Assembly: GCF_027622875.1 (NCBI RefSeq)
Contig: NZ_JAPZVP010000011.1
Location: forward strand, 124,001 to 188,000
DNA: 64,000 nucleotides
Direction: 5' to 3'
Source: Glycomyces luteolus
Lineage (GTDB): Bacteria; Actinomycetota; Actinomycetes; Mycobacteriales; Micromonosporaceae
Below the pieces are notes generated by a model. That model was not told the origin of the DNA and did not search any database. It worked only from the letters and a program-made list of their open reading frames with translations. Made by a program: the position numbers and the translations under genes. Shown here one piece after another: positions 1 through 64,000 of the stretch (position 1 is its first letter; each line of letters begins with the position of its first letter).

Positions 1-274
1 TGACGCGATCGAAAATCCGGAAGCGGGCGGTGGTCCGGCTAGGGATAAAGCGTAGTGATCACCGGTCCGCATCCGAAGCGCTCTCGGGGAATCAGGTCGA
101 CCGGGACAGCGAACACCGTGCGTCGGGCCTTGGCAGAGCGATCGGGGAACGGATGGACCTGTCACGGCGCCAGTCACTCGACCTAAGCGGCTGCGCAGAC
201 GGGCCGATCCGACCATGAACGCTACGGAAGCGGCGAGGCCGCCGAGCGATCTAGGGTCGCCTCCATGGCGGTGA
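1..274. other. Intergenic left edge, no gene recognised
   Basis: This stretch lies downstream of the LuxR regulator gene, which reads leftward and stops at 275. A 62-codon open frame on the plus strand (30-218) has no recognisable domain and an Arg/Ser-rich composition typical of chance frames in GC-rich DNA. No terminator hairpin or promoter could be called with confidence. Confidence 0.5.
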
Positions 275-2986
275 CTAGCGATCGGTGGCGAGGCTTCCCA
301 GTTCCGTGCGGGAGGTGATGCCCAGCTTCGGGAACGCCTTGTACAGGTGGTACGCGACCGTGCGCGGGCTGAGGAAGAGCTGGGCGCCGATGTCGCGGTT
401 GGTCGCCCCCGTGACGGCCAACCGGACCACTTGCAGCTCTTGCGGTGTGAGTACGGCAAGGGGGTCGTCGGCGACGCGTCCGGGCACGGAGACTCCGGCC
501 GCGCGCAGCTCACCTGCCGCTCGGGTCGACCACGGCGCAGCGCCCAGCCGGTCGAACCCCTCCTTCGCGGCCTCGAGCTGCAGGCGGGCTTCGCTCCGCC
601 GCCGGTGGCGGCGGAGCCACTCGCCGTACGCCAGCCGGGTGCGGGCGAGGTCGAACGGCTGCTCGTGCTGGAGGTGGAGCGCAAGCGCCCGTTCATAAAG
701 CCGCTCCGCCGAATCGTCACCGGCCATCATGGCCCGCGCCCGGTGCAGGACCGCGAGCGTCCCCACCTGTCCGGTGGAGTTCGCCCAGGCCGCATACCGC
801 TCCAGCACCGCCGTCGCCTGATGCGGCTCGCCCGCTTTGACCGCCGCCTCGACGTAGTCCGGCCAGGCGTACCGCCACACGAACGCGTGCCGGGACGGCC
901 CCGCCGCCTGGTCGATCCGCTCGGTCGCGGCGGCATACCGGCCCGCGCCCAGGTCCAGCATCGCGCCCGCGTACTCGGCCCAGCAGCGGCTCGGCATCCA
1001 CGCCAGGGAGTCCGCGCTCCGCATGGCCTCGGACGAAAGTGCCGCATACGCGTTCTCGTCGCCTGCTACGGCTGACAGCCAGGCGTGCACGCCCGCCACA
1101 TAGCCGCGCCATACGGGCTGATCCATGTCCGCTGCCAGCTCGAGCCCCTCGGCCGCCGTGGTGCGCGCGGCGTCATGCCGGCCGGCTAGCGCCTGGGCGA
1201 TCGCAAGGGTCGTCATCGCCTGCGGGATCCGACCCAGTCGGCCCTCGGTCCGGCAGTCCTGGATGAGCGCTTCCGCGTCGGCGATCATCCCGTCGCGGTC
1301 GGCGCGGACGAGCGTGTGCATGGTGACCAGGAACCGCAGGTCGGAGGGCATCGCCTTCGGCGGGGAGGGGAGGGAGGTGGTCACCGAGGTGCCGCCTTCG
1401 ATGGTCACGCGGAAGTCGCGGATGACCGCCTCACCCGCTGTGAGGTCGTTGCCGCCCTTGGGGGTCAGGGCCTCGATGCGACGGGCCAGCTCGACTTGAT
1501 CGGGGTGTGCCGTACTGGTCCACGCGTAGTACGCGGCCAGTCCTAGAAACGAGAGTCTCGTGAGGTCGGCCGCGACCGTCCGTGCGATTTCCAGCAGGAT
1601 CCGGGCGGCCTCCAGCGGCCGCCCTTCCTCAAAGGCCAGCCGCGCTCGCACTTGGGCTAGTTCCGCCGCGACGGCGGGATCCAGCGATGCGGTGTCGGTG
1701 CTTCGGCCTGCGCGCTCGACCAGTTCGGTGGCGCGCTGGCGCAGACCGGCCTCCGCGGCGCTGAACGCGGCGGCCGTGTATCGCCGGGCGGCGTCCTCGG
1801 GCTGGGGTGACAGCACTGCGGCCCTTGCATAGGCGGCCGAGACCGCGGCCTGTCCGCCCCGCTGGCGGGCGCGCTGCGCGAGGCGTTCGAGGCCCATGGC
1901 CACCTGCTCGTCGGCCCCCATGGTGACGGCGGCGAGGTGCCACGGCCGCCGGTCGTCGTCGACCGCGTCCGCCAGCGCCCGGTGCGCGGCGATCCGCGCG
2001 GTGATGTCGCACGCCAGCAGCACCGCGGTGCGCACCAGGGGGTGGTGGAAGGCGACGCCGTCGCCGGTGATGCGGATCAGGCCCGCTCGCTCGGCGGGAG
2101 CGGCGTCGGCGAGGGCGATGCCGAGCAGCCGCGCGGCGTGGGTGAGGACTTCGAGTGATCCGCCGTCGTCGAGCGCCGCCACCAGCAGGCAGGAGCGGGT
2201 GCGGTCGGGCAGCGCGGCGATCCGGTCGCGGAATCCGGCGAGCACGCGGTCGGTCGCGGGCTCGGCGGTTCCGAGGGTGAAGGACAGCGGCACCAGCGCT
2301 CCGGTCCGCTGCTCGGCGGTGAGCATGCGCGGCAGCTCGACGAGCGCCAGCGGGTTGCCCTGCGCCTCGGCCACCAGCTGGTCGCGCAGTGCGGGCGGCA
2401 GTGTTCCGGACCGCTCGGCGAGGAGCCGTCCGGCGGCGGCGTCGTCGAGTCGCGCGAGCCAGAGCTCGGGCAGTCCGGTGGCGGGGAGGTCCGCGCCGGT
2501 TCTGGCGGCGAACAGAACGGCGATCGGCTCGGCGTGCAGGCGGCGGGCCGCGAACAGCAGTGCGTCGGCGGACTCGCCGTCCATCCACTGTGCATCGTCG
2601 ACGAGGCAGACGAGCGGGCGTTGCGAGGACAGCTCCACGAACAGGTTGAGCGTGGCCAGTCCGACGAGGAAGCGGTCGCCGCGGCCCGATTCACCCATGC
2701 CCAGCGCGCCGAGCAGCGCCGCGGCCTGCTGCGCCGGCAGCGCCTCCGCTCGGTCCAGGACCGGACGCAGCAGCGAGTGCAGCGCGGCGAACGGCAGTGC
2801 CGCCTCCGATTCGACGCCTGTCACGCGCAGCACGTGCGCGTCCGCGTTCTCGGCGGCGTAGTCGAGCAGCGCCGATTTGCCGATGCCCGCCTCGCCGCGC
2901 ATCACCAGTACGCCGGGGCGGCTGTCGAGGATGCCGTGCAGCATCCGGTCGATCGCGGCCTGTTCGGCCTGGCGGCCGTGCAGCAT
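275..2986 (-). CDS. LuxR-family transcriptional regulator, large ATP-binding (LAL/MalT-like) type
   Basis: A 903-residue regulator of the LAL class: an N-terminal AAA/NTPase module, a long helical TPR-like middle and a C-terminal LuxR helix-turn-helix. Walker A is GEAGIGKS at residues 31-38, and Walker B is the hydrophobic stretch ending LVDDAQWMD near residue 130. The last 65 residues hold the HTH, with the landmarks LTPQELQVV, NRDIG and LSPRTVAYH. The frame stays open far upstream, but ATG at 2986 is chosen because a strong AGGAGG box lies just before it (2991-2997 on the plus strand) and homology to the NTPase module begins there. LAL proteins usually sense small inducers and activate nearby catabolic or secondary-metabolite genes. 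The target here is unknown, and the immediate upstream neighbours are decayed genes. Confidence 0.9.
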   Translation of the reverse strand: MLHGRQAEQAAIDRMLHGILDSRPGVLVMRGEAGIGKSALLDYAAENADAHVLRVTGVESEAALPFAALHSLLRPVLDRAEALPAQQAAALLGALGMGESGRGDRFLVGLATLNLFVELSSQRPLVCLVDDAQWMDGESADALLFAARRLHAEPIAVLFAARTGADLPATGLPELWLARLDDAAAGRLLAERSGTLPPALRDQLVAEAQGNPLALVELPRMLTAEQRTGALVPLSFTLGTAEPATDRVLAGFRDRIAALPDRTRSCLLVAALDDGGSLEVLTHAARLLGIALADAAPAERAGLIRITGDGVAFHHPLVRTAVLLACDITARIAAHRALADAVDDDRRPWHLAAVTMGADEQVAMGLERLAQRARQRGGQAAVSAAYARAAVLSPQPEDAARRYTAAAFSAAEAGLRQRATELVERAGRSTDTASLDPAVAAELAQVRARLAFEEGRPLEAARILLEIARTVAADLTRLSFLGLAAYYAWTSTAHPDQVELARRIEALTPKGGNDLTAGEAVIRDFRVTIEGGTSVTTSLPSPPKAMPSDLRFLVTMHTLVRADRDGMIADAEALIQDCRTEGRLGRIPQAMTTLAIAQALAGRHDAARTTAAEGLELAADMDQPVWRGYVAGVHAWLSAVAGDENAYAALSSEAMRSADSLAWMPSRCWAEYAGAMLDLGAGRYAAATERIDQAAGPSRHAFVWRYAWPDYVEAAVKAGEPHQATAVLERYAAWANSTGQVGTLAVLHRARAMMAGDDSAERLYERALALHLQHEQPFDLARTRLAYGEWLRRHRRRSEARLQLEAAKEGFDRLGAAPWSTRAAGELRAAGVSVPGRVADDPLAVLTPQELQVVRLAVTGATNRDIGAQLFLSPRTVAYHLYKAFPKLGITSRTELGSLATDR

Positions 2987-3114
2987 GTCGTACCTCCTGA
3001 GGGGAGTGTCCGCAGTGGCGGCGTATCCAGCGGGCGTCGGGCGCTTCGGCTTCGGACGCTGTCGCGAGCTTAGTGTCGGATCCGCGCGCGAACGCGGGCA
3101 CGTACGGGCCTCGC

Positions 3115-3543
3115 CTATGCGCCGAGGAACGCCGCGATGAGCGGAACCGCGGTTTCGGGGCAGTCTTCGTGGAGATTGTGGCCGCAGCCCGGGAGGATCT
3201 CGGCGCGGGCGTCGGGGATGCGGTGGGCGAGGCCCTCGGCCTGCGAGGGCGGCAGCCATGCGTCGTCGCCTCCCCAGAGGATCAGCGTCGGGGCGGCGAC
3301 GTCGCTCAGCCGGACGTGGGTCTCGTCGTAGTCGAGGCCGCGGGCGAGGGCCACGAACGCGTCGCGCTGGGCCGGCCGGGAGAACCAGGCCCAGCCCTCG
3401 TCGATCATCTCGTCGGTGGCGAGTTCGTCGTGGCTGAAGGCGCTGAGCAGGCTGTCGGCGTAGAGGTCCCTCGTGGTGAGGTTCGCGGCGGCTTCGCCCA
3501 CGCCAGGTCGAGCTCTTCGGTGAGCGAGTCGCCCGCCGCGCCC
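3115..3543 (-). pseudogene. 3' remnant of an alpha/beta-hydrolase gene
   Basis: Only the C-terminal half of an alpha/beta-hydrolase fold protein remains. From 3501 to 3115 the reading frame is intact and carries the late catalytic Asp (LILWGGDDAWLP) and the catalytic His (GCGHNLHEDCP). The nucleophile elbow GxSxG and the oxyanion region are missing. A short stretch just upstream (about 3495-3543, including TEELDLAW) looks like the same protein in another frame, so a small indel sits near 3495. The fragment abuts a truncated cellulase with no intervening DNA, which suggests a deletion fused two unrelated genes. A start at GTG 3501 is possible, but the product would lack the nucleophile. Confidence 0.75.
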
Positions 3544-4440
3544 GCGGCGCCGGTTCGTTGACGCTCTCGAAGGCGAGCTCGGCCGGGTAGTCCTTGAAGC
3601 GGTCGGCGATCTGCGTCCACAGCGCCTCGTACTTCGCGAGCGCCGCGTCGCGGTCGTTCGGCAGCTCGTCCAGCCACATCCACGAGTCGTGGAACGTTCA
3701 GCAGGACTTGGAGGTCCTGTTCGAGCGCCAGTCGATCCCCTGCGCGACTCGGTCCATCCGGTCCGGGTCGACGGTATGGCCCGGACCCGGACCCATGTAC
3801 TCCTCCCACGTGACGGGCAGCCGGATCGAGTTGAAGCCCTGCGACTTCACGTGCGCGAGCAGCTGTTCGGTGATCAGCGGGTTGCCCCAGGGGGTCTCCT
3901 CTCCCAGTGGTCCGAAGTGTTGCCCACGTTCCAGCCCGGCTGCATCGCCACCTGCTCCACCGCCGAGACGCCCCCAGCGGGCGGCGTGGCCGGGGAGGTG
4001 GTCGGCTCGCCGACCGTGCCGTCGCAGGCCCGGCCGTTGAGGCGGAACTCGAACGGCTCGCGGTTCACCCCGGCCCAGGAACCGTTGAAGCCGAAGGAGA
4101 CCGACGAGCCGGTGGCGACCTTGGCGTTCCAGCTCAGGTTCGTGGCGTTGACCTGGTCGCCGGTGGCCGCGAACGCCGCGTTCCAGCCGTGGGTCACGCG
4201 CTGGCCCTCGGGCCAGGCCCATTCGACGTCCCAGCCGTCGATCGTCTCGCCGAGGTTCGTGACCGTGACGTTCGCGGTGAAGCCGCCGGTCCACTGGTTC
4301 TGGACGAAGTAGTCGACGTCGCAGCCTTGCGCCGCTTGGGCGCTGACCGCGCCCAGGAGGCCGGTCGCGAGCAGTGCGAGCACCGCCGCCGCGACCGCGA
4401 GCCATCGCGCGCGGGCACGCCGTATGGAATGGATGGTCAC
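3544..4440 (-). pseudogene. Frameshifted, truncated CBM2-GH5 secreted cellulase
   Basis: Starts at GTG 4440 behind an AAGGAG box with a clear Sec signal peptide (Arg-rich n-region, LAVAAAVLALLATGLLG core, AQA cleavage site). A family-2 cellulose-binding module follows (CDVDYFVQNQWTGGF, GWDVEWAW). A short linker leads into a GH5 endoglucanase domain (GWNVGNT, FNSIRLPVTWEEY, LAFESVNEPA). The GH5 part is spread over several frames. I see apparent small deletions near 3915 (frame change after GWNVGNT), near 3738 (one G lost after the codons for IDW) and near 3693 (two bases lost in the HHDSW region). The gene stops at the first catalytic Glu (VNEP) and the second half of the barrel is absent. Either sequencing error or decay could explain single indels, but the missing half and the join to a hydrolase argue for real decay. 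Confidence 0.85.
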
Positions 4441-4514
4441 TGGAGACTCCTTGCCGGGTCGGGGAGTGGTGCGAAAGCCCCTGCGCCGCAGGAGGACACA
4501 GGGGATCCAAGTTG

Positions 4515-4560
4515 AGTCTTCAAACCTTATACATCGAGATTACTAAATGTGTCATATGGA
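4515..4560 (-). promoter_or_regulatory. AT-rich promoter region of the decayed cellulase
   Basis: An island of low GC precedes the cellulase remnant. Read on the minus strand it contains TGTATAAGG (about 4527-4535), an extended -10-like element. No convincing -35 or operator could be fixed, so the exact promoter is an inference. Confidence 0.3.
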
Positions 4561-4834
4561 CGTCAAATTCAACCGTGTCTTGAGGCGCAGGTCAGAAGCC
4601 ATCGCGCCCGTCCACGAACCGCTCGGTCGGCTGACCGAACGGGCCCAAGCCGCGGGATCGATCATGCCGGACCTGGCAGGCGAGGACGTGGTCTGCGTCA
4701 TCGGCATGATCGCCAGCTCCCACTGGTCCTTCCCCGAAGGCGAGCAAGGCCGGCGGCGCTACCTCCGGCTGATCTTCGACGCCTTCCGCCCGGCCGCGCC
4801 CTTGCCGCCGCCGTCGCCGCTCCCGGGGTCCTGA
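4547..4834 (+). pseudogene. C-terminal remnant of a TetR-family regulator
   Basis: A 95-codon frame whose residues from about 22 onward match the ligand-binding C-terminal domain of TetR regulators. Landmarks are EPLGRLTERAQAAG, PDLAGEDVV, then an SHWSFP loop and the closing RRYLRLIFDAFRP helix. The N-terminal helix-turn-helix is absent, and the first 15 codons lie in the AT-rich promoter region of the neighbouring cellulase remnant. This is a truncated gene and not a functional repressor. Its loss next to the broken cellulase and hydrolase marks 3.1-4.8 kb as a decayed segment. Confidence 0.7.
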
Positions 4835-4914
4835 GCGTTCAGCCTCAGGTCGGTTCCCGGCCGCCGGGCGTCGCGTGTCCTTATCCTTGGGTCCCTACGG
4901 TCAGGAGGCAAGGC

Positions 4915-5403
4915 GTGAGCGAGGAGATCGCGACGGCGAAGGACGCTGCGGGCGACGGGCTCGTGCTCGCGTTCGGTCGTCTGCTGGGGGCGGCCAACCG
5001 GTTGGAGTACTTGCTGGGCAAGGCGATCGAGGAGGAGTGCGGCATCTCGCACCTGACCTACGAGGTGCTGCTGATCCTCGCCCGCGCGGGCGGGACGGGG
5101 ATGTCGATGGGGGCGATCAGCCGCGAGCAGGTGCTCACCACCGGGGGCGTCACCAGGCTCATCGACCGCATGGAGGCGGCCGGCCTGGTCGAGCGGGTCG
5201 CCAATCCGGGGGACCGGCGCGGCCGCCTGGTCCGGCTGACCGCGGCCGGCGACGCGAAGGCCGTCGAGGCCACGCGGGTGCACCGGGAGAACATCAAGCG
5301 CTACTTCGTGGCGCCCATTCCGGCCGATCATCGCGATTGGTTCGCGGACGACCTGCGGAAACTCAGTCACGCGGCCCGCGACGCGATCCCGCCGCTGCGG
5401 TGA
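4915..5403 (+). CDS. MarR-family transcriptional regulator
   Basis: A 162-residue winged-helix regulator. The start is GTG 4915, with AGGAGG at 4903-4908. The winged helix is clear: the recognition region MGAISREQVLTTGGVTRLIDRMEAAGLVERV, then the wing NPGDRRGRLVRLTAAG. The flanking N- and C-terminal helices form the usual dimer arms. It lies 108 bp upstream of a co-directional MBL-fold gene, and the intervening DNA holds an 18-bp dyad (5429-5446) of the size MarR proteins bind. The likely role is repression of the downstream MBL-fold and SnoaL-like genes, relieved by a small aromatic or oxidant ligand. The ligand is unknown. Confidence 0.9.
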   Translation: MSEEIATAKDAAGDGLVLAFGRLLGAANRLEYLLGKAIEEECGISHLTYEVLLILARAGGTGMSMGAISREQVLTTGGVTRLIDRMEAAGLVERVANPGDRRGRLVRLTAAGDAKAVEATRVHRENIKRYFVAPIPADHRDWFADDLRKLSHAARDAIPPLR

Positions 5404-5428
5404 TCCGGGCCCCTACGGCAGATCGAAA

Positions 5429-5446
5429 TATCTGATCAGTCAGATA
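5429..5446. promoter_or_regulatory. Putative MarR operator
   Basis: A perfect inverted repeat with 7-bp arms TATCTGA and TCAGATA around a TCAG spacer. It overlaps an AT-rich segment (about 5445-5470) that could carry the promoter of the MBL-fold gene starting at 5512. Its size and position fit a MarR dimer site. Binding by the adjacent regulator is inferred. Confidence 0.6.
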
Positions 5447-5511
5447 CTGTTATGTAAGGTATATGTGTTCCGTGCGTTGCGGAACCCGGATACGACCTTG
5501 CGAGGAGCATC

Positions 5512-6318
5512 ATGAGCACGCTGGACTTCACGATTCTCGACCTTGACTTCCCCGCCGGGAGCAAGAACAAGACCGCCGTTCTCGTCACCGGCGAGCACGA
5601 GGCGCTCCTGGTCGACGCCGGCTTCACCCGCGCGGACGGGCACCGCATCGTCGCCGCGGTCCTCGACTCCGGCAAGGAACTGACCACCGTCTTCATCAGC
5701 CACGGCGACCCCGACTTCTACTTCGGCGCCGAAGCGGTCGCCGACGCCTTCTCGAACGCGCGCTTCGTCGCGACCCCGCAGACGATCGACCACATTCGAC
5801 ACTCATACGAGGGCAAGCTCAAGGCCTGGGCCGCGCTCGGCGCCAACCTGCCCACCCGACTGGTCGACATCGAACCTCTGGAAGGCGACCTCGAACTCGA
5901 GGGCGCCCTCCTCGAACTCAAGGGCGGTCCCGCGGCGCTCCCGGACCGGCACTACCTGTGGCAGGCCGAGCGGCACGCCATGCTGGGCGGCGTCCTGCTG
6001 TTCCAGGGCGAGCACGTCTGGGTCGCCGACACCCCGACCGAGGCCGACCGCGATGCCTGGATCGCGATGCTGGACGAGATGGCCGCGCTCGAACCCGAAC
6101 TCGTCGTCCCCGGCCACCGCCTGCCCGGCACTCCCGCTGACGCCTCCGCCATCAGCGCGACCCGCGAGTACCTCATCGCATTCGGCGAGGAGCTCGCGAA
6201 GGCCGCTGACGCCGCGGCTCTGACCGAAGCGCTCCTCAAACGCTACCCCGAGCACGGCATGCAGATCGCCGCCCAGATCGGCGCCAAGGTCGCGAAGGGC
6301 GAAATGCAGTGGGGCTGA
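5512..6318 (+). CDS. MBL-fold metallo-hydrolase-like protein
   Basis: A 268-residue metallo-beta-lactamase-fold protein starting at ATG 5512 with GAGGAG upstream. The early strands (TAVLVTGEHEALLVDAGF) and the C-terminal VVPGHRLPG loop are typical. The metal motif is altered: the usual HxHxDH reads HGDPDF, so the second and last His are missing while the first His and the Asp remain. Such proteins commonly sit beside MarR genes and are annotated only by fold, so whether this one binds one metal or two cannot be told. The next gene overlaps its 3' end by 10 bp, which suggests coupled translation. Confidence 0.85.
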   Translation: MSTLDFTILDLDFPAGSKNKTAVLVTGEHEALLVDAGFTRADGHRIVAAVLDSGKELTTVFISHGDPDFYFGAEAVADAFSNARFVATPQTIDHIRHSYEGKLKAWAALGANLPTRLVDIEPLEGDLELEGALLELKGGPAALPDRHYLWQAERHAMLGGVLLFQGEHVWVADTPTEADRDAWIAMLDEMAALEPELVVPGHRLPGTPADASAISATREYLIAFGEELAKAADAAALTEALLKRYPEHGMQIAAQIGAKVAKGEMQWG

Positions 6319-6740
6319 TCGGCTTGGGCGACAACGACTTCGCGACCTCCACTGCGCCGCGCGACGTGGTGCGCCGCCAGTACCTCGCCTCGGCTGCCGG
6401 GGACTTGGAGGCGCTGCGCGCCACCCTCGCACCGGATGTGGAGTGGACCGAGATGGCGGGTTTCCCGCTCGCGGGGACCTACCGCACGCCGACGGGCGTC
6501 ACCTCCGCGGTCATGGAGCGGCTCGGCGCCGACTGGGCCGACTGGACGGCCCATGACGACGCCTACGTCGTCGAGGGCGAGAACGTCGTGGTCCTGGCCC
6601 GCTACACCGCGACGAACAAGGCCACCGGCAAGCCGATCGACGTGCGGGTGGCCCACCACTTCACCGTCCGCGGGGGTCTCATCGTCCGCTTCGAGCAGTT
6701 CGTCGACACCGCACTGGTCCGCGAAGCCATGCGACCCTGA
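6309..6740 (+). CDS. SnoaL-like / NTF2-fold protein
   Basis: A 143-residue NTF2-like protein (SnoaL-like ketosteroid-isomerase fold). It shows the usual layout: an N-terminal helix (DVVRRQYLASAAGDLEALRATLAPDVEWTE), the cone strand around FPLAGTY, and C-terminal strands VRVAHHFTVRGGLIVRFEQFVDT. The start is GTG 6309 inside the end of the MBL gene; a TTG at 6324 is an alternative. Members act as small isomerases, hydrolases or binding proteins, and no substrate can be read from the sequence. It is co-transcribed with the MBL-fold gene under the probable MarR operator. Confidence 0.8.
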   Translation: MGLIGLGDNDFATSTAPRDVVRRQYLASAAGDLEALRATLAPDVEWTEMAGFPLAGTYRTPTGVTSAVMERLGADWADWTAHDDAYVVEGENVVVLARYTATNKATGKPIDVRVAHHFTVRGGLIVRFEQFVDTALVREAMRP

Positions 6741-6906
6741 CCGGTCCTGAGGCGTACGCGCTTGCCGAGGAGTTCGGGGAGCCGAGGCGAGCGCGGTGCC
6801 GCAGGCCACCACGCGCCGCTCCGACGCGACGAGCAGGGCGGCCGTTCCCGCGGTGAAGACCGAGGCGCAGGAGCTGCTGCCCGGCGGCCGATGAGGGTCG
6901 CGGCCT

Positions 6907-7425
6907 TCAGCGGATCGGCGCGGCCGCGCAGTAGCCGCCCGCGTGGTAGACGAGCGGATCGCGGTCCTCATCGGACTCGATGTCGGTGACCAGGCCGATG
7001 ACGAGATGGTGGTCGCCGACCTCGAACCGGTCCTGGACGACGGCCCGCAACCGCGCGGGCGCCCCGTGGAGGACCGGTTCACCGGTCTCGAGGCGCGACC
7101 ATGCGGTGGGGGAGCCGAAGCGGTCGGCGCCGCGCGCGGCGAAGCGGGCGGCGAGGTCGTGCTGGTCCGCGGCGAGGAAGTGCGCCGTGAAGCTCTCGGC
7201 GGCCGCGAACGTGGCCCACACCGAGGAGACGGTGGCGACGGCGAACGACACCAGCGGCGGTGCGAGCGAGACCGACGCGAGCGAGGTGGCGGTGAACCCG
7301 GCGGGGCCGTACCCGGCGTCGGCGCAGATCACCGTCACGCCGGCCGGGTGGGAGCGGAAGAGCGAGCGGTAGTCGTCGGGGGCGACGCCGGCGTGTGCGG
7401 CGGTCCGGGCGGCAGCGGTCAACAT
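6907..7425 (-). CDS. Flavin reductase (NADPH:FMN/FAD oxidoreductase-like)
   Basis: A 172-residue member of the flavin reductase (FMN-binding split-barrel) family. Characteristic features are the HPAGVTVICA start strand, the GFTATSLASVSLAPPLVSFAV flavin-binding segment and the C-terminal GDHHLVIGLV strand. ATG 7425 is chosen because GAGGAA precedes it and homology begins soon after, although the frame is open far upstream. These enzymes supply reduced flavin to two-component monooxygenases, but no monooxygenase gene is adjacent. A conserved Cys-type leader peptide (7523-7606) lies about 100 bp upstream and suggests sulfur-responsive control, as for flavin reductases used in sulfonate or thioether oxidation. 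Confidence 0.88.
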   Translation of the reverse strand: MLTAAARTAAHAGVAPDDYRSLFRSHPAGVTVICADAGYGPAGFTATSLASVSLAPPLVSFAVATVSSVWATFAAAESFTAHFLAADQHDLAARFAARGADRFGSPTAWSRLETGEPVLHGAPARLRAVVQDRFEVGDHHLVIGLVTDIESDEDRDPLVYHAGGYCAAAPIR

Positions 7426-7727
7426 GGTTCCTCGGCAGGTTGCGGCACGGGCGCGTCGGGGGACGGGCCCGCGTCGGTCGAATGGAGACGAAGGGTTCCG
7501 AGCGGCACCGCTGGCGCGGGCGCTATGCCAAGGAACGGGGACAGATGGCGCTCGCGGCGCGCATCTGATCGATTTCGCGCCGCCGCGTGAGGAAGGCGGA
7601 CGACATGCAGGCGACAGTAACGGCACGGGCCCGCCCGCGCCACCGCCGTCCCGCATCCCGGGCGCGGCGGCGAGGAGGGACGCGGCGCGAACGGTGGCGC
7701 GGGCGGGCCCGTGAATCGGACCGGTCG
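7426..7727. other. 302-bp intergenic region carrying a leader peptide
   Basis: This region separates the flavin reductase from the ferredoxin reductase, both on the minus strand. It holds the leader-peptide gene at 7523-7606 and its probable leaderless promoter. The rest is GC-rich with no other recognisable gene. Confidence 0.6.
7523..7606 (-). CDS. Cysteine-type regulatory leader peptide
   Basis: A 27-codon frame (ATG 7606, TAG at 7525-7523). It reads MSSAFLTRRREIDQM, then RAASAICPRSLA. The pattern LTxRRxxDxxRxxSAxC(P) is that of the short actinobacterial 'putative leader peptides' found upstream of sulfur-assimilation and related genes, where ribosome behaviour at the C-terminal Cys region is thought to control the downstream gene. 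No Shine-Dalgarno is visible. On the minus strand a TACTGT hexamer sits 7 nt before the ATG, as expected for a leaderless transcript. The downstream target is the flavin reductase, 97 bp away. Confidence 0.65.
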   Translation of the reverse strand: MSSAFLTRRREIDQMRAASAICPRSLA

Positions 7728-8945
7728 TCATCCGGCCCGTTCGTCCGCTCGCTGCGATGTCGGCCCTCCCGATACAACACCGGTATCGGGAGGGCCTTCC
7801 GCGGTCTCGGCGACGGGTGCGAGTGCCTGGGCGATCCGCTGCCGGTACTCCGGCATGGCCCGGGCGAAGCCCGCGGCGGCGACGCCGACCAGGCGGCCCC
7901 GGTGGCGGTATTCGGCCATGAAGCGGTGCCCCGGTTCCTGCGCCACGAGGCGCGATTCGCAGTCGGCGCCGGTGAAGCCGACGGCCTGGAGCCGCCTGCC
8001 GTACAGATGCGACCAGAAATTCGGCAGCGGCGTGTACGGGCCGATCCCTCCCAGGAGCGCCCGCGCGGCGTGCGCACCCTGCTCGGCAGCGTTGGCGTAG
8101 TGCTCGATCCGCAGTGTTCGTCCACTGTGCAGCGGATGCGGCCATCGCGCGACGTCTCCGGCGGCCGCGATGCCGGGAGCGACCAGGCCGTCGGCGCCGA
8201 CCATGACGCCGTCCCCGTCCCCAAGACCCGTGCCCCGCAGCCACTCGGTTTCAGGTTCGGCGCCCAGGGCCGCCACGACGAGGTCGGCCGTTACGGTCCC
8301 GCCGTCCTGCAAGTGGACGCGTTCGACCCGGCCGGTCCCGGACACGCCCGCCATGCGGCCGGTGCGGACCTCGACGCCGTGTTCGCGGTGCATCGCCTCG
8401 GCGATCGCGCCGACCTCCGCGCCGAGGGCGCTCCGAAGCACGGGCCTCCCGCTGATGAGCGTGACCTCCAGCCCGAGTCCGCGCAGCGTAGCGGCGGTCT
8501 CGGAACCGATGAAGCCGCCGCCGACCACGACGGTGCGCGGCCGCGCTTCGATCTCCCGGCGCAGACCGCGCGCGTCGTCGAGCCCGCGGAGGAAGTGGAC
8601 GCCCGGCAGGGCCGTGCCCTCGGGCAGCGACTTGGCGCGCAGCCCCGTCGCGATCACGAGCCCGTCGAAGCCGATGGCCGCCTCCCCGACCAGGACCGCG
8701 CGGCGCTCCAGGTCGAGACCGGTGGCGGCGCGACCGAGCCGCCACGCCGCGCCGAGCTCGTCGGCGCCCCGCAGCGAGAGGTCGGACTCGCCGAGAAGGT
8801 GCTCTTTGGACAGCGGCGGGCGCCGATAGGGCCGGTGCGGCTCGGCGCCGATCACGGTCAGGTCGCCGTCGAAGCCGAGGCGGCGCAGCTCCTGGCCCGC
8901 GCTGAACCCGGCCAGTCCCGCCCCGACGATGGCGATGCGTCGCAT
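7728..8945 (-). CDS. FAD-dependent ferredoxin reductase
   Basis: A 405-residue NAD(P)H:ferredoxin reductase of the rubredoxin/putidaredoxin-reductase class. An N-terminal FAD dinucleotide fold (GAGLAGFSAGQELR) is followed by RPPLSKEHL, the ATGLR hinge and the NAD-binding fold VVVGGGFIGSETAATL. The second FAD motif is VVAALGAEPETEWL plus AAGDVARWP. The C-terminal interface domain begins around FWSHLYGRRLQAVG. It is 3 bp downstream of the ferredoxin gene, its obvious electron partner. The last 23 or so codons run through a perfect hairpin that resembles a terminator, so the C-terminal tail may be a recent extension. Confidence 0.92.
   Translation of the reverse strand: MRRIAIVGAGLAGFSAGQELRRLGFDGDLTVIGAEPHRPYRRPPLSKEHLLGESDLSLRGADELGAAWRLGRAATGLDLERRAVLVGEAAIGFDGLVIATGLRAKSLPEGTALPGVHFLRGLDDARGLRREIEARPRTVVVGGGFIGSETAATLRGLGLEVTLISGRPVLRSALGAEVGAIAEAMHREHGVEVRTGRMAGVSGTGRVERVHLQDGGTVTADLVVAALGAEPETEWLRGTGLGDGDGVMVGADGLVAPGIAAAGDVARWPHPLHSGRTLRIEHYANAAEQGAHAARALLGGIGPYTPLPNFWSHLYGRRLQAVGFTGADCESRLVAQEPGHRFMAEYRHRGRLVGVAAAGFARAMPEYRQRIAQALAPVAETAEGPPDTGVVSGGPTSQRADERAG
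7762..7796 (-). terminator. Terminator-like hairpin inside the 3' end of the ferredoxin reductase gene
   Basis: A perfect 14-bp stem (arm GGCCCTCCCGATAC) with a 7-nt loop, 35-70 bp before the stop codon at 7728. Position and stability suit transcription termination of the redox operon reading leftward. It would separate that operon from the leader-peptide/flavin-reductase unit. Confidence 0.6.
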
Positions 8946-8948
8946 GGG

Positions 8949-9140
8949 TCAGCCCTGCTCGATGAATACGGCCTGCACGGGGCAGGCCAGGACGGCCTGC
9001 TCGATCTTGGCCCGCAGGGCGTCGTCCGGGTTCGCGTCATAGACGAGTTCGTCGTCATCGTCGAGTGAGAAGGCCTCTGGGGCGGCGAAGACGCACTGCG
9101 CGTGGGTCTCGCACTTGGCCATGTCGACGCGGATCTTCAT
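8949..9140 (-). CDS. Ferredoxin with CxxHxxC(n)CP motif
   Basis: A 63-residue single-cluster ferredoxin starting at ATG 9140 with AAGGGA upstream. The cluster ligands are C10 and C16, with C53 in LACPV. Position 13, which is Cys in ordinary [4Fe-4S] ferredoxins, is His here (CETHAQC). Such variants are known in actinobacteria and usually feed cytochromes P450 or other oxygenases. It is flanked by a reductase on one side and an FMN-binding protein on the other in one operon, so electrons probably flow NAD(P)H to reductase to this protein. No P450 is present in the window, so the terminal acceptor is unknown. Confidence 0.9.
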   Translation of the reverse strand: MKIRVDMAKCETHAQCVFAAPEAFSLDDDDELVYDANPDDALRAKIEQAVLACPVQAVFIEQG

Positions 9141-9151
9141 GTCTTGTCCCT

Positions 9152-10039
9152 TCAGGACGGGTTGAACTTGGAGTACTTCTCGAACGTCCAGCGCATCGGG
9201 AGGGCGTGCTCGATCGCGACGGCGCGTTCGAGTTCGAAGTCGACCACCCGCTGCGCACCGGGGAACCCGGCGGCGCGGCGCGGGTCCCAGTCGGTGCGGG
9301 CGCGGCCGCTCAGGTGCAGGGCGTGCCCGTGCTCCCAGTCGAGGAACAGCAGCCCGCAGCGCGCGTCGAGTTCGAGGTTGCCGAGCGTCATGTACATCGA
9401 GTTGCCGATGTAGTCGGGCCAGGTGAGCGTTCGCTCGCCGGTCACGGCCACGAAGCCCGGATTGCCGCCCCGGTGGGAGGCGTCCGTGCCCTTGCCCTCG
9501 GCCAGCGTCGCGACGATGAAGGTGTCGGCAGTGGAGATCCACCGCCGCTGCGAGTCGGTCAGGATCGTCCCGGTCCGCGAAGCCCCTTGGGCCCCCGCGG
9601 CGAAGGAGCCCTCGGGGTGGCGCGTCTGCAGGTACTTGGGGCAGTTCGAATAGACCTGGCCGGTGCGGATCAGGAGGCCGTCGCCTACGCGGCGGGCGGT
9701 TCCGTTGATGCGCATGCGCCGCCGCGTCGAAGGTTCGATCGCGAGGACGCCGAGGTCGCGTTCGGCGTCGAAGGCGCCGGCGAGCGGATCGGCCCCGGCC
9801 GGGGCTCGGTCCACGACCACGGTGCGCTCGTCGGCGGACGACACGAACCCGGCCGGTCCGGCCAGAGCCGTGGCCCAGACCAGGCCTTCGTCGTCGGCGG
9901 CGCCGATCGCGATGAGGCGCTGGAGCGCGAGGAAATCGGCTGCGACCGGCGGGATGGTGTCGCCGACAAGGGCCGAGCCCCAGTTTCCGGCGTCGACGCC
10001 GGCTCGGCGCTGGACGGCGGTCTCTCCTGGGTGCTGCAT
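9152..10039 (-). CDS. Pyridoxamine 5'-phosphate oxidase-family FMN-binding protein
   Basis: A 295-residue protein starting at ATG 10039 behind AAAGGAG. It looks like a duplicated split-barrel of the PNPOx-like family. The first barrel spans about residues 45-125 (VWATALAGPAGFV, RRRMRINGTARRVGDGL); the second spans about 165-280 (ISTADTFIVATL, GNPGFVAVTGERTLTWPDY, GLLFLDWEHGHALHLSGRA). Related proteins bind FMN or F420 and sit with ferredoxin systems. It is first in the operon with the ferredoxin 11 bp downstream. A role as the flavin partner of the ferredoxin is an inference; the substrate is unknown. Confidence 0.8.
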   Translation of the reverse strand: MQHPGETAVQRRAGVDAGNWGSALVGDTIPPVAADFLALQRLIAIGAADDEGLVWATALAGPAGFVSSADERTVVVDRAPAGADPLAGAFDAERDLGVLAIEPSTRRRMRINGTARRVGDGLLIRTGQVYSNCPKYLQTRHPEGSFAAGAQGASRTGTILTDSQRRWISTADTFIVATLAEGKGTDASHRGGNPGFVAVTGERTLTWPDYIGNSMYMTLGNLELDARCGLLFLDWEHGHALHLSGRARTDWDPRRAAGFPGAQRVVDFELERAVAIEHALPMRWTFEKYSKFNPS

Positions 10040-10059
10040 GGGACTCCTTTCAGGCTGGG

Positions 10060-10085
10060 CCCGGGCCGCCCGCGGGCGGCCCGGG
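10060..10085. terminator. 26-bp perfect palindrome between VOC and FMN-protein genes
   Basis: A perfect 26-bp palindrome (half-site CCCGGGCCGCCCG) in the 60-bp gap after the VOC gene stop. It would form a very stable hairpin and probably ends the VOC transcript, making the downstream redox genes a separate unit. No T-run follows. Confidence 0.5.
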
Positions 10086-10099
10086 TCGGACGGATCGGT

Positions 10100-10549
10100 C
10101 TAGAAGAAACCGCAGGTGGGGGCGTCCGCGACGGGAGCCGGAGCGGTGTCGGCGCCCGAGGGCGCGTAGATCTCGAGGCGGATGCCGTCGGGGTCGGCGA
10201 AGAACACGCCGCCGGAGGAGGCGCCCTCGCCGTGGGGGACGATCCCGTCGTGGAAGAGCTGGACCCCAAGCCTTTTCAGCGTGGTCTCGGCCTGCTGCAC
10301 GGTCGCGATGTCAGGGGCTTCGAAGGAGAGGTGGTGCAGGCCGGGGAGGTCGGTGGCGAACCCGCCCTTGCTCTGCTGCCACAGAGTGAGGAGCAGCGCG
10401 CCGTCGGCGCCGAGGAAGGCGTACTTGCGCTCGCCCTCGATCTGCGAGCCCAAGACTTCGAAGTCGAAGACCTCCTTGTAGAAGGCGATGGACCGGTCGA
10501 GGTCCGAGACGTTCAGGCCGACGTGGCCGGTTTTGAGGGCGGTGCCCAT
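10100..10549 (-). CDS. VOC-family (glyoxalase/bleomycin-resistance/dioxygenase superfamily) protein
   Basis: A 149-residue single VOC protein with two beta-alpha-beta-beta-beta modules. The first begins GHVGLNVSDLDRSIAFYKEVFDFEV; the second begins LHHLSFEAPDIATVQQAETTL and ends GVFFADPDGIRLEIY. Potential metal ligands are H14, H76 and the Glu of LEIY, the usual H/H/E set. The start is taken as ATG 10549, which has GGGAG at suitable spacing; in-frame ATG 10561 or TTG 10564 are alternatives. Two TCTAAC-type inverted repeats lie directly upstream, matching one at the CGNR regulator gene, so it is probably that regulator's target. Confidence 0.85.
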   Translation of the reverse strand: MGTALKTGHVGLNVSDLDRSIAFYKEVFDFEVLGSQIEGERKYAFLGADGALLLTLWQQSKGGFATDLPGLHHLSFEAPDIATVQQAETTLKRLGVQLFHDGIVPHGEGASSGGVFFADPDGIRLEIYAPSGADTAPAPVADAPTCGFF

Positions 10550-10564
10550 GACGACTCCCATCAA

Positions 10565-10585
10565 TCTAATGGTTATTCCGTTAGA
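10565..10585. promoter_or_regulatory. CGNR-type operator site 1 (VOC promoter)
   Basis: An inverted repeat with arms TCTAATGG and CCGTTAGA (7 of 8 matched) and a 5-bp spacer, just upstream of the VOC start. It shares its arm sequence with sites 10605-10635 and 11313-11344. Confidence 0.55.
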
Positions 10586-10604
10586 AATTATCCTGCCACG
10601 TCGA

Positions 10605-10635
10605 TCTAACGGATGTATAGCGATTAGGCGTTAGA
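10605..10635. promoter_or_regulatory. CGNR-type operator site 2 (VOC promoter)
   Basis: Arms TCTAACG and CGTTAGA, perfectly complementary, are separated by 17 bp that include a further half-site-like CGATTAG. It lies 56-86 bp upstream of the VOC start codon. Confidence 0.55.
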
Positions 10636-10686
10636 ATTTCTGTGACGAGCGCGATATGCCGGATCCGGAGCGTTCTCAGGAACGAC

Positions 10687-10716
10687 GAAGGGCCGCAACC
10701 GAAGTCGCGGCCCTTC
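10687..10716 (-). terminator. Rho-independent-like terminator of the CGNR gene
   Basis: A perfect 10-bp stem GAAGGGCCGC / GCGGCCCTTC with a 10-nt loop, 12 bp beyond the CGNR stop codon. Confidence 0.65.
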
Positions 10717-10728
10717 TCGGGGTTCTGG

Positions 10729-11310
10729 TCAGTGTTCGGACTTGTGGCGGGCGTAGTGCCTGGCGGCGCGGGCCCGGTTGCCGCACCCGGCCGAGCACCA
10801 CTCGCGCCTGGGGTGGTCCTTGACGAAGTACAGGACGCATCCGGGCCCGTAGCAGGCCCGCAGCTCCTCGCGGCCGGGTCCGGTCAGCAGCGCGATCGCC
10901 TGCGAGGCGATGAGTGAGCGGCTGCGCGCGGCACTCGATCCGCCGCCCGGTCGGCTCAACCGCAGGTCGCCGTCGCCGAACTCCAGGTGCGGCCAGGCCG
11001 GTGCGGCCTCGACCGCGTGATTGGCCTCGGCGACCGCCTCGGCGACCTCTGCGGTCGGCGAAGCGGCCTTCTCGCGCGTGTCATCGGTGACGAAGGCGGC
11101 CAGTCGGCGCAGCGCGTCGCGGAGCGAGCGGAAGGCGGTGAGGTCGGCCTCGCCCAGTGCGGTGTCCCCGTGCTCCGGATCGACCGCCGCGAGCCAGGCG
11201 CGCAGGTCGTCGACCGTGGCGAGGTCGTCGTGCAGGCTCGAGCGATCGGCCCAGATCGTGTTCATGAGCCGGACGGGCACCGGTTCGTCGGGGTGCAGTA
11301 GCGCAGGCAT
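10729..11310 (-). CDS. ABATE/CGNR zinc-finger transcriptional regulator
   Basis: A 193-residue protein with the two-part layout of this family. An N-terminal ABATE domain begins with PVRLMNTIWADRS and includes the conserved DDLRAWL. A C-terminal CGNR zinc finger includes RACYGPGCVLYFVKD, REWCSAGCGNRARAARHYAR. The four Cys (C-x4-C and C-x3-C) bind zinc and the basic CGNR helix contacts DNA. A 32-bp inverted repeat begins 3 bp upstream of the ATG, and similar repeats lie before the divergently placed neighbour's promoter (VOC gene). Autoregulation plus control of the VOC gene is the natural reading. There is no room for a Shine-Dalgarno, so the mRNA may be leaderless. Confidence 0.88.
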   Translation of the reverse strand: MPALLHPDEPVPVRLMNTIWADRSSLHDDLATVDDLRAWLAAVDPEHGDTALGEADLTAFRSLRDALRRLAAFVTDDTREKAASPTAEVAEAVAEANHAVEAAPAWPHLEFGDGDLRLSRPGGGSSAARSRSLIASQAIALLTGPGREELRACYGPGCVLYFVKDHPRREWCSAGCGNRARAARHYARHKSEH

Positions 11311-11312
11311 TA

Positions 11313-11344
11313 TCTAACGATAACACCGGGTATTAATCGTTAGA
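11313..11344. promoter_or_regulatory. CGNR-type operator site 3 (autoregulatory)
   Basis: Perfect 9-bp arms TCTAACGAT and ATCGTTAGA with a 14-bp spacer, immediately upstream of the CGNR gene start at 11310. The same arm sequence occurs twice upstream of the VOC gene and was not noticed elsewhere in the window. Confidence 0.6.
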
Positions 11345-11604
11345 AGATTTCGGCGCGGCGCACCCGCGCCACGATGGCGCGACCACCGGGAGGAGGCCGT
11401 CGCCGCGTCCCGGATCGTCCTGAACGCGCAAGACCCCGCCGCGTTCGCGCGAGTCCCAAAGGGCGGCCGCAGGCGCCCGACGCTGCTACGGTCGAGACGT
11501 GAGGGCCCTCGCGCTCTCGGCCCGAGCAGACCGCCCGGATCTGCGGTCATCTGCGGGGACACCGTCGCGTCGAGGGTCTCCGAACCGGGTCGTCGGGAGG
11601 GGAC

Positions 11605-12021
11605 ATGGACAGCGAGCGGAAGCCGGTGGAGCTCGATCCGAAGGTCGCGATGGGGCTGCTCATCCACGCCGAATTCGGACGCGTCGCCTTCGTCGCCGAC
11701 GGCCTGCCGACGATCAGGCCCCTCAACCACGCGGTCTTCGAGGGCCGCATCCTCGTCCACACGGGTCATGCCTCGGTGTTCGCCGAGGCCGTGCGCGCGC
11801 AGCCGGGGCTCGAGGTCGCCTACCAGGTCGACGAGATCAAGCCGCACAGCAGGCTGGGCTGGAGCGTCCTCGTCGCGGGGACCGCCGTCGACGTCACGGG
11901 CGAGCGCGGCGCCGAGCAGCTGGGGAAGCGGGTCCAGTCCTGGATCAACCGGCCCCTCGACACGGTCATCGCCATCAAACCGCGAACGGTGACCGGTCTG
12001 CGCCTCACCATCGGCGACTGA
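11605..12021 (+). CDS. Pyridoxamine 5'-phosphate oxidase-family protein (small, single domain)
   Basis: A 138-residue split-barrel protein of the PNPOx-like group (nitroimidazole-reductase-like, FMN/F420/heme binders). Features are the GLLIHAEFGRVAFVADGLPTIRPLNH first strands, GRILVHTG, and the dimer strand WSVLVAGTAVDV. ATG 11605 follows GGGAGGGG. It is a single gene, convergent with the NACHT gene (23 bp between stops). No partner suggests a substrate; such proteins often protect against nitro compounds or act as F420-dependent reductases. Confidence 0.85.
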   Translation: MDSERKPVELDPKVAMGLLIHAEFGRVAFVADGLPTIRPLNHAVFEGRILVHTGHASVFAEAVRAQPGLEVAYQVDEIKPHSRLGWSVLVAGTAVDVTGERGAEQLGKRVQSWINRPLDTVIAIKPRTVTGLRLTIGD

Positions 12022-12044
12022 CGCGGCCATCCGCCGCTCGGCCC

Positions 12045-14855
12045 TCAGCCCAGGTCTTCGCGTACCAGCAGGATCACCTCGTCCATGTCGATGGCGCCGC
12101 GATGCCGTGCCTCGATCGCCGCGAGGCCCATGACGCACGACCACAAGGGTTCCGAGTATTCGGCCTCCATCCAGAGCGCCACGGCGTACAGCGCGATGCG
12201 CATCGACGCGAGCATTTCGGGGTCGGTCTCCGTCCGGCGCGCCACCAGTTCCATCAGCGGCGCCTGCATTTCGGTGAGCATGTCGTCCACCTGCTGGCGG
12301 GGGCGGAAACGACGCGGCTTGGCAGTGCGGCCGTAGTTCCGCCTGACTTCGTCGAGCAGGTTCGGGAGCTCGTGAGGCAATGGTGCTTTGGCCGCGTGCA
12401 CCATTTCGGCCAATCGGTTGGGCAATTTGAAAGCCGTTGGAAGGCCGTTGGCGGGGAGCCGAGTCGCGAGCAGGAGCGAACCTGCGGTTTGCAGGAATCC
12501 TGGAGCGCTGCCGCTGGCGCGGAAGCGATCGCGATGCAGTCGGTACGAGACCTGGACGGCCCACCGCGTCGCCTCCAACAGCGTTTCGATCTCCTCGTGG
12601 ATCCTCGCCGCCGGAATCGCGGGGATCTGGACCTGGCCGCTCCTGCTCGGTCCCGATCCGTTCGTGTTCGCGAGCCGCTGGATCGCCAGGAGGTAGATGG
12701 AATCGGCGTCGGCGTACCAGGCCGTTTCCGCGACCGTTTCCGCGAAGGAGTTGGCATATTGACGGTGGGAGTTGAGGGTCCGGGCCAGGACGGACTGGGT
12801 ATCGCCGGGCCGGGTCACGCGGTCGACAGCCGTCTTGTAACTTCGCGCGGTCTTCTGCAAGGCGGCACAGGCGTCCCTGATCCGCACCGCCGCGTGCTCC
12901 GCCAATTCCGACCGGCCCGTCAGATCGAACCGGCTCAGCATGAACCGCCAGTCCTCGCGGACCCGATCCTGCAGCTGCCTAGCGGGTATCTCGAATCCCA
13001 GGTTGGCCCTTTGGCCGACGTATCTGGGCTCCACCGCGTTCCTGCGTCGAGACTGAACCCAGACGGCTTGCCGTCCGAGCCGCCCGGAGGACAGCGGTGC
13101 TTGCATCTCACCAAGGCGAGGCAGCCGGTACTGGAAGCCGCCGTGGTCGAATCGTTCGAGCCAGTCCATGAAGGAGGACACCTCGTCGGGCCACAGCCCC
13201 ATGAGCACATCCTCCGGGCCGAACCGATGCGCGGAGGATCGGAACCCTCTGGCGTGCTCCGCTCTGGCGAACAGCCGATACACCTCCCGGTTCACCGGCG
13301 CGGCGCAGATCGTCCTGCCGGTGAGCGGCCTGACGTCGCGCAGGTTCCGGGCGATGGTCTCGTTGCAGACGACGAAGTACTCCTCGCTGTCCACAGGGTG
13401 CTCCGCGAGGAGGAACGCTTCGATGCGGTCGAGGAGCCGCGGATCGACTTCCCCGCCGCTCAGTTCGACCTCATGCCGCAGCTCGATCGCGAGCGTCCAG
13501 CCTTCGGCCGTTCCGGCGTCGGCACACGCTTCGATCAGCGGGGCCGAGTCGTAGGCGGTCGCCCAGAACAGCGCCGTGTTGCGCCACCAGCGCTTGCCGA
13601 TGCGGCCGGCCAGCACCTCGACCCGCCCCTGCTCGTAGAGCTCCTTCGCGGCCAGGTACTCCTGGAAGGACAAGTGGGCGAACATGTACGCGTCCGAGTC
13701 CAGGAGCGACAGCAGGCCGTTGTCGCAGAGGTCCGCCAGCAACTCCCGCGCGGACACCCCGATCTCGAATTCCTCGACCAGTTCCTTGATCAGCGGCAGC
13801 GGATCGAACTGCACGGACTCCTCGAGCATCATCTCGAGCGCGAGCCGCTGCACGACGCGGAGTTTCGGCTTCAGGTCGAGCCGGTCCACCGGTGCGGTGA
13901 GTTTCACCCGGTTCCGTCGCTCGAACAGCAGCATCTCGACCATGCGCTCGTACAGTTCGCCCCGGCTGGCGGGCAGCCCATCGTCGCTGTTGCGGTGCAC
14001 GTACACCATGAGCTGCAGCAACAGCGGCGTGCTCGCGAGGTCGTAGAGCGCCGGATCGGCCCGGAGGCTCGCCAGCAGCTCGGCTTCCTGGTCGGCGGCG
14101 GACCGCGCGTCCAGTTCGCCTCCCTTCCTGAAGGCGCGGTAGCAGTTCCGCACGAACTCATTGATCTGATCCCAGGTCAGCGGGCAGACCTCCAGCACCA
14201 GGTCGGCCGCGTCGAAGCTCGCCGACTCGAAGCCGAGCTCCCGCGAGGTGACCACCAGGTTGCAGTCCGGGTAGCTGCCGTGCTGCTGCTCGGCCCACAG
14301 CATCACGGCGGGCCGGTGCAGCGCGGGGACCTCGTCGAGCCCGTCGAGCATGATCATGCAGCGGCCCTTGGCCAGCCAGCGCTTCACTTCCTCGACCGGA
14401 AGTTCGTCGGGGTTGACCCAGCGGGCGCTCACCGCGATCTCCGCGAGGCCGATGCCGGGGTTCTCGATGATCTGTCCCAAGTGGTGGGCGAGCGCCACGA
14501 GGATCGGCATCGGCGCGTTCGGGTGCCGCTTCCGCGCCATCCGCATGGCGGCGGAACGGAGCAGAGTGGACTTGCCGGAGCCTGGCAGCCCGTACACCGC
14601 GAACTGCGCTCCCCTCCGCCCGAGCAGGAAGTCGTCGAGTGCGGCCCGTCTGCCCGGGCGGCCCGGCACCCAGCCGAAGACCTTCTGGCCGCCGACTTCG
14701 GTCTCGTCGTCTCGCAGGGAGACGTCGACGTACACGTCGGCGAGCGTCAGCCCCGGGAGCGCGCGGGAGACGGCGCCGAGCAGGGCCACGCTGTTCAGGT
14801 ATCCGTGGCGTCGGATGCGGCTTCGATACCGCAGCACGCAGAGGTACGAGCGCAC
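12045..14855 (-). CDS. NACHT-domain NTPase (STAND family), N-terminus possibly cut off by an amber codon
   Basis: A 936-residue product from GTG 14855. The NACHT module has Walker A GLPGSGKST at 89-97 and Walker B CMIMLDGLDEVP at about 167-177. The sensor stretch LVVTSREL follows, and then the winged-helix segment ending FAHLSFQEYLAAKEL near residue 390. The remaining 530 residues are helical with no family I recognise. Bacterial NACHT proteins include antiphage sensors. The GTG lacks a good ribosome site. Upstream in the same frame, five sense codons (ALWRR) and then TAG separate it from a two-helix membrane segment, so the ancestral gene was probably longer. The 3' end faces the small FMN-protein gene, 23 bp away. 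Confidence 0.85.
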   Translation of the reverse strand: MRSYLCVLRYRSRIRRHGYLNSVALLGAVSRALPGLTLADVYVDVSLRDDETEVGGQKVFGWVPGRPGRRAALDDFLLGRRGAQFAVYGLPGSGKSTLLRSAAMRMARKRHPNAPMPILVALAHHLGQIIENPGIGLAEIAVSARWVNPDELPVEEVKRWLAKGRCMIMLDGLDEVPALHRPAVMLWAEQQHGSYPDCNLVVTSRELGFESASFDAADLVLEVCPLTWDQINEFVRNCYRAFRKGGELDARSAADQEAELLASLRADPALYDLASTPLLLQLMVYVHRNSDDGLPASRGELYERMVEMLLFERRNRVKLTAPVDRLDLKPKLRVVQRLALEMMLEESVQFDPLPLIKELVEEFEIGVSARELLADLCDNGLLSLLDSDAYMFAHLSFQEYLAAKELYEQGRVEVLAGRIGKRWWRNTALFWATAYDSAPLIEACADAGTAEGWTLAIELRHEVELSGGEVDPRLLDRIEAFLLAEHPVDSEEYFVVCNETIARNLRDVRPLTGRTICAAPVNREVYRLFARAEHARGFRSSAHRFGPEDVLMGLWPDEVSSFMDWLERFDHGGFQYRLPRLGEMQAPLSSGRLGRQAVWVQSRRRNAVEPRYVGQRANLGFEIPARQLQDRVREDWRFMLSRFDLTGRSELAEHAAVRIRDACAALQKTARSYKTAVDRVTRPGDTQSVLARTLNSHRQYANSFAETVAETAWYADADSIYLLAIQRLANTNGSGPSRSGQVQIPAIPAARIHEEIETLLEATRWAVQVSYRLHRDRFRASGSAPGFLQTAGSLLLATRLPANGLPTAFKLPNRLAEMVHAAKAPLPHELPNLLDEVRRNYGRTAKPRRFRPRQQVDDMLTEMQAPLMELVARRTETDPEMLASMRIALYAVALWMEAEYSEPLWSCVMGLAAIEARHRGAIDMDEVILLVREDLG

Positions 14856-14870
14856 TCGCCGCCACAGGGC

Positions 14871-15005
14871 CTAGCAGACGCCCGCCGCGATCAGGGCGCC
14901 GCAGGCGACGCCGATCCACAACGGACTGCCCTTGGTGGAGACGAGGTAGGTCGTCGAGGCCGCGAAGACGGCGGCCACCGCGCCGACGATCGCGGTCGTC
15001 TCCAT
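14871..15005 (-). pseudogene. Membrane-anchor segment severed from the NACHT gene (or small 2-TM protein)
   Basis: 44 codons from ATG 15005 with two hydrophobic helices (about residues 4-22 and 28-43), ending in Cys then TAG (14873-14871). It is in the same frame as the NACHT gene. Reading through the TAG gives ALWRR directly joined to VRSYL, a natural continuation of basic residues after a transmembrane hairpin. I read it as the original N-terminus. It could instead be a separate 2-TM partner protein; ATG 15041 in the same frame is an alternative start. No convincing ribosome site is present for either. Confidence 0.55.
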
Positions 15006-15041
15006 GGTCGTTCGGCGGCTGGGGGAGGGGGCAGGGAGCAT

Positions 15042-15345
15042 CGGGGCAGCTTTCGGAACGGGCCATCGGCTCGTCCAGTGCCGTTGGCACAGTGCGAACA
15101 CGAGGCGGGCCTGCATCCTGAATGACTGATCTTATCGCCGCAGCTCGATCTCGTCGGGTGTCGATGAGCCGCTCTGTCGCCCCGGTCGAGCCGCCGGGCT
15201 CGGTTTTCCGCTGCCCTCCACCACTTGCGGTCCCGAGCCCGAGTTATGTAAATTGAAGAAATTAAATATCACGATCATCAATATCCGCTGGACATCGCCC
15301 AGTTCACGATCGTGATCACTTCTCTCCGAACAGGAGCGGCACACC
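15042..15345. other. Divergent promoter region between NACHT anchor and pectate lyase
   Basis: About 300 bp without a gene. The right part (15240-15290) is AT-rich and probably carries the pectate lyase promoter. A small CGAGCC/GGCTCG hairpin followed by GTTTT lies at 15187-15207. A 12-bp palindrome lies at 15304-15315. Confidence 0.5.
15304..15315. promoter_or_regulatory. Palindromic operator candidate before pectate lyase
   Basis: A perfect 12-bp palindrome TCACGATCGTGA, 30 bp upstream of the pectate lyase start. A half-site-like CACGATCAT occurs 35 bp further up. The regulator is unknown. Confidence 0.4.
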
Positions 15346-16803
15346 ATGACCTCCTCCTCACCCGCGACCGCCGCGAGGCGGCCGCGGCGACTCGCCTTCG
15401 CGATCGCCGTGCTCCTCGCGGCGTCCCTCGTCGCAACCTCCTTGGCCCTCTGGCAGAGCGCCAAGGCCAGCGCGCTCGAAATCGGCACCTGGTACAACCT
15501 CGAGTCCCGGCATTCGGGGTTGGTGATGGGCATCCGGGCGGCCTCGACCGCCAGCGGCGCCGAGCTGGTGCAGTGGTCCAGCAACGGCTCTCACGACCAG
15601 CAGTTCCGCTTCGTCGACGCGGGCGGCGGCTACTACAAGATCCAAGTGCGCCATTCGAACCTGGTGCTCGACGTCGACGGCGGCAGCACCGCCGACGGCG
15701 CCAAGGTCCAGCAGTGGGGCGACGCGGGCACCGCGAACCAGCAGTGGAAGGTGACCGAAACGGGCGGTTACGCCACGATCGTCAACCGCGCTTCGGGCAA
15801 GGCGCTCGACGTCTGGGAGTGGTCGACCGCGTCCGGCGGCCGCATCTCCCAGTACGCGCCCACCGGCGGCGCGAACCAGCAGTGGAAGCTCGTTCCCGTC
15901 GGCGGCACCGGTCTGCCCCCGGGCGTCGACGTCCTCGACGGCTTCGGCGAGGGCACCACCGGCGGCCAGGGCGGCACCACCGTCACCGTCACCAACCAGG
16001 CCGACCTCGAGCGCTACGCAGCCGCCTCCGGCGCGTACACCATCAAGGTCGCGGCCACGATCAATATGAGCCCCAAGGGCAGAGAGATCCCGGTGTCCTC
16101 GAACAAGACGATCATCGGCGTCGGCGAGTCCGGGCAGATCGTCGGCGGCGGGTTCTTTCTCGGCGACGCCACGAGCAACGTCATCCTCCGCAACCTCACC
16201 ATCCGCGACACCAAGATGGCCGACGACGACCCCGGCGACGACCTGTACGACTACGACGGCATCCAGATGGACGGCGCTGACCGCGTCTGGATCGACCACA
16301 ACCGCATCTACAACATGAACGACGGCCTCATCGACTCCAGGAAGGACACCACGAACCTGACCGTCTCCTGGAACCACCTGGGCCCCAACAACAAGTCCTT
16401 CGGCATCGGCTGGACCGAGAAAGTCACCGCCCGGATCACCATCCACCACAACTGGATCCAGGGCACCAGCCAGCGCAATCCCAGCACCGACAACGTGGCC
16501 TACGCGCACCTCTACAACAACTACCTGCAGAGCATCACCGGCTACGGCAACTACTCGCGCGGCCAGACCAGGATGGTCCTGGAGAACTCCTACTTCCAGA
16601 ACGTCAACAACCCGTACTACCCGGACTCGACCGCGCAGTTGCGCGAGAGCGGCAGCATCTGCTCCGGCTGCACCGGGCGCCGCGAGACCCTCGGTTCCGC
16701 CTTCAACCCGTCCAGTTTCTACACCTACACGCTCAACCCGGCCGCCGAGGTGCCCGGCCTCGTCGGCACCTACGCCGGTCCCCAATCCTGGCTCGGCGTC
16801 TGA
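15346..16803 (+). CDS. Secreted RICIN-domain pectate lyase (PL1)
   Basis: A 485-residue extracellular enzyme. Residues 1-44 form a signal peptide (RRPRR n-region, long hydrophobic core). Residues about 45-180 form a ricin-type beta-trefoil with repeated QQW/QQF motifs (DQQFRF, NQQWKV, NQQWKL). From about 195 to the end there is a PL1 parallel beta-helix lyase with the signature DRVWIDHNRI, calcium-binding Asp residues (DDDPGDDLYDYDGIQMDG) and NNYLQSITGYGNY. It cleaves polygalacturonate by beta-elimination and should release oligogalacturonides outside the cell. ATG 15346 has AGGAG at good spacing. It fits the pectin-side-chain enzymes further right. Confidence 0.92.
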   Translation: MTSSSPATAARRPRRLAFAIAVLLAASLVATSLALWQSAKASALEIGTWYNLESRHSGLVMGIRAASTASGAELVQWSSNGSHDQQFRFVDAGGGYYKIQVRHSNLVLDVDGGSTADGAKVQQWGDAGTANQQWKVTETGGYATIVNRASGKALDVWEWSTASGGRISQYAPTGGANQQWKLVPVGGTGLPPGVDVLDGFGEGTTGGQGGTTVTVTNQADLERYAAASGAYTIKVAATINMSPKGREIPVSSNKTIIGVGESGQIVGGGFFLGDATSNVILRNLTIRDTKMADDDPGDDLYDYDGIQMDGADRVWIDHNRIYNMNDGLIDSRKDTTNLTVSWNHLGPNNKSFGIGWTEKVTARITIHHNWIQGTSQRNPSTDNVAYAHLYNNYLQSITGYGNYSRGQTRMVLENSYFQNVNNPYYPDSTAQLRESGSICSGCTGRRETLGSAFNPSSFYTYTLNPAAEVPGLVGTYAGPQSWLGV

Positions 16804-16866
16804 CCCGACGGTCCCCGGGCGGCCCCGTCCGTCCGCGATCCGGTCGAGCCCCGGACAGCGCAAAGC

Positions 16867-16894
16867 GGGGCGGGAGCCGCATGGCTCCCGCCCC
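16867..16894. terminator. Bidirectional terminator
   Basis: A perfect 12-bp stem GGGGCGGGAGCC / GGCTCCCGCCCC with a GCAT loop. It lies between the convergent pectate lyase and PLDc_N-SHOCT genes. Confidence 0.8.
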
Positions 16895-16909
16895 TCCAGC
16901 TCAAGTCCG

Positions 16910-17278
16910 CTAGGACGCCGCTGCGCCCAGGACTCGCGCCTTCTCCGTCTCGAACTCGGTATCGGTGAGCTTCCCCCGGTCGTGCAGATCGGCGAGCACC
17001 CGCAGCTGCTCGGCGACATTGTCCGGCGCGTACTTCGCGACGAACGCGCGACTGCTCTCATCGATGGCCTCACGCTCCGCGACGGTCGCGCCGGCCGGGC
17101 GGGCGATCAGGTAGATGAGCGTGCCGAAGAACGGCAGCAGGATCACGACCACGACCCACAGCGCCTTGAGCCAGCCTTTGAGATCGTCCCGGCGGAAGAT
17201 GTCGAACAGCGCGAACATCCACACCATCATCAGCGGCAGCCAGATCACCAGCAGCCAGAAGAAATCCCAGAACGACAT
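16910..17278 (-). CDS. PLDc_N and SHOCT domain membrane protein
   Basis: A 122-residue protein. Two transmembrane helices (about residues 3-25 and 38-58) flank the FDIFRRDDLKGW loop of the PLDc_N domain (the anchor half of cardiolipin synthases, here without the catalytic part). The C-terminal 30 residues form a SHOCT helix pair (VLADLHDRGKLTDTEFETEKARVL). SHOCT domains occur at the ends of many small bacterial membrane proteins and may mediate oligomerisation. ATG 17278 is preceded by GAGGGGGAC. Its role is unknown. Confidence 0.85.
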   Translation of the reverse strand: MSFWDFFWLLVIWLPLMMVWMFALFDIFRRDDLKGWLKALWVVVVILLPFFGTLIYLIARPAGATVAEREAIDESSRAFVAKYAPDNVAEQLRVLADLHDRGKLTDTEFETEKARVLGAAAS

Positions 17279-17573
17279 GGCGTCCCCCTCATGCCTGGAT
17301 CGCGACCGGACCGGCCCCGACTACGACTCACTATTGCAAGATCTCGCATGACATGTCGCGAATTCGGGCGCTCTCCTCGTCGTCCACGAGCCTCCGGCGG
17401 AAAGGCGCTCAAGCTCGGGCAGGATCCCTCCGTTGAACTGGTTCCCGGGGAATTCGATCAGCACCGCGCGGCGCAGCCCCGTCAGCGGCGTTGAACGCGA
17501 GAACGCCCCGGTCAGGGCCCGATCGGTCCTAGTATTTGGGGGCCCACGCGGCATTCTTCGAAGGAGCGAGACC

Positions 17574-18869
17574 ATGTCCGACGACGCGTTGAACCCGGCC
17601 GAGCGCGAAGAACTCGAACGGCTCCGCGCCCAGGCATCCCGCACGGGGAACGGCCGGCACGGGCTGCGCTGGACCGGATCGGTCGTACTGCTGGTGCTCG
17701 GGGCGATCGTGCTCATGCTGGCCTCCGTGACCGTGTTCGCACGCAACGAGGTCCTCAACACAGACCGGTTCACCGAGACCATGGAACCCCTCTACCACGA
17801 CGCCGAGGTCCGCGCGGCCGTCGCCGCCCGCATCTCGAACGCCGTCGGTGAAGCCCTCGACGTCGAAGCACTCGTTGACGAGGCGATCGCCGCCGTCCAG
17901 ACGAGGGGCGGCCCCGAGGTCCTCGACAGGCTCGCCGTGCCGCTCGCCTCCGGCATCAACGGGTTCATCGACAAGCAGGTCACCGCGGTCGTCTACTCCG
18001 ACCAGTTCACCGACCTGTGGCGCGAGGCCACCCGGAGCGCCCACACCGCGCTCGTCTCCCTGTTGCGGGGCGAGGACGGCGGACTCCTCGAACTCCAGGG
18101 CCAGGACCTGGTGCTCGACCTCGGGCCCGTCGTCGAACGGGTCAAGGACCGCATGGTCGAGGCCGGATTCGCGCTGGCCGAAAGCCTTCCGGCGGTGTCG
18201 GTGACCTTCACGATCGCCAGCTCGGAGGCGTTCCCGCAGGCGCGGACCGCCGCGGCCCTGCTCGACGCAGCGGCCTGGATCCTGCCGTTCGCCGGGCTCG
18301 CGCTGCTGGCCGGCGGAGTCGTCCTCGCGCCGAGCCGCCGCCGGGGCCTGCTCATCGGCGCTCTCTGCGTCGCCGGCGCGATGCTGCTGCTCTCGGCCGG
18401 GCTCACGGTCGGCCGGGGCGTGTATCTCGCGGGGCTCGGCGACGCGGTCCAGTCACCGGCCGCCGCGGCGAACGTCTACGACACGGTCACCCGCTTCCTC
18501 AAGGGCGCGGCCGAGACCATCACCGTCCTCGCGCTCATCACCGCCCTCGTCTGCTGGCTGCTCGGGCCCGGGACGGTGGCGCGGGGTTCGCGCAGGCTCG
18601 GCGCTTCGGGCCGCGACGCCGCCGCGCGGGGCATGGCCGGTGCGGGACTGACCTTCGGCGGCTTCGGCGGTTTCGTGCTCCGCCACCGCCGGACGATCGA
18701 GGTGCTCCTGGTCGTCGGCGGTCTGCTCTGGATCGTCCTGTGGCGACACCCCGGCGTCTCCGGCGTCATCACGGTCGTCGTGGTCGTGGCGGTGCTCGCC
18801 GCCGTCGTGGAGCTGATCGGCCGCACCGCCTTCGAGGCCGAGCGCGAGCCGGGCCCGATCCCGGCCTGA
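17574..18869 (+). CDS. Hypothetical polytopic membrane protein
   Basis: A 431-residue protein starting at ATG 17574 with AAGGAG at a proper distance. A basic/acidic N-terminal helix (NPAEREELERLRAQ) precedes TM1 (residues about 33-56). A soluble extracytoplasmic region of about 170 residues follows (ARNEVLNTDRFTETMEPLYHDAEVRAAVAARISN). Next come two TM helices around 240-290, one around 325-345, a Gly-rich stretch and two closing TM helices (about 380-425). The TDRFT..L....VR..VA pattern recurs in actinobacterial 'hypothetical integral membrane' proteins, but no function is established. It is convergent with the short gene at 18883. Confidence 0.75.
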   Translation: MSDDALNPAEREELERLRAQASRTGNGRHGLRWTGSVVLLVLGAIVLMLASVTVFARNEVLNTDRFTETMEPLYHDAEVRAAVAARISNAVGEALDVEALVDEAIAAVQTRGGPEVLDRLAVPLASGINGFIDKQVTAVVYSDQFTDLWREATRSAHTALVSLLRGEDGGLLELQGQDLVLDLGPVVERVKDRMVEAGFALAESLPAVSVTFTIASSEAFPQARTAAALLDAAAWILPFAGLALLAGGVVLAPSRRRGLLIGALCVAGAMLLLSAGLTVGRGVYLAGLGDAVQSPAAAANVYDTVTRFLKGAAETITVLALITALVCWLLGPGTVARGSRRLGASGRDAAARGMAGAGLTFGGFGGFVLRHRRTIEVLLVVGGLLWIVLWRHPGVSGVITVVVVVAVLAAVVELIGRTAFEAEREPGPIPA

Positions 18870-18882
18870 GCGGGCCCCGCGG

Positions 18883-19293
18883 TCACCAGTGGCGCGCGAC
18901 CTCGTAATGCTCGGCCAGGTGGATGAGGTACCGGCTGTCGTATTGGAGGAGTTCACGGTAGAGGTCGGGATCGGGCCTCTCACCGGGGCGGGTCAGGGCC
19001 AGCTGGGCGATGTAGGAGACGAGCGGGTCGCCCGGGTAGCTGACACCGTCGGTGGGGCTCTCCTCCAGCCAGGACAGCAGGGGGTGCAGCGCCGCCTGTA
19101 CCGCCTTCGTGACTCGCTCGGCGTGGTCCAGCAGCGCATTCGGCCCTATCAGTTCGGGCCAGAACTCGGTCTCGGCCTCGATGGTGAGGGCCACGGCGAG
19201 CGTCAGCTCGTACTTGAAATCGGAGTCGATCGTCCATTCCGGCAGCGGGTACCGCGCGTCGAGCGCGGCCCTCAACGACGCCTCGGCAAGCAT
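18883..19293 (-). CDS. Hypothetical protein in the Ku operon
   Basis: A 136-residue acidic, largely helical protein starting at ATG 19293, three bases after the Ku stop codon, so it is almost certainly co-translated with Ku. I recognise no domain; the sequence is rich in Trp, Tyr and Leu, with the repeated theme YELTLAVALTIEAETEFWPELI. Its placement hints at a link to end-joining, but convenience linkage is just as possible. Confidence 0.65.
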   Translation of the reverse strand: MLAEASLRAALDARYPLPEWTIDSDFKYELTLAVALTIEAETEFWPELIGPNALLDHAERVTKAVQAALHPLLSWLEESPTDGVSYPGDPLVSYIAQLALTRPGERPDPDLYRELLQYDSRYLIHLAEHYEVARHW

Positions 19294-19296
19294 CGG

Positions 19297-20226
19297 TCAG
19301 GCGCTCTTCCGCTTGGAGGCGGGCGCCTTCTTCGCCGTCTTCTTGCGCGCGGTCGACTTCTTCGCGGTCTTCTTGGCCGCTTTCTTCACGCTCTTCTCCG
19401 CGGCCTTCTTGGCCGGCTGCTTGGCCGACTGCTTCGCCGGGCGCCGCCTGCCCGAGCCCGACTTCGTCTGGTCGACGCTCTTGGCCAGCGCCTCCATCAG
19501 GTCGATGACCTTCGCCTTGGGCTCCGCCTTGACCTTCGCCTTGAGCGTGCGGCCTTCCGCCTTGGCCTCGATGAGGTCCTGCATGGCCTCTTGGTACTCG
19601 TCGCTGTACTCCCCGGGGTCGAAGTCGTCGATGGCCATGGACTCGATGAGGGTCGCGGCCATCTTCAGCTCCGCCTGCCTCGTCTCGCCGCCAAGCCCGG
19701 AGGCCTCGGGTTCGCGGATCTCGTCGGCCCAGACCATCGTGTGCAGGACCAGCACCTCGTCGCGGGGGAGGAGGGCGGCGAGGCTCTCGCGGCGGCGCAG
19801 CGTGACCCGGACGATCGCGACGCGGTCGGCCTCCACGAGGGCCTCGCGCAGCAGCGCGTACGGCCTGGCCGCGGCCTTGCCCGGTTCGGCGTAGTAGGAC
19901 CGCTCGTAGTAGATCGGGTCGATCTGCTCGGCGGGTACGAATCCGATGACCTCGATGGTCTTCGACGTGCTGATCGGCAGGTCGGCGAGGTCGTCCTCGT
20001 CGAGGATCACGATGTCGCCCTCGTCGGTCTCGGTGCCCTTGGCGATGTCCTCGGGGTCGACGACCTTGCCGTCGAGCTCGCAGACCTTCTGGTAGCGGAT
20101 CCGGCCCCCGTCGGCCGCGTGGTACTGATGGAGGGAGAGGTCGTGGCTGCCGGTGGCCGCACGGAGCCGGATCGGGATGCTCACCAACCCGAACGCGATC
20201 ACGCCGTCCCAGATCGCACCTGGCAT
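19297..20226 (-). CDS. ku: Non-homologous end-joining protein Ku
   Basis: A 309-residue bacterial Ku starting at ATG 20226. The core (residues about 1-255) shows GAIWDGVIAFGLVSIPIRL, the YQKVCELDGKVVDPEDIAKG segment, and PYALLREALVEADRVAIVRVTLRRRE. Ku dimers ring broken DNA ends and recruit LigD. The last 50 or so residues are a Lys/Ala-rich tail with repeated KKxAKK units. Such extended tails, known in other actinobacteria, bind DNA and alter end bridging. The gene is divergent from the split ligD genes across a 90-bp intergenic region, the usual NHEJ pairing. Confidence 0.95.
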   Translation of the reverse strand: MPGAIWDGVIAFGLVSIPIRLRAATGSHDLSLHQYHAADGGRIRYQKVCELDGKVVDPEDIAKGTETDEGDIVILDEDDLADLPISTSKTIEVIGFVPAEQIDPIYYERSYYAEPGKAAARPYALLREALVEADRVAIVRVTLRRRESLAALLPRDEVLVLHTMVWADEIREPEASGLGGETRQAELKMAATLIESMAIDDFDPGEYSDEYQEAMQDLIEAKAEGRTLKAKVKAEPKAKVIDLMEALAKSVDQTKSGSGRRRPAKQSAKQPAKKAAEKSVKKAAKKTAKKSTARKKTAKKAPASKRKSA

Positions 20227-20316
20227 GACCACAGCATGGCACTGAGGGTGATGATGCGCGTGCGTTAAGTGATAATTCTTCGTTTGTCGGCGCCGCCGGT
20301 CGGGTATCTTCCGCTC

Positions 20317-20883
20317 ATGCCACGCAAGCTCGACGAATACCGCAGCAAACGGGACTTCTCGAAAACCGGCGAGCCCTCGGGCGGCCGCAAGGGCGACCGC
20401 GGCGACCGGTTCGTCATCCAGCGGCACGAGGCCTCCCGCCTGCACTACGACCTCCGCCTCGAGATCGACGGCGTGCTCGTCTCCTGGGCCGTCCCGAAGG
20501 GCCCCTCGCTCAACCCGGAGGACAAGCGCCTCGCCGTCCGCACCGAGGACCACCCCCTCGACTACGCCGAGTACGAGGGGCGCATCCCCGAAGGCGAATA
20601 CGGCGCGGGCACCATGATCGTCTGGGACGCCGGCACCTACGAGAACCTCACCGAGAAGCGCGGCAAGCCGGTCCCGATCGGCGACGCCCTCGAACACGGC
20701 CACCTCGTGGTGCGGCTCGACGGCGAGAAGCTCAACGGCGCGTTCGCGCTGTCCCGCATGGGCGAAGACCACGACTGGTTGCTCGTCAAGGTCGACGACG
20801 AAGGCGCCGACCGCCGCCGCAAACCCGCCAAGACCCAGCTCGAATCCGTGCTCAGCGGGCGCACCAACAAGGACTTGGCGTGA
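20317..20883 (+). CDS. LigD 3'-phosphoesterase domain protein
   Basis: A 188-residue stand-alone phosphoesterase module of LigD. It carries the family signature RFVIQRHEASRLHYDLRLEIDGVLVSWAVPKGPS, whose His and Asp residues bind manganese. The later landmarks are EYEGRIPEGEYGAG and WLLVK. It trims 3'-phosphate and 3'-ribonucleoside ends before ligation. In Mycobacterium this module is fused to polymerase and ligase; here it ends at 20883 and overlaps the ligase start by 4 bp (GTGA), so the parts are made separately but in balance. Confidence 0.93.
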   Translation: MPRKLDEYRSKRDFSKTGEPSGGRKGDRGDRFVIQRHEASRLHYDLRLEIDGVLVSWAVPKGPSLNPEDKRLAVRTEDHPLDYAEYEGRIPEGEYGAGTMIVWDAGTYENLTEKRGKPVPIGDALEHGHLVVRLDGEKLNGAFALSRMGEDHDWLLVKVDDEGADRRRKPAKTQLESVLSGRTNKDLA

Positions 20884-21824
20884 GCGGCTTCCGCGAGCCG
20901 ATGCTCGCGACCCTCACCGAACGCCGCTTCTCCAACGCGGCCTGGATCTTCGAGCGGAAGTTCGACGGCATGCGCGCGCTGGCGGTCCGCGAAGGCGGTG
21001 CGGCGCCGCAATTGTGGTCGCGCAACGAGAAGCGCCTCGACAAGCGCTTCCCCGAGCTCGTCGACGCGCTCGCCGAACTCGGCGGGCCCGAGTTCACCGC
21101 CGACGGCGAGATCGTCGCGTTCGACGGCAGGCAGACGAGCTTCGCCCGCCTGCAGGCCCGCATCCACCTCACCGGCGCGACCCGGATCGCCGCCACCGGC
21201 GTCGAGGTCTACTACTACCTGTTCGACCTGCTCTCCTTCGAAGGCGAGGACCTGACGCGGCGGCCGCTGCGCGAGCGCAAGCGGATCCTCAAGGGCGCGT
21301 TCCACTTCCAGGACCCGCTCCGATATTCCGTGCACCGCAACTCCGACGGCGCGGCGTACTACGAGGACGCGTGCGGGCGCGGCTGGGAAGGCCTGATCGC
21401 CAAACGCGCGGACTCGCGCTACCGCAGCGGCCGGTCGACCGACTGGCTCAAGTTCAAATGCGTACGCGACCAGGAGTTCGTGGTCGGCGGCTTCACCGAC
21501 CCGCAAGGTTCGCGCTCCGGTTTCGGCGCGCTGCTCGTCGGATACCACGAAAGCCAGGGCCTGCTGCGCTACGCGGGCAAGGTCGGCACCGGCTACGACG
21601 ACCGCACCCTGCGGGCCTTGCGGGCGCGGATGGACGACCTGTCCCGGGACGCCAGCCCCTTCGCCGACCAGGTCCGCGAGAAGAGCGCGCACTGGATCGA
21701 ACCGGAGCTGGTCGTGCAGGTGGGCTTCACCGAATGGACCGGCGACGGGATGCTCCGCCACCCCCGGTACCAGGGCGAGCGCACCGACAAGGCTCCCGAG
21801 GACGTCGTGCGGGAAACGGCCTGA
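20880..21824 (+). CDS. ATP-dependent DNA ligase (LigD ligase module)
   Basis: A 314-residue ATP-dependent ligase starting at GTG 20880. Motif I with the adenylated Lys is FERKFDGMRAL (residues about 24-34). Other nucleotidyltransferase motifs are SRNEKRLDKRFPEL, FTADGEIVAFDG, EGLIAKR and DWLKFK. The OB-fold follows, with LVVQVGFTEWTGDGMLRHPRYQG. It seals nicks and double-strand breaks in Ku-dependent repair. It is the middle gene of a three-gene set in which the LigD domains are separate. Confidence 0.94.
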   Translation: MSGFREPMLATLTERRFSNAAWIFERKFDGMRALAVREGGAAPQLWSRNEKRLDKRFPELVDALAELGGPEFTADGEIVAFDGRQTSFARLQARIHLTGATRIAATGVEVYYYLFDLLSFEGEDLTRRPLRERKRILKGAFHFQDPLRYSVHRNSDGAAYYEDACGRGWEGLIAKRADSRYRSGRSTDWLKFKCVRDQEFVVGGFTDPQGSRSGFGALLVGYHESQGLLRYAGKVGTGYDDRTLRALRARMDDLSRDASPFADQVREKSAHWIEPELVVQVGFTEWTGDGMLRHPRYQGERTDKAPEDVVRETA

Positions 21825-21825
21825 C

Positions 21826-22737
21826 ATGGCGCCCCTCATCCATGTGGCCGGACACGACATCAAAGTGACCACGCTCGACAAAGTGCTCTTCCCCGACGAC
21901 GGGATCACCAAGGGGGACATGCTCGTCCACTATCTCGCCGTCGCCGAGGCGATGCTCCCGCACCTGGCCGGGCGCCCGCTGACCCTGCGCCGCTTCCCGC
22001 ACGGCATCGTCACCGAGGGGTTCTTCCAGAAGGACACCGGCGGGCGCTTCCCCGACTGGATCGACACCGTCGAAGTCGCGCACCGGCACAGCGAGGGCAG
22101 CGTCCGGTACGTCATGTGCGACGACGCCGCGTCGCTGCTCTACCTCGCCAACCAGGGCACCATCGAATTCCACATCTGGACCGCGACCGTGGCCAACCTC
22201 GGCCACCCCGACCGGCTCGTCATGGACCTCGACCCGCCGCAGGGCGTCACCGTGGCCGAGCTCCGCTCCGTCGCCCGGCGCGCCCGGGACCTCTACGCCG
22301 ACCTCGGCCTCACCGCGTACCTCCAGGCCACCGGCGGACGCGGCTACCACGTGGTCGCGCCCCTCGACCGCGGCGCGAACTTCCGGTTCGTACGCGACCT
22401 CGCCGGAGACCTCGCCGCCCGCCTCGCCGCCGACGACCCCGACCGGCTCACCACCGCGCACCGCAAGAACCGCCGCGGCGACCGGATCTTCCTCGACGTC
22501 AACCGCAACGGCCGCGCCCAGACCTTCATCGCCCCGTACTCGCTGCGCGCCCGCCCCGGCGCCACCGTCGCGACCCCGCTCGAGTGGAGCGAGCTCGGCC
22601 GCTCGACCCCGAACGGCTTCACCACGGCCGCGGTCCGCCGCCGCCTCGCCCGAAAGGCCGACCCCTGGGCCGGCATGGACGACCACGCCGCCTCCCCCGG
22701 AGCCGTGCGCAAGCGGCTGGACGCCCTCGACGATTGA
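21826..22737 (+). CDS. LigD polymerase/primase module
   Basis: A 303-residue archaeo-eukaryotic-primase-like polymerase starting at ATG 21826, one base after the ligase stop. The metal-binding motif is LVMDLDPP (about residue 127), the sugar-binding region includes ATGGRGYHVVAPL, and the third carboxylate motif is in DRIFLDVNRNGRAQTFIAPYSLRARPGA. The early segment TLDKVLFPDDGITKGDMLVHY is typical. It adds ribonucleotides or deoxynucleotides at broken ends. The order phosphoesterase, ligase, polymerase differs from the fused POL-PE-LIG order known from Mycobacterium. Confidence 0.94.
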   Translation: MAPLIHVAGHDIKVTTLDKVLFPDDGITKGDMLVHYLAVAEAMLPHLAGRPLTLRRFPHGIVTEGFFQKDTGGRFPDWIDTVEVAHRHSEGSVRYVMCDDAASLLYLANQGTIEFHIWTATVANLGHPDRLVMDLDPPQGVTVAELRSVARRARDLYADLGLTAYLQATGGRGYHVVAPLDRGANFRFVRDLAGDLAARLAADDPDRLTTAHRKNRRGDRIFLDVNRNGRAQTFIAPYSLRARPGATVATPLEWSELGRSTPNGFTTAAVRRRLARKADPWAGMDDHAASPGAVRKRLDALDD

Positions 22738-22975
22738 CGCAAGGCCCTTGACACAGAAACCGTTATCTATGAAACTGGCCATAGAAACATCGTATCTATC
22801 AAGGATTTGCAGCTGAAGAATCAACTTGAATGTCGTAGTTAAGCGGAAATAATCAACGACTTTCGTTACAGGCGTCGGATGTTTGCGGCGCCTCGGCTCT
22901 TGTGCTCGATCGACCCTGCCGCTAGCTTGGTTCATCGAGTCCTCCGCACCCGAGTATCCAAACTGGAGCAACCCC
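22738..22975 (+). promoter_or_regulatory. Promoter region of the GH36 gene
   Basis: A 238-bp region, AT-rich from 22748 to 22870. It contains two direct copies of TATCTAT (22764 and 22794) and two of ATRGAAAC (22768 and 22782), spaced as if for a dimeric regulator. A TTGACA occurs at 22748 but no matching -10 lies 16-18 bp downstream, so the start site is not defined. Confidence 0.35.
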
Positions 22976-25024
22976 GTGAGTGAGACCGCCCCGCCGCAGC
23001 CCGAACCCTCCTTCGAGTGGGCCCAACCCGGACGTTACCTGCGGTTCGACCACGGCGAGGACCACCCCGTCCGGATCGCCCGCTGGGCGACCGGTCCCGA
23101 CGGACCGTCGTTCGCCGCGCCCATGCCCATCGTCGACGTGAACACCGCCGGGGAGCCGCGCGCCCGCCACAATCAGAGCCTCCTGCATTGGGGCGCCGGG
23201 CTGCGCCTGCGCTACACCTTTCATGAATTCGACGGCAATGAGCTGCGGATTCACCAGCGTGAACCCGAGAGCGGGCTCGAAGTGACCAGCGTCTTCCGGG
23301 CGGCGGGGCCGGGCCTGCAGATCCGGCACACCGTTCGCAACGGCGCAGAAACCGGTATCATGCTGCTTTCGGTCACCTCCGCGCTCGTCGCCGTCCCCGA
23401 AGGCCCCCACGACCTGATCTGGGGAGAGAGCGAATGGCTCGCCGAAGGGCGCTGGCGCCAGCGGCCGATCGCCGAGCTGCTGCCGAACGTCAACCCGGAG
23501 TTCCACCACGGCCGCCGCAACCGCGGGAACTTCGGCGTGACCAGCCACGGGTCCTTTTCGAGCGGCGAGTTCCTGCCCACCGGCGTGCTCGCCGTCGCAG
23601 GCGGGCCATCGATCGCGTGGCAGGTCGAGACCAGCGCCGGATGGCACTGGGAGGCGACGCAGAACGAAGGCACGGTCACCGTCGGCGTGTACGGCGCGAC
23701 CGACCTGTACCACCAGTTCGCCCAGCACCTGGCCCCCGGCGAGGAGTTCACCTCGGTGCCCGCCGGGTTCTGCGTCGCTGACGGCGGACGGGACGCGGCA
23801 TTCGCGGCGCTCACCGACTACCGCCGCGCGATCCGCGAGCTGCGCCCGGTCGACGCCCGACTGCCGCTGGTCTACAACGACTTCATGAACACCCTCATGG
23901 CCGGGCCCTCGACCGAGAAGGAGCTGCCGCTCATCGAGGCAGCGGCCGAGGCCGGTGCGGAGTACTTCTGCATCGACGCCGGCTGGTACGGCACCGGCAA
24001 CTGGTGGACCGACTCGGGTGACTGGCACGAGGTCCCCGGGCTGTTCGACGGCGGCCTCATCTCGCTCATCGACGCGATCCGCGCCAAGGGCATGCGCCCG
24101 GGGATCTGGCTCGAACCCGAAGCCGTGGGCGGCAACGCGAAAGCGGGCAGGGAGCTGCCCGAGGAGGCGTTCTTCCAGCGGCACGGCCGCCGCGTCAACG
24201 AGACCGGGCACTTCCAGCTCGACTTCCGCCACCCGGCCGCCCGCGCGCTGCTGGACGAGGCCGTGGACCGGCTCGTGGACGAGTTCGGGATCGAGTTCTT
24301 CAAGCTCGACTACAACGTCAACTCCGGTGTGGGCACGGATGTGGACGCCGACGGCCCCGGGGCCGGGCTCCTCGGGCACACGCGGGCCTTCCGCGACTGG
24401 TTGAGCGACGCCCAGACTCGCCACCCGAACGTGCTGTTCGAGAACTGCGGTTCGGGCGCGATGCGCATGGACTACAACCTCCTTTCCGTGGCGCACCTGC
24501 AATCCACCAGCGACCAGCAGGACTTCCGGCTGTACGCGGCGATCGCCGCCGCCGCGCCCGCGAGCGTCCTCCCCGAGCAGGCCGGGAACTGGGCCTACCC
24601 GGCTGAGGAGATGAGCATCGAGGAGACGGCGTTCGCGATGACTGCGGGCGTCATGGGCCGGCTCTACCTCTCCGGGTTCCTCGGCGGGCTGAGCCCGGAG
24701 CGCTTCACGCTGGTGCGCGAGGCCATCGCGCTCCACAAGGACTGGCGCCACCGCATCGCCAAGTCGCACCCGGTGTGGCCGCTCGGCCTTCCCGGATGGG
24801 ACGACGACGTGATCGCGCTGCAACTGGACACCGGCGACGAGTCGCTGCTGGCGCTGTGGGGGCGCGGCGAAGCCGCCGAGATCGCGCTGCCGGGGCTGCG
24901 CGGGCGGACTTTCGAGCAGGTCTATCCGGTCGCCTTGCCACAGTGGACGATCCGCGAGGACGGCGGCGTGCCGATCGTGGAGGTGCCCACCGGCAACGCC
25001 GCTCGCATCTTCGCGGTGCGGTAG
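22976..25024 (+). CDS. Alpha-galactosidase, GH36
   Basis: A 682-residue cytoplasmic GH36 enzyme (no signal peptide). GTG 22976 is preceded by TGGAG. The N-terminal beta-supersandwich covers about residues 1-295. The (beta/alpha)8 barrel begins LPLVYNDFMNTLM and includes CIDAGWYG. The nucleophile Asp lies in FFKLDYN. Substrate contacts lie in ENCGSGAMRMDYN, and the acid/base Asp in LQSTSDQQDF. A C-terminal beta-sandwich closes the protein. It would hydrolyse alpha-1,6-galactosides such as raffinose-type sugars or galactomannan fragments. It opens the galactoside island and has its own promoter and terminator. Confidence 0.92.
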   Translation: MSETAPPQPEPSFEWAQPGRYLRFDHGEDHPVRIARWATGPDGPSFAAPMPIVDVNTAGEPRARHNQSLLHWGAGLRLRYTFHEFDGNELRIHQREPESGLEVTSVFRAAGPGLQIRHTVRNGAETGIMLLSVTSALVAVPEGPHDLIWGESEWLAEGRWRQRPIAELLPNVNPEFHHGRRNRGNFGVTSHGSFSSGEFLPTGVLAVAGGPSIAWQVETSAGWHWEATQNEGTVTVGVYGATDLYHQFAQHLAPGEEFTSVPAGFCVADGGRDAAFAALTDYRRAIRELRPVDARLPLVYNDFMNTLMAGPSTEKELPLIEAAAEAGAEYFCIDAGWYGTGNWWTDSGDWHEVPGLFDGGLISLIDAIRAKGMRPGIWLEPEAVGGNAKAGRELPEEAFFQRHGRRVNETGHFQLDFRHPAARALLDEAVDRLVDEFGIEFFKLDYNVNSGVGTDVDADGPGAGLLGHTRAFRDWLSDAQTRHPNVLFENCGSGAMRMDYNLLSVAHLQSTSDQQDFRLYAAIAAAAPASVLPEQAGNWAYPAEEMSIEETAFAMTAGVMGRLYLSGFLGGLSPERFTLVREAIALHKDWRHRIAKSHPVWPLGLPGWDDDVIALQLDTGDESLLALWGRGEAAEIALPGLRGRTFEQVYPVALPQWTIREDGGVPIVEVPTGNAARIFAVR

Positions 25025-25038
25025 CGAAGCAACGATGG

Positions 25039-25069
25039 GGCCTTTCCGGATTGCGGCATCCGGAAGGCC
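25039..25069 (+). terminator. GH36 terminator
   Basis: Stem GGCCTTTCCGGAT / ATCCGGAAGGCC with one bulged T and a 6-nt loop, 15 bp after the GH36 stop codon. Confidence 0.6.
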
Positions 25070-25111
25070 TCGTCGCCAATGCCCGAGTTGTGTGGATCAG
25101 TGAAAGATTCG

Positions 25112-25147
25112 ATCAATCATCTATTGATTGATGCCTATACCAGGCAT
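25112..25147. promoter_or_regulatory. Two abutting inverted repeats, candidate operators of the importer operon
   Basis: The first repeat has perfect 8-bp arms ATCAATCA / TGATTGAT with a 5-bp spacer (25112-25132). The second has perfect 6-bp arms ATGCCT / AGGCAT with a 5-bp spacer (25131-25147). They lie about 150 bp upstream of the first translated frame of the importer operon. No regulator gene is adjacent; the AraC gene at 34636 is a possible partner. Confidence 0.45.
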
Positions 25148-25290
25148 AACGCTCATGAACAGTAACGATATTTCGACTATCCGAACGCTCCGACAGTAAA
25201 GATCAGATCTTTTTTCGTTCAGAGCATTGACGAAGTTGAGTGATCGATTTACCGTGAACATTCACGAATCTGGATCGCAAAGGAGCGGGC

Positions 25291-25353
25291 GTGAGCGTCT
25301 TGAGCTGGGAGTGTCGCCTAACGGCACACAGGACGACCGGAGCGGAACGGTGA
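25291..25353 (+). CDS. Possible 20-residue upstream peptide overlapping the permease start
   Basis: GTG 25291 has a near-ideal AAAGGAG box, and the frame encodes 20 residues (VSVLSWECRLTAHRTTGAER) before TGA at 25351-25353. That TGA overlaps the permease GTG at 25350 (GTGA), the arrangement of translational coupling. It resembles a leader peptide, but the sequence matches no class I know. It could be chance, or the result of a small indel that removed the permease's true N-terminus. Confidence 0.35.
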   Translation: MSVLSWECRLTAHRTTGAER

Positions 25354-26303
25354 CCGCGGCAGTGGAGGCGCCGACCGCGGCCACCGTCCGCGAGCGGCGC
25401 CGAAAGACGCGCCGGCGGAACCTGCGGCGGCATTGGCAGCTGTACGTGCTGCTGGTGCTTCCGGTGGCGTACTTCGTGATCTTCCAGTACATCCCGATGG
25501 CGAACAACGTGATCGCCTTCAAGGACTACAACGTGGTCCAGGGCATCTGGGGTTCGCCCTGGGCCGGGTTCGACCACTTCGAGCGGTTCTTCGCCAACCC
25601 GGTCGCCTGGGACCTGATCCGCAACACGTTGATGCTGAGCCTCTACGGCTTCCTGGCCGGATTCCCGATCCCGATCATCCTCGCTCTGGCCCTGAACGAG
25701 GTGCGGGCGCGCTTCTTCAAGCGCACGGTCCAGATGGTGACCTACGCACCGCACTTCATCTCGACGGTCATCGTCGTCTCAATGCTCATCCTGATCTTCT
25801 CCCCGCGCATCGGGTTCATGTCGGATGCGCTGGGCTTCTTCGGGATGGACTCGAACCTGCTCGCGGATCCTGACGCGTTCCGCAGCGTGTACGTGTGGAG
25901 CGACATCTGGCAGACCGCGGGGTACTCGGCGATCATCTACATGGCCGCGCTCGCGGGGATCGACGTGAGCCTGTACGAGGCCGCCCGCCTCGACGGGGCG
26001 TCCCGGTTGCAGAAGATCTGGCATGTGGACCTGCCGGGGATCGCGCCCACGGTCGTCGTGGTGATGATCCTGAGCGTCGGCTCGGTGATGGCGATCGGGT
26101 TCGAGAAGGCGTTCCTGCTGCAGAACCCCCTCAACCTCTCGCAGTCGGAGATCATCGCGACCTACACGTACAAGATCGGCCTGCTCAACGCCGACTTCAG
26201 CCTGGCGACGGCGGTCGGGCTGTTCAACTCCGTCATCAACCTCGTCCTCCTCCTTGCGGTCAACACCGTCTCCAAGCGCGTGACCGGCAACGGACTCTGG
26301 TGA
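25350..26303 (+). CDS. Carbohydrate ABC transporter permease, LplB type
   Basis: A 317-residue inner-membrane permease with six predicted helices after an Arg-rich cytoplasmic start (RERRRKTRRRNLRRHWQLY). The family marks FQYIPMANNVIAFKDYN and the cytoplasmic EAA loop YEAARLDGASRLQKIWHVDLPGI are clear. GTG 25350 has GGAG 7 nt upstream; the frame is open further up (ATG 25227), but homology starts after 25350. It works with the YtcP-type permease and the lipoprotein below. No ATPase gene is present, so a shared MsiK-like ATPase is expected elsewhere. Confidence 0.9.
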   Translation: MTAAVEAPTAATVRERRRKTRRRNLRRHWQLYVLLVLPVAYFVIFQYIPMANNVIAFKDYNVVQGIWGSPWAGFDHFERFFANPVAWDLIRNTLMLSLYGFLAGFPIPIILALALNEVRARFFKRTVQMVTYAPHFISTVIVVSMLILIFSPRIGFMSDALGFFGMDSNLLADPDAFRSVYVWSDIWQTAGYSAIIYMAALAGIDVSLYEAARLDGASRLQKIWHVDLPGIAPTVVVVMILSVGSVMAIGFEKAFLLQNPLNLSQSEIIATYTYKIGLLNADFSLATAVGLFNSVINLVLLLAVNTVSKRVTGNGLW

Positions 26304-26317
26304 AGGGAGCCCCTGCA

Positions 26318-27277
26318 ATGACTATCGAGACCGCTACTCGGGCCGAGCCCGAGACCGCCCCCGAAATCAAGGCCCGCAAGCCGAAACGCCGCCGCGCCAC
26401 CCAGGTGCAGGACACCCGCGTGGACCGGATCTTCATGGTCGGCGTCTACGCCCTCCTGACGACCTTCCTGCTCATCGTGCTCGTGCCGCTGATCAACATC
26501 GTGGCCAGCTCCTTCTCCAGCCCCGCGGCGGTGTCGGGCGGCCGGGTGTTCCTGTGGCCGGTCGACTTCACCTTCATCGGCTACAAGGCGGTGCTGACCA
26601 GCGACGCCATCATCACCGGCTTCGGCAACTCGCTGTTCTACGCCGGCGTCGGAACGCTCGTCAGCGTCGCTCTCACGGTGATGATCGCCTACCCGCTCTC
26701 CCGCAGCGAACTGGTGGGACGCAAGGTCTTCATCGGCGGCGTCCTGTTCACGATGCTGTTCTCCGGCGGGCTGATCCCGACCTACATGGTCGTCCGGGCC
26801 CTCGGCCTGCTGGACACCCGCTGGGCGCTGATCCTGCCTGCCGCGATCGGGGCCTGGCAGGTGCTCATCGCCATGACCTTCTTCCGCTCCTCGATCCCCG
26901 GCGAGCTCTATGAAGCGGCGCAACTCGACGGCGCCAGTGATCTGCGGTTCCTGTGGTCGATCGTGCTGCCGCTTTCGAAACCGCTGCTGGCGGTCATCGC
27001 GCTCATGTACGGCATCGGGCAGTGGAACTCCTACTTCAGCGCCCTGATCTACCTGCGGAGCGAAGAGCTGTACCCCTTGCAGCTGGTACTGCGGAACATC
27101 CTGATCGTCAACAACACCGGCGGAACGAACCTCGCCGATCAGATGGCGGCCGAGCAGATGGCCGACCTCATGAAGTTCTCCCTCATCGTCGTGTCCACAG
27201 TGCCGGTCATGCTCGTGTACCCGTTCGTGGCAAGGCACTTCACCAAGGGCGTGATGCTCGGCTCCGTCAAGGGCTAG
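26318..27277 (+). CDS. Carbohydrate ABC transporter permease, YtcP/AraQ type
   Basis: A 319-residue second permease starting at ATG 26318 with GAAGGGA. It has a basic N-terminal tail (KARKPKRRRATQ) and six helices. The EAA loop is YEAAQLDGASDLRFLWSIVLPLSKP, and the protein ends with the family-typical FVARHFTKGVMLGSVKG. It pairs with the LplB-type subunit encoded 14 bp upstream. The gap to the binding-protein gene is 91 bp. Confidence 0.92.
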   Translation: MTIETATRAEPETAPEIKARKPKRRRATQVQDTRVDRIFMVGVYALLTTFLLIVLVPLINIVASSFSSPAAVSGGRVFLWPVDFTFIGYKAVLTSDAIITGFGNSLFYAGVGTLVSVALTVMIAYPLSRSELVGRKVFIGGVLFTMLFSGGLIPTYMVVRALGLLDTRWALILPAAIGAWQVLIAMTFFRSSIPGELYEAAQLDGASDLRFLWSIVLPLSKPLLAVIALMYGIGQWNSYFSALIYLRSEELYPLQLVLRNILIVNNTGGTNLADQMAAEQMADLMKFSLIVVSTVPVMLVYPFVARHFTKGVMLGSVKG

Positions 27278-27368
27278 AGCGCCGCTACCCCGAGTTTTTT
27301 CGCCGTAGCCGGCTCGACGGCGTTCCCCCTCACTCCCGTCAACTCCTCAAACCGAAAGGCAGTCAACG

Positions 27369-29021
27369 ATGACCAGCAGATTCGCCCGAGCGGCAGCGGC
27401 CGGAGCGGCGCTCGCCGTGTCGGCCAGCGCGTTCGCCGCGTGCTCCTCGGAGCCGGAGACCACTCCGGACGACGTGATCACCGTCTTCGCCCCGCAAGGC
27501 GAAGACGCGGACCTGGACACGAACGCCTTCACGAAGGTGATAGAAGAGAAGTTCGACGTCGACCTCCAGTTCGAGACGACGACGTGGGACGGGGCCGCGG
27601 CCGGGGAGAAGCGGCAGATCTCCCTCGCCAGCGGCGACTACCCGGACGCTTACATGCTCATTCCATGGGTCGACCAGTTCTCCAGCGATGAGCTGGTGAA
27701 GCTCGGCGGTCAGGGGGTGATCCTGCCGCTCGACGACCTGATCGGCGAGGACACCCCGAACCTCACCGCCGCGTTCGAGAAGGAGCCGGGATTCAAGGAA
27801 CTGGCGACGTCCCCGGACGGGAAGATCTGGGGCATTCCCGCGTGGAACGACTGCTACCACTGCTCGTATCCCTCGAAGCTGTGGATGAACTCCACTTGGC
27901 TGGAGGCCGTCGACCTGCCCCAGCCCACCACGCCCGAAGAGCTTCGGACGGTGCTCGAGGCGTTCAAGACGCAGGACCCCAACGGGAACGGGAAGGCCGA
28001 CGAGATCCCGCTCTCCGCGGCGGGCGGCAGCTCGCTCTTGTCGTACCTGATGAACCCGTTCGTCTACACCGCGGAGATGTACTCGAACGCGGAGGGCACC
28101 ACCCCGGCCACGCTCGGGGCCGTCAACGGCGAGGTCGTCCTGCAGCCCACCCGAGACGAATGGCGCGATGCGATCGCCTACGTCGCTTCCCTGTACGAGG
28201 ACGGCCTGATCGACGAGGGCGCCTTCACGCAGAACGGCGAGGCGCTCAATGCCAAGGGCAACAGCGCGGAGGGCGTGATCCTCGGATCGGTCGCCGTCAT
28301 GCACCCCTGGTTCGTGACCAACGACCACGAGGACGGGCGTTACGGGCAGTACGACGCGGTCGCGCCGCTGACCGGACCGAACGGCAGCGACGCGACGTAC
28401 AGCGGTGGGGGCGCCGGCGCCGCACCCGGCGCGACCTTCGTGATCACGAACCGCTCCAGCGAGGCCAAGCAGAAGAAGCTCATGCAGATTCTCGACTTCA
28501 TGGTCTCGTATGACGGGCACCTGCAGGGCGAGTTCGGCGTCGAGGGCGTCAACTGGTCCCGCCCCGAGGCGGGCGATGTGGCCCTGGACGAGGCCCTGGA
28601 GCCGAACTTCAAGACCCTCACGCCTCCCGAGGGCGAGGGCACGAACAACTCGTGGGGTCCGATCGCGCAGTTCTTCAGCGACGCGGAGTTCCGCAACAGC
28701 CAGGTCACCGCGACGGACATCTACACTCCCGAGGGCTATGAGCGCCGTCTGTTCGAAGCCACGAAGCTCTACGAGGGCCACGAGTCCGCCGAGCTGTTCC
28801 CCTACTGGGAGGTGGGGGTGACCGGCGAGACCGCCACTGAGCTCTCGACGATCCAGACGAACGTGGAGAACTTCGTCGTCCAGGCGAGCGCGGAGTTCGT
28901 CACCGGCGTCCGCGACATCGAGAGCGATGAGGACTGGGCCGAGTTCCAGCAGAACCTGACCGACCTCGGCGCCGAACGGTACGTCGAGATCTACCAAGAG
29001 GCCTGGGACGCCTCGAAGTAG
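27369..29021 (+). CDS. Extracellular solute-binding lipoprotein, LplA type
   Basis: A 550-residue lipoprotein. The signal peptide ends ASAFAAC with Cys at residue 24 as the lipidation site, followed by an SSEPETTPDD linker. The two-lobed family-1 binding fold shows SGDYPDAYML and the EF-hand-like calcium loop DPNGNGKADEIPLS, a hallmark of the LplA/YtcQ group. Its length (over 500 residues) is also typical of this group and greater than MalE-like proteins. The ligand is probably an oligosaccharide released from galactan or arabinogalactan, judging by the GH2 and GH43 genes that follow. Confidence 0.9.
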   Translation: MTSRFARAAAAGAALAVSASAFAACSSEPETTPDDVITVFAPQGEDADLDTNAFTKVIEEKFDVDLQFETTTWDGAAAGEKRQISLASGDYPDAYMLIPWVDQFSSDELVKLGGQGVILPLDDLIGEDTPNLTAAFEKEPGFKELATSPDGKIWGIPAWNDCYHCSYPSKLWMNSTWLEAVDLPQPTTPEELRTVLEAFKTQDPNGNGKADEIPLSAAGGSSLLSYLMNPFVYTAEMYSNAEGTTPATLGAVNGEVVLQPTRDEWRDAIAYVASLYEDGLIDEGAFTQNGEALNAKGNSAEGVILGSVAVMHPWFVTNDHEDGRYGQYDAVAPLTGPNGSDATYSGGGAGAAPGATFVITNRSSEAKQKKLMQILDFMVSYDGHLQGEFGVEGVNWSRPEAGDVALDEALEPNFKTLTPPEGEGTNNSWGPIAQFFSDAEFRNSQVTATDIYTPEGYERRLFEATKLYEGHESAELFPYWEVGVTGETATELSTIQTNVENFVVQASAEFVTGVRDIESDEDWAEFQQNLTDLGAERYVEIYQEAWDASK

Positions 29022-29033
29022 CTCCCCCTACTG

Positions 29034-29071
29034 GTGGGCCGCCTCCGGGTCAAGACGAGGAGGCGGCCCAC
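29034..29071 (+). terminator. Terminator after the importer operon
   Basis: A perfect 13-bp stem GTGGGCCGCCTCC / GGAGGCGGCCCAC with a 12-nt loop, 12 bp after the binding-protein stop. It may attenuate rather than fully block expression of the downstream GH2 and GH43 genes. Confidence 0.7.
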
Positions 29072-29103
29072 TGTCACGACACCTATTGAAAGGCCCCGGC
29101 AGC

Positions 29104-31527
29104 ATGATCCGCGAGCGGCGATTCATCAACGGCGACTGGAAGTTCGACTTCGGCGAGCATCCCGAGGCGGAACTGGAGGCGTCGGATCCACAGTGGTATG
29201 ACGTGGGCCTGCCGCACTCCTTCGAGCTCCCGGACTTCCGCGAGCACAAGATCTATGTCGGCCACGGCTGCTACCGGCGCACCATCGAGGTGGACGAGAC
29301 GTGGCTGGGCAAGTGGATCGCGCTGGAGTTCCTCGGTGTCTTCCAAGTGGCCGAGGTGTTCGTGAACGGCCGCTTCGCGGGCCGCCACGAGGGCGGCTAC
29401 ACACCGTTCACAGTGGACATATCCGATGCCGTCACCGCCGGGGCGAACGACGTGTTCGTGCGGGTGAACAATCTGTGGAACGCGCGCCTGGCGCCGCGCG
29501 CCGGCGATTACAGCTTCGGCGGCGGGATCAACCGCGACGTGAGCCTCATCGTCGCCGACCGGGTGCGCATCGACTGGTACGGCATCGGTGTCACCACACC
29601 GGAAGTGAGCCGCGAGCGCGCCACGGTGGCCGCTTCCGTGGAGGTCGTCAACGACGAACCCTGGCCGGTCCAGGTCAGCGTGGCGGCTGTGGTCTCCGAC
29701 CCCGAACGCTCGGTCGCGTCGCTGCCGACCATGCACCGGAGGATCCCCGCCCGGTCTCGCGCAGTGGTGGAACTCGAAGGGGTCGTGGCGAATCCGATCC
29801 TGTGGCATCCCGACCATCCGCACCGCTACAAGCTGACGGCTTCGGTATCGGTCGACGGCATCGCCCGCGACTCGCAGACCACACACTTCGGCTTCCGCTG
29901 GTTCGAGTTCACCGCCGATCGCGGTTTCTTCCTCAACGGCGAGCACCTCTACCTTCACGGTGCGAACGTCCACCAGAACCGCGGTGGCTGGGGCGACGCC
30001 GGCACGCGGGCGTCCATCCGCCGCGACATCGCGATGGTGAAGGAGCTGGGGATGAACATCATCCGAGGCTCCCACTACCCGCACCACCCTTACTTCGCCG
30101 AGGAATGCGACCGCCAGGGGATCCTGTTCTGGTCCGAGCTCCACTTCTGGGGCATGGGCGGCCCGAGCGACGACGGCTACTGGTTCGCCAGCGCCTATCC
30201 GGTGAACGAGGCCGACGAGGCCGAGTTCGAAGAGAGCCTGCGCCTGGCGTTGCGGGAGATGATCCGCACCCACCGCAACCATCCGAGCATCATCACCTGG
30301 AGCATCGGCAACGAGGCGTTCTTCAGCGACGACGCGGTGATCGGCAAGGCCAAGGCGCTCACCGTGGAACTGGTCGCGCTCGCGAAGGAGCTCGACCCGA
30401 CTCGGCCCGCAGCGGTCGGCGGTGCGCAGCGCAAGGGCTTCGACGTGCTCGGCGACATCGCCGGCTACAACGGCGACGGCGCGGAGCTCTTCATGGACCC
30501 CGGGTTCCCGAGTGTCGTCTCGGAGCACCACGGCGTGATCGGCCCCGGTCCCGGCAAGTACGAGGTGCGGTGGGAGCACGGGGTCGAGGTCGACTACCCG
30601 TGGCGCTCAGGGAAGATCTTCTGGTGCGCCTTCCACTACAAGACGATCGCGCCGGGGGCCGGCCTGCAAGGCCTCGCCGACTACTTCCGCAGGCCCAAAC
30701 GGGCTTACTACTGGTACCGCGAGCAGTTGCGCGGGATCGCCCCGCCCGTCTTCCCCGAACCCGGGACGGCGGCCGCGCTGCGGCTGCGCACCGACACTGA
30801 GACGATCCCGACCGACGGCACCGGCGACGCGAGGATCGAAGTCGAGCTCGTCGACGAGCGCGGGGTCCGCGTGGCCGACGACCGGCCGATCCGCCTCACC
30901 GTAGTCGAGGGCGAGGCGCTGTTCCCTTCAGGGCAGAGCATCACGCTGTCTCCGGAGACCAGCAGCGTCTGGGATGGGGCAGGGGCGATCGAAGTGCGCT
31001 CCTATGCGCCTGGGTCGCAGCGTATCCGCGCCACCGCCGATGGCATGGCGCCGGCCGAGATCGTGCTGACCGCGACCGGTCGAGGGCGGCCGCTCGGCTC
31101 GGCGCGGCGGCTCCCGCCGCGCGCGCCGTACCTGACCGAACCGCCGCCGGGTGGCGGCTACATCTCGCTGGCGGCCTACCGCCCGGTGAAGACCAGCAGC
31201 GCCGCCCCGGGGCACCATGGCGGCAATGCGACCGAATCGGGCGGCTCGTGCTGGCGCGCGATGCGGCGGGAACCGGGCGAGTGGATCGCCGCGAGCCTCG
31301 AGTTCCCGTACTTGATCAGCCGGGTCGAGATCGACTTCGCCGAGGCGCCGAGCAGCCCGTGGCTGGTCGAATCGGCCGAGGACGGGCACGAGTTCACGAC
31401 ACTGCACCGGGGCGAGCCCGGTAGCGTTCGCTCGGTCAAGGTCGAATTCGAGCTGCGGACGGCCACGGCGGTCCGCGTGTACTTCCCAGAGCAACCCATC
31501 GACATCGAGGAGATCCGTGTCCACTGA
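29104..31527 (+). CDS. Glycoside hydrolase family 2 protein (beta-galactosidase/beta-glucuronidase-like)
   Basis: An 807-residue cytoplasmic enzyme from ATG 29104 (GAAAGG upstream). The order is a sugar-binding jelly roll (FINGDWKFDFG, GLPHSF), an immunoglobulin-like domain, then the TIM barrel (HGANVHQNRGGWGDAG, RGSHYPHHPYFAEECDRQGILFWSE). The acid/base Glu is in WSIGNEAFF and the probable nucleophile in VVSEHHG. Further sandwich domains follow, and the C-terminal 130 residues look like a discoidin/F5-8 type module (YRPVKTSSAAPGHHGGNATESG). The exact sugar cannot be read. Neighbouring GH43 and the importer suggest an oligosaccharide of galactose, glucuronate or arabinose. Confidence 0.88.
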   Translation: MIRERRFINGDWKFDFGEHPEAELEASDPQWYDVGLPHSFELPDFREHKIYVGHGCYRRTIEVDETWLGKWIALEFLGVFQVAEVFVNGRFAGRHEGGYTPFTVDISDAVTAGANDVFVRVNNLWNARLAPRAGDYSFGGGINRDVSLIVADRVRIDWYGIGVTTPEVSRERATVAASVEVVNDEPWPVQVSVAAVVSDPERSVASLPTMHRRIPARSRAVVELEGVVANPILWHPDHPHRYKLTASVSVDGIARDSQTTHFGFRWFEFTADRGFFLNGEHLYLHGANVHQNRGGWGDAGTRASIRRDIAMVKELGMNIIRGSHYPHHPYFAEECDRQGILFWSELHFWGMGGPSDDGYWFASAYPVNEADEAEFEESLRLALREMIRTHRNHPSIITWSIGNEAFFSDDAVIGKAKALTVELVALAKELDPTRPAAVGGAQRKGFDVLGDIAGYNGDGAELFMDPGFPSVVSEHHGVIGPGPGKYEVRWEHGVEVDYPWRSGKIFWCAFHYKTIAPGAGLQGLADYFRRPKRAYYWYREQLRGIAPPVFPEPGTAAALRLRTDTETIPTDGTGDARIEVELVDERGVRVADDRPIRLTVVEGEALFPSGQSITLSPETSSVWDGAGAIEVRSYAPGSQRIRATADGMAPAEIVLTATGRGRPLGSARRLPPRAPYLTEPPPGGGYISLAAYRPVKTSSAAPGHHGGNATESGGSCWRAMRREPGEWIAASLEFPYLISRVEIDFAEAPSSPWLVESAEDGHEFTTLHRGEPGSVRSVKVEFELRTATAVRVYFPEQPIDIEEIRVH

Positions 31528-32467
31528 ATCCGAATACGCGGGCTACCTGTACGCGTATTTCAAGCGCGAGGGCGCCGACGGCGAGCAGGTCTACTTCGCC
31601 TTGAGCGAGGGCGACGACCCGCTGCGCTTCAAGGACCTCAACGGCGGCAAGCCGGTCCTGCGCTCCACCTCTGGCGAAGGCGGCGTGCGCGACCACCACA
31701 TCGTGCGCTCCCCGGAAGGCGATCGGTTCTACCTGGTCGCCACCGACCTGTGCCTGTACAAGAGCATGGACTGGGACCGGCACCAGCGGTGGGGCAGCCG
31801 CTCGATCATGGTCTGGGAGTCCGGGGATCTCGTGGACTGGGGCGAGGGCCGGCTGGTGGAGGTCGCGCCGCCGGAGGCCGGCAACACGTGGGCGCCCGAG
31901 TCGGTGTGGGACCCCGAGCAGGAGGCCTACCTCGTGCACTGGTCGTCGAAGCTCTACGACGGCCCTGAGCACGAAGGCGAGACCTACAACCGGATCGTGT
32001 GCGCGACCACGCGCGACTTCCGGGAGTTCTCCGAGCCGCAGGTGTGGATCGACCGGGGCTGGAACACGATCGACGCCACGGTGATCGAGCACGAGGGCGT
32101 CTACTACCGCTACCTCAAGGACGAGCGCAGCCGCACTCACGGTGTGCCACATGGCAAGTCGATCTTCTCCGAGACCGCGACCTCCCTCATGGGCGAGTGG
32201 AAGCCGCTGGCCGAGGGCATCGGCCTGGGGCCGGTCAGCCAGGGCGAGGGGCCGCTCGTGTACAAGTCGAACACCGAGGACAAGTGGTACCTCTGGATCG
32301 ACGAGTTCAGGCCCGATCGCCGGTACGTGCCGTTCGAGACCACCGATCTCGCGGGCGGTGCATGGACGCCCTCCGAGGGCTTCCTGCTGCCGGAGGACCC
32401 GTGCCACGGCGTCGTGCTGCCGGTGACCGCCGCGGAGCACGAGCGTCTGACCGCCGCCTGGGCCTGA
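31517..32467 (+). CDS. Glycoside hydrolase family 43 protein
   Basis: A 316-residue cytoplasmic five-bladed beta-propeller hydrolase. Its GTG start (31517) lies inside the end of the GH2 gene, so the two are translationally coupled. The general base is expected in VRDHHIVRSPEGDRFYLVATDL and the general acid in NTWAPESVWDPEQEAYLVHWSS. The pKa-modulating Asp lies in TIDATVIEHEG. Members act as alpha-L-arabinofuranosidases, beta-xylosidases or exo-galactanases. The subfamily cannot be decided here. It ends the rightward operon at a strong terminator. Confidence 0.87.
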   Translation: MSTESEYAGYLYAYFKREGADGEQVYFALSEGDDPLRFKDLNGGKPVLRSTSGEGGVRDHHIVRSPEGDRFYLVATDLCLYKSMDWDRHQRWGSRSIMVWESGDLVDWGEGRLVEVAPPEAGNTWAPESVWDPEQEAYLVHWSSKLYDGPEHEGETYNRIVCATTRDFREFSEPQVWIDRGWNTIDATVIEHEGVYYRYLKDERSRTHGVPHGKSIFSETATSLMGEWKPLAEGIGLGPVSQGEGPLVYKSNTEDKWYLWIDEFRPDRRYVPFETTDLAGGAWTPSEGFLLPEDPCHGVVLPVTAAEHERLTAAWA

Positions 32468-32479
32468 CGGAGACGAACG

Positions 32480-32512
32480 GGCGGGGCCGAGCGACCATCG
32501 CTCGGCCCCGCC
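32480..32512. terminator. Strong bidirectional terminator
   Basis: A perfect 15-bp stem GGCGGGGCCGAGCGA / TCGCTCGGCCCCGCC with a 3-nt loop, followed by TTT. It lies between the convergent GH43 and GH42 genes. Confidence 0.85.
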
Positions 32513-32521
32513 TTTGCGACC

Positions 32522-34567
32522 TCAGGAAGCGTTGCCGCCCTTGCGGGGGCGTTCGAGCACGGCGTTCCCGTACGGCTCGAGTTCCAGGGCCTCGCCGTCG
32601 ATGTCGACCGTCGCCGGGGTCGGGCTGCAGTTGAGCACGAACACGTGGTCGGTGTCGCCGTCGCTGCGGACCTGGGCCGTGACGCCCGCCGGGAGGTCGG
32701 TGTCGAGGGCGCGTTCGACGCCGGTCTCGGCGATCAGCGAGCCGTAGAAGTCGCCGAGGAAGTCCGCGCCGGTGCGCGCCGCGATGAAGTACGCCCGGCC
32801 CGCTCCGCGGTGGTTGACGGTGAGCGCCGGCCGGCCCGCGTAGAAGTCGGAGCCGTACGAGCCGAGGACTTCAGCGCCCTCGGCGTGGATCAGCTCGCAC
32901 AGGTCGAACGCCTCGTACTCCGTGCCGTTCCAGGCGATCGCGTTCCGGTCGTCCGGGTAAAGCGCGTCGACCTCCTCGGCCCAGACACCGAGCGTCTCCC
33001 GCAGCGGGCCGGGGAAGCCGCCCAGGAAGGTCTTGTCGTTCTCGTCGACGTACCCGGAGGCGTAGGTGGCGACGAAGGTGCCGCCGCGCTTGACGAACGC
33101 GTCGACGGCCTCGGCGACGCCCGGCCTGAGCATGTAGAGCATCGGCGCGACGAGGACCTTGTACCGGTCCAGACCGCCCTCAGCGGCGAGGAGCGAGCCG
33201 TCGATCACGTCGACCGGCACGCCCTGCTGCCAGAACGCCTGGTAGTGGTCGATCACCGTGCGCGCGTATCCGGTCCTCTGCTGGAGCATGCCCCTCATGT
33301 CGTCCAGGGCCCACCGGTTGGGCCAGTCGTAGACGAGCGCGACATCTGCGGGGGTTGCAGTGCCGACGACCGCGTCCATGCCGGCGAGGCGCTCGCCGAC
33401 CTCGGCCACGTCCCGGAAGACGCGGGTCTTCTCGGTGCCCTCGTGGTCGACGATCGCGCCGTGGAACTTCTCTGAACCGCCGCGGCCCTTGCGGAACTGG
33501 AAGTACTGCACGGTGTCCGCGCCGTGCGCGACCGCCTGCAGCGACTGGAGCAAGTGGACACCGGGGCGGTGGAGCTTGGCGACCGGCCGCCAGTTCGTGG
33601 CCGACGGAGAGGACTCCATGAGCATGAACGGCTTGCCCTTGAGGCTGCGCGTCAGGTCGTGGTGGAACGAGGCCTCGACGCCGGTGCGCACGTCGCTCTC
33701 GGTGCCGTTCCACTGCGGGTAGGAGTCCCAGGAGACGACGTCGAGCACTTCGGCGAGCCGGTAGTAGTCGATGCCCGGGTAGGTGCCCATGAGGTTGGTC
33801 GTGCAGGGGATCTCGGGGGTGATCGCCTTGAGCGGCGTGATCTCGTGCAGGTAGAAGTCGACGAACTGCTCGGTGGTGAACCGCATCCAGTCCACTTGCA
33901 GGCCGTGGATGTCCTGCTCGCCCTTGGCGCCCGGGGACTCGACGTGGGACCAGTCGGAGTAGGTCTTGGCCCAGAACGCGCTCCACCACGCCTCGTTCAG
34001 GTCGTCGAGCGAGCCGTACTTGTCCCGGAGGTACTCGCGGAACCGCTCCTGGCACAGGTCGCAGTGGCATTCGCCGCCGTACTCGTTCGAGATGTGCCAG
34101 ACGCCGAGCGCGGGATGCCTCCCGTAGCGCTCGGCGAGCGCCGTGTTGATCGCCAGGGTCTTCTCGCGGTACACCGGCGAGGTGAGGCAGTGGTTGTGGC
34201 GGCCGCCGTGGCGGTTCTTCGTGCGGTCGCCGTTCATCCGCAGGACCTCGGGGTAGCGGTGGCTCATCCAGCCGGGGCGGGCGCCGGAGGGGGTGGCGAG
34301 GACGGCGGTGATGCCGTTCTCGGCCATGAGGTCCAGGATCTCGTCGAGCCAGCCGAACTCGTACCGGCCCTCTTCGGGTTCGAGTGCGGCCCACGCGAAG
34401 ATGCCGACCGACAGGGTGTTGACCCCGGCGAGGCGGGCGAGGCGCATGTCCTCCTTCCAGGTCTCGTCCTTGGTCCTGAGCCACTGGTCGGGGTTGTAGT
34501 CACCGCCGTGCAGGAGGTGGGGGACGCCCTTGACGATGGGCGCGTGGCGGATGGTCTTCCGGCTCAC
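32522..34567 (-). CDS. Beta-galactosidase, GH42
   Basis: A 681-residue cytoplasmic enzyme. GTG 34567 is preferred over ATG 34585 because AAGGAAG lies 8 nt before the GTG, and the ATG lacks a ribosome site. The barrel begins HGGDYNPDQWL. The acid/base Glu is in WHISNEYGG and the nucleophile in MLMESSPSATNW. The GH42 zinc cluster is intact: the Cys in GRHNHCLTSP plus the three Cys of GGECHCDLCQERF. The trimerisation domain (VALVYDWPNRWAL) and the C-terminal beta domain follow. It cleaves terminal beta-galactose from imported galacto-oligosaccharides. It is separated from the AraC gene by 68 bp and probably controlled by it. Confidence 0.93.
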   Translation of the reverse strand: MSRKTIRHAPIVKGVPHLLHGGDYNPDQWLRTKDETWKEDMRLARLAGVNTLSVGIFAWAALEPEEGRYEFGWLDEILDLMAENGITAVLATPSGARPGWMSHRYPEVLRMNGDRTKNRHGGRHNHCLTSPVYREKTLAINTALAERYGRHPALGVWHISNEYGGECHCDLCQERFREYLRDKYGSLDDLNEAWWSAFWAKTYSDWSHVESPGAKGEQDIHGLQVDWMRFTTEQFVDFYLHEITPLKAITPEIPCTTNLMGTYPGIDYYRLAEVLDVVSWDSYPQWNGTESDVRTGVEASFHHDLTRSLKGKPFMLMESSPSATNWRPVAKLHRPGVHLLQSLQAVAHGADTVQYFQFRKGRGGSEKFHGAIVDHEGTEKTRVFRDVAEVGERLAGMDAVVGTATPADVALVYDWPNRWALDDMRGMLQQRTGYARTVIDHYQAFWQQGVPVDVIDGSLLAAEGGLDRYKVLVAPMLYMLRPGVAEAVDAFVKRGGTFVATYASGYVDENDKTFLGGFPGPLRETLGVWAEEVDALYPDDRNAIAWNGTEYEAFDLCELIHAEGAEVLGSYGSDFYAGRPALTVNHRGAGRAYFIAARTGADFLGDFYGSLIAETGVERALDTDLPAGVTAQVRSDGDTDHVFVLNCSPTPATVDIDGEALELEPYGNAVLERPRKGGNAS

Positions 34568-34635
34568 GAGGCGTACTTCCTTCATTCGGCACCGTTCATT
34601 TACCGATCAAGACCCTATGGCAAAGTCACCGATTG

Positions 34636-35565
34636 TCAACCCGGATCGTGATCGGATCCGGCGGCGCGAACGCCGTGCGCGCCGCTTCGGTAGCCAGTCG
34701 GGCTCACGCCGTGGACGCGCGTGAACTGGCGCGAGAAGTACATCGGGTCGTCGTAGCCCGTCTCGCGGGCGACCGCCGCGACCGGCAGGTCCGTGCCGTC
34801 GAGGAGCTCCCTGGCGCGGGTCATCCGCAGCTGCACCTGGAACTGCAGCGGCGTGACACCCAGCCGCTCGCGGAACAGTGCGGTGAGCTGGGAAGCGCTG
34901 AGCCCCACCATGTCCGCGAGCGCGGTGACCGAGGTGCGGCGCGGCGCGGCGGCCCGCAGATGCGCCGCGGCCCGCTCCAGGGGACTCAAGTCGGATCCGG
35001 GTCCGCGCCGCCCGGTGGCGACCACGCGGGTGAGCGCGTGCCAGGCCGCTCCGGCGGCCTCGATGAACGCCGACGCGGTCAGCCCGGAGTCCAGCGCGTC
35101 GATGACTTGTGAGACCAGGCTCACCACCGGCGCCGGGTCGCGAAGGTGCGTCACCGGGCCTCCCGCCGCCGCGTGCGCGGTCCGGACCAGGTCGGCCGCG
35201 TCCACGCCCGTGAAGTGGAACCACCACAGCGTCCACGGATCCGCTTCGAGGGCGCCGTACGCGTGCGGACGGTCGGCGGGGAGCAGCACCGTGCCCCCTC
35301 GGGAGACCGTGAACCGGGTGCCCTCGGTGCGGCACCAGCCCGTGCCGTCGGTGCAGACCAGCAGCACGTGCTCGCGCGCGCCGCGCGGACGGACGCGGCC
35401 GTGCCGGGCCGCGTGCGGGAAATGGCCGGCGTCGGTGACCATCAGCTTGCCCGTCACCGGGTGCCGCAGGGCCTTCGCGACCGCAGCACGTGGGACCACG
35501 AGCATCCGCTGCCCGGAGAAGCCGTCGCGGATCGCGGAGCCGTCATCGACCGTGGTTTCGTCCAT
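34636..35565 (-). CDS. AraC-family transcriptional regulator
   Basis: A 309-residue regulator. The N-terminal cupin-like sugar-sensing domain includes REHVLLVCTDGTGWCRTEGTRF and TVLLPADRPHAYGALEADPWTLWWFHFTG. The C-terminal double helix-turn-helix includes TSVTALADMVGLSASQLTALFRERLGVTPLQF and the second-helix signature VARETGYDDPMYFSRQFTRVHGVSPTGYR. The start is uncertain: ATG 35565 (with GGAGG very close) or ATG 35583 or 35601 in frame. It is divergent from the DUF5107-TPR gene with only 56 bp between starts, and transcribed toward GH42, so it is placed to control both units in response to a sugar. Confidence 0.88.
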   Translation of the reverse strand: MDETTVDDGSAIRDGFSGQRMLVVPRAAVAKALRHPVTGKLMVTDAGHFPHAARHGRVRPRGAREHVLLVCTDGTGWCRTEGTRFTVSRGGTVLLPADRPHAYGALEADPWTLWWFHFTGVDAADLVRTAHAAAGGPVTHLRDPAPVVSLVSQVIDALDSGLTASAFIEAAGAAWHALTRVVATGRRGPGSDLSPLERAAAHLRAAAPRRTSVTALADMVGLSASQLTALFRERLGVTPLQFQVQLRMTRARELLDGTDLPVAAVARETGYDDPMYFSRQFTRVHGVSPTGYRSGAHGVRAAGSDHDPG

Positions 35566-35621
35566 GCCCTCCAGTGAAATGACCATCGACAGGCATGTCA
35601 AGCGCTCGTAAGGTCGAGCAC

Positions 35622-38600
35622 ATGCCCTCCGAGCCGTCGAGAATCGTCCTGCCCGAGGCCCCTGCCGCGCTCGCGGACCGGCCGGTCAAGGCCTGGCGCG
35701 AGCCGGTCGCGATCGACTCCTACGCGCCCGCCTCACCAGACCTGTACCCGGCGTACCTCGAACAGCGCGTCTACCAGGGCTCCTCGGGTGCGGTCTACCC
35801 GCTGCCGTTCATCGACGCGGTGGCACGCGAGAAGGCCCCGCGCGAGTGGGACGCGATCCACCTCGAGAACGAGTACGTGCGGCTGATGATCCTGCCCGAA
35901 CTCGGCGGAAGAATCCACATCGGACTCGACAAGACCCGCGGATACGACTTCTTCTACCGCAACGACGTCATCAAACCCGCCCTCGTCGGCCTCGCCGGAC
36001 CCTGGATCTCCGGCGGCGTCGAATGCAACTGGCCCCAGCACCACCGCCCCGCCACCCACCTCCCGGTCGAGAGCGCGATCGAGTCCGAAACGGACGGAGC
36101 CGTGACGGCCTGGTGCTCCGACCACGACCCCTTCGCCCGCATGCAGGGCATGCACGGGATCAGGCTGCGGCCCGCGAGCGCGCTCATCGAACTGCGCGGC
36201 CACCTCGTCAACCGCAGCGACGACGTCCAGACCTTCCTCTGGTGGGCCAACGTCGCCGCCAAGGCGGGGGAGGACTACCAGTCGTTCTTCCCCGCCGACG
36301 TACGCGTCGTCGCCGACCACGCCAAGCGCGCCACCACCACCTTCCCTGCAGCCCAGGGGCATTACTACGGCGTCGACTACCCGGGCCGCCGTGGTTCAGG
36401 CGGCGATCGCCTCGACTGGTACCGGAACATCCCCGTCCCCACCTCCTACATGTGCCTCGGCAGCGAGGACGACTTCTTCGGCGGCTACGACCACGCCGCC
36501 AGCGCCGGATTCGTGCACTGGGCCGACCACCGCATCGCACCCGGCAAGAAGCAGTGGACCTGGGGAAACGCCCCCTTCGGATGGGCCTGGGACGGGCACC
36601 TCACCGACGACGGCGGGCCCTATGTGGAACTCATGGCCGGGGTCTTCACCGACAACCAGCCCGACTTCGCGTTCCTCGCCCCCGGCGAGACCAGGAGCTT
36701 CTCCCAGTACTGGTACCCGATCCAGGACACCGGACCCGTCCACCAGGCCACATTGGATGCCGCTGTCCGACTCGACCTGGACGGCACCCGAGTCCGGGTC
36801 GCCGCCGCAGTGACCACCTCGCGGCCTGGCGCGGTCATCCGACTCCGGGCGGGCGACCGAACCGTCTACGAGACGGAAGCCGACCTCGCTCCGGGAGCGC
36901 CGCATGTCGCGGCGTTCGATCTTGACGGCGGGGACGGTGCGGCGGTCGCGAGCCGGAGATCGACACAGGCCGGAACGGCGGTCGACCCGACCGATTGCGA
37001 ACTCGAGGTCGAGCATGGCGGCAGGACCCTCGTGTCCTGGCGGCCGAGAGCCGAACCGCCCACGACTGGACGGTCCGTCGGAGCCGCTGAGCGGACAAGC
37101 GAGAACACCACCGAGGCCGTCGGTCCTCCGAGCGGGACCGCCGCAGCGCCTGTGAACGCACCCAGCGGAACCGAGGTCGCAACTGAACCGCTTGCGCCCG
37201 AAGCGATCCACTCCCTCGACGAGCTCTACCTCACCGGCCTCCACCTCGACCAGTACCGGCACGCGACCCGCTCGCCCGTGCCCTACTGGCGCGAGGCCCT
37301 GCGCCGCGACCCCGGCGACGCTCGGTGCAACACCGCGCTGGCGGCACGCCTGGCGCGCGCCGGGCGACTCGACGAAGCCGAAGCGCATCTTCGAGCGGCG
37401 GTGGCGCGCCTGACCAGGCGTAACCCGAACCCGCGCGACGGCGAGGCCCACTACCGGCTCGGGGTCGTCCTCGCCCGGCAGCGCCGCGAGGCCGAGGCCA
37501 AGGCGGCCTTCGGGAAAGCCCTCTGGGACCGCGCCTGGGCCGACCCCGCCACCGTCGCGACCGCCAGGCTCGACCTCGCCGCCGGGCGGGATGCCGAAGC
37601 CGAACTTCGCGAGGCCGTCGCGCGCAGCCCGCGCCACACGCAGGCCCGCAACCTTCTCGCCGTCGCGGTGCTCCGGCGCGGCGATCGGGTCCGTGCGACT
37701 GCGATCGTGCGAGGCACCTTGAGCGACAACCCACTCGACGCGTGGGCTCGGGATCTTGCCGTACCACTCGGCCTCGATGCGGCGCCGACGACCGATCCGA
37801 CGATCGCCCTCGATGTCGCCCTCGAATACCGGGCGATCGGCGAGGACGAGGCAGCGATCGCGGGTTTCGCGGCCGCCGCCGCACTCGCACCGGCTCCGGG
37901 CCAGGTCAACGTCGCGCCGATTGCGTGGCTCCACCGCGCCGACCTCGCCTTCGAACGCGGCGAGGAGGACGTGGCCGATGCTGCGCTGCAACGTGTTCAC
38001 GAACTCGACCGCACCTGGTGCTTCCCTTCGCACACCGAAGACGATGCCCTCGCCCGGCTGCGCGAGCGCCGTCCGGCGGACCCGGTCCTCGCCGCCCTCT
38101 CCGGGCATCGGCTGTACGCGGCGGGCCGCCAGCGCGAAGCGATCATTGCTTGGGAGGTCGCCGCCGAGACAGGCGATCCGGTGGTGCTGCGCAACCTCGG
38201 CGTGGCCGCGCACAACGTCGAAGGCGACGCCGAGCGCGCCGCCAGTTGGTACGAGCGCGCCCGCACGGTGGCCCCCGACGACGCGCGCCTGCTGTACGAG
38301 GCCGACCAACTCGATGCGAGGCGCGGTGTTGATCCGTCGAAACGCGTTGCCGCCCTGGAACCTCGCCGCGACCTCGTCGACCAGCGCGACGACCTCACGG
38401 TCCAGTTCGCCGAGCTCCTGACCGCGGGCGGTCGGCCCTGCGACGCCATCGAAGTGCTCGTGGGCCGCGCATTCCAGCCGTGGGAAGGCGGAGAAGGGCG
38501 GGTCCTGGCTGCCTGGGAGGACGCGCACCTCGTCCTCGCACGCCGGGCGATCGCCGGAAGCCGTACAAGCGAGACGACAGCCCGCGCCGAGACCGCGCGT

Positions 38601-39203
38601 TCCGTTGAGGTCGAATCGCAAGCCGCAACCGGCCCAGAGGAGGCCGTGGCCCATGCCAAGGCCGCGCTCTGGCCGCCCGCGAACCTCGGCGAGGCCCGCC
38701 ACCCGCTCGCCAACACCGCCGACCTCCACCTCGTGCTCGGCGACGCCCTCGCAGCGGCGGGCGACGCCGAAGCGGCCCGCGCCGCCTGGAGTGCCGCCGC
38801 CTCCCAGCAGGGCGACTTCCAGACGATGCAGGTGCAGGCCCACTCCGAGCACACTGCCGCCGCGGTCAGCGCGCTCCGACGCCTCGGCGAAACCGAAGCG
38901 GCCCGAGCACTCCGCGACGACCTTGCCCGGTACATCGACGAGCAGGCCGGTGCCACGGCGACGATCGACTACTTCGCGACCTCGCTGCCCGCCATGCTCC
39001 TGTTCACCACGGACCTCCAAGCCGCCCATGACCTTCGGGTCCTGGTGCTGCGGGCGCAGCTGGCGTCGCTGGACGGCGAACCCGGTCGCGCCGCGATCCT
39101 TGCCCGCGAGGCCCTAGAGCGGGATCCGCTCAACGCCGCCGCGCGAGCCGTCAAGACCGAGACGGATGCGGTGAGCGTGCGCGTGGGTGAAGGAGCGGCA
39201 TGA
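35622..39203 (+). CDS. DUF5107 domain and TPR-repeat protein, probable carbohydrate-active enzyme
   Basis: A 1193-residue protein without a signal peptide. Residues about 20-390 are a galactose-mutarotase-like beta-sandwich of the DUF5107 family (LENEYVRLMILPELGGRIHIGLDKTRGYDFFYRN, GGVECNWPQHHRP, GHLVNRSDDVQTFLWWANVA). A hydrophilic Thr/Ala/Pro-rich linker (about 430-525) leads to at least six TPR-like helical pairs from about 560 to the end. ATG 35622 is preferred over ATG 35595. The architecture recurs in actinobacterial sugar loci, but I know of no established reaction. The fold and the overlap with a GH35 gene (4 bp, ATGA) suggest a glycoside-processing or sugar-binding role in the cytoplasm. 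Confidence 0.85.
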   Translation: MPSEPSRIVLPEAPAALADRPVKAWREPVAIDSYAPASPDLYPAYLEQRVYQGSSGAVYPLPFIDAVAREKAPREWDAIHLENEYVRLMILPELGGRIHIGLDKTRGYDFFYRNDVIKPALVGLAGPWISGGVECNWPQHHRPATHLPVESAIESETDGAVTAWCSDHDPFARMQGMHGIRLRPASALIELRGHLVNRSDDVQTFLWWANVAAKAGEDYQSFFPADVRVVADHAKRATTTFPAAQGHYYGVDYPGRRGSGGDRLDWYRNIPVPTSYMCLGSEDDFFGGYDHAASAGFVHWADHRIAPGKKQWTWGNAPFGWAWDGHLTDDGGPYVELMAGVFTDNQPDFAFLAPGETRSFSQYWYPIQDTGPVHQATLDAAVRLDLDGTRVRVAAAVTTSRPGAVIRLRAGDRTVYETEADLAPGAPHVAAFDLDGGDGAAVASRRSTQAGTAVDPTDCELEVEHGGRTLVSWRPRAEPPTTGRSVGAAERTSENTTEAVGPPSGTAAAPVNAPSGTEVATEPLAPEAIHSLDELYLTGLHLDQYRHATRSPVPYWREALRRDPGDARCNTALAARLARAGRLDEAEAHLRAAVARLTRRNPNPRDGEAHYRLGVVLARQRREAEAKAAFGKALWDRAWADPATVATARLDLAAGRDAEAELREAVARSPRHTQARNLLAVAVLRRGDRVRATAIVRGTLSDNPLDAWARDLAVPLGLDAAPTTDPTIALDVALEYRAIGEDEAAIAGFAAAAALAPAPGQVNVAPIAWLHRADLAFERGEEDVADAALQRVHELDRTWCFPSHTEDDALARLRERRPADPVLAALSGHRLYAAGRQREAIIAWEVAAETGDPVVLRNLGVAAHNVEGDAERAASWYERARTVAPDDARLLYEADQLDARRGVDPSKRVAALEPRRDLVDQRDDLTVQFAELLTAGGRPCDAIEVLVGRAFQPWEGGEGRVLAAWEDAHLVLARRAIAGSRTSETTARAETARSVEVESQAATGPEEAVAHAKAALWPPANLGEARHPLANTADLHLVLGDALAAAGDAEAARAAWSAAASQQGDFQTMQVQAHSEHTAAAVSALRRLGETEAARALRDDLARYIDEQAGATATIDYFATSLPAMLLFTTDLQAAHDLRVLVLRAQLASLDGEPGRAAILAREALERDPLNAAARAVKTETDAVSVRVGEGAA

Positions 39204-41512
39204 GCGATCAGGGACACCACCGCGACCTTCGCGCCGTCACACCCGCACTGCCCGTTCGCGGACACCTGCCCTACGGCGAACCGGCCGGTACGCCGGACCG
39301 CATTACGGTCACCAGCCGCTACATCGAACGCGATGGCCGCCCCTGGATCCCGATCACCGGCGAGATCCACTACTCCCGCCTGCCGCGCGAACGCTGGAAC
39401 GAAGTCCTCGGTCACGCCCGCGCAGGCGGCCTCAACTCCGTCGCCACCTATATCTTCTGGTCCGCACACGAACCCGAGCCCGGTCGCTTCGACTGGACCG
39501 GGAACCTCGACCTGCGCGCTTTCACCGAACTGGCCGCCGCCCGCGGCCTCGACGTCGTCGTCCGCCTCGGCCCTTGGGCGCACGGCGAATCCCGCAACGG
39601 CGGCTTCCCCGATTGGCTCCTCGGGCGCGACCTCAAGCCCCGCAGCAACGACCCCGCCTACCTGGCGCTCGTACGCCCGCTCTACGCCCAGATCGCCGCC
39701 CAGCTGCGGGGCCTGACCCACGCGGAGGGCGGGCCGGTCATCGGCGGTCAGGTCGACAACGAATTGTATGACCAGCCCGAACACCTCCGCGTCCTCCGTG
39801 AGATCGCCGAGGAGGCCGGTCTGCGGGTGCCGATCTGGACCGCCACCGGCTGGGGCGGAGCGCAGGTCCCCGACACGCTGCTGCCCGTGTACGGCGCCTA
39901 CGCCGAGGGCTTCTGGGAGGACGAGGCCACCGAGTGGCCCGCGTTCGCGCCCCTCCACTTCCGCTATTCCGAGATCCGCGACGACCTGAGCGTCGGTGCC
40001 GACCTGCGCGAAGCCCTCGACGGGATCGCGGCCGCCGCAACACATCTCGACACCTTGCGTCCTTTTGCGACCTGCGAGCTCGGTGGCGGCATGCACGTCG
40101 CCTACCATCGCAGGCCCCTCGTCTCGGGCGAGGACGTCGCGAACCTCGCCCTCGCGAAGATCGGGTCCGGCTCGGCCTGGCAGGGCTACTACATGTACGC
40201 CGGTGGCACCCAGCGCACCGGACCTCATGGGACCGAGCAGGAATCGCAGGCCACCGGCTACCCCAACGACGTGCCCGCGCTCTCCTACGACTTCCACGCG
40301 CCGATCGGCGAGCACGGCCAGATCCGCCCGCACCACCACTACCTGCGCCGCCAGCATCTGTGGCTCCGCGAAGAGGGCCACCGGCTCGCCGCGATGGCCA
40401 CCCAATTCGGCGGCGGCAGCGCGGACCCCGAGGAACCGCGGTGGGCCGTGCGCTCGGACGGGCGCAGCGGCTACCTGTTCCTCACCACTTACCAGCCGCC
40501 GAAGCGTCCCATTGCGGGCCAGCCCGGCGTCCAGTTCACGATCCGCTTCGCTGACGCGTCCGTGACCGTGCCCAGTGCGCCGATCGACGTGCCCGCCGGG
40601 CATTCGCTCGTCTGGCCGCTGCGGTACGCGCTCACGCCGGCCCTCGAATTGCGCAGCGCCACAGCGCAGGTCATCACCCGTCTGGCCGATGAGGACGGTG
40701 AGGTGGTGGTACTCGCGGCGACCGAGGGCATCCCGGTTGAGATCGTCCTCGGCGACGGCTCCATCGTGGGTCTGCCGGGGCCGCCGGGTCCGGACTGCCT
40801 CGTCCAGTTGGCGGGCGTGCGGCTGCTGGTGCTCGATGAGGCCAGCGCGAACCGGCTCTACCGGCTGCCGATCGCCGGACGCGACCGGCTCGTCCTCGCC
40901 GATGCTCCCGTCCATGCGGAGGCGGGCGACCTCGTCGTCCAACCCGAGACCCCGGGAGTGACCGTCGCTGTCTGGCCCGCACCCGACGGGTTCAGCGCCG
41001 AAGGCGCCGACCTTGGCCCGCCCCGTGACGAGGGGCTTTGGCGGACATGGACATTGCGCGCGCATCACGCCGGTTCCGTCCCCGTGCCGGTCGAGTTCCG
41101 CCAGGCGGCCGGTCCCGCGCCCGCACCCGCGCGGGGCGGACCGATGCGGCGCTTGAGTGCTCCGACCGACTACTCCGGGGCCGCAGTCGTACACGTCGAC
41201 GTCCCCGACCTGGAAGGCGCCGACCGTGCCCTGGTCCGTCTGGAATGGACCGGTGATGCGGGTCGAGCCTACGTCGGCGACCGCTTCGTGTCCGATCAAT
41301 TCTGGCACGGCCGCGTCTGGGACATCGAGATCACGCCGCACCGGGACGCCGTGGCCGAGCACGGCGTGCGGCTCGAACTCCTGCCGTGGCGACGAGAGAC
41401 GGGCGTGTGGGTCGATCCTTCCGTCCGCGATGTCGAGGACGGGGTGGCCGTCTCGTCGGCGACCCTCGTCAGGGTCGGCAGGGCCCGCCTCCGGGCCCAA
41501 GGCGAACGGTGA
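39200..41512 (+). CDS. Beta-galactosidase, GH35
   Basis: A 770-residue cytoplasmic GH35 enzyme starting at ATG 39200, overlapping the preceding stop by 4 bp. The barrel starts with RDGRPWIPITGEIHYSRLPRERW and NSVATYIFWSAHEP. The acid/base Glu is in GGQVDNELYDQ, where the common VENEYG reads VDNELY but keeps the N-E pair. The nucleophile Glu is expected in FATCELGGGMHVAYHRRP. C-terminal jelly-roll domains end around 760. Together with GH42 and GH2 it makes three different beta-galactosidase-type families in one island, suggesting different linkages or chain positions. Confidence 0.9.
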   Translation: MSDQGHHRDLRAVTPALPVRGHLPYGEPAGTPDRITVTSRYIERDGRPWIPITGEIHYSRLPRERWNEVLGHARAGGLNSVATYIFWSAHEPEPGRFDWTGNLDLRAFTELAAARGLDVVVRLGPWAHGESRNGGFPDWLLGRDLKPRSNDPAYLALVRPLYAQIAAQLRGLTHAEGGPVIGGQVDNELYDQPEHLRVLREIAEEAGLRVPIWTATGWGGAQVPDTLLPVYGAYAEGFWEDEATEWPAFAPLHFRYSEIRDDLSVGADLREALDGIAAAATHLDTLRPFATCELGGGMHVAYHRRPLVSGEDVANLALAKIGSGSAWQGYYMYAGGTQRTGPHGTEQESQATGYPNDVPALSYDFHAPIGEHGQIRPHHHYLRRQHLWLREEGHRLAAMATQFGGGSADPEEPRWAVRSDGRSGYLFLTTYQPPKRPIAGQPGVQFTIRFADASVTVPSAPIDVPAGHSLVWPLRYALTPALELRSATAQVITRLADEDGEVVVLAATEGIPVEIVLGDGSIVGLPGPPGPDCLVQLAGVRLLVLDEASANRLYRLPIAGRDRLVLADAPVHAEAGDLVVQPETPGVTVAVWPAPDGFSAEGADLGPPRDEGLWRTWTLRAHHAGSVPVPVEFRQAAGPAPAPARGGPMRRLSAPTDYSGAAVVHVDVPDLEGADRALVRLEWTGDAGRAYVGDRFVSDQFWHGRVWDIEITPHRDAVAEHGVRLELLPWRRETGVWVDPSVRDVEDGVAVSSATLVRVGRARLRAQGER

Positions 41513-41599
41513 TGCCGGCGTGCCAGTCCGCCACGCCCGCAACCCGTCTCAGGCCTCCGGGCCGAAACCCATGACTTCCAACCGCAAGGAGCCGCAATC

Positions 41600-42880
41600 G
41601 TGATACCCGACCATCTGCCCGAACGCCTGGCGATCACCCTCTGGGACTTCTCCTGGTACGTGCGCACTGGCCCCGGCGAGCCCTTCGCCGACCTCGGCGC
41701 CGCGTTCGCCCGCGCCGTCGACCTCGGCTACAACGCCGTTCGCATCTGCGCGATGCCCTTCCTGCTCTTCAAGTCCGGCATCGACACCACGGCGCTGCGG
41801 CTCGAACCGCTCGGCGGCGACACGGCCTCGGGCGGCTACGGCTCGCGCGTGCGCTGGTACGACGTGCGCGAACCGACGGTGATCGACGCCCGCGCCCACC
41901 TGCTCGAGTTGTTCCGCGCCGCAGACCGCTACGGCGTCAAGGTGATCGCCTCGTCGTGGGAATACCAGCAGAGCCCGGCCTTCGCGGACGGCCCCGCCTG
42001 GTACGAGGCCCTGCACGCCGTCGACCCCGAGGACCGGCTCACGGCTCTCGCCGAAGCCCAGGCGGACCTCGTCGACTTCCTCGCCGAACACGGTCTCGCG
42101 CATGTGATCGCGTGTGTGGAGCCGCACAACGAGGTCCAGATCGGACATATCACGGCCGGTCTGCCCGGTGTCGAGGACGTGGTCGTGGAGCTTCAAGGCC
42201 GCCTGGAAGCCGGTATCGGTGCGTTCCGGGAGCGGCACCCCGAGGTCCTGTGTGCGCCGAACTACGGCGGCGTCCCGATCGGGTCCATGCGCGGCCTGCC
42301 GCGCAACGCGACCGCGCTCGGCTTCCACCCGTACGTCTACGGCGTCCTCGACGACCTCGTGGAGGAGTTCGGGCTGCGCCGCGACCCCTCGCTGTTCCCG
42401 CAGGAGCGCGCAGACGCCGAACTGCTCCGTCCCGGCGCTCCGCCGCTCGCCGAATGGCGGCTGCCCGAGGCGAAGGCGTGGAAGCTGCGGGCCTCGATCA
42501 TGCAGCCCGCCGAGATCTACGTCCACGACTGGTGCGATCCGGAGCAGTTCGACCGGTGGCTCTACGACCGCTATGGCGCGCACCGGATCGCGATGGCGAA
42601 CCGCCTGCGCGACTGGATCGACGTAGCCGCCGACCACGCGAAGCGCCTGGGTGTCCCGGTGTTCTTCGGCGAGGGCTGGGTCGGCTACACGCCCCGTGAC
42701 GGCCGTTTCGAGGAAGGACCGGTCGGCGCCCAGATCTGCCGCGACGCGATCGCCCATTCCGTGCGGGTCGGGGCCTGGGGCTCGATCGTCTGCTCCAACG
42801 CCGCCCCGCAGCATCCCATGTGGACTGATGAGGATCTGCAGCGCGAATGCAACGCCGCGCTGCTCGCGCCGCTGAAATAG
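41600..42880 (+). CDS. Cellulase-like (clan GH-A TIM barrel) hydrolase
   Basis: A 426-residue cytoplasmic protein starting at GTG 41600 with AAGGAG. It is a GH-A barrel related to families 5/53-like but not clearly assigned. Landmarks are ITLWDFSWYVRT at the first strand, the presumed acid/base Glu in CVEPHNEV after strand 4 and the presumed nucleophile in VFFGEGWVGYTPRDG near strand 7. No carbohydrate-binding module or signal peptide is present. It follows GH35 by 87 bp and ends the operon at a strong terminator. A role on galactose- or arabinose-containing oligosaccharides is suggested only by context. Confidence 0.78.
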   Translation: MIPDHLPERLAITLWDFSWYVRTGPGEPFADLGAAFARAVDLGYNAVRICAMPFLLFKSGIDTTALRLEPLGGDTASGGYGSRVRWYDVREPTVIDARAHLLELFRAADRYGVKVIASSWEYQQSPAFADGPAWYEALHAVDPEDRLTALAEAQADLVDFLAEHGLAHVIACVEPHNEVQIGHITAGLPGVEDVVVELQGRLEAGIGAFRERHPEVLCAPNYGGVPIGSMRGLPRNATALGFHPYVYGVLDDLVEEFGLRRDPSLFPQERADAELLRPGAPPLAEWRLPEAKAWKLRASIMQPAEIYVHDWCDPEQFDRWLYDRYGAHRIAMANRLRDWIDVAADHAKRLGVPVFFGEGWVGYTPRDGRFEEGPVGAQICRDAIAHSVRVGAWGSIVCSNAAPQHPMWTDEDLQRECNAALLAPLK

Positions 42881-42915
42881 CGGATGCCGGGGCCCGGACC
42901 GGGCCCCGGCATCCG
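42881..42915. terminator. Strong bidirectional terminator
   Basis: A perfect 15-bp stem CGGATGCCGGGGCCC / GGGCCCCGGCATCCG with a GGACC loop. It starts right after the hydrolase stop and abuts the stop codon of the convergent glutaredoxin gene. Confidence 0.85.
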
Positions 42916-43197
42916 TCAGGCGTCGAGGAGCGACAGCTCGCGGAGCTTCGCCTCGACCTCGGCGTTGCTCGGCTCGACCTGGTGGGAGCCGTCCGGGTAG
43001 ACCACGACGGGGATGTTCGTCCGGCCCGAGATGCGCCGCGCCTCATCGGCGGCGGCAGGGTCGGCTTCGAGGTCGACGTAGTCGAACCCGACGGCGAGCC
43101 CCTCGAGCTGCCGCTTCGTGCGGCGGCAGTCGCCGCACCATTCGGCTCCGTATACGCGGAGCGCCGGCGCGGTGCCCGCCTCGTTGCCTTCTGTCAT
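42916..43197 (-). CDS. Glutaredoxin-like / mycoredoxin-type thiol oxidoreductase (CGDC)
   Basis: A 93-residue thioredoxin-fold protein starting at ATG 43197 (AAGGGACGG upstream; an in-frame GTG at 43218 is possible). The active site is EWCGDCRRTKRQL, and the cis-Pro loop is RTNIPVVVYPDGS. It resembles the actinobacterial glutaredoxin-family proteins that reduce mycothiol mixed disulfides (Mrx1 is CGYC), with Asp in place of Tyr. The exact partner is not shown by context. Confidence 0.88.
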   Translation of the reverse strand: MTEGNEAGTAPALRVYGAEWCGDCRRTKRQLEGLAVGFDYVDLEADPAAADEARRISGRTNIPVVVYPDGSHQVEPSNAEVEAKLRELSLLDA

Positions 43198-43281
43198 GTC
43201 GCTACCGTCCCTTCTCACGGTGTGGAACGGTACGCCTCTCCGTCGGCCGATGCCACCGGAGTGTGGCCGGGTAGACGCCGG

Positions 43282-46200
43282 TCAGGGGCGCAGTCGGAAG
43301 GCCTTGTGGGTCGGGCGGAAACCCGCCGCTTCCAGGAGCGGGCCCAGGGGTGTGGCGAGCGCCGTAGCATCGTTGACGCGTTCGATCGACAGCACGTCGG
43401 CGGCTCCGGCGCGGACCGCGTCAGCGAGGGCGTCGACGGCGGCCCGCATCCGGCCGTCGCCAGCGATCCCATCCGATTCGCTTGCCGGCCAGGCGATCAT
43501 CGTCTTGCCGCCACGTTCGAGGTAGAGCACCAGCGCGCCGTCGACGAGGACGACGAGCGAACCGGCCTTGCGGCCCGGCTTGTGGCCCGCGCCCGCGGGC
43601 GGTTCGGGCCATGGGAGGGCGGCGCCGTAGGCGTTGGCGGGGTCGGTCGCGGCCAGGACCACCGCGTCGGGTTCGTGCGGGCGCTCGCGATCGGCCGCGA
43701 CGGCGCGCAGGCGGTCGACGGCGCCGTCGGCGGCGAACTGGGCCGCGCCGAGCCCTTCGACCACGTATCCGCGGCGGGCCTTGCCCGACTCCTCGAAGAC
43801 CGACAGGACCCGGTAGGCCTTCGCGAAGCCGCCCTCGACGTCCTCGGCGGCCACCGCGCCGCGGGTGACCACGCCGTGGCGGTCCAGGAGCGTCGTCGCG
43901 AGGGCGTGCGCCCGCACCGTGGGGTCGGTCGCGGGAGCGGGCAGCAGCGACCAGCGTCCGGCCACTGTGGGCATGACGGCGATGCCGGTCCCGGCGCGGA
44001 ACTCGCGCCAGCCCGAGCCCGCACCGGGGGAGTAGCGCCCGCGCGGGACCGCGCGTTTGGCCCGGTGGGCGGTCGCTCCCGGTGCGCTGCCGGAGCCGAG
44101 GTACGCGCGGAGCGGGGCGAGCGTGTCGTTGGTGACGCGACCGGCCCAGACCAGGTCCCAGAGCGCTTCGGCGAGTTGGCCTTCCGAGGCTTCGGGGTGC
44201 TCGGCGCGGGCCTGCTCGGCGAGCTGGCGGAAGAAGAGGCCGAAGCCCCCCGCGAGCGCCTCCAGCAGTGCGCTGTGGAGCGGTCCCGCGTCGAACGACG
44301 TAGGTTCCGGGAGGAACAGCGGTGCGGTCTCGGCCGGGTAGAGCGCGACCCAGCCGTCCTTGCCGGGGATCGCGCCCGCCCCGGCCCACAGGATCTCGCC
44401 GGAGGCGGTGAGCTCGTCGAGCAAGACGGGGACGTAGTCGGCGACGCGAGCGGGCAGGATCAGCTTCTCCAGCGCGGAGGCGGGAACCGGCACGCCCTGG
44501 AGCTGCTCGGCGGCGCGGGCGAGTCCGTCGACGCCGCTGAGGCCGCCGCCGACGTGCTGCCATCCGGGCAGGAACGCGGCGAACGCGGCAGGGGCGACAG
44601 GTTCGAGCTCTTTGCGAAGGGCCGCAAGCGAACGGCGGCGCAAGCGGCGCAGCACCGCGGCGTCGCACCATTCGCGGCCCTCACCGCCGGGCCGGAACTC
44701 GCCCCCGGCGAGGCGGCCGTCGGCGGCGAGGCGCTGCAGGACGCCGTCGGCGACGGCGGTGCCGAGGCCGAAGCGGGCCGCCGCGTCCCCCGAGGTGAAG
44801 GGGCCGTGGGTGCGGGCGTAGCGGGCGAAGAGGTCGCCGAGGGGATCGGCGACCGGTTCGAGGAACGCGTCCGGAACGCCAGCGGGGATCGCGGCGCCGA
44901 GGGCGTCCCGGAGGCGGCCCGCGTCCTCGATCGCGGCCCAATGGTCCCGGTCGGCGATGCGCACACGGAAGCCGCGTCCGGCCCCGGCCAATGCCGCGGC
45001 CCAGGCGGGCTCCGCGCCGCGCTCGGCGAGCTCGTCGTCGCGGAGGGGGCCGAGGAGGCGCAGCAGGTCGGCGACGCTCTCGGCGTCCCGCGCGCGGCGG
45101 TCCTCGGTGAGCCACTGCAGTTCGCGCTCAAGGGATTCGAGCGCCTGCGGGTCGAGCAGCTCGCGCAGTTCGGCCTGGCCGAGGAGTTCGCCGAGGAGCC
45201 GCGAGTCGAGGGACAGCGCGGCGGCCCGGCGTTCGGCGAGCGGTGTGTCTCCCTGGTACATGAACTGGGCGACGTATCCGAAGAGGAGGGAGCGAGCGAA
45301 CGGCGAGGCCTCCGGAGTCGCGATCTCGACAAGCCGCACCCGGCGGGCTTCGATGTCGCCCATGAGCTCGGCGAGGCCGGGCACGTCGTAGACGTCCTGG
45401 AGGACCTCGCGGACGGCTTCGAGGATGATCGGGAACGACGGGAACTGCGCGGCGACCTCGAGGAGCTGGGAGGAGCGCAGCCGCTGCTGCCACAGCGGCT
45501 GGCGCTTGCCCGGTTGGCGGTGGGGCAGCAGGAGGGCGCGGGCGGCGGCCTCGCGGAAGCGGGAGGCGAACAGGGCCGAGCCGCTGACGGCCTCGGTCAC
45601 GAGGTCGGTGATCTCGCCCTTGTCGAAGGCGAGGTCGGCGGGGTCGAAGCCGAAGTCCTCGGTGTCCGGCAGGCGCAGCACGATGCCGTCGTCGTGGTGC
45701 ATCAGCTGCGGGTCGACGCCGTGCCGTTCGCGAAGGCGCGCACCGAGGGCGAGCGCCCAGGGCGCGTGGACGCGGGCGCCGAAGGGGGAGTGCACGACGA
45801 TGCGCCAGTCGCCGAGCTCGTCGCGGAAGCGCTCGACGACGATGGTGCGGTCGTCCGGGACGTGCCGGGTGGCCTCGCGCTGCTCGTCGAGGTAGGCGAG
45901 GGCGTTGCGGGCGGCGAAGTCGTCCAGGCCCGCGGCGTTGAGCCGCTTGTGGGCACGGTCCCGGGGCAGCGAGGCGATCTCACGGGTGAAGGCGCCGAGG
46001 GCGCGGCCGAGTTCGAGCGGCCTGCCGAGGTTGTCGCCGATCCAGAACGGGAGCCTGCCGGGCACGCCGGGCGCGGGGGAGACCACGACGCGGTCGCGCG
46101 TGACCTCCTCGATGCGCCAGGAGGAGGTGCCGAGCGAGAACACGTCGCCGACCCGCGACTCGTAGACCATCTCCTCGTCGAGTTCGCCGACGCGGCCGCC

Positions 46201-47877
46201 GCCGCGCTTGGGATCGGTGCCCGCCAGGAAGACGCCGAACAGGCCGCGGTCGGGGATGGTGCCGCCGGAGGTGACGGCGAGGCGCTGCGCGCCGGGGCGG
46301 GCCGTCAGGTTCCCGCTCGCGCGGTCCCAGACCAGACGCGGGCGCAGCTCCGCGAACGCGTCCGACGGGTACCTGCCCGCCAGCATGTCCAATGTGGCCT
46401 CGAAGGCGGACTCGGGGAGCGAGGCGAACGGGGCGGAGCGGCGCACCACCGCGAGCAGGTCGGCGGTGGTCCAGTCGTCCATCGCGCACATGGCGACGAT
46501 CTGCTGGGCGAGCACGTCGAGCGGGTTCGCGGGGACGGTGAGCGCTTCGATCGCGCCCTCCCGCATGCGCTCGGCGACCACCGCGGACTGCACGAGGTCG
46601 CCGCGGGTCTTGGGGAAGAACACACCGCGCGAGACCGCCCCGACCTGGTGCCCGGCGCGCCCGACGCGCTGCAGCCCCGACGCGACCGACGGCGGGGCCT
46701 CGACCTGCACGACGAGGTCGACCGCGCCCATGTCGATGCCGAGCTCCAGACTGGAGGTGGCGACGACGGCACGAAGACGGCCTGATTTGAGGTCCTCCTC
46801 GACCTGCTTGCGCTGCTCCTTCGAGATCGAGCCGTGGTGGGTGCGGGCCAGGACCTGCGGCGCGGCGGGGGTCACCGAGGCGTTGCCCATCATCTCGGCC
46901 GGGCCGTGGTCCTCGGGCAGGCTCCGGCCGGTCAAGCGCTCATGCTCGATCTCGTTGAGCCTGCTCGAAAGCCGCTCGGCCACGCGGCGCGCGTTGGTGA
47001 AGACGATCGTCGACCGGTGCCGCTCGACGAGGTCGGTGATGCGCTCCTCGACGTGCGGCCAGATCGACCCGGCCGCGCGCGCCTCGGCCGCCGCGGAAGC
47101 GCCCGGCGCCGGGGCAGCCGCGAGGTCGCCCATGTCCTCGACCGGCACTACCACCGACAGGTCGAACACCTTCGCCGACGGCGGCTGCACGATCGCCACG
47201 TTCCGTTGCGGCGACAGGAAACGGGCCACCTCCTCGACCGGCCGGACGGTGGCGGAGAGGCCGATCCGGCGCGCGGGCCGCTTGAGGAGCTGGTCGAGCC
47301 GCTCCAGGGAGAGCGCGAGGTGCGCGCCGCGCTTGGTGCCCGCGACGGCGTGGACCTCGTCGAGGATCACGGTCTCCACGCCCGCCAGCGCCTCCCTCGC
47401 CTTCGAGGTCAGCATCAGGAACAGCGACTCGGGCGTGGTGATGAGGATGTCCGGCGGCCGGACCGCGATCGAGCGTCGCTCGGCGGGCGGGGTGTCGCCC
47501 GAGCGCACCGCGACGCGGATCTCGGGCTCGGGCAGGCCGAGGCGGGCCGCTTCGGCGCGGATGCCCTCGAGCGGGACGGCGAGGTTGCGTTCGACGTCGA
47601 CGCCGAGGGCCTTGAGCGGCGATATGTACAGGACCCGGCAGCGCAGTTTCGGGTCGTCGGGCGGCGGCGCGGAGGCGAGGGCGTCGAGCGAGGAGAGGAA
47701 CGCGGCCAGGGTCTTGCCGGAGCCCGTGGGCGCCACGACCAGGACGTCCTTCTCCTCGGCCAGTGCCCGCCAGGCGCTCTCCTGCGCGGGCGTCGGCGCT
47801 TGGAACGCGTCGGCGAACCATGCCGCGGTCGCGGGGAAGAACCGGTCGAGCGCGGATTTGCGAGGAGAACGGGCCAT
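43282..47877 (-). CDS. lhr: ATP-dependent helicase, Lhr family (full length)
   Basis: A 1531-residue superfamily-2 helicase. Motif I is APTGSGKT (residues 49-56), motif II is VILDEVHAV, and motif III is GLSATVRP. The second RecA domain includes ARTHHGSISKEQRKQVEEDLKSG, ATSSLELGIDMGAVDLVVQVEAPPSVASGLQRVGRAGHQ. The Lhr-specific winged helix and beta domain follow, then the long C-terminal extension (about residues 860-1531) typical of actinobacterial Lhr. It translocates 3' to 5' on single-stranded DNA and unwinds RNA:DNA hybrids in repair. The start is taken at ATG 47877, where homology begins; there is no strong ribosome site. Confidence 0.93.
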   Translation of the reverse strand: MARSPRKSALDRFFPATAAWFADAFQAPTPAQESAWRALAEEKDVLVVAPTGSGKTLAAFLSSLDALASAPPPDDPKLRCRVLYISPLKALGVDVERNLAVPLEGIRAEAARLGLPEPEIRVAVRSGDTPPAERRSIAVRPPDILITTPESLFLMLTSKAREALAGVETVILDEVHAVAGTKRGAHLALSLERLDQLLKRPARRIGLSATVRPVEEVARFLSPQRNVAIVQPPSAKVFDLSVVVPVEDMGDLAAAPAPGASAAAEARAAGSIWPHVEERITDLVERHRSTIVFTNARRVAERLSSRLNEIEHERLTGRSLPEDHGPAEMMGNASVTPAAPQVLARTHHGSISKEQRKQVEEDLKSGRLRAVVATSSLELGIDMGAVDLVVQVEAPPSVASGLQRVGRAGHQVGAVSRGVFFPKTRGDLVQSAVVAERMREGAIEALTVPANPLDVLAQQIVAMCAMDDWTTADLLAVVRRSAPFASLPESAFEATLDMLAGRYPSDAFAELRPRLVWDRASGNLTARPGAQRLAVTSGGTIPDRGLFGVFLAGTDPKRGGGRVGELDEEMVYESRVGDVFSLGTSSWRIEEVTRDRVVVSPAPGVPGRLPFWIGDNLGRPLELGRALGAFTREIASLPRDRAHKRLNAAGLDDFAARNALAYLDEQREATRHVPDDRTIVVERFRDELGDWRIVVHSPFGARVHAPWALALGARLRERHGVDPQLMHHDDGIVLRLPDTEDFGFDPADLAFDKGEITDLVTEAVSGSALFASRFREAAARALLLPHRQPGKRQPLWQQRLRSSQLLEVAAQFPSFPIILEAVREVLQDVYDVPGLAELMGDIEARRVRLVEIATPEASPFARSLLFGYVAQFMYQGDTPLAERRAAALSLDSRLLGELLGQAELRELLDPQALESLERELQWLTEDRRARDAESVADLLRLLGPLRDDELAERGAEPAWAAALAGAGRGFRVRIADRDHWAAIEDAGRLRDALGAAIPAGVPDAFLEPVADPLGDLFARYARTHGPFTSGDAAARFGLGTAVADGVLQRLAADGRLAGGEFRPGGEGREWCDAAVLRRLRRRSLAALRKELEPVAPAAFAAFLPGWQHVGGGLSGVDGLARAAEQLQGVPVPASALEKLILPARVADYVPVLLDELTASGEILWAGAGAIPGKDGWVALYPAETAPLFLPEPTSFDAGPLHSALLEALAGGFGLFFRQLAEQARAEHPEASEGQLAEALWDLVWAGRVTNDTLAPLRAYLGSGSAPGATAHRAKRAVPRGRYSPGAGSGWREFRAGTGIAVMPTVAGRWSLLPAPATDPTVRAHALATTLLDRHGVVTRGAVAAEDVEGGFAKAYRVLSVFEESGKARRGYVVEGLGAAQFAADGAVDRLRAVAADRERPHEPDAVVLAATDPANAYGAALPWPEPPAGAGHKPGRKAGSLVVLVDGALVLYLERGGKTMIAWPASESDGIAGDGRMRAAVDALADAVRAGAADVLSIERVNDATALATPLGPLLEAAGFRPTHKAFRLRP

Positions 47878-47962
47878 GCCGTCAATGGTGCCCCGGAGCG
47901 CCGACATGACCGCCGCGGTTCCCGGATCCGAGCACGCGCGCTCATACCTCGACACCCGTCTA

Positions 47963-47976
47963 TGTTTTCGACAACA
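47963..47976. promoter_or_regulatory. LacI-type operator before the arabinanase-like gene
   Basis: TGTTTTCGACAACA, a 14-bp palindrome with one mismatch. It sits about 85 bp upstream of the secreted enzyme gene at 48063 and matches the perfect site at 51503-51516 in 13 of 14 positions. Confidence 0.7.
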
Positions 47977-48062
47977 TTTCTGCTAGGTTGAGCCACGAAC
48001 ACGGGAGCGGGCGCCGGGCCAGGCGTTCGCGCCCACCGCAAGCGTCCCCTTGAGGAGTGGCG

Positions 48063-50312
48063 ATGAAGCCGAAGAGATCCATGTGGTGGAGGGCGCTGGC
48101 CGCGCTCTTCGCGGCGGCGGCGCTGGTGCTCGCACCGTCGGCGCCCGCGCAGGCGTACAACCCGATGGGCGGGGTCCTGTACGACCTCGGCGACCGGGAA
48201 TGCCTGAAGGGCCTGGGGAACTGCGCGGTCTACCCGAAGTCCGCGCAGCTGCCGGGCGGCCGCCTGGTGGCGGCCTTCGAGAACGCGGTCGTCGCCCCCT
48301 CCGGCAGCGCCGACGGCGAGACCCTTCCCGTCTACAAGAGCGACGACCACGGCACGAGCTGGCAGCACCTCACCGAGGTGCCCGCACCCGCGTACCTCTC
48401 GAGCGACCCCGCGTACGACCGGTACATCAGCCACTGGGGCAGCCCGTACCTCTACGCCCTCCCGCAGCAGGTCGGGAACCTCTCGGCCGGGACCCTGCTG
48501 CTCGCCAGCATCGTCACGGGCGACGACCACTACTTCCTCGAGCGCAAGGCCGCCGATCCGAACTGGGTGCCCACCAACGACGGCGACCGCAGCGACATGG
48601 CGCTCGCGCTCTACTCCAGCACCGACCAGGGCGCGACCTGGAAGGTCGTCAACATCATCGCCACCGGCGGCTGGCAGGGCGGCAGCGCCGGCGCCACGGG
48701 CGTCAACGTCGCCGCGGCCAACACCTACCGCCAGGTCGACCCCGTCTGGGAACCCTTCCTGATGGTCCACAACGGACAACTGGTCGCCTACTACTCGGAC
48801 GAGAACGACTACATCGGCGTCACCGCCGCCGGAGTGCCGATCCTCGACCCCGCCAACGCCACCGCGCCCGACTCCCACGGGCAGGTCCTGGTGCACAAGA
48901 CCTGGAACGGCACGAGCGCCGCCTGGTCCAGCCCCATCGTCGACGTGGCGGGCCTCAACGTGAACATGGGCGGCGGCAAGACCGAGATCGGCGGCGGCCG
49001 CCCGGGCATGACCACCGTCGCGCCCACCTCGGACGGCAAGTGGCTCCTCACCTTCGAGTACTGGGGCGGCGGCGCCAACGTCCGCTACAAGGTCGCTAAC
49101 AGCCCGCTCGACTTCAGATCGGTCGGCGGCCAAGCCGGTTCGGAAATCGGCGGCCTCCCGGTCGCGAGCGGCTCGCGCACGCTCTCGACCGGCGGCAGCC
49201 CGGTCCTCATCGGACTCCCTGACGGCCGGATCGTCTACAACGCCTCCGGCAGCGGCAGCGTCTGGGTGAACGAGACCGGTTCGAGCACCGGCACCTGGAC
49301 CGAGCACCAGACCAACATCGGCGCCGGGTACAGCCGCTCCCTCCAGTACGTGGAGGGCACCGGCCGCGTGTCGATCCTGCAAGGCACGTGGGGCGGCCCG
49401 ACCAGCGCCGCGATCATCCGCTTCGGCGAGGTCGACCTCGGCGACTCGGACGGCGCGTACCACCAGCTGGTGAACCGCCAGACCGGCCAGGTCCTCGGCA
49501 CGGGCGGCAACAGCACCGACGCGAACCTCGGCAACGGCGACGTCCCCGACGTCGTCCTCGAAGCACCTGGTGCCACGGCGGTTCCCGACACCCAGTACTG
49601 GCACCTCGCCACCAAAGGCGGCCAGTCCGTGACGCTGCTGAACAAGTCGGGCGGCCGCGCCGCGGGGATCTGGACCGCGAACGCCGCGGCGGGCCAGCGG
49701 ATCGGCAGCTGGGTGGACGACACCGGAACGGGCACATGGAACCTCGTCGCCACCAGCGACGGCTACTACCGGTTCCAGTCGACCGCGAACACGAGCCTGT
49801 ACCTGACCGGCGGCGGCGAAGGCGTCCCGGCGACCCTGCAGCCGCTCAACAGCAACGGCTCGCAGGAATGGCGACTGTCCGACGGGGCCGCCGGCGCGGT
49901 GACCTTGGCGGCGCGGCATTCCGGGAAGTGCGCCGATGTGGTCGCCGCTTCAGCCGTGAACGGCGCCGAAGTCGCCCAGTACGCCTGCAACGGCGGCGCC
50001 AACCAGACCTGGCGGTTCCAGAGCCTCGGCAACGGCTACTACCAGATCACCGCGGGCCACTCGGGCAAGTGCCTCGACGTGAACAGCGCCTCGACCGCCG
50101 ACGCCGCGCGCGTCGTGCAGTGGACCTGCAACGGCGGCCGGAACCAGCAGTGGGAGGTCGTCGACGCGGGCGGCGCCTACGTGCGGCTCGTCGCGCGCCA
50201 CTCGGGCAAGTGCCTCGACGTGCCGAGCAGCTCGACCGCCGACGGCACCCGGCTGCAGCAGTACACCTGCAACGGCGGCCAGAACCAGCAGTTCGCCTGG
50301 GCCGCGGCCTGA
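48063..50312 (+). CDS. Secreted six-bladed propeller glycosidase with RICIN domains (GH93/sialidase-like)
   Basis: A 749-residue secreted protein. ATG 48063 follows GAGGAG, and a signal peptide ends at APAQA (residue 31). Residues about 35-455 form a BNR/Asp-box propeller (YKSDDHGTSWQ, YSSTDQGATWK) with GHs of the exo-arabinanase (GH93) or sialidase type. The conserved GGGRPGMTTVAP and YWGGGANVRYKV fit the GH93-like group. Residues about 465-610 look like a degenerate beta-trefoil, and about 615-749 a complete RICIN domain with three GHSGKCLDV-type repeats ending in NQQW/NQQF. It would trim arabinan outside the cell. LacI-type operators link it to the importer at 51573. Confidence 0.85.
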   Translation: MKPKRSMWWRALAALFAAAALVLAPSAPAQAYNPMGGVLYDLGDRECLKGLGNCAVYPKSAQLPGGRLVAAFENAVVAPSGSADGETLPVYKSDDHGTSWQHLTEVPAPAYLSSDPAYDRYISHWGSPYLYALPQQVGNLSAGTLLLASIVTGDDHYFLERKAADPNWVPTNDGDRSDMALALYSSTDQGATWKVVNIIATGGWQGGSAGATGVNVAAANTYRQVDPVWEPFLMVHNGQLVAYYSDENDYIGVTAAGVPILDPANATAPDSHGQVLVHKTWNGTSAAWSSPIVDVAGLNVNMGGGKTEIGGGRPGMTTVAPTSDGKWLLTFEYWGGGANVRYKVANSPLDFRSVGGQAGSEIGGLPVASGSRTLSTGGSPVLIGLPDGRIVYNASGSGSVWVNETGSSTGTWTEHQTNIGAGYSRSLQYVEGTGRVSILQGTWGGPTSAAIIRFGEVDLGDSDGAYHQLVNRQTGQVLGTGGNSTDANLGNGDVPDVVLEAPGATAVPDTQYWHLATKGGQSVTLLNKSGGRAAGIWTANAAAGQRIGSWVDDTGTGTWNLVATSDGYYRFQSTANTSLYLTGGGEGVPATLQPLNSNGSQEWRLSDGAAGAVTLAARHSGKCADVVAASAVNGAEVAQYACNGGANQTWRFQSLGNGYYQITAGHSGKCLDVNSASTADAARVVQWTCNGGRNQQWEVVDAGGAYVRLVARHSGKCLDVPSSSTADGTRLQQYTCNGGQNQQFAWAAA

Positions 50313-50313
50313 T

Positions 50314-51387
50314 TCATCGCCCAGGCGCCCACGCCGTGGAGGACCTGACGACCAGTTCGGTCTGCAGGGACGGCACCCGCGGCGGGGGCGCCTGATCGAT
50401 CCGGCTGAGCAGCTCCTGCACCGCTGAACGGCCCTGCGCGGCGAAGTCGACGCGCAGGGTCGTCAGCGGCGGAGCGAAGTACGCGGCCTCGGGGATGTCG
50501 TCCACACCCGTGACACTCACGTCCTCGGGGACGCGCAGGCCCAGCTCGCGCAAGGCGAGCATGGCCCCCAGCGCCGTCTGGTCGTTCGCGGCCACGATCG
50601 CCGTCGCGCCCAGGTCGCGGCCGCGGGCCATGACCACGTCGTAGCCGGACTTGGCCGACCAGTCCCCGTGGATCGTCCCGGCCGAGACCAGGCCCTGGTC
50701 GCCCAGCGCGCGCTCGTACGCGCGGGCGCGGTTGCGGGAGGCGGAGTAGTCGGGCGGCCCGGCGATGTGGAGGAACGCCTCGTGGCCGAGCCCGGCCAGG
50801 TAGGCGATGAGCGACGGGAAGCCGATGTCGCTCAACTCGGTGCGGTGCCCGGTGACCTCGTCGTCCTCTTCGGCGGCTATGTGCGCCGGGACCCGGAAGT
50901 CGGTCCGCTCGAACACCTCGGTCATCGCGTCGGTGGAGGCGAGCGCGAGGATGCCCGCCACGTCCTGGCTCGCGGCCAGTCGGACGGCCTCGTCGACCGC
51001 GTCGGCGTCGGTCATGTCGAACGTGATGATGTCGAGCAGGTAGCCCGCCTGCCGCGCGGCGGCGCTGGCGCCCTGCACGATCCGGCTGGGGCCGACCTGC
51101 TCGAGCTCGTGGGTGAGGGCGGCGAGGCGGTGCGGGCGGCCGCTCTTGAGCGAGCGGGCCGTGAGGTTCGGCCGGTACTGCAGCTCGGCCAGCGCCTTGG
51201 CCACCTTCTCCTGGGTCTGCGGCCGGATGCCCTTGTAGCCCTTGAGGTAGCGGCTCACGGTCTGGTGGGAGACGCCGGCGGCGCGGGCGACGTCGTAGAT
51301 CGTGGCGGGTTTCGAGGCCGCCGCTGCCGACGCCTCGCCGGGCGTCCCCGGGGAGGCCGTCGTCTCGCCGACCGCGTCCACTGCCAT
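50314..51387 (-). CDS. LacI-family transcriptional regulator
   Basis: A 357-residue repressor starting at ATG 51387 with GGAGGAG. An Ala-rich N-terminal extension of about 27 residues precedes the helix-turn-helix PATIYDVARAAGVSHQTVSRYLKG. The hinge helix NLTARSLKSGRPHRLA follows. The periplasmic-binding-like effector domain includes HIAGPPDYSASRNRARAYERAL, IVAANDQTALGAMLALRELG and VTGVDDIPEAAYFAPPLTTLR. It lies between the secreted enzyme and the importer and is divergent from the importer. The TGTTTTCGAAAACA sites at both target promoters and near its own promoter are the expected binding sites. Confidence 0.93.
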   Translation of the reverse strand: MAVDAVGETTASPGTPGEASAAAASKPATIYDVARAAGVSHQTVSRYLKGYKGIRPQTQEKVAKALAELQYRPNLTARSLKSGRPHRLAALTHELEQVGPSRIVQGASAAARQAGYLLDIITFDMTDADAVDEAVRLAASQDVAGILALASTDAMTEVFERTDFRVPAHIAAEEDDEVTGHRTELSDIGFPSLIAYLAGLGHEAFLHIAGPPDYSASRNRARAYERALGDQGLVSAGTIHGDWSAKSGYDVVMARGRDLGATAIVAANDQTALGAMLALRELGLRVPEDVSVTGVDDIPEAAYFAPPLTTLRVDFAAQGRSAVQELLSRIDQAPPPRVPSLQTELVVRSSTAWAPGR

Positions 51388-51471
51388 GCGTCTCCTCCGA
51401 AGTCCGGTGCCCTGTGCACCTGATTGTCTCTTGCCGCGCGCTTTGATGCTCAGTCTGGCTCGCGCTGTCGA

Positions 51472-51485
51472 GTTTATCGAAAACA
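51472..51485. promoter_or_regulatory. Second, degenerate LacI-type operator
   Basis: GTTTATCGAAAACA matches the perfect operator in 11 of 14 positions. Its centre is 31 bp (about three helical turns) from the perfect site at 51503-51516. The spacing would suit cooperative binding or control of both divergent promoters. Confidence 0.5.
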
Positions 51486-51502
51486 TCTTGGTAAACTCAT
51501 CT

Positions 51503-51516
51503 TGTTTTCGAAAACA
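51503..51516. promoter_or_regulatory. Perfect LacI-type operator at the divergent lacI/importer promoter
   Basis: TGTTTTCGAAAACA is a perfect 14-bp palindrome with the central CG typical of LacI-family operators. It lies 57 bp before the permease start at 51573 and 116 bp before the lacI start. Confidence 0.8.
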
Positions 51517-51572
51517 TTCTGCGTTAGCGTACACACCTGTCCCACCCGCAACAGCAACGGAGCGAACTCGCG

Positions 51573-52460
51573 ATGCCCCCTCACGCCTTCCGACCACCCC
51601 GCCGCGACTGGCGCGGATGGCAGTTCACCGGACCCTTCGCGGCGGTCTTCGTGTTCGTGTTCATCGCCCCGCTCGCCTACGCGCTGTGGCTGAGCCTCTT
51701 CCAGAACCGGCTGGTCGGCGGCAACGCGTTCGTGGGCCTCGAGAACTACCAGACCGCGCTCACCGACCCCCAGCTCTGGGACGGCTTCCTCCGCGTCCTG
51801 GTCTTCCTGCTCGTCCAAGTCCCCGTGATGCTCGTCCTCGCGCTCATCGCGGCCCTCGCGATCGACAGCGCCCGGCTCTACGCCACCGGGCTCTTCCGCC
51901 TGGTGATCTTCCTGCCCTACGCCGTCCCCGCCGTCGTCGCAGTCCTGATGTGGGGCTTCATCTACGGCGACCACTTCGGACTCGCCGCCGACGTCAACGA
52001 GCTCCTCGGCACCGACCTGCGGCCCTTCGCGCCCTCATGGGTCCTCGCCTCCCTCGGCAACATCGTCACCTGGGAGTACGTCGGCTACAACATGCTCATC
52101 TTCTACTCGGCGCTGAAGACCATCCCGTACGAGCTGTACGAGGCCGCCGAGATCGACGGCGCCCGCGGCCTCCAGGTCGTCAAGGCGATCAAACTGCCCG
52201 CCGTGCGCGGCGCGGTCGTCATCGCCACCATCTTCTCGATCATCGGCAGCTTCCAGCTCTTCAACGAGCCGAACGTCCTCAAGCCCTTGGCCAACAACGT
52301 CATCAACAGCTACTTCACGCCCAACATGTACGCCTACAACCTCAGCTTCGCGGGCCAGCAGTACAACTACTCCGCCACGATCGCCATCGTCATGGGCGTC
52401 ATCACCGCCGTGATCGCCTACGTGGTCCAGTTGCGCGGCACCCGCAGGGAGGACCGCTGA
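51573..52460 (+). CDS. Sugar ABC transporter permease (MalF-like, first subunit)
   Basis: A 295-residue permease starting at ATG 51573 with no strong ribosome box. Six helices are predicted. Family marks are FIAPLAYALWLSLFQNRL, NYQTALTDPQLWDGFLRVLVF and the EAA loop YEAAEIDGARGLQVVKAIKLPAVR. It overlaps the second permease by one base (TGATG). It is expected to import arabino-oligosaccharides released by the secreted enzyme under the same LacI control. No ATPase is encoded in the operon. Confidence 0.92.
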   Translation: MPPHAFRPPRRDWRGWQFTGPFAAVFVFVFIAPLAYALWLSLFQNRLVGGNAFVGLENYQTALTDPQLWDGFLRVLVFLLVQVPVMLVLALIAALAIDSARLYATGLFRLVIFLPYAVPAVVAVLMWGFIYGDHFGLAADVNELLGTDLRPFAPSWVLASLGNIVTWEYVGYNMLIFYSALKTIPYELYEAAEIDGARGLQVVKAIKLPAVRGAVVIATIFSIIGSFQLFNEPNVLKPLANNVINSYFTPNMYAYNLSFAGQQYNYSATIAIVMGVITAVIAYVVQLRGTRREDR

Positions 52461-53362
52461 TGTCCACCGCCCACCGCACGATCCACCCCCGCGCGCGCCG
52501 CCCGCGCCACTCGATCACCCGCCCGCGCAAGTCGCTCGCCCTCACGGTCCTGATGGGACTCTTCCTGGCCTACGCGCTCGTGCCGCTCGCCTGGCTCTTC
52601 ATCAACGCCTCGAAGACCCAAGCGGACCTCTTCAGCGGCTTCGGCCTCGCCTTCGGCGACTCGTTCGCCCTGTGGGACAACATCGCCCGCACCTTCACCT
52701 ACGACGACGGCATCTTCCTGCGCTGGCTCGGCAACACCCTCCTGTACGTGGTCGCCGGGGCCGGAGGCGCGACCCTCCTCGCGACCCTCGCCGGATACGG
52801 CCTCGCCAAGTACGCCTTCCCCGGCCGCAAGGCGTACTTCGCCGTCATCCTCGGCGCCATCGCGGTGCCCGGGACCGCCCTCGCCGTGCCCACGTTCCTC
52901 CTCTTCAGCGAACTGGAACTCACCAACACCCCGTGGGCGATCATCGTCCCGTCGCTCATCAGCCCCTTCGGGCTCTACCTGATCTGGGTCTACACCCTCG
53001 AATCGGTGCCGAAGGAACTCCTGGAGGCCGCGCGCATCGACGGCGCCGGCGAGATGCGCATCTTCTGCACCATCTCCGCGAAGCTCCTCGCCCCCGGGAT
53101 CGTCACCGTGGCCCTCTTCGCGGTCGTCGCCACCTGGAACAACTACTTCCTGCCGCTCATCATGCTCAGCGACCCGAACTGGTACCCGCTCACCGTCGGC
53201 CTCAACCAGTGGAGCGAGCAGGCCTCCGGCGTCGCCGCCGAACCGATCTTCAACCTCGTCCTGACCGGATCGCTCATCACGATCGTCCCGATCGTCGCGG
53301 TCTTCATCCTCCTGCAGCGCTTCTGGCAGTCCGGCCTCAGCGCCGGAAGCGTCAAGGGCTGA
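52460..53362 (+). CDS. Sugar ABC transporter permease (MalG-like, second subunit)
   Basis: A 300-residue permease from ATG 52460. A basic N-terminal stretch (HPRARRPRHSITRPRK) precedes TM1. The EAA loop is LEAARIDGAGEMRIFCTISAKLLAPG, and the protein ends FWQSGLSAGSVKG. The segment NWYPLTVGLNQWSEQASG is typical of the MalG-like partner. Translation is coupled to the first permease through the TGATG overlap. Confidence 0.93.
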   Translation: MSTAHRTIHPRARRPRHSITRPRKSLALTVLMGLFLAYALVPLAWLFINASKTQADLFSGFGLAFGDSFALWDNIARTFTYDDGIFLRWLGNTLLYVVAGAGGATLLATLAGYGLAKYAFPGRKAYFAVILGAIAVPGTALAVPTFLLFSELELTNTPWAIIVPSLISPFGLYLIWVYTLESVPKELLEAARIDGAGEMRIFCTISAKLLAPGIVTVALFAVVATWNNYFLPLIMLSDPNWYPLTVGLNQWSEQASGVAAEPIFNLVLTGSLITIVPIVAVFILLQRFWQSGLSAGSVKG

Positions 53363-53437
53363 CCGGACCCCTCCGGCCCGCTCGAACCACCAGGGAGTGT
53401 CCGCGCCCCCGCACAACGAAGTGAAGGAACCCGAACC

Positions 53438-54763
53438 ATGTCCACCATGAAGCGCCGCACCGTCATCGGCACCGTCCCCGCAGTCCTCGCCGCAGGCACC
53501 CTCGCCGCCTGCGGCGACGACACCGAGGCGGCCGCCACCGGCAAGCCCGAAGACCTCGACGCCGCCCTCGAAAAAGGCGGCAAGCTCACCTACTGGACCT
53601 GGACGCCCTCCGGGGAAGCCCAGGCCGCCGCCTTCACCGCCCAGTACCCGAACGTCGAGGTCGAAGTCGTCAACGCCGGCACCGCCACCGACGAGTACAC
53701 CGCCCTTCAGAACGCCGTCGCCGCCGGATCGGGCGCGCCCGACGTCGCCCAGATCGAGTACTACGCGCTCCAGCAGTTCGTGCTCTCCGAATCCCTCGTG
53801 GACCTCACCCAGTACGGCTTCACCGACCTCGAATCCCAGTACACCGCCTCGACCTGGGCCGCCGTCAACCTCGGCGGCGTCTTCGGCCTCCCGCAGGACT
53901 CCGGGCCCATGGTCATGCTCTACAACCAGGCCGTCTTCGACGAGTTCGGCCTCACCGTCCCGGCCACCTGGGACGAGTACGTCGCCGCCGCGGAAGCACT
54001 CCACACCGCCGACCCGAACCGGTTCCTCACCAACGACGCCGGCGACCCCGGCTTCGCCCAGCCGCTCATCTGGCAGGCCGGCGGCCGCCCCTACAACGTG
54101 GACGGCACGAGCGTCACCATCGACCTCCAGGACGAAGGCACCCGCCGCTGGGCCGACACGTGGAACCGGATGCTCCAGCCCGGCCTCCTCGCCCCGATCC
54201 CCACCTGGAGCGACGACTGGTGGAAGGCCCTCTCGGGCGGCACCGTCGCCAGCCTCATCATCGGCTCCTGGATGCCCGGCATCCTCGAAGGCTCCGTGCC
54301 CGAAGGCGCCGGGAACTGGCGCGTCGCACCCGTGCCCAGCTACGACGGCAGCCCCGTCACCGCCGAGAACGGCGGCAGCGCCCAATCGGTCCTCAAGCAG
54401 TCCGCGAACCCGGCCCTCGCCGCCGCCTTCCTGCGCTGGCTCAACAGCTCCCCCGAGAGCATCGCCGTGTTCCTCGAGAACGGCGGCTTCCCCTCCACCG
54501 CAGCGGAACTCGCCTCAGCGGAGTTCATCGGCAAGGCACCGGACTACTTCGGCGGCCAGAAGATCAACGAGGTCTGCGTCGCCGCCTCCTCGAACGTCGC
54601 CACCGGCTTCCAGTACCTGCCGTTCCAGGTGTACGCCAACAGCGTCTTCCCCGACACCGTCGGCACCGCCTACACCGAGCAGGGCGACCTCAACGCCGGG
54701 CTCCAGGCCTGGCAGGAATCGCTCGAGAGCTACGGCGAAGCCCAAGGCTTCCAGGTGAACTGA
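53438..54763 (+). CDS. Sugar ABC transporter substrate-binding lipoprotein
   Basis: A 441-residue family-1 extracellular binding protein from ATG 53438 with GAAGGAA. The signal peptide carries RR early and the lipobox LAACG (Cys 25). The mature part shows LTYWTWTPSGEAQAAAF, SGAPDVAQIEYYALQQF and TWDEYVAAAEALHTADP, all typical of oligosaccharide binders. It is the third gene of the LacI-controlled importer operon. The gap from the permease is 75 bp. Confidence 0.93.
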   Translation: MSTMKRRTVIGTVPAVLAAGTLAACGDDTEAAATGKPEDLDAALEKGGKLTYWTWTPSGEAQAAAFTAQYPNVEVEVVNAGTATDEYTALQNAVAAGSGAPDVAQIEYYALQQFVLSESLVDLTQYGFTDLESQYTASTWAAVNLGGVFGLPQDSGPMVMLYNQAVFDEFGLTVPATWDEYVAAAEALHTADPNRFLTNDAGDPGFAQPLIWQAGGRPYNVDGTSVTIDLQDEGTRRWADTWNRMLQPGLLAPIPTWSDDWWKALSGGTVASLIIGSWMPGILEGSVPEGAGNWRVAPVPSYDGSPVTAENGGSAQSVLKQSANPALAAAFLRWLNSSPESIAVFLENGGFPSTAAELASAEFIGKAPDYFGGQKINEVCVAASSNVATGFQYLPFQVYANSVFPDTVGTAYTEQGDLNAGLQAWQESLESYGEAQGFQVN

Positions 54764-54787
54764 CCTTCACTCGGGCACCTGGACGGC

Positions 54788-54832
54788 GGCTGCGCGGCCG
54801 CGGCGATTCGTCTCGGCCGCGACCGCGCAGCC
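54788..54832. terminator. Bidirectional terminator
   Basis: Long hairpin arms GGCTGCGCGG...CCGCGCAGCC extend inward for 17 bp with one mismatch. It lies between the convergent binding-protein and MFS genes. Confidence 0.7.
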
Positions 54833-54854
54833 CTCCAGCCGCACCAAGGCGCCT

Positions 54855-56072
54855 TCAGGCGAGCGACGGCTCCCGCTCCGGCTCGCGCACACCCCGCCAC
54901 ATGGCGAGGAACGCCACGAGACCCACGGCGGCGCACATGATCCAGACGAACGCGTGCTCAACCTGGAACAGGTAGGTGCCCACTGTCGGACCGAGCGCGT
55001 AACCGCCGATCTGGGCCGTCGTGATCGCCCCGATGTACCGGCTCCGGTGCCGGTCGCTCGGCGCAGCCAGCGCCGGATACGCCACCACCGAAGGCGCGGA
55101 GATGATCTCGCCGAACGTCCACACCAGCACCCCCGCGAAGAACACCCAGATCCCCGCGGGCAGACCGAACAGCGCCAGGCCCGCCCCGATGAAGAGGCTG
55201 CCGAACGCGATCGTGGTCCGCATCGGCAGCCGCTGCGTGTACCGCGTCACCGGCAGCTCGAACGCGATCACGATGGCGCCGTTGAGGGTCACGATCGTCC
55301 CGTACAGCCACGCCGGATGGCCCTCGCTCAGGATCTGCAGCGGCAGCACCGCCTGGTACTGCGACTCGATGAACCCGGTCAGGAACATCGCGACGATCAC
55401 CAGCGTGTACTTCGCATCCTTGAAGACGTCCCTGTAGCCCACCGCCGCGGTCGACTCGGACGGCTCCCCGTCGCGCACGTCCGGCAGCAGGAACAGCGCG
55501 ATCAGACCGAACGCGAGGTGCGTCAACGCGTTCACCACGAACATCAGCGCGAACGAATGCGTCAGCAGCCACACCCCGAGCATCGGCCCGAGCGCCGCCC
55601 CGACGTTCAGGCCCAGGCGCGCCGCCGCCGAGACCATCACCAAGCGCTTCGGCGGCGTCAGCGCGGCCATCATCGCCGCGGCGGCGGGCCGGTACATCTG
55701 CCCGAACAGGCCCGCCGCGAACGCCAGCGCCACGAGCACCCGGTAGTCCGCCGCGAAGGCCACACCGAGGACCGCGCTTCCGGAGAGGAGCATCGAGCCG
55801 ACGATCACCTGCCTCGCGCCCCACCAGGCCGTCACGGTGCCCGACGCGAAGCTGCCGACGATCGAGCCGATGCCGAACACGGTGAGCGCGAGGCCCGCGC
55901 TGGCGGGGGAGCGGCCGAGGTCGGTGAGGTAGAGGGTGAGGAAGACCGCGATGAAGGTGCCGGTGCGGCTGAGCGCGATTCCGACGAGCAGGGTGATGAC
56001 GGAGGGCGGCAGGTGCCGCAGGGTGGACCAGACGCCGTCGGCTTCAGGATCCGGCTGCTCGGTGCGGCTCAT
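54855..56072 (-). CDS. MFS transporter, probable product exporter of the carbamoyl/N-oxygenase cluster
   Basis: A 405-residue major facilitator with about 12 helices. The start ATG 56072 overlaps the preceding stop by 4 bp. The cytoplasmic loop 2-3 signature reads GSFASGTVTAWWGARQVIVG, and the central linker carries LLPDVRDGEPSESTAA. The C-terminal half repeats the fold (ELPVTRYTQRLPMRTTIAFG). It resembles drug or metabolite efflux proteins of the MdtH-like group. As last gene of the tight operon it probably exports the final product and may give self-resistance. Confidence 0.9.
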   Translation of the reverse strand: MSRTEQPDPEADGVWSTLRHLPPSVITLLVGIALSRTGTFIAVFLTLYLTDLGRSPASAGLALTVFGIGSIVGSFASGTVTAWWGARQVIVGSMLLSGSAVLGVAFAADYRVLVALAFAAGLFGQMYRPAAAAMMAALTPPKRLVMVSAAARLGLNVGAALGPMLGVWLLTHSFALMFVVNALTHLAFGLIALFLLPDVRDGEPSESTAAVGYRDVFKDAKYTLVIVAMFLTGFIESQYQAVLPLQILSEGHPAWLYGTIVTLNGAIVIAFELPVTRYTQRLPMRTTIAFGSLFIGAGLALFGLPAGIWVFFAGVLVWTFGEIISAPSVVAYPALAAPSDRHRSRYIGAITTAQIGGYALGPTVGTYLFQVEHAFVWIMCAAVGLVAFLAMWRGVREPEREPSLA

Positions 56073-57292
56073 GCGGCTCCCCGCAGCGGCGTGCACTCGA
56101 AGACGGTCTCGGCCTCGGCGCGGTCGAGGATCGTTTCGCACTCCCTTGCGGTGTCGCCCATGGCGATCAGGCAGCCGTAGCGGGCGATGTACCCGTCGGG
56201 GGGCATCAGGAGCTCGTCACCCGGGGCGGCGACGGTGACGGTCTCCAGTTCGCCCGGCCGCTCGGCCGGGAGGGCGATCTTGTCGACGACGGCGCTGCAC
56301 GGGGGGACGAGGAACCGGATGGCGGTGTGGCGGTCCCGCCGGCGGGTCAGGTCCGGTTTTTCACCGAGGGCGAGCCGGGTGCCCACGGTGCCGGAGTCGA
56401 TCCCGTTGGCCAACTGGCCGAGGTAGGGGATGAGGTCGCCGCCCAGGCGGCCGTTGATCTCCACGAGCACGGGGCCGCGGGGGGTCAGTTTGACCTCGGT
56501 GTGGGTGCTGCCGTGGCGCCAGCCGACCGCTTTGTGCGCGGCGGCGAGCATGGCGGTGAGCTCGCGGTCCCCGAGCAGCGGGTCGTCAGGATCGACGTGG
56601 TGCCCCATCTCCTCGAAGTACGGTTCGGGGCCGATGCGCTTGCGCGCCAGTGCGTACGGAAGGTATTCGCCGTCGATCACGGCGGCGTCGACGCTGATCT
56701 CGGGTCCGGTGAGGTACTGCTCCAGGAGTAGGGTGCCGTCGTTGGTCATTCCGGCCTGACGGGTGCCGCGAGCGGCCGCCATGGCCGCGGCCAGGTCCCC
56801 AAGCCGGTCCACTTTGATCACGCCCTGGCTCGCGCCGAGCGCGATGGGCTTGACCACCAGCGGGAATCCGATCGCGGCGGCCGCCGCGGTCCCGTCGTCG
56901 CCGGGGGCGAGGACGTGGAAGGCGGGCTGCGGGACACCGGCGATGGTGAGCAGCCGCCGGGTCGCGGACTTGTCCCGGACCGCGCGCACCGCTTCGGGGT
57001 CCGGGCCGGGCAGGCCGAGTTCGGCGGCCGCCGCCGAGGCGGCCTGGATAGCGGCCTCGTGCCAGCAGAACACGCCGAGGACGCGGTGCTCGGCGGCGAC
57101 GCGGCGCACCGCCTCCAGGGCCGCGTCCGGGTCGAACACGTCGCAGACGCTGTGCCCGGCTAGGTATTTCGCCTGCCAGGTCGGTTCGGCCGGGTCGAGG
57201 GCCCACAGCGGCGGGCCGTCCTCGGCGGCCGAGGCCAGCAGGTACTCGCGGAATTGCTCGTGCCCGGTCCCCATGATCAGCAGCAGGTCCAT
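56069..57292 (-). CDS. ATP-grasp enzyme 1 (carboxylate-amine/thiol ligase type)
   Basis: A 407-residue ATP-grasp protein. The N-terminal pre-grasp fold begins LLLIMGTGHEQF. The central part has RDKSATRRLLTIAGVPQPAFHVL, FPLVVKPIALGASQGVIKV (ATP-binding Lys) and LLLEQYLTGPEISVDAAVIDGEYL. The magnesium site is HTEVKLTPRGPVLVEINGRLGGD. Such enzymes join a carboxylate to an amine through an acyl phosphate. ATG 57292 is chosen for its GGAG box; ATG 57307 is in frame. It lies 20 bp after the N-oxygenase gene and overlaps the MFS gene. Confidence 0.9.
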   Translation of the reverse strand: MDLLLIMGTGHEQFREYLLASAAEDGPPLWALDPAEPTWQAKYLAGHSVCDVFDPDAALEAVRRVAAEHRVLGVFCWHEAAIQAASAAAAELGLPGPDPEAVRAVRDKSATRRLLTIAGVPQPAFHVLAPGDDGTAAAAAIGFPLVVKPIALGASQGVIKVDRLGDLAAAMAAARGTRQAGMTNDGTLLLEQYLTGPEISVDAAVIDGEYLPYALARKRIGPEPYFEEMGHHVDPDDPLLGDRELTAMLAAAHKAVGWRHGSTHTEVKLTPRGPVLVEINGRLGGDLIPYLGQLANGIDSGTVGTRLALGEKPDLTRRRDRHTAIRFLVPPCSAVVDKIALPAERPGELETVTVAAPGDELLMPPDGYIARYGCLIAMGDTARECETILDRAEAETVFECTPLRGAA

Positions 57293-57312
57293 CGGCGTCA
57301 GCTCCATTCTGG

Positions 57313-58260
57313 TCAGGGCAGGATCAGTCCTTGCTCGGTGAAGGCGTCCCGAGCGCCGGGCTGTTCGAGGACGCCCACCTCCTCGAACAGCCGCAGGGTC
57401 TTCGCCGCCGAGTGCCGGATGCCGCCCAGCACCTTCTCGCTCGAGAACGAGTCGGCGATGACGTCCTTGACCTGCGTCTCGCTCAGCCCGGTCGACAGCA
57501 GCGCGTCCCGGGCCGGGTCGGTGGCCGGGCGCAGCGACCGCAAGACCAGCGGCGGCAGGTAGTGGGCCACGCGCTGCCGCAGCGGCGGCTCGAGCTGGCT
57601 CCACAGGTGCTTGAAGAAGGCGCTGAAGAACGCGTGGTGGCGGCCCTCGTCGATCGCGTGCTCGCGCACGGTCTCGCGCATGATCGTCACGACGCTCTCG
57701 TCGGGCGGGATGTCCGAGAGGATCGAGGTCACCAGGGTCTCGAACACCACCACCTGCAGCAGTTCGACGAGCCTGCGGTGCTGCGGGAACTCCTCGCCGA
57801 CGGCGTCGAGGCCGGCGATGAACGGCCCGAAGTCGTAGTCCAGCGCGGGAATCCCCGAGCGGTTCACCAGCTGGTGCTGGACGTCGAGGCTGTACAGCGA
57901 GTGGTAGCCCTCGTCGACGACGATCTTGTACGCGTCCATGCGGGTCGCCTCGTGGAGGTGCAGGCCGCTGGAGCCGTCCGCGATCTTCTGCGACGCGCGG
58001 ACGACCACGGCGACCTCGAAGTGCATGGTGAAGCGCAGCCACTGGTAGGCGTGCTGCGCGACCAGGTACCGCCGCAGCACCGGGTCGTCCTGGTCCACGA
58101 GCGGGTGGCCGAGGTGCGGCACCAGGTGCTCGGGGAAGAACGCCTTGTGGATGTCGTCCTCGGCGTCGATCATCTTGCGGTGCTCGGACCGGACCCCGGC
58201 GCGTTCATACCAGTTGCGGAACGCCTCGATCCGCGGCATCGGCGCGTCGCCAGCGAACAC
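57313..58260 (-). CDS. AurF-like diiron N-oxygenase
   Basis: A 315-residue member of the p-aminobenzoate N-oxygenase (AurF/CmlI) family. Helices carrying diiron ligands include MHFEVAVVVRASQ, the ExxH in IVVDEGYHSLYSLDVQHQL, VVVFETLVTSIL and HAIDEGRHHAFFSAFF. GTG 58260 has GGGAG five bases upstream. Characterised members oxidise arylamines stepwise to hydroxylamine, nitroso and nitro groups (AurF on PABA, CmlI in chloramphenicol). It lies 2 bp after a carbamoyltransferase gene, and a chorismate-binding gene stands nearby. An aryl or other amine substrate derived from chorismate is the likely target. Confidence 0.88.
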   Translation of the reverse strand: MFAGDAPMPRIEAFRNWYERAGVRSEHRKMIDAEDDIHKAFFPEHLVPHLGHPLVDQDDPVLRRYLVAQHAYQWLRFTMHFEVAVVVRASQKIADGSSGLHLHEATRMDAYKIVVDEGYHSLYSLDVQHQLVNRSGIPALDYDFGPFIAGLDAVGEEFPQHRRLVELLQVVVFETLVTSILSDIPPDESVVTIMRETVREHAIDEGRHHAFFSAFFKHLWSQLEPPLRQRVAHYLPPLVLRSLRPATDPARDALLSTGLSETQVKDVIADSFSSEKVLGGIRHSAAKTLRLFEEVGVLEQPGARDAFTEQGLILP

Positions 58261-58262
58261 GG

Positions 58263-59999
58263 CTACTCCCGGGTCCTCGCGGGGTGGTCGGCGGGCAGCT
58301 CCCGGCCGGGCTTGCCCACCAGGTACCCCTCGATGTAGAGGTGGTCGATCTCGGTGCGGGCGAAGGTCCGCAGCGCGTCCTCGGGGGTCTCCACGATCGG
58401 CTCGCCGTTGTCGTTGAAGGAGGTGTTGAGGACGATCGGCACGCCGGTGAGCTCCGCGACCCGCGAGATCAGCTCGTGGTACTCGGGGTCGCGGGCGGCG
58501 GCGACGGTCTGGACGCGAGCCGTGCCGTCCACATGGGTGATCGCGGGCAGCCCCTCGCGGCGGTCCTCGCGGACCGAGGGGACCAGCAGCATGAACGGGC
58601 TCTCGCCGCGGAAGTCGAACCAGTCCTCGACCGCCTCGGCCAGTACCGAAGGCGCGTAAGGGCGGAAGGGCTCCCGGTGCTTGACCGTGTCGTTGAGGTA
58701 GTCGCGGACGCGGGGATGGCGCGGGTCGGCGAGGATCGACCGGTGTCCGAGCGCGCGCGGGCCCATCTCGGAGCCGCCGTTCACCCAGGCCACGATCCGG
58801 TGCTCGGCCAGGAGCGCGGCGACGTCCGCGATTGGGGCCCGCCGCCACTCCAGTTCACCTTCGTACGCTTGCAGCGCTTCGAGGACCCGTGCCTCCGAAT
58901 AGCGCTGTCCATATGCGGCGGTCGTCATCTGCCCGCGTCTTTCGGTGCCGCCCTCGAGGATCTGGTGCCAGCCGTAGAGCGCCGCGCCGATGGCGACGCC
59001 GGAGTCGCCCGCCGGGGCCGGAATGAAGACCTCGTCGAACGGGCCCTCGGCGAGGACGCGGTGGTTGGCGACGGAGTTGAGCATGACGCCGCCGCCGAGG
59101 CAGAGCCGGGTCTCGCCGGTGCGGCGGTGCGCCTCCGCGGCGAGGTGGAGCATCGCCTCCTCGAGCTCGTCCTGGACCTTGCGGGCCACGTCCTTGGCGA
59201 ACTTGCAGTCCCAGCGCCGTTCGGTGAGCGACTCGAACTCGGCGCCGTCGGAGGCGACGATGCCCTTCCAGATCTGCTCGAGCCCTTCCTGGGAGACGGT
59301 GATGTCGAAGCCGTCGAAGGTGAGCCACCGGCCCCAGTCCGGTCGCGGTTCGCCGTACGGCGCCAGGCCCATCGTCTTGCCGGCCTCGGGGTAGCCGCCG
59401 CATTCGAAGACGCCGAAGTCGGGCGTCCCGTACCTGGTGGTGAACCCGAGCTTGGCGGTGAAGAAGTCGTAGAACAGCCCGATGCTCATGTCGCTGTAAT
59501 CGACCGGGTACTCGGTGGACGCGACTCGGGCGAGCTCGATGCCGTCGCCCGTGAACAGGGTGTGCTTCTCGACCATCCCGTCCGTGCGGCTGCCCGCCTG
59601 GTCGACGATGAGAATCGCCGCGCTCTCGAACGGCGAGGTGTAGAACGCGGTCGCCGCGTGCGCCAGGTGATGCGAGGGGAACGGGAACGCCCGCACCTTG
59701 CTCTTGTCCTTGAGCGGCAGGTCGCGCAGGAGGCGCGGCACGGTCCGGTCGCCGAGGGGCCGGTTGCCCACGATGAGGTCGACCTCGTCGATGCCGATCC
59801 CGGCGGCGTCGAGGCAGTAGGCGATGGACTTGATCGGGATGATCTTCGTCAGCCGCTCGAAGTGGCCTTGGACGAGGAAGCCCTCGGAGTGCTTGATGCG
59901 GTCGAGCCGTTCCTCTTCGATCGCGGCGAGGACTTCGCCGTCCTTGACGATGGCGGCCGAGCGGTCGTGGCTGAGGTTGACGCCGAGGATGTAGGTCAT
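58263..59999 (-). CDS. Carbamoyltransferase 1 (NodU/CmcH/TobZ family)
   Basis: A 578-residue O-carbamoyltransferase. The N-terminal Kae1-like half begins MTYILGVNLSHDRSAAIV and has the metal site PSHHLAHAATAF and ILIVDQAGSRTD. The C-terminal YrdC-like half contains NGGSEMGPRALGHRSILADPR, DTVKHREPFRPYAPSVL, and VPIVLNTSFNDNGEPIVETPEDAL. The family makes carbamoyl-adenylate from carbamoyl phosphate and ATP, then carbamoylates a hydroxyl group. ATG 59999 is chosen for its GGAG box (an in-frame ATG lies at 60014). It is 36 bp downstream of a second, quite different copy. Confidence 0.93.
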   Translation of the reverse strand: MTYILGVNLSHDRSAAIVKDGEVLAAIEEERLDRIKHSEGFLVQGHFERLTKIIPIKSIAYCLDAAGIGIDEVDLIVGNRPLGDRTVPRLLRDLPLKDKSKVRAFPFPSHHLAHAATAFYTSPFESAAILIVDQAGSRTDGMVEKHTLFTGDGIELARVASTEYPVDYSDMSIGLFYDFFTAKLGFTTRYGTPDFGVFECGGYPEAGKTMGLAPYGEPRPDWGRWLTFDGFDITVSQEGLEQIWKGIVASDGAEFESLTERRWDCKFAKDVARKVQDELEEAMLHLAAEAHRRTGETRLCLGGGVMLNSVANHRVLAEGPFDEVFIPAPAGDSGVAIGAALYGWHQILEGGTERRGQMTTAAYGQRYSEARVLEALQAYEGELEWRRAPIADVAALLAEHRIVAWVNGGSEMGPRALGHRSILADPRHPRVRDYLNDTVKHREPFRPYAPSVLAEAVEDWFDFRGESPFMLLVPSVREDRREGLPAITHVDGTARVQTVAAARDPEYHELISRVAELTGVPIVLNTSFNDNGEPIVETPEDALRTFARTEIDHLYIEGYLVGKPGRELPADHPARTRE

Positions 60000-60035
60000 C
60001 GGAGCTCGCTCCATTCGGGTGCGGGAGTAGGGGTG

Positions 60036-61742
60036 TCAGCTGCTGCGGCGGTAGAGGGTGCCTTCGCTCCAGACGAGATCGACTCGGCCCCAGGCCAGGG
60101 CGGAGGCGACATCGGGGAAGAACCCGCTGCCCTTGAGGTTCGCGCTGGTGTTGCACAGCACCGGGATGCCGCTGACCTCGAAATAGGACTCGAGGATCCG
60201 GCGCACGGCACCGTCGCCGCGCCCGACGGTCTGCAGCCTCGCGGTGCCGTCGAGGTGGACGATCGCGGGGACGCGGGCCCGCCACTCGGGACGGACCTCG
60301 TGGTCGAACAGCATGTACGGGTCGGGGCTGCCGGGGGCGAAGACCTCGGGGGCGGCCTCCTCCAGGCAGATCGGGGCCACCGGGCGGTACGGCTCGCGGT
60401 CCTTCACGTCGTTGAGGCGGTCCTTCATCTTCGGCGAGGTGGCCGGGGCGATGATCGACCGGCCGCCGAGCGCCCGGGGCCCCAGTTCGGCCCGGCCGTC
60501 GAGGACCACGCACGCCTCGCCGGTGCGGTGCAGGATCCGCCCCAGCTCGACCGCGTCGACCTTGGCGGCGCTCCAGCCCGCCGGGATCTCGGGCGTCGGC
60601 TTGAGCGCCGGTCCGAGCCTGGCGTGCCACTCCACGGGCGCTGCGGGATTGGCCCTGCCCAGGGCGGCGGCGCCGATCGCCGATCCGGAGTCGTTGGGGA
60701 ACGGCGGCACCCACACGTCCTCGAACTCCTCGAGCGCGCGCAGCCGCGAGTTCCACTTGATGTTCAGCGCGCAGCCGCCCACGAAGCAGAGCTTCCAGCG
60801 GCCCTCGCCCTTCCATTGGCGCACTCGCGATCGCAGATGCTCAGCGAGGAGCCGCTCGAGGAAGACGTGGACGCTCGCGAGGACGTCCGCGTCCGAGGCG
60901 GCGGTCAGGCCGCGCCCGCGCAGGATCCGCTTGACCTCGCGGAAGTAGTGGTGGAGGTAGTCGAGCACCGGTTCGGAGGTGGAGCCGAACCCGCCGACGG
61001 CGTGGCGGTAGCCCACGGCCAGCGGCTCGTCGCCGGTGAAGTTCTCCTCGTACTTCTCGCGCAGGAGGCCGATCACGTCCTCTTTGGGCGATCCGAGGGC
61101 GATGTAGGCCATGAGCTTCCCGGCGACGGACAGGTCCTCGTTGACCGACGCGGGCCGCTCCTCCCAGTGGAACGGTCCGAAGTGGTGCGCGGCGACGGCG
61201 TACGTGTGCCCGGTGAGCGGGAACAGCGCGCCGCCGTTCTCCACGGTCCCGTCGGGGTCGACGTGGTAGAGGCGCGGGAAGCTGCCGCCGTCCCACACCA
61301 GCACCAGGGCCGGTTCGCGCCGCTGTCCGAAGGGACTGAGGCCGTAGGCGCTCGCCACGTGCCCGGCGACGTGGACGTGGCTGGTGTAGGGCCGGGCCCG
61401 CCCGGCGATCGGCAGGGTCCCGTCGAAGCCGGGCTCGAACAGGTTCGGCACGGCGTCGGTCTCGCGGTAGGGCGCGAGGTGGAGCAGGACGGGCTCGCCG
61501 TCCGACTCGAGGCTGACCTGGCCGTACTTGGCGCCGTCCCAGCCGTCGACGACCCACCGGTCCACCTGCTCGGGCCGGTAGCCGAATTCGGCGAGCAGCT
61601 CGGCGACGACCGCGAGGTCGGCTACCTGGCTGTGCCGGGCCCCGTTGCCGAGTTTCTCCATCTCGACGCTGAAGACCAGCCGGTCCCCGTCGATGAGCGC
61701 GACCGCGCCGTCGTGCGTGAGTTTGAGGCCGCAGACGATCAT
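60036..61742 (-). CDS. Carbamoyltransferase 2 (NodU/CmcH family, divergent)
   Basis: A 568-residue second member of the family, starting at ATG 61742 and overlapping the preceding ATP-grasp gene by 4 bp. Kae1-half marks are CGLKLTHDGAVALID, SHVHVAGHVASAYGLSPF (the His-x3-His pair is kept but HHLAHA is lost) and LVWDGGSFPRLYHV. The YrdC-half marks are GGCALNIKWNSRL, DGRAELGPRALGGRSIIAPATSP, DVKDREPYRPVAPICLEE and IPVLCNTSANLKGSGFFPDV. It is not a recent duplicate of the neighbour, so the two probably act on different positions or substrates. Confidence 0.92.
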   Translation of the reverse strand: MIVCGLKLTHDGAVALIDGDRLVFSVEMEKLGNGARHSQVADLAVVAELLAEFGYRPEQVDRWVVDGWDGAKYGQVSLESDGEPVLLHLAPYRETDAVPNLFEPGFDGTLPIAGRARPYTSHVHVAGHVASAYGLSPFGQRREPALVLVWDGGSFPRLYHVDPDGTVENGGALFPLTGHTYAVAAHHFGPFHWEERPASVNEDLSVAGKLMAYIALGSPKEDVIGLLREKYEENFTGDEPLAVGYRHAVGGFGSTSEPVLDYLHHYFREVKRILRGRGLTAASDADVLASVHVFLERLLAEHLRSRVRQWKGEGRWKLCFVGGCALNIKWNSRLRALEEFEDVWVPPFPNDSGSAIGAAALGRANPAAPVEWHARLGPALKPTPEIPAGWSAAKVDAVELGRILHRTGEACVVLDGRAELGPRALGGRSIIAPATSPKMKDRLNDVKDREPYRPVAPICLEEAAPEVFAPGSPDPYMLFDHEVRPEWRARVPAIVHLDGTARLQTVGRGDGAVRRILESYFEVSGIPVLCNTSANLKGSGFFPDVASALAWGRVDLVWSEGTLYRRSS

Positions 61743-63130
61743 GCGTCAGCCCTTCGCGATTCGTGGCCCTTGGCGAGCAGGGATTCCAGGTTGTCGAGGA
61801 CGTGGTAGGAGTCGGCGACGAGGTTGTCGGCCGAGGCGGCCCGGAGGAAGAAGATGCCGCCGTAGCCGAGCGCGCCGCTGGTGAGGTCGTACGCGGGCAT
61901 CGGGGTTCCGACCGGGATGCACAGGCCCGGAACGGCGGTCACGGTGGTGTCGCGGTCGACGACGCCCGTCCAGTCCACGAGGGACTCGTCCCAGACGGGG
62001 TGGTCGTTCCACGGCCGACCGGCCGAGTCGGTGGCGATGAGCGACAGCGATCCGGCCGCCCCCTCGGCATCGCGGTCGGTGAGCATCCGCTCGGGCGGGT
62101 CGATCGGCTCGCCCAGGAGCGCGTCGGTGAGCATCCCGACGATGTCGACGCCGAAGCAGTGCTCGATCTCGGCGGCGACCATGACGCCGCCGATCCGGGC
62201 GGCGGACTCGAGGACGGAGAGCCCGCCGTCGGGGCAGAGCTTGAGTTCGGTGTGGGTGCCGCAGTAGTCGAGTCCGAGGGCGTCCACGGCGGCGCGGGCG
62301 ACGCGCTCGATCTCGCGTTGGGCCGCTTCGGGAAGCGCGCAGGGGGCGAGGTTGCTCAGCTCGGTGAACGGCGGGATGGTCGGGATGCGGGAGGTGATGC
62401 AGATCGGGTGGTAGACGCCGCCCGCGACGACGCCCTCGACGCTCAGGTAGTCGCCGTAGCCGCTGTCGGCGTCCCACCAGGACTCGATGCTCGACTGGAT
62501 GATCTCCTCGACGAGGAAGTCGGCGTCGGCGTCGGCGACCTGCAGTTCGGTGTAGCCGCGCTCGCGGGCCTGGATCATCGCCTCGTTCGCCTTGGCCCAA
62601 GCGGGTTCGACGTCCGCTTCGGTCTCGAGCACGAGCTGCCCGATGGCCCCCGCTCCCCAGGCGGACTTGAGGAGCATCGGGGCGGTCAGCTCGCGGAAGG
62701 CTCGGCGCAGATCGTCCGCGGAGTCGACTGGCCGGAACCGCGGCACTGGCACCCCGGCGTCCTCCCAGACCTGCCGCATCCGTCGCTTGTCGCGGGAGTT
62801 GACCGCATCGGGTCCGGCGCCGCGCAGTCCGAGTCGCTCGGCCGCTTCGGCGACGGCGATGACCGCGTACTCCGAGAGGGTCAGGATCGCGTCGGCGCCG
62901 ATCCGCCCGGCCTCGCCGACGATCAGGTCGACCAGCTCGTCGCCGGTGCGCTCGAGGTCCCAATGCGGGGTCACCGAGGTGCAGTGCGGACTCCACAGTG
63001 GTTCAGTGTGCTGGGGTGGCGGCTTGAGCGCGAGTACGTGCAATTCGGCTTTGGCCGCGATTTTCGGAAAGGCGTACTCGAGTGGTGCTCCGCCTCGCGA
63101 ATAGACGAAGAGCACCTTCTTTTCAGGCAC
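61739..63130 (-). CDS. ATP-grasp enzyme 2
   Basis: A 463-residue ATP-grasp ligase starting at GTG 63130 (AGGGAGAC upstream). The pre-grasp fold starts VPEKKVLFVYSRGGAPLEYA and includes ILTLSEYAVIAVAEAAERLGL. ATP-binding landmarks are NSRDKRRMRQVWEDAGVPVPRF, APMLLKSAWGAGAIGQLVLE and ELQVADADADFLVEEII. The metal site is YCGTHTELKLCPDGGLSVLESAARIGG. The C-terminal lid includes a long domain with GVVDRDTTVTAVPGL. It is similar to biosynthetic L-amino-acid ligases. It is first in the six-gene operon, so its product level sets the start of the pathway proteins. Confidence 0.9.
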   Translation of the reverse strand: MPEKKVLFVYSRGGAPLEYAFPKIAAKAELHVLALKPPPQHTEPLWSPHCTSVTPHWDLERTGDELVDLIVGEAGRIGADAILTLSEYAVIAVAEAAERLGLRGAGPDAVNSRDKRRMRQVWEDAGVPVPRFRPVDSADDLRRAFRELTAPMLLKSAWGAGAIGQLVLETEADVEPAWAKANEAMIQARERGYTELQVADADADFLVEEIIQSSIESWWDADSGYGDYLSVEGVVAGGVYHPICITSRIPTIPPFTELSNLAPCALPEAAQREIERVARAAVDALGLDYCGTHTELKLCPDGGLSVLESAARIGGVMVAAEIEHCFGVDIVGMLTDALLGEPIDPPERMLTDRDAEGAAGSLSLIATDSAGRPWNDHPVWDESLVDWTGVVDRDTTVTAVPGLCIPVGTPMPAYDLTSGALGYGGIFFLRAASADNLVADSYHVLDNLESLLAKGHESRRADA

Positions 63131-63653
63131 AGTCGTCTCCCTACTGTCAAATCGAGAAGAACGCGGTGAACAGCGATCCGGCCCGCATTCGAGGCGGATC
63201 GGCCATGGGGGTATCTGGTTCCTGTAGGTGACACGACGTGTCAGGCCGGTGACGATCGTATGAGACGCGGGGGCCACTGTCAAGCACACCCTGGAATGCG
63301 CTTCCACAGTGGTTGCTGTGCACGAGAGGCGGTTACTGTGCCGCAGCGATTCCATTGTGACCGGAGTGAGTGCACATTGCGGCGCCGGCATTGTGCGTTC
63401 CTACCAGAGTGTCTCGATGACCAGGACTATGGCTACCGTCACATTCGGCGGTCCGCAGTGGATCTCGCCGCCGCTCAGCGCCGTGATCGTCACTCTGCGG
63501 TACCGCCCAGCGGTCGGCGACTTTCGTCCCAGCAACCTCAATGGATGCGTTGGATACCAATCAGCCCAATGGCATGGGAGCGCTGACCAATGGAATTCGC
63601 CGCCCGGTGCTAATCTGTCCGCGATCCCGACCGCCGGTGAAAGGGCCACTTTG
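63131..63653. other. 523-bp divergent control region of the biosynthetic cluster
   Basis: No convincing gene is present. A perfect inverted repeat TGACAC-GAC-GTGTCA lies at 63229-63243, about 100 bp before the ATP-grasp start. A possible -10 (TAATCT, 63611-63616) precedes the rightward gene. The GC content is lower than the flanks, as expected for a promoter region serving both directions. Confidence 0.5.
63229..63243. promoter_or_regulatory. Candidate operator of the biosynthetic operon
   Basis: A perfect inverted repeat with 6-bp arms TGACAC / GTGTCA and a GAC spacer in the divergent promoter region. No regulator gene is visible between the left edge of the cluster and the window end. Confidence 0.45.
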
Positions 63654-64000
63654 ATGAGCGCAGGCGCCGACCGACCACTGATCGAATTGCGGCACTTCGC
63701 CTGCAAAGCCGAAGACCCCTTCGCGTCGTTCATTCGACTGCGTGCCGCCGAAGGCGAGCAGAACGTCTTCCTCTTCGAATCCCTCGCCGGTCCCGCGGCC
63801 GACAAGACCCGCGCCATGATCGGCGCGACCCCGCTGCTCGACGTCGTCGTGCGCGACGGCGTCCTCGAATTCGACGGCCAGGAGCCGTGGCTCGCCTGGG
63901 CGGTGCGGCGGATGGCCGGCTTCGGCGGGGCGTACGCCGTGGACGGGCGGTTCTTCCGCCTCACCGAGCGCACCGAGCTGTGGGAGGCGCTGCGGCACTT
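63654..64000 (+). CDS. Chorismate-binding enzyme, component I (PabB/TrpE-like), 5' part only
   Basis: The first 115 codons of a gene running off the window, from ATG 63654 with GAAAGG 10 nt upstream. The visible part is the N-terminal domain of anthranilate / 4-amino-4-deoxychorismate synthase component I: LIELRHFACKAEDPFASFIRL, then VFLFESLAGPAADKTRAMIGATPLLDV and the VVRDGVLEFDG strand. The catalytic chorismate domain lies outside. Because an AurF-type N-oxygenase is encoded next door, 4-amino-4-deoxychorismate (to PABA or p-aminophenylalanine) or anthranilate are the candidate products. The distinction needs the missing sequence. Confidence 0.75.
   Translation, partial: MSAGADRPLIELRHFACKAEDPFASFIRLRAAEGEQNVFLFESLAGPAADKTRAMIGATPLLDVVVRDGVLEFDGQEPWLAWAVRRMAGFGGAYAVDGRFFRLTERTELWEALRH

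Follow-up and report, generated by a model that had tools for sequence, protein, structure and literature searches.

Whether the genes packed around an AurF-type oxygenase gene in Glycomyces, a soil bacterium, belong to a single biosynthetic pathway, and what such a pathway would make, is the question raised by this locus. The window, that is, the whole stretch of DNA analysed, covers 64 kb of one contig (G000:C3:124001-188000), and its right edge splits a cluster of 14 genes in two arms that spans 17.5 kb, from window position 54855 to window-equivalent position 72392, the same contig carrying the remainder up to about that point. The left arm consists of six packed minus-strand genes, and recomputing their boundaries from 54855 to 63130 returned the spacings of the initial annotation, which had given gaps of 36 bp or less and two 4-bp overlaps (a 4-bp overlap, 20, 2 and 36 bp, and a 4-bp overlap). 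Pfam domain calls back the identities of all six genes:

54855..56072, minus strand: MFS exporter MFS1, the last left-arm gene, overlapping the next gene by 4 bp (Pfam MFS_1 9.2e-45)
56069..57292, minus strand: ATP-grasp amino-acid ligase 2 (ATPg2), LAL type (ATP-grasp_4 1.2e-16, LAL_C2 1.1e-5)
57313..58260, minus strand: AurF-type diiron N-oxygenase, GTG start (Pfam AurF 6.2e-23)
58263..59999, minus strand: carbamoyltransferase A (CarbA), TobZ/NovN/GdmN type (Carbam_trans_C 5e-69, _N 5e-40)
60036..61742, minus strand: carbamoyltransferase B (CarbB), NodU-like (both Carbam_trans domains; NCBIfam NodU 1.6e-200)
61739..63130, minus strand: BacD-like ATP-grasp ligase 1 (ATPg1), the first left-arm gene, GTG start (Pfam ATP-grasp 2e-7)

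A profile search with the oxygenase recovered AurF (3chh) at 9.3e-22, its AlphaFold model had a pLDDT of 91.3, and all nine structures found by the fold search at E <= 0.001 were AurF or CmlI. Residues E82, E117, H120, E174, H201, E205 and H208 were invariant in the 28 aligned rows, an alignment from which L056 (in-frame stop), the partial matches L038 and L039, and L064 were left out. All six FDO metal ligands are present, together with the seventh histidine that, according to the available part of PMC13061610, marks diiron N-oxygenases; the same text gives aryl amines as the substrates that AurF and CmlI both oxidise. The fold and the seven ligand residues are common to these arylamine N-oxygenases and the Glycomyces enzyme, whereas identity in the fold-search alignments is 15-18% and the Glycomyces cluster lacks a PABA route.

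Among PDB entries, ATPg2 matched the L-amino acid ligase 3vot (1.7e-22) and ATPg1 matched the alanine-anticapsin ligase BacD of bacilysin (2.7e-51), although the cluster contains no other recognisable gene for anticapsin. CarbA resembled the novobiocin carbamoyltransferase (7e-77) and TobZ (5e-71). The Carbam_trans _N and _C domains place both CarbA and CarbB in the TobZ/NodU family, as do the motifs H-x3-H, GGxxLN, DSG and GPRALG, which we take to be functional in this family and which are intact in both proteins. CarbB scored 667.6 bits against NCBIfam NodU, below the family cut-off of 1000, and is 50-52% identical to plasmid records that are mostly annotated as rhizobial NodU (15 listed of 57), but no other Nod-factor gene was recognised in the cluster.

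The right arm, divergent from the left, comprises eight plus-strand genes in the following order:

63654..64000 in the window, ending at window-equivalent 65201, plus strand: putative SgcD-type chorismate aminase (Chorismate_bind 4e-83 for the complete gene)
65198-65791 (window-equivalent), plus strand: amidotransferase (59% to the C-1027 amidotransferase)
65788-66411 (window-equivalent), plus strand: SgcG-like flavoprotein (FMN_red 4e-24)
66416-67651 (window-equivalent), plus strand: MFS2, second exporter (MFS_1 2.5e-16)
67648-68856 (window-equivalent), plus strand: GT28/GT1 glycosyltransferase (glycosyltransferase family match)
68849-69958 (window-equivalent), plus strand: protein X, probable second glycosyltransferase (structure matches mostly GT-A enzymes)
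69955-71376 (window-equivalent), plus strand: P450 (P450 4e-64)
71367-72392 (window-equivalent), plus strand: GT2 glycosyltransferase (glycosyltransferase family match)

The right flank is thus not an ordinary trp or folate operon, the outcome that the initial annotation had named as contrary to its proposal; it holds linked biosynthetic genes instead, adding a partner of the SgcG type, a P450, another exporter and two or three glycosyltransferases. Together with the Pfam results, it agrees with the proposed small chorismate-fed cluster with an AurF fold, carbamoyltransferases, ATP-grasp ligases and exporter genes. PKS and NRPS domains, also reported as absent, were not found in the Pfam results for the cluster genes, right flank included, and Rfam gave no match at gathering scores in positions 48000-64000. 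Protein X is called only a probable glycosyltransferase because its model is poor (pLDDT 52) and its listed structure matches, mostly GT-A enzymes, include none at E <= 0.001; its alignment omits G002, where the gene spans two loci. The window end has a second match, of 41 bp, inside the glycosyltransferase, which was taken as chance.

The two arms are separated by one 523-bp divergent region, in which three elements were marked:

63255..63283, minus strand: left-arm promoter TTGACA-17-TACGAT (two occurrences of the pattern in the window, 0.04 expected)
63575..63588, plus strand: operator-like TGGGAGCG box upstream of the right arm (conserved in 7/7 right arms)
63608..63616, plus strand: extended -10-like element TGCTAATCT of the putative right-arm promoter (TGnTAnnCT conserved)

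The left-arm promoter is kept in the four genomes with a left arm (G000, G015, G002 and G010) and also in G009, where the left arm is missing from this place and the divergent region persists (E 2e-41, 69% across bases 78-498 of the 523). Since G009 keeps the promoter of an arm that it lacks, the arms were formerly adjacent, and their divergent adjacency is, judging from these sequences, established as ancestral. Homology at the left-side junction was also detected in G010 (E 2e-8), whose match at the right-side junction does not reach significance by itself (E 0.18). The TGGGAGCG box lies about 73-89 bp ahead of the chorismate gene in all seven right arms, the gene start being estimated in G019 and G017, where no codon was seen, and G010 has an equivalent box ahead of its left arm. 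TGnTAnnCT follows 32-33 bases behind the box start in every right arm (our count), which suggests TGCTAATCT as the -10 of the right-arm promoter. The palindrome form TGGGAGCGCTCCCA was not above chance within the window. A CebR-type reading of TGGGAGCGCT was dropped, with three matches against 7.8 expected in the window, and the element is kept just as a conserved box.

The AurF gene, used as marker of the left arm, was found in four of the 22 Glycomyces genomes and the SgcG-like gene in seven, which include all four with AurF, a raw count that ignores kinship. The synteny is complete in G015 and G002, whose 14 genes keep this order with identities of 84.6-97.5%. G010 has the left arm without a linked right arm, the latter being on another contig, and in G009, G017 and G019 the right arm comes without an AurF match. 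Among named strains, G. algeriensis DSM 44727 has both arms and G. paridis CPCC 204357 carries them separately. MFS1 is present in G015, G002 and G010 as well. The six-gene core from the chorismate enzyme to protein X is found in 7/7 right arms, and P450 plus GT2 in five of them in the stretches read.

Outside Glycomyces, the AurF-CarbA-ATPg1 set has its nearest relative in a locus of the same family (G1086, L070), with AurF at 44%, CarbA at 67% and the BacD-like ligase at 46%, and with what we judge to be an MFS gene after CarbA. It differs from the Glycomyces cluster in that CarbB matches just its CarbA-like gene (34%), a TGA interrupts the AurF reading frame, and SbnA-like (diaminopropionate-type) and OTC-like genes are extra; an amino-acid permease gene is also present (names by our judgement). 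Its SbnA-like and OTC-like genes suggest an amino-acid substrate for the oxygenase set. Within 20 kb, no SgcD or SgcG match was found there, only an amidotransferase-like one (39%). At another locus (L068), CarbA (60%) is paired with an ATP-grasp gene and AurF had no match. In G959 of the same family (L096), an ATPg2-like/MFS1-like pair stands directly before a chorismate enzyme-amidotransferase-SgcG trio, but, unlike in Glycomyces, an AMP-ligase is present and no AurF or carbamoyltransferase matched in the 20 kb read. This linkage, at one point regarded as decisive, was downgraded to weak because such pairs are common: ATP-grasp and MFS neighbours occur at 7 of 19 ATPg2-like loci, G959 included, and ATPg2-like genes in 25 of 249 genomes of the order, G000 included.

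The chemistry of the right arm depends on its chorismate enzyme, whose fragment inside the window has no Pfam match. Its gene is divergent, as the initial annotation held, but the enzyme is not PabB-like: it carries PIAGT and a separate amidotransferase, and the third, PabB-like copies in two same-family genomes read PIKGT, the alanine or lysine presumably being the catalytic distinction between SgcD-type enzymes and PabB. In a 15-row tree, TrpE from four same-family genomes forms its own clade and the cluster enzyme joins at an open fork, its sister group being left at an open fork in a 19-row tree as well. The trio resembles that of the C-1027 producer (SgcD 44%, amidotransferase 59%, SgcG 46%), and the FMN_red-type protein of about 207 aa adjoins the SgcD homologue, as expected of an SgcG dehydrogenase. 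From PIAGT and these likenesses, the enzyme is predicted to be an ADIC synthase and the product 3-O-enolpyruvoylanthranilate via ADIC, not PABA. That the chorismate gene supplies PABA or p-aminophenylalanine for N-oxidation to a nitro-aromatic, as first proposed, is the least probable of the readings considered: in its favour, aryl amines of this kind are substrates of AurF and CmlI (PMC13061610, available part), the structures nearest to the oxygenase; against it stand the PIAGT motif, the SgcD-like identity, the SgcG partner and the family results for the cluster genes, in which no PabC-like class IV aminotransferase was found. A benzoxazolinate pathway as in C-1027 or benzobactins is also unlikely, even though the SgcD, amidotransferase and SgcG homologues, whose reactions are laid out in the available part of PMC10098953, are adjacent to one another. 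The cassette described there combines ADIC synthase, SgcG and an AMP-ligase; it is incomplete in Glycomyces, where no homologue of the AMP-ligase cyclase was detected at E <= 1e-10 in the seven right-arm genomes, in a search that recovered one at 52% in the independent control G959 (the query came from the C-1027 plasmid, which gave a self-match). Compared with C-1027, moreover, the glycosyltransferases and P450 come directly after the trio in a single gene string, and the SgcG-like proteins, which keep four cysteines, have the first spacing one residue shorter (CxCx2Cx6C in 7/7 Glycomyces against Cx2Cx2Cx6C in 15/15 others), so their reaction may differ from that of SgcG.

The likeliest reading, to which we give a probability of roughly 45% and which stands ahead of two neighbouring pathways, is a single modular pathway of two arms. 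The SgcD-type synthase with its amidotransferase would aminate chorismate at C2 to ADIC, which the SgcG-type flavoprotein, by homology, would aromatise to 3-O-enolpyruvoylanthranilate. Since the usual ring-closing ligase of benzoxazolinate was not found, the aminobenzoate would instead be glycosylated, by the GT28/GT1, the probable GT-A enzyme and, in 5/7 genomes, GT2, and the P450 would oxidise it. The two ATP-grasp ligases may join amino acids to the aminobenzoate or link them together, the AurF-type diiron enzyme would oxidise a nitrogen, CarbA and CarbB would carbamoylate hydroxyls (for the NodU-like CarbB plausibly a sugar hydroxyl), and the MFS proteins would export the predicted product, an aminobenzoate with sugars and probably amino-acid and carbamoyl groups. 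A bacterial counterpart of the plant benzoxazinoids is a highly speculative variant: the AurF-type enzyme would N-hydroxylate the anthranilate nitrogen of 3-O-enolpyruvoylanthranilate, an ATP-grasp ligase would close the ring in place of the missing AMP-ligase, and a carbamoylated glycoside would be the storage and export form of the cyclic N-hydroxy-benzoxazinone. The arms are separable, as G009, G017, G019 and G010 show, which counts against a single pathway and makes two independent neighbours a serious, if less probable, alternative: the right arm would yield an exported glycosylated compound of the 3-hydroxyanthranilate type, and the left arm, through its own exporter, a small di- or tripeptide of the Trojan-horse type, N-oxidised and carbamoylated and built from amino acids of primary metabolism. 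In favour of this alternative, promoter and MFS gene are separate for the two arms, and it also accommodates G1086 and L068, where parts of the left arm occur in other company; against it speak the ancestral divergent adjacency across one shared region, the constant presence of the right arm with AurF in Glycomyces (4/4), and a left arm devoid of a gene for a special amino acid. The only SbnA-like matches in the four left-arm genomes are the two (34-35%) that are common to the genus and resemble cysteine-synthase genes of a housekeeping kind; therefore diaminopropionate, suggested as left-arm substrate by L047 and L070, was not adopted. Quisqualate-like and O-carbamoylserine ideas were likewise set aside, having no gene evidence, and the quisqualate-biosynthesis literature among the matches listed consisted just of two sponge reviews. 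The FVG (gvg) clusters were rejected as a carbamoyltransferase parallel, the words ATP-grasp and oxygenase being absent from the available text of PMC8064604.

No paper describing this gene set was found among the matches listed in the literature search, and the 14-gene set is seemingly undescribed. The single pathway predicts an outlet for ADIC and 3-O-enolpyruvoylanthranilate other than benzoxazolinate, phenazine and pyrrolobenzodiazepine, uniting N-oxidation, carbamoylation, ATP-grasp ligation and glycosylation with neither a PKS nor an NRPS, and as a lead towards a new natural product the cluster can be put to the test. If the arms are independent, the left arm would by itself remain an AurF/carbamoyltransferase/ligase unit that has yet to be characterised, and one of its relatives lies next to diaminopropionate-type genes. 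Besides, the nested versions of the cluster (the core, the core with P450 and GT2, and these with the left arm), partly dismantled in sister species, amount to natural deletion strains, so that a comparison of their metabolites can reveal the chemistry of each arm.

The cluster at the right-hand end of the window is real, compact and conserved and, as far as the literature search goes, undescribed; a full-text search for the gene set gave, among the matches listed, no title or abstract start pointing to it. The window corresponds to C3:124001-188000 of the source genome (G000, 5.74 Mb), and the contig runs on for 14.5 kb to its right (locus L003). The six minus-strand genes of the left arm (MFS1, ATPg2, AurF-like, CarbA, CarbB and ATPg1) are as the initial annotation described them. 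With recomputed gene boundaries, neighbours are separated by 20, 2 or 36 bp or, at two junctions, overlap by 4 bp, and each family was supported by Pfam. The right arm comprises, in order, the chorismate enzyme, an amidotransferase, an FMN_red-family flavoprotein, an MFS protein, a GT28/GT1-type glycosyltransferase, protein X, a P450 and a GT2; neighbouring genes overlap by 4-10 bp, except at one junction, where 4 bp separate them.

50314-54763 (window), left of the cluster: LacI-type regulator and sugar ABC transporter genes, names read from the sequence
63654-65201 (extended window coordinates), plus strand: chorismate gene, first of the eight-gene string

A conserved box preceding the right arm is a putative operator resembling the LacI type. 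Protein X is without a Pfam family, and its model was poor (pLDDT 52), GT-A glycosyltransferases being the nearest likeness and none reaching E ≤ 0.001. An EF-hand protein lies 3' of GT2, followed by genes without an evident link to the cluster, and ten unknown bases (L003:14880-14889) mark an assembly gap to the right of the cluster.

For the oxygenase, seven residues with diiron-ligand spacing were invariant in all 28 aligned AurF homologues, a profile search with the oxygenase retrieved AurF and CmlI, and in a fold search (model pLDDT 91.3) all nine structures at E ≤ 0.001 were AurF or CmlI. A seventh histidine is characteristic of diiron N-oxygenases according to one report (PMC13061610), and its equivalent, H201, is present in the cluster oxygenase. 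A single-sequence search at E ≤ 1e-15 returned one of 396 phylum genomes, the source genome itself, while a profile matched 12 of 394 class genomes at E ≤ 1e-6, the source genome among them; in the order, at E ≤ 1e-15, it matched 14 of 397 genomes, among them the source genome and Glycomyces genome G010. The AurF-bearing relatives were Glycomyces sp. YM15, G. paridis and G. algeriensis.

Motifs are intact in both carbamoyltransferases. The nearest solved structures to CarbA were the novobiocin, GdmN and TobZ enzymes, and CarbB shared 50-52% identity with NodU (best 15 of 57 plasmid records). NodU carbamoylates a sugar hydroxyl, and a similar reaction by CarbB would be in keeping with the right-arm glycosyltransferases. 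ATPg1 resembles BacD and ATPg2 resembles L-amino acid ligases. On a plasmid of Streptomyces sp. NBC_00998 (L068, 8205-20439), a CarbA homologue (60%) occurs with an ATP-grasp gene and a second, weak match of ligase type; a chorismate-binding enzyme and an amino-acid permease are also encoded there, and no AurF match was found at this locus.

The general idea of a biosynthetic cluster in the initial annotation stands, whereas the PABA route it proposed was not upheld: the cluster chorismate enzyme carries PIAGT, as does SgcD, versus PIKGT in the PabB-like third chorismate enzyme copies of G940 and G959, two genomes of the same family. YSHVLHLVS is also common to the cluster enzyme and SgcD. A search of plasmid records with the flavoprotein retrieved SgcG from the producer of C-1027, at 48% across the aligned part, and full comparison with plasmid NZ_CP013739.1 gave 44% for the chorismate enzyme against SgcD, 59% for the amidotransferase and 46% for the flavoprotein against SgcG. 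According to PMC10098953, SgcD converts chorismate to ADIC with the pyruvate kept, SgcG converts ADIC to 3-O-enolpyruvoylanthranilate, and the benzoxazolinate cassette is proposed as three genes, acyl-AMP ligase included. None of the seven right-arm Glycomyces genomes gave a match to this ligase at E ≤ 1e-10, and G959 gave one at 52%, in a search of nine genomes or records of which the ninth was the C-1027 plasmid, source of the query itself. The flavoproteins of all seven Glycomyces genomes have the cysteine motif CxCx2Cx6C, versus Cx2Cx2Cx6C in the 15 others examined. The trio is therefore described as SgcD/SgcG-like, and the pathway is not assigned to benzoxazolinate. Chorismate-enzyme trees (19 and 15 enzymes) did not settle the sister group of the cluster enzyme. 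The one-residue-shorter motif of the SgcG-like gene (L003:4788-5411) coincides with the missing cyclase gene in the seven Glycomyces genomes. Elsewhere, ATP-grasp-like and MFS-like genes adjoin SgcD/SgcG-type sets in G959, G847, G940 and G1035 (L096, L097, L094 and L098), with AMP-ligase-like genes read from the sequence at the first three loci; these sets could possibly make ligase-based benzoxazolinate conjugates.

Both arms may form a single modular pathway, to which we give a probability of roughly 0.45, somewhat likelier than two neighbouring pathways, itself a tenable reading. The AurF gene occurs in four of 22 Glycomyces genomes and the SgcG-like gene in seven, and all four are among the seven (chance of such nesting 35/7315, about 0.005, kinship ignored). 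The fourteen genes of the two arms are collinear in G000, G015 and G002, and in the stretches read the genes from the chorismate enzyme to X occur in all seven right arms, P450 and GT2 in five. Part of the case for two neighbours is that the arms also occur apart, G009 having a right arm without the left and G010 a left arm without an adjoining right. The G009 genome gave no AurF match, and the 20 kb read there contain no remnant of the left arm, but its upstream region matches bases 78-498 of the 523-bp intergenic region (69%, E 2e-41) and keeps an orphan divergent left-arm promoter, TTGACA-17-TACGAT (L025 7300-7856), which was not found upstream of the right arms of G010 (contig 37), G017 and G019, the other three examined. 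In G010, similarity to this region persists towards the left arm (E 2e-8), the right-side DNA match alone not being significant (E 0.18); TGGGAGCG lies 446 bases from the left-arm start versus 444 in G000, and this octamer occurs again in the G010 region, at 140. The right arm of G010 lies on another contig beside kdp genes (read from sequence), as in G019. Judging from the junction remnants in G009 and G010, the two arms most likely stood side by side in an ancestor and were later lost separately, which favours cooperation between them, short of proof. At the kdp loci (L026 in G010 and L028 in G019), the right arm occupies another genomic site, and its copies there have diverged further (61-83% identity).

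An independent linkage was seen in G959, where an ATPg2-like and MFS1-like pair directly precedes the chorismate enzyme, amidotransferase and SgcG. This linkage is weakened because such pairs are common: among 19 inspected loci with an ATPg2-like gene, seven, G959 being one of them, had an MFS1-like neighbour, and ATPg2-like genes occurred in 25 of 249 order genomes at E ≤ 1e-40, source genome included.

Outside Glycomyces, 12 AurF regions were read at 11 to 20 kb (L047-L054 and L069-L072), with gene names taken from the sequences. Only G1086 (L070) also carries CarbA (67%) and a BacD-like ligase (46%), besides SbnA-like and OTC-like genes; its AurF homologue (L056, G1086:C1:2314032-2314949) may be broken or mis-sequenced, because it contains one in-frame TGA. 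G940 (L069), which carries the closest AurF (53%), has ATP-grasp matches, no carbamoyltransferase match in the region read, and an SgcG homologue 44 kb away on the same contig, C299. In G735 (L047), AurF is flanked by SbnA-like, SbnB-like and OTC-like genes, and CarbA was not found in the region read. The only SbnA-like matches in the four left-arm Glycomyces genomes were two (34-35%), both recurring across the genus. L047 (6757-12740) and L070 (7609-17566) appear, from gene names read from the sequence, as small clusters of diaminopropionate-type genes with an AurF-type oxygenase, an OTC-type carbamoyltransferase and an MFS protein.
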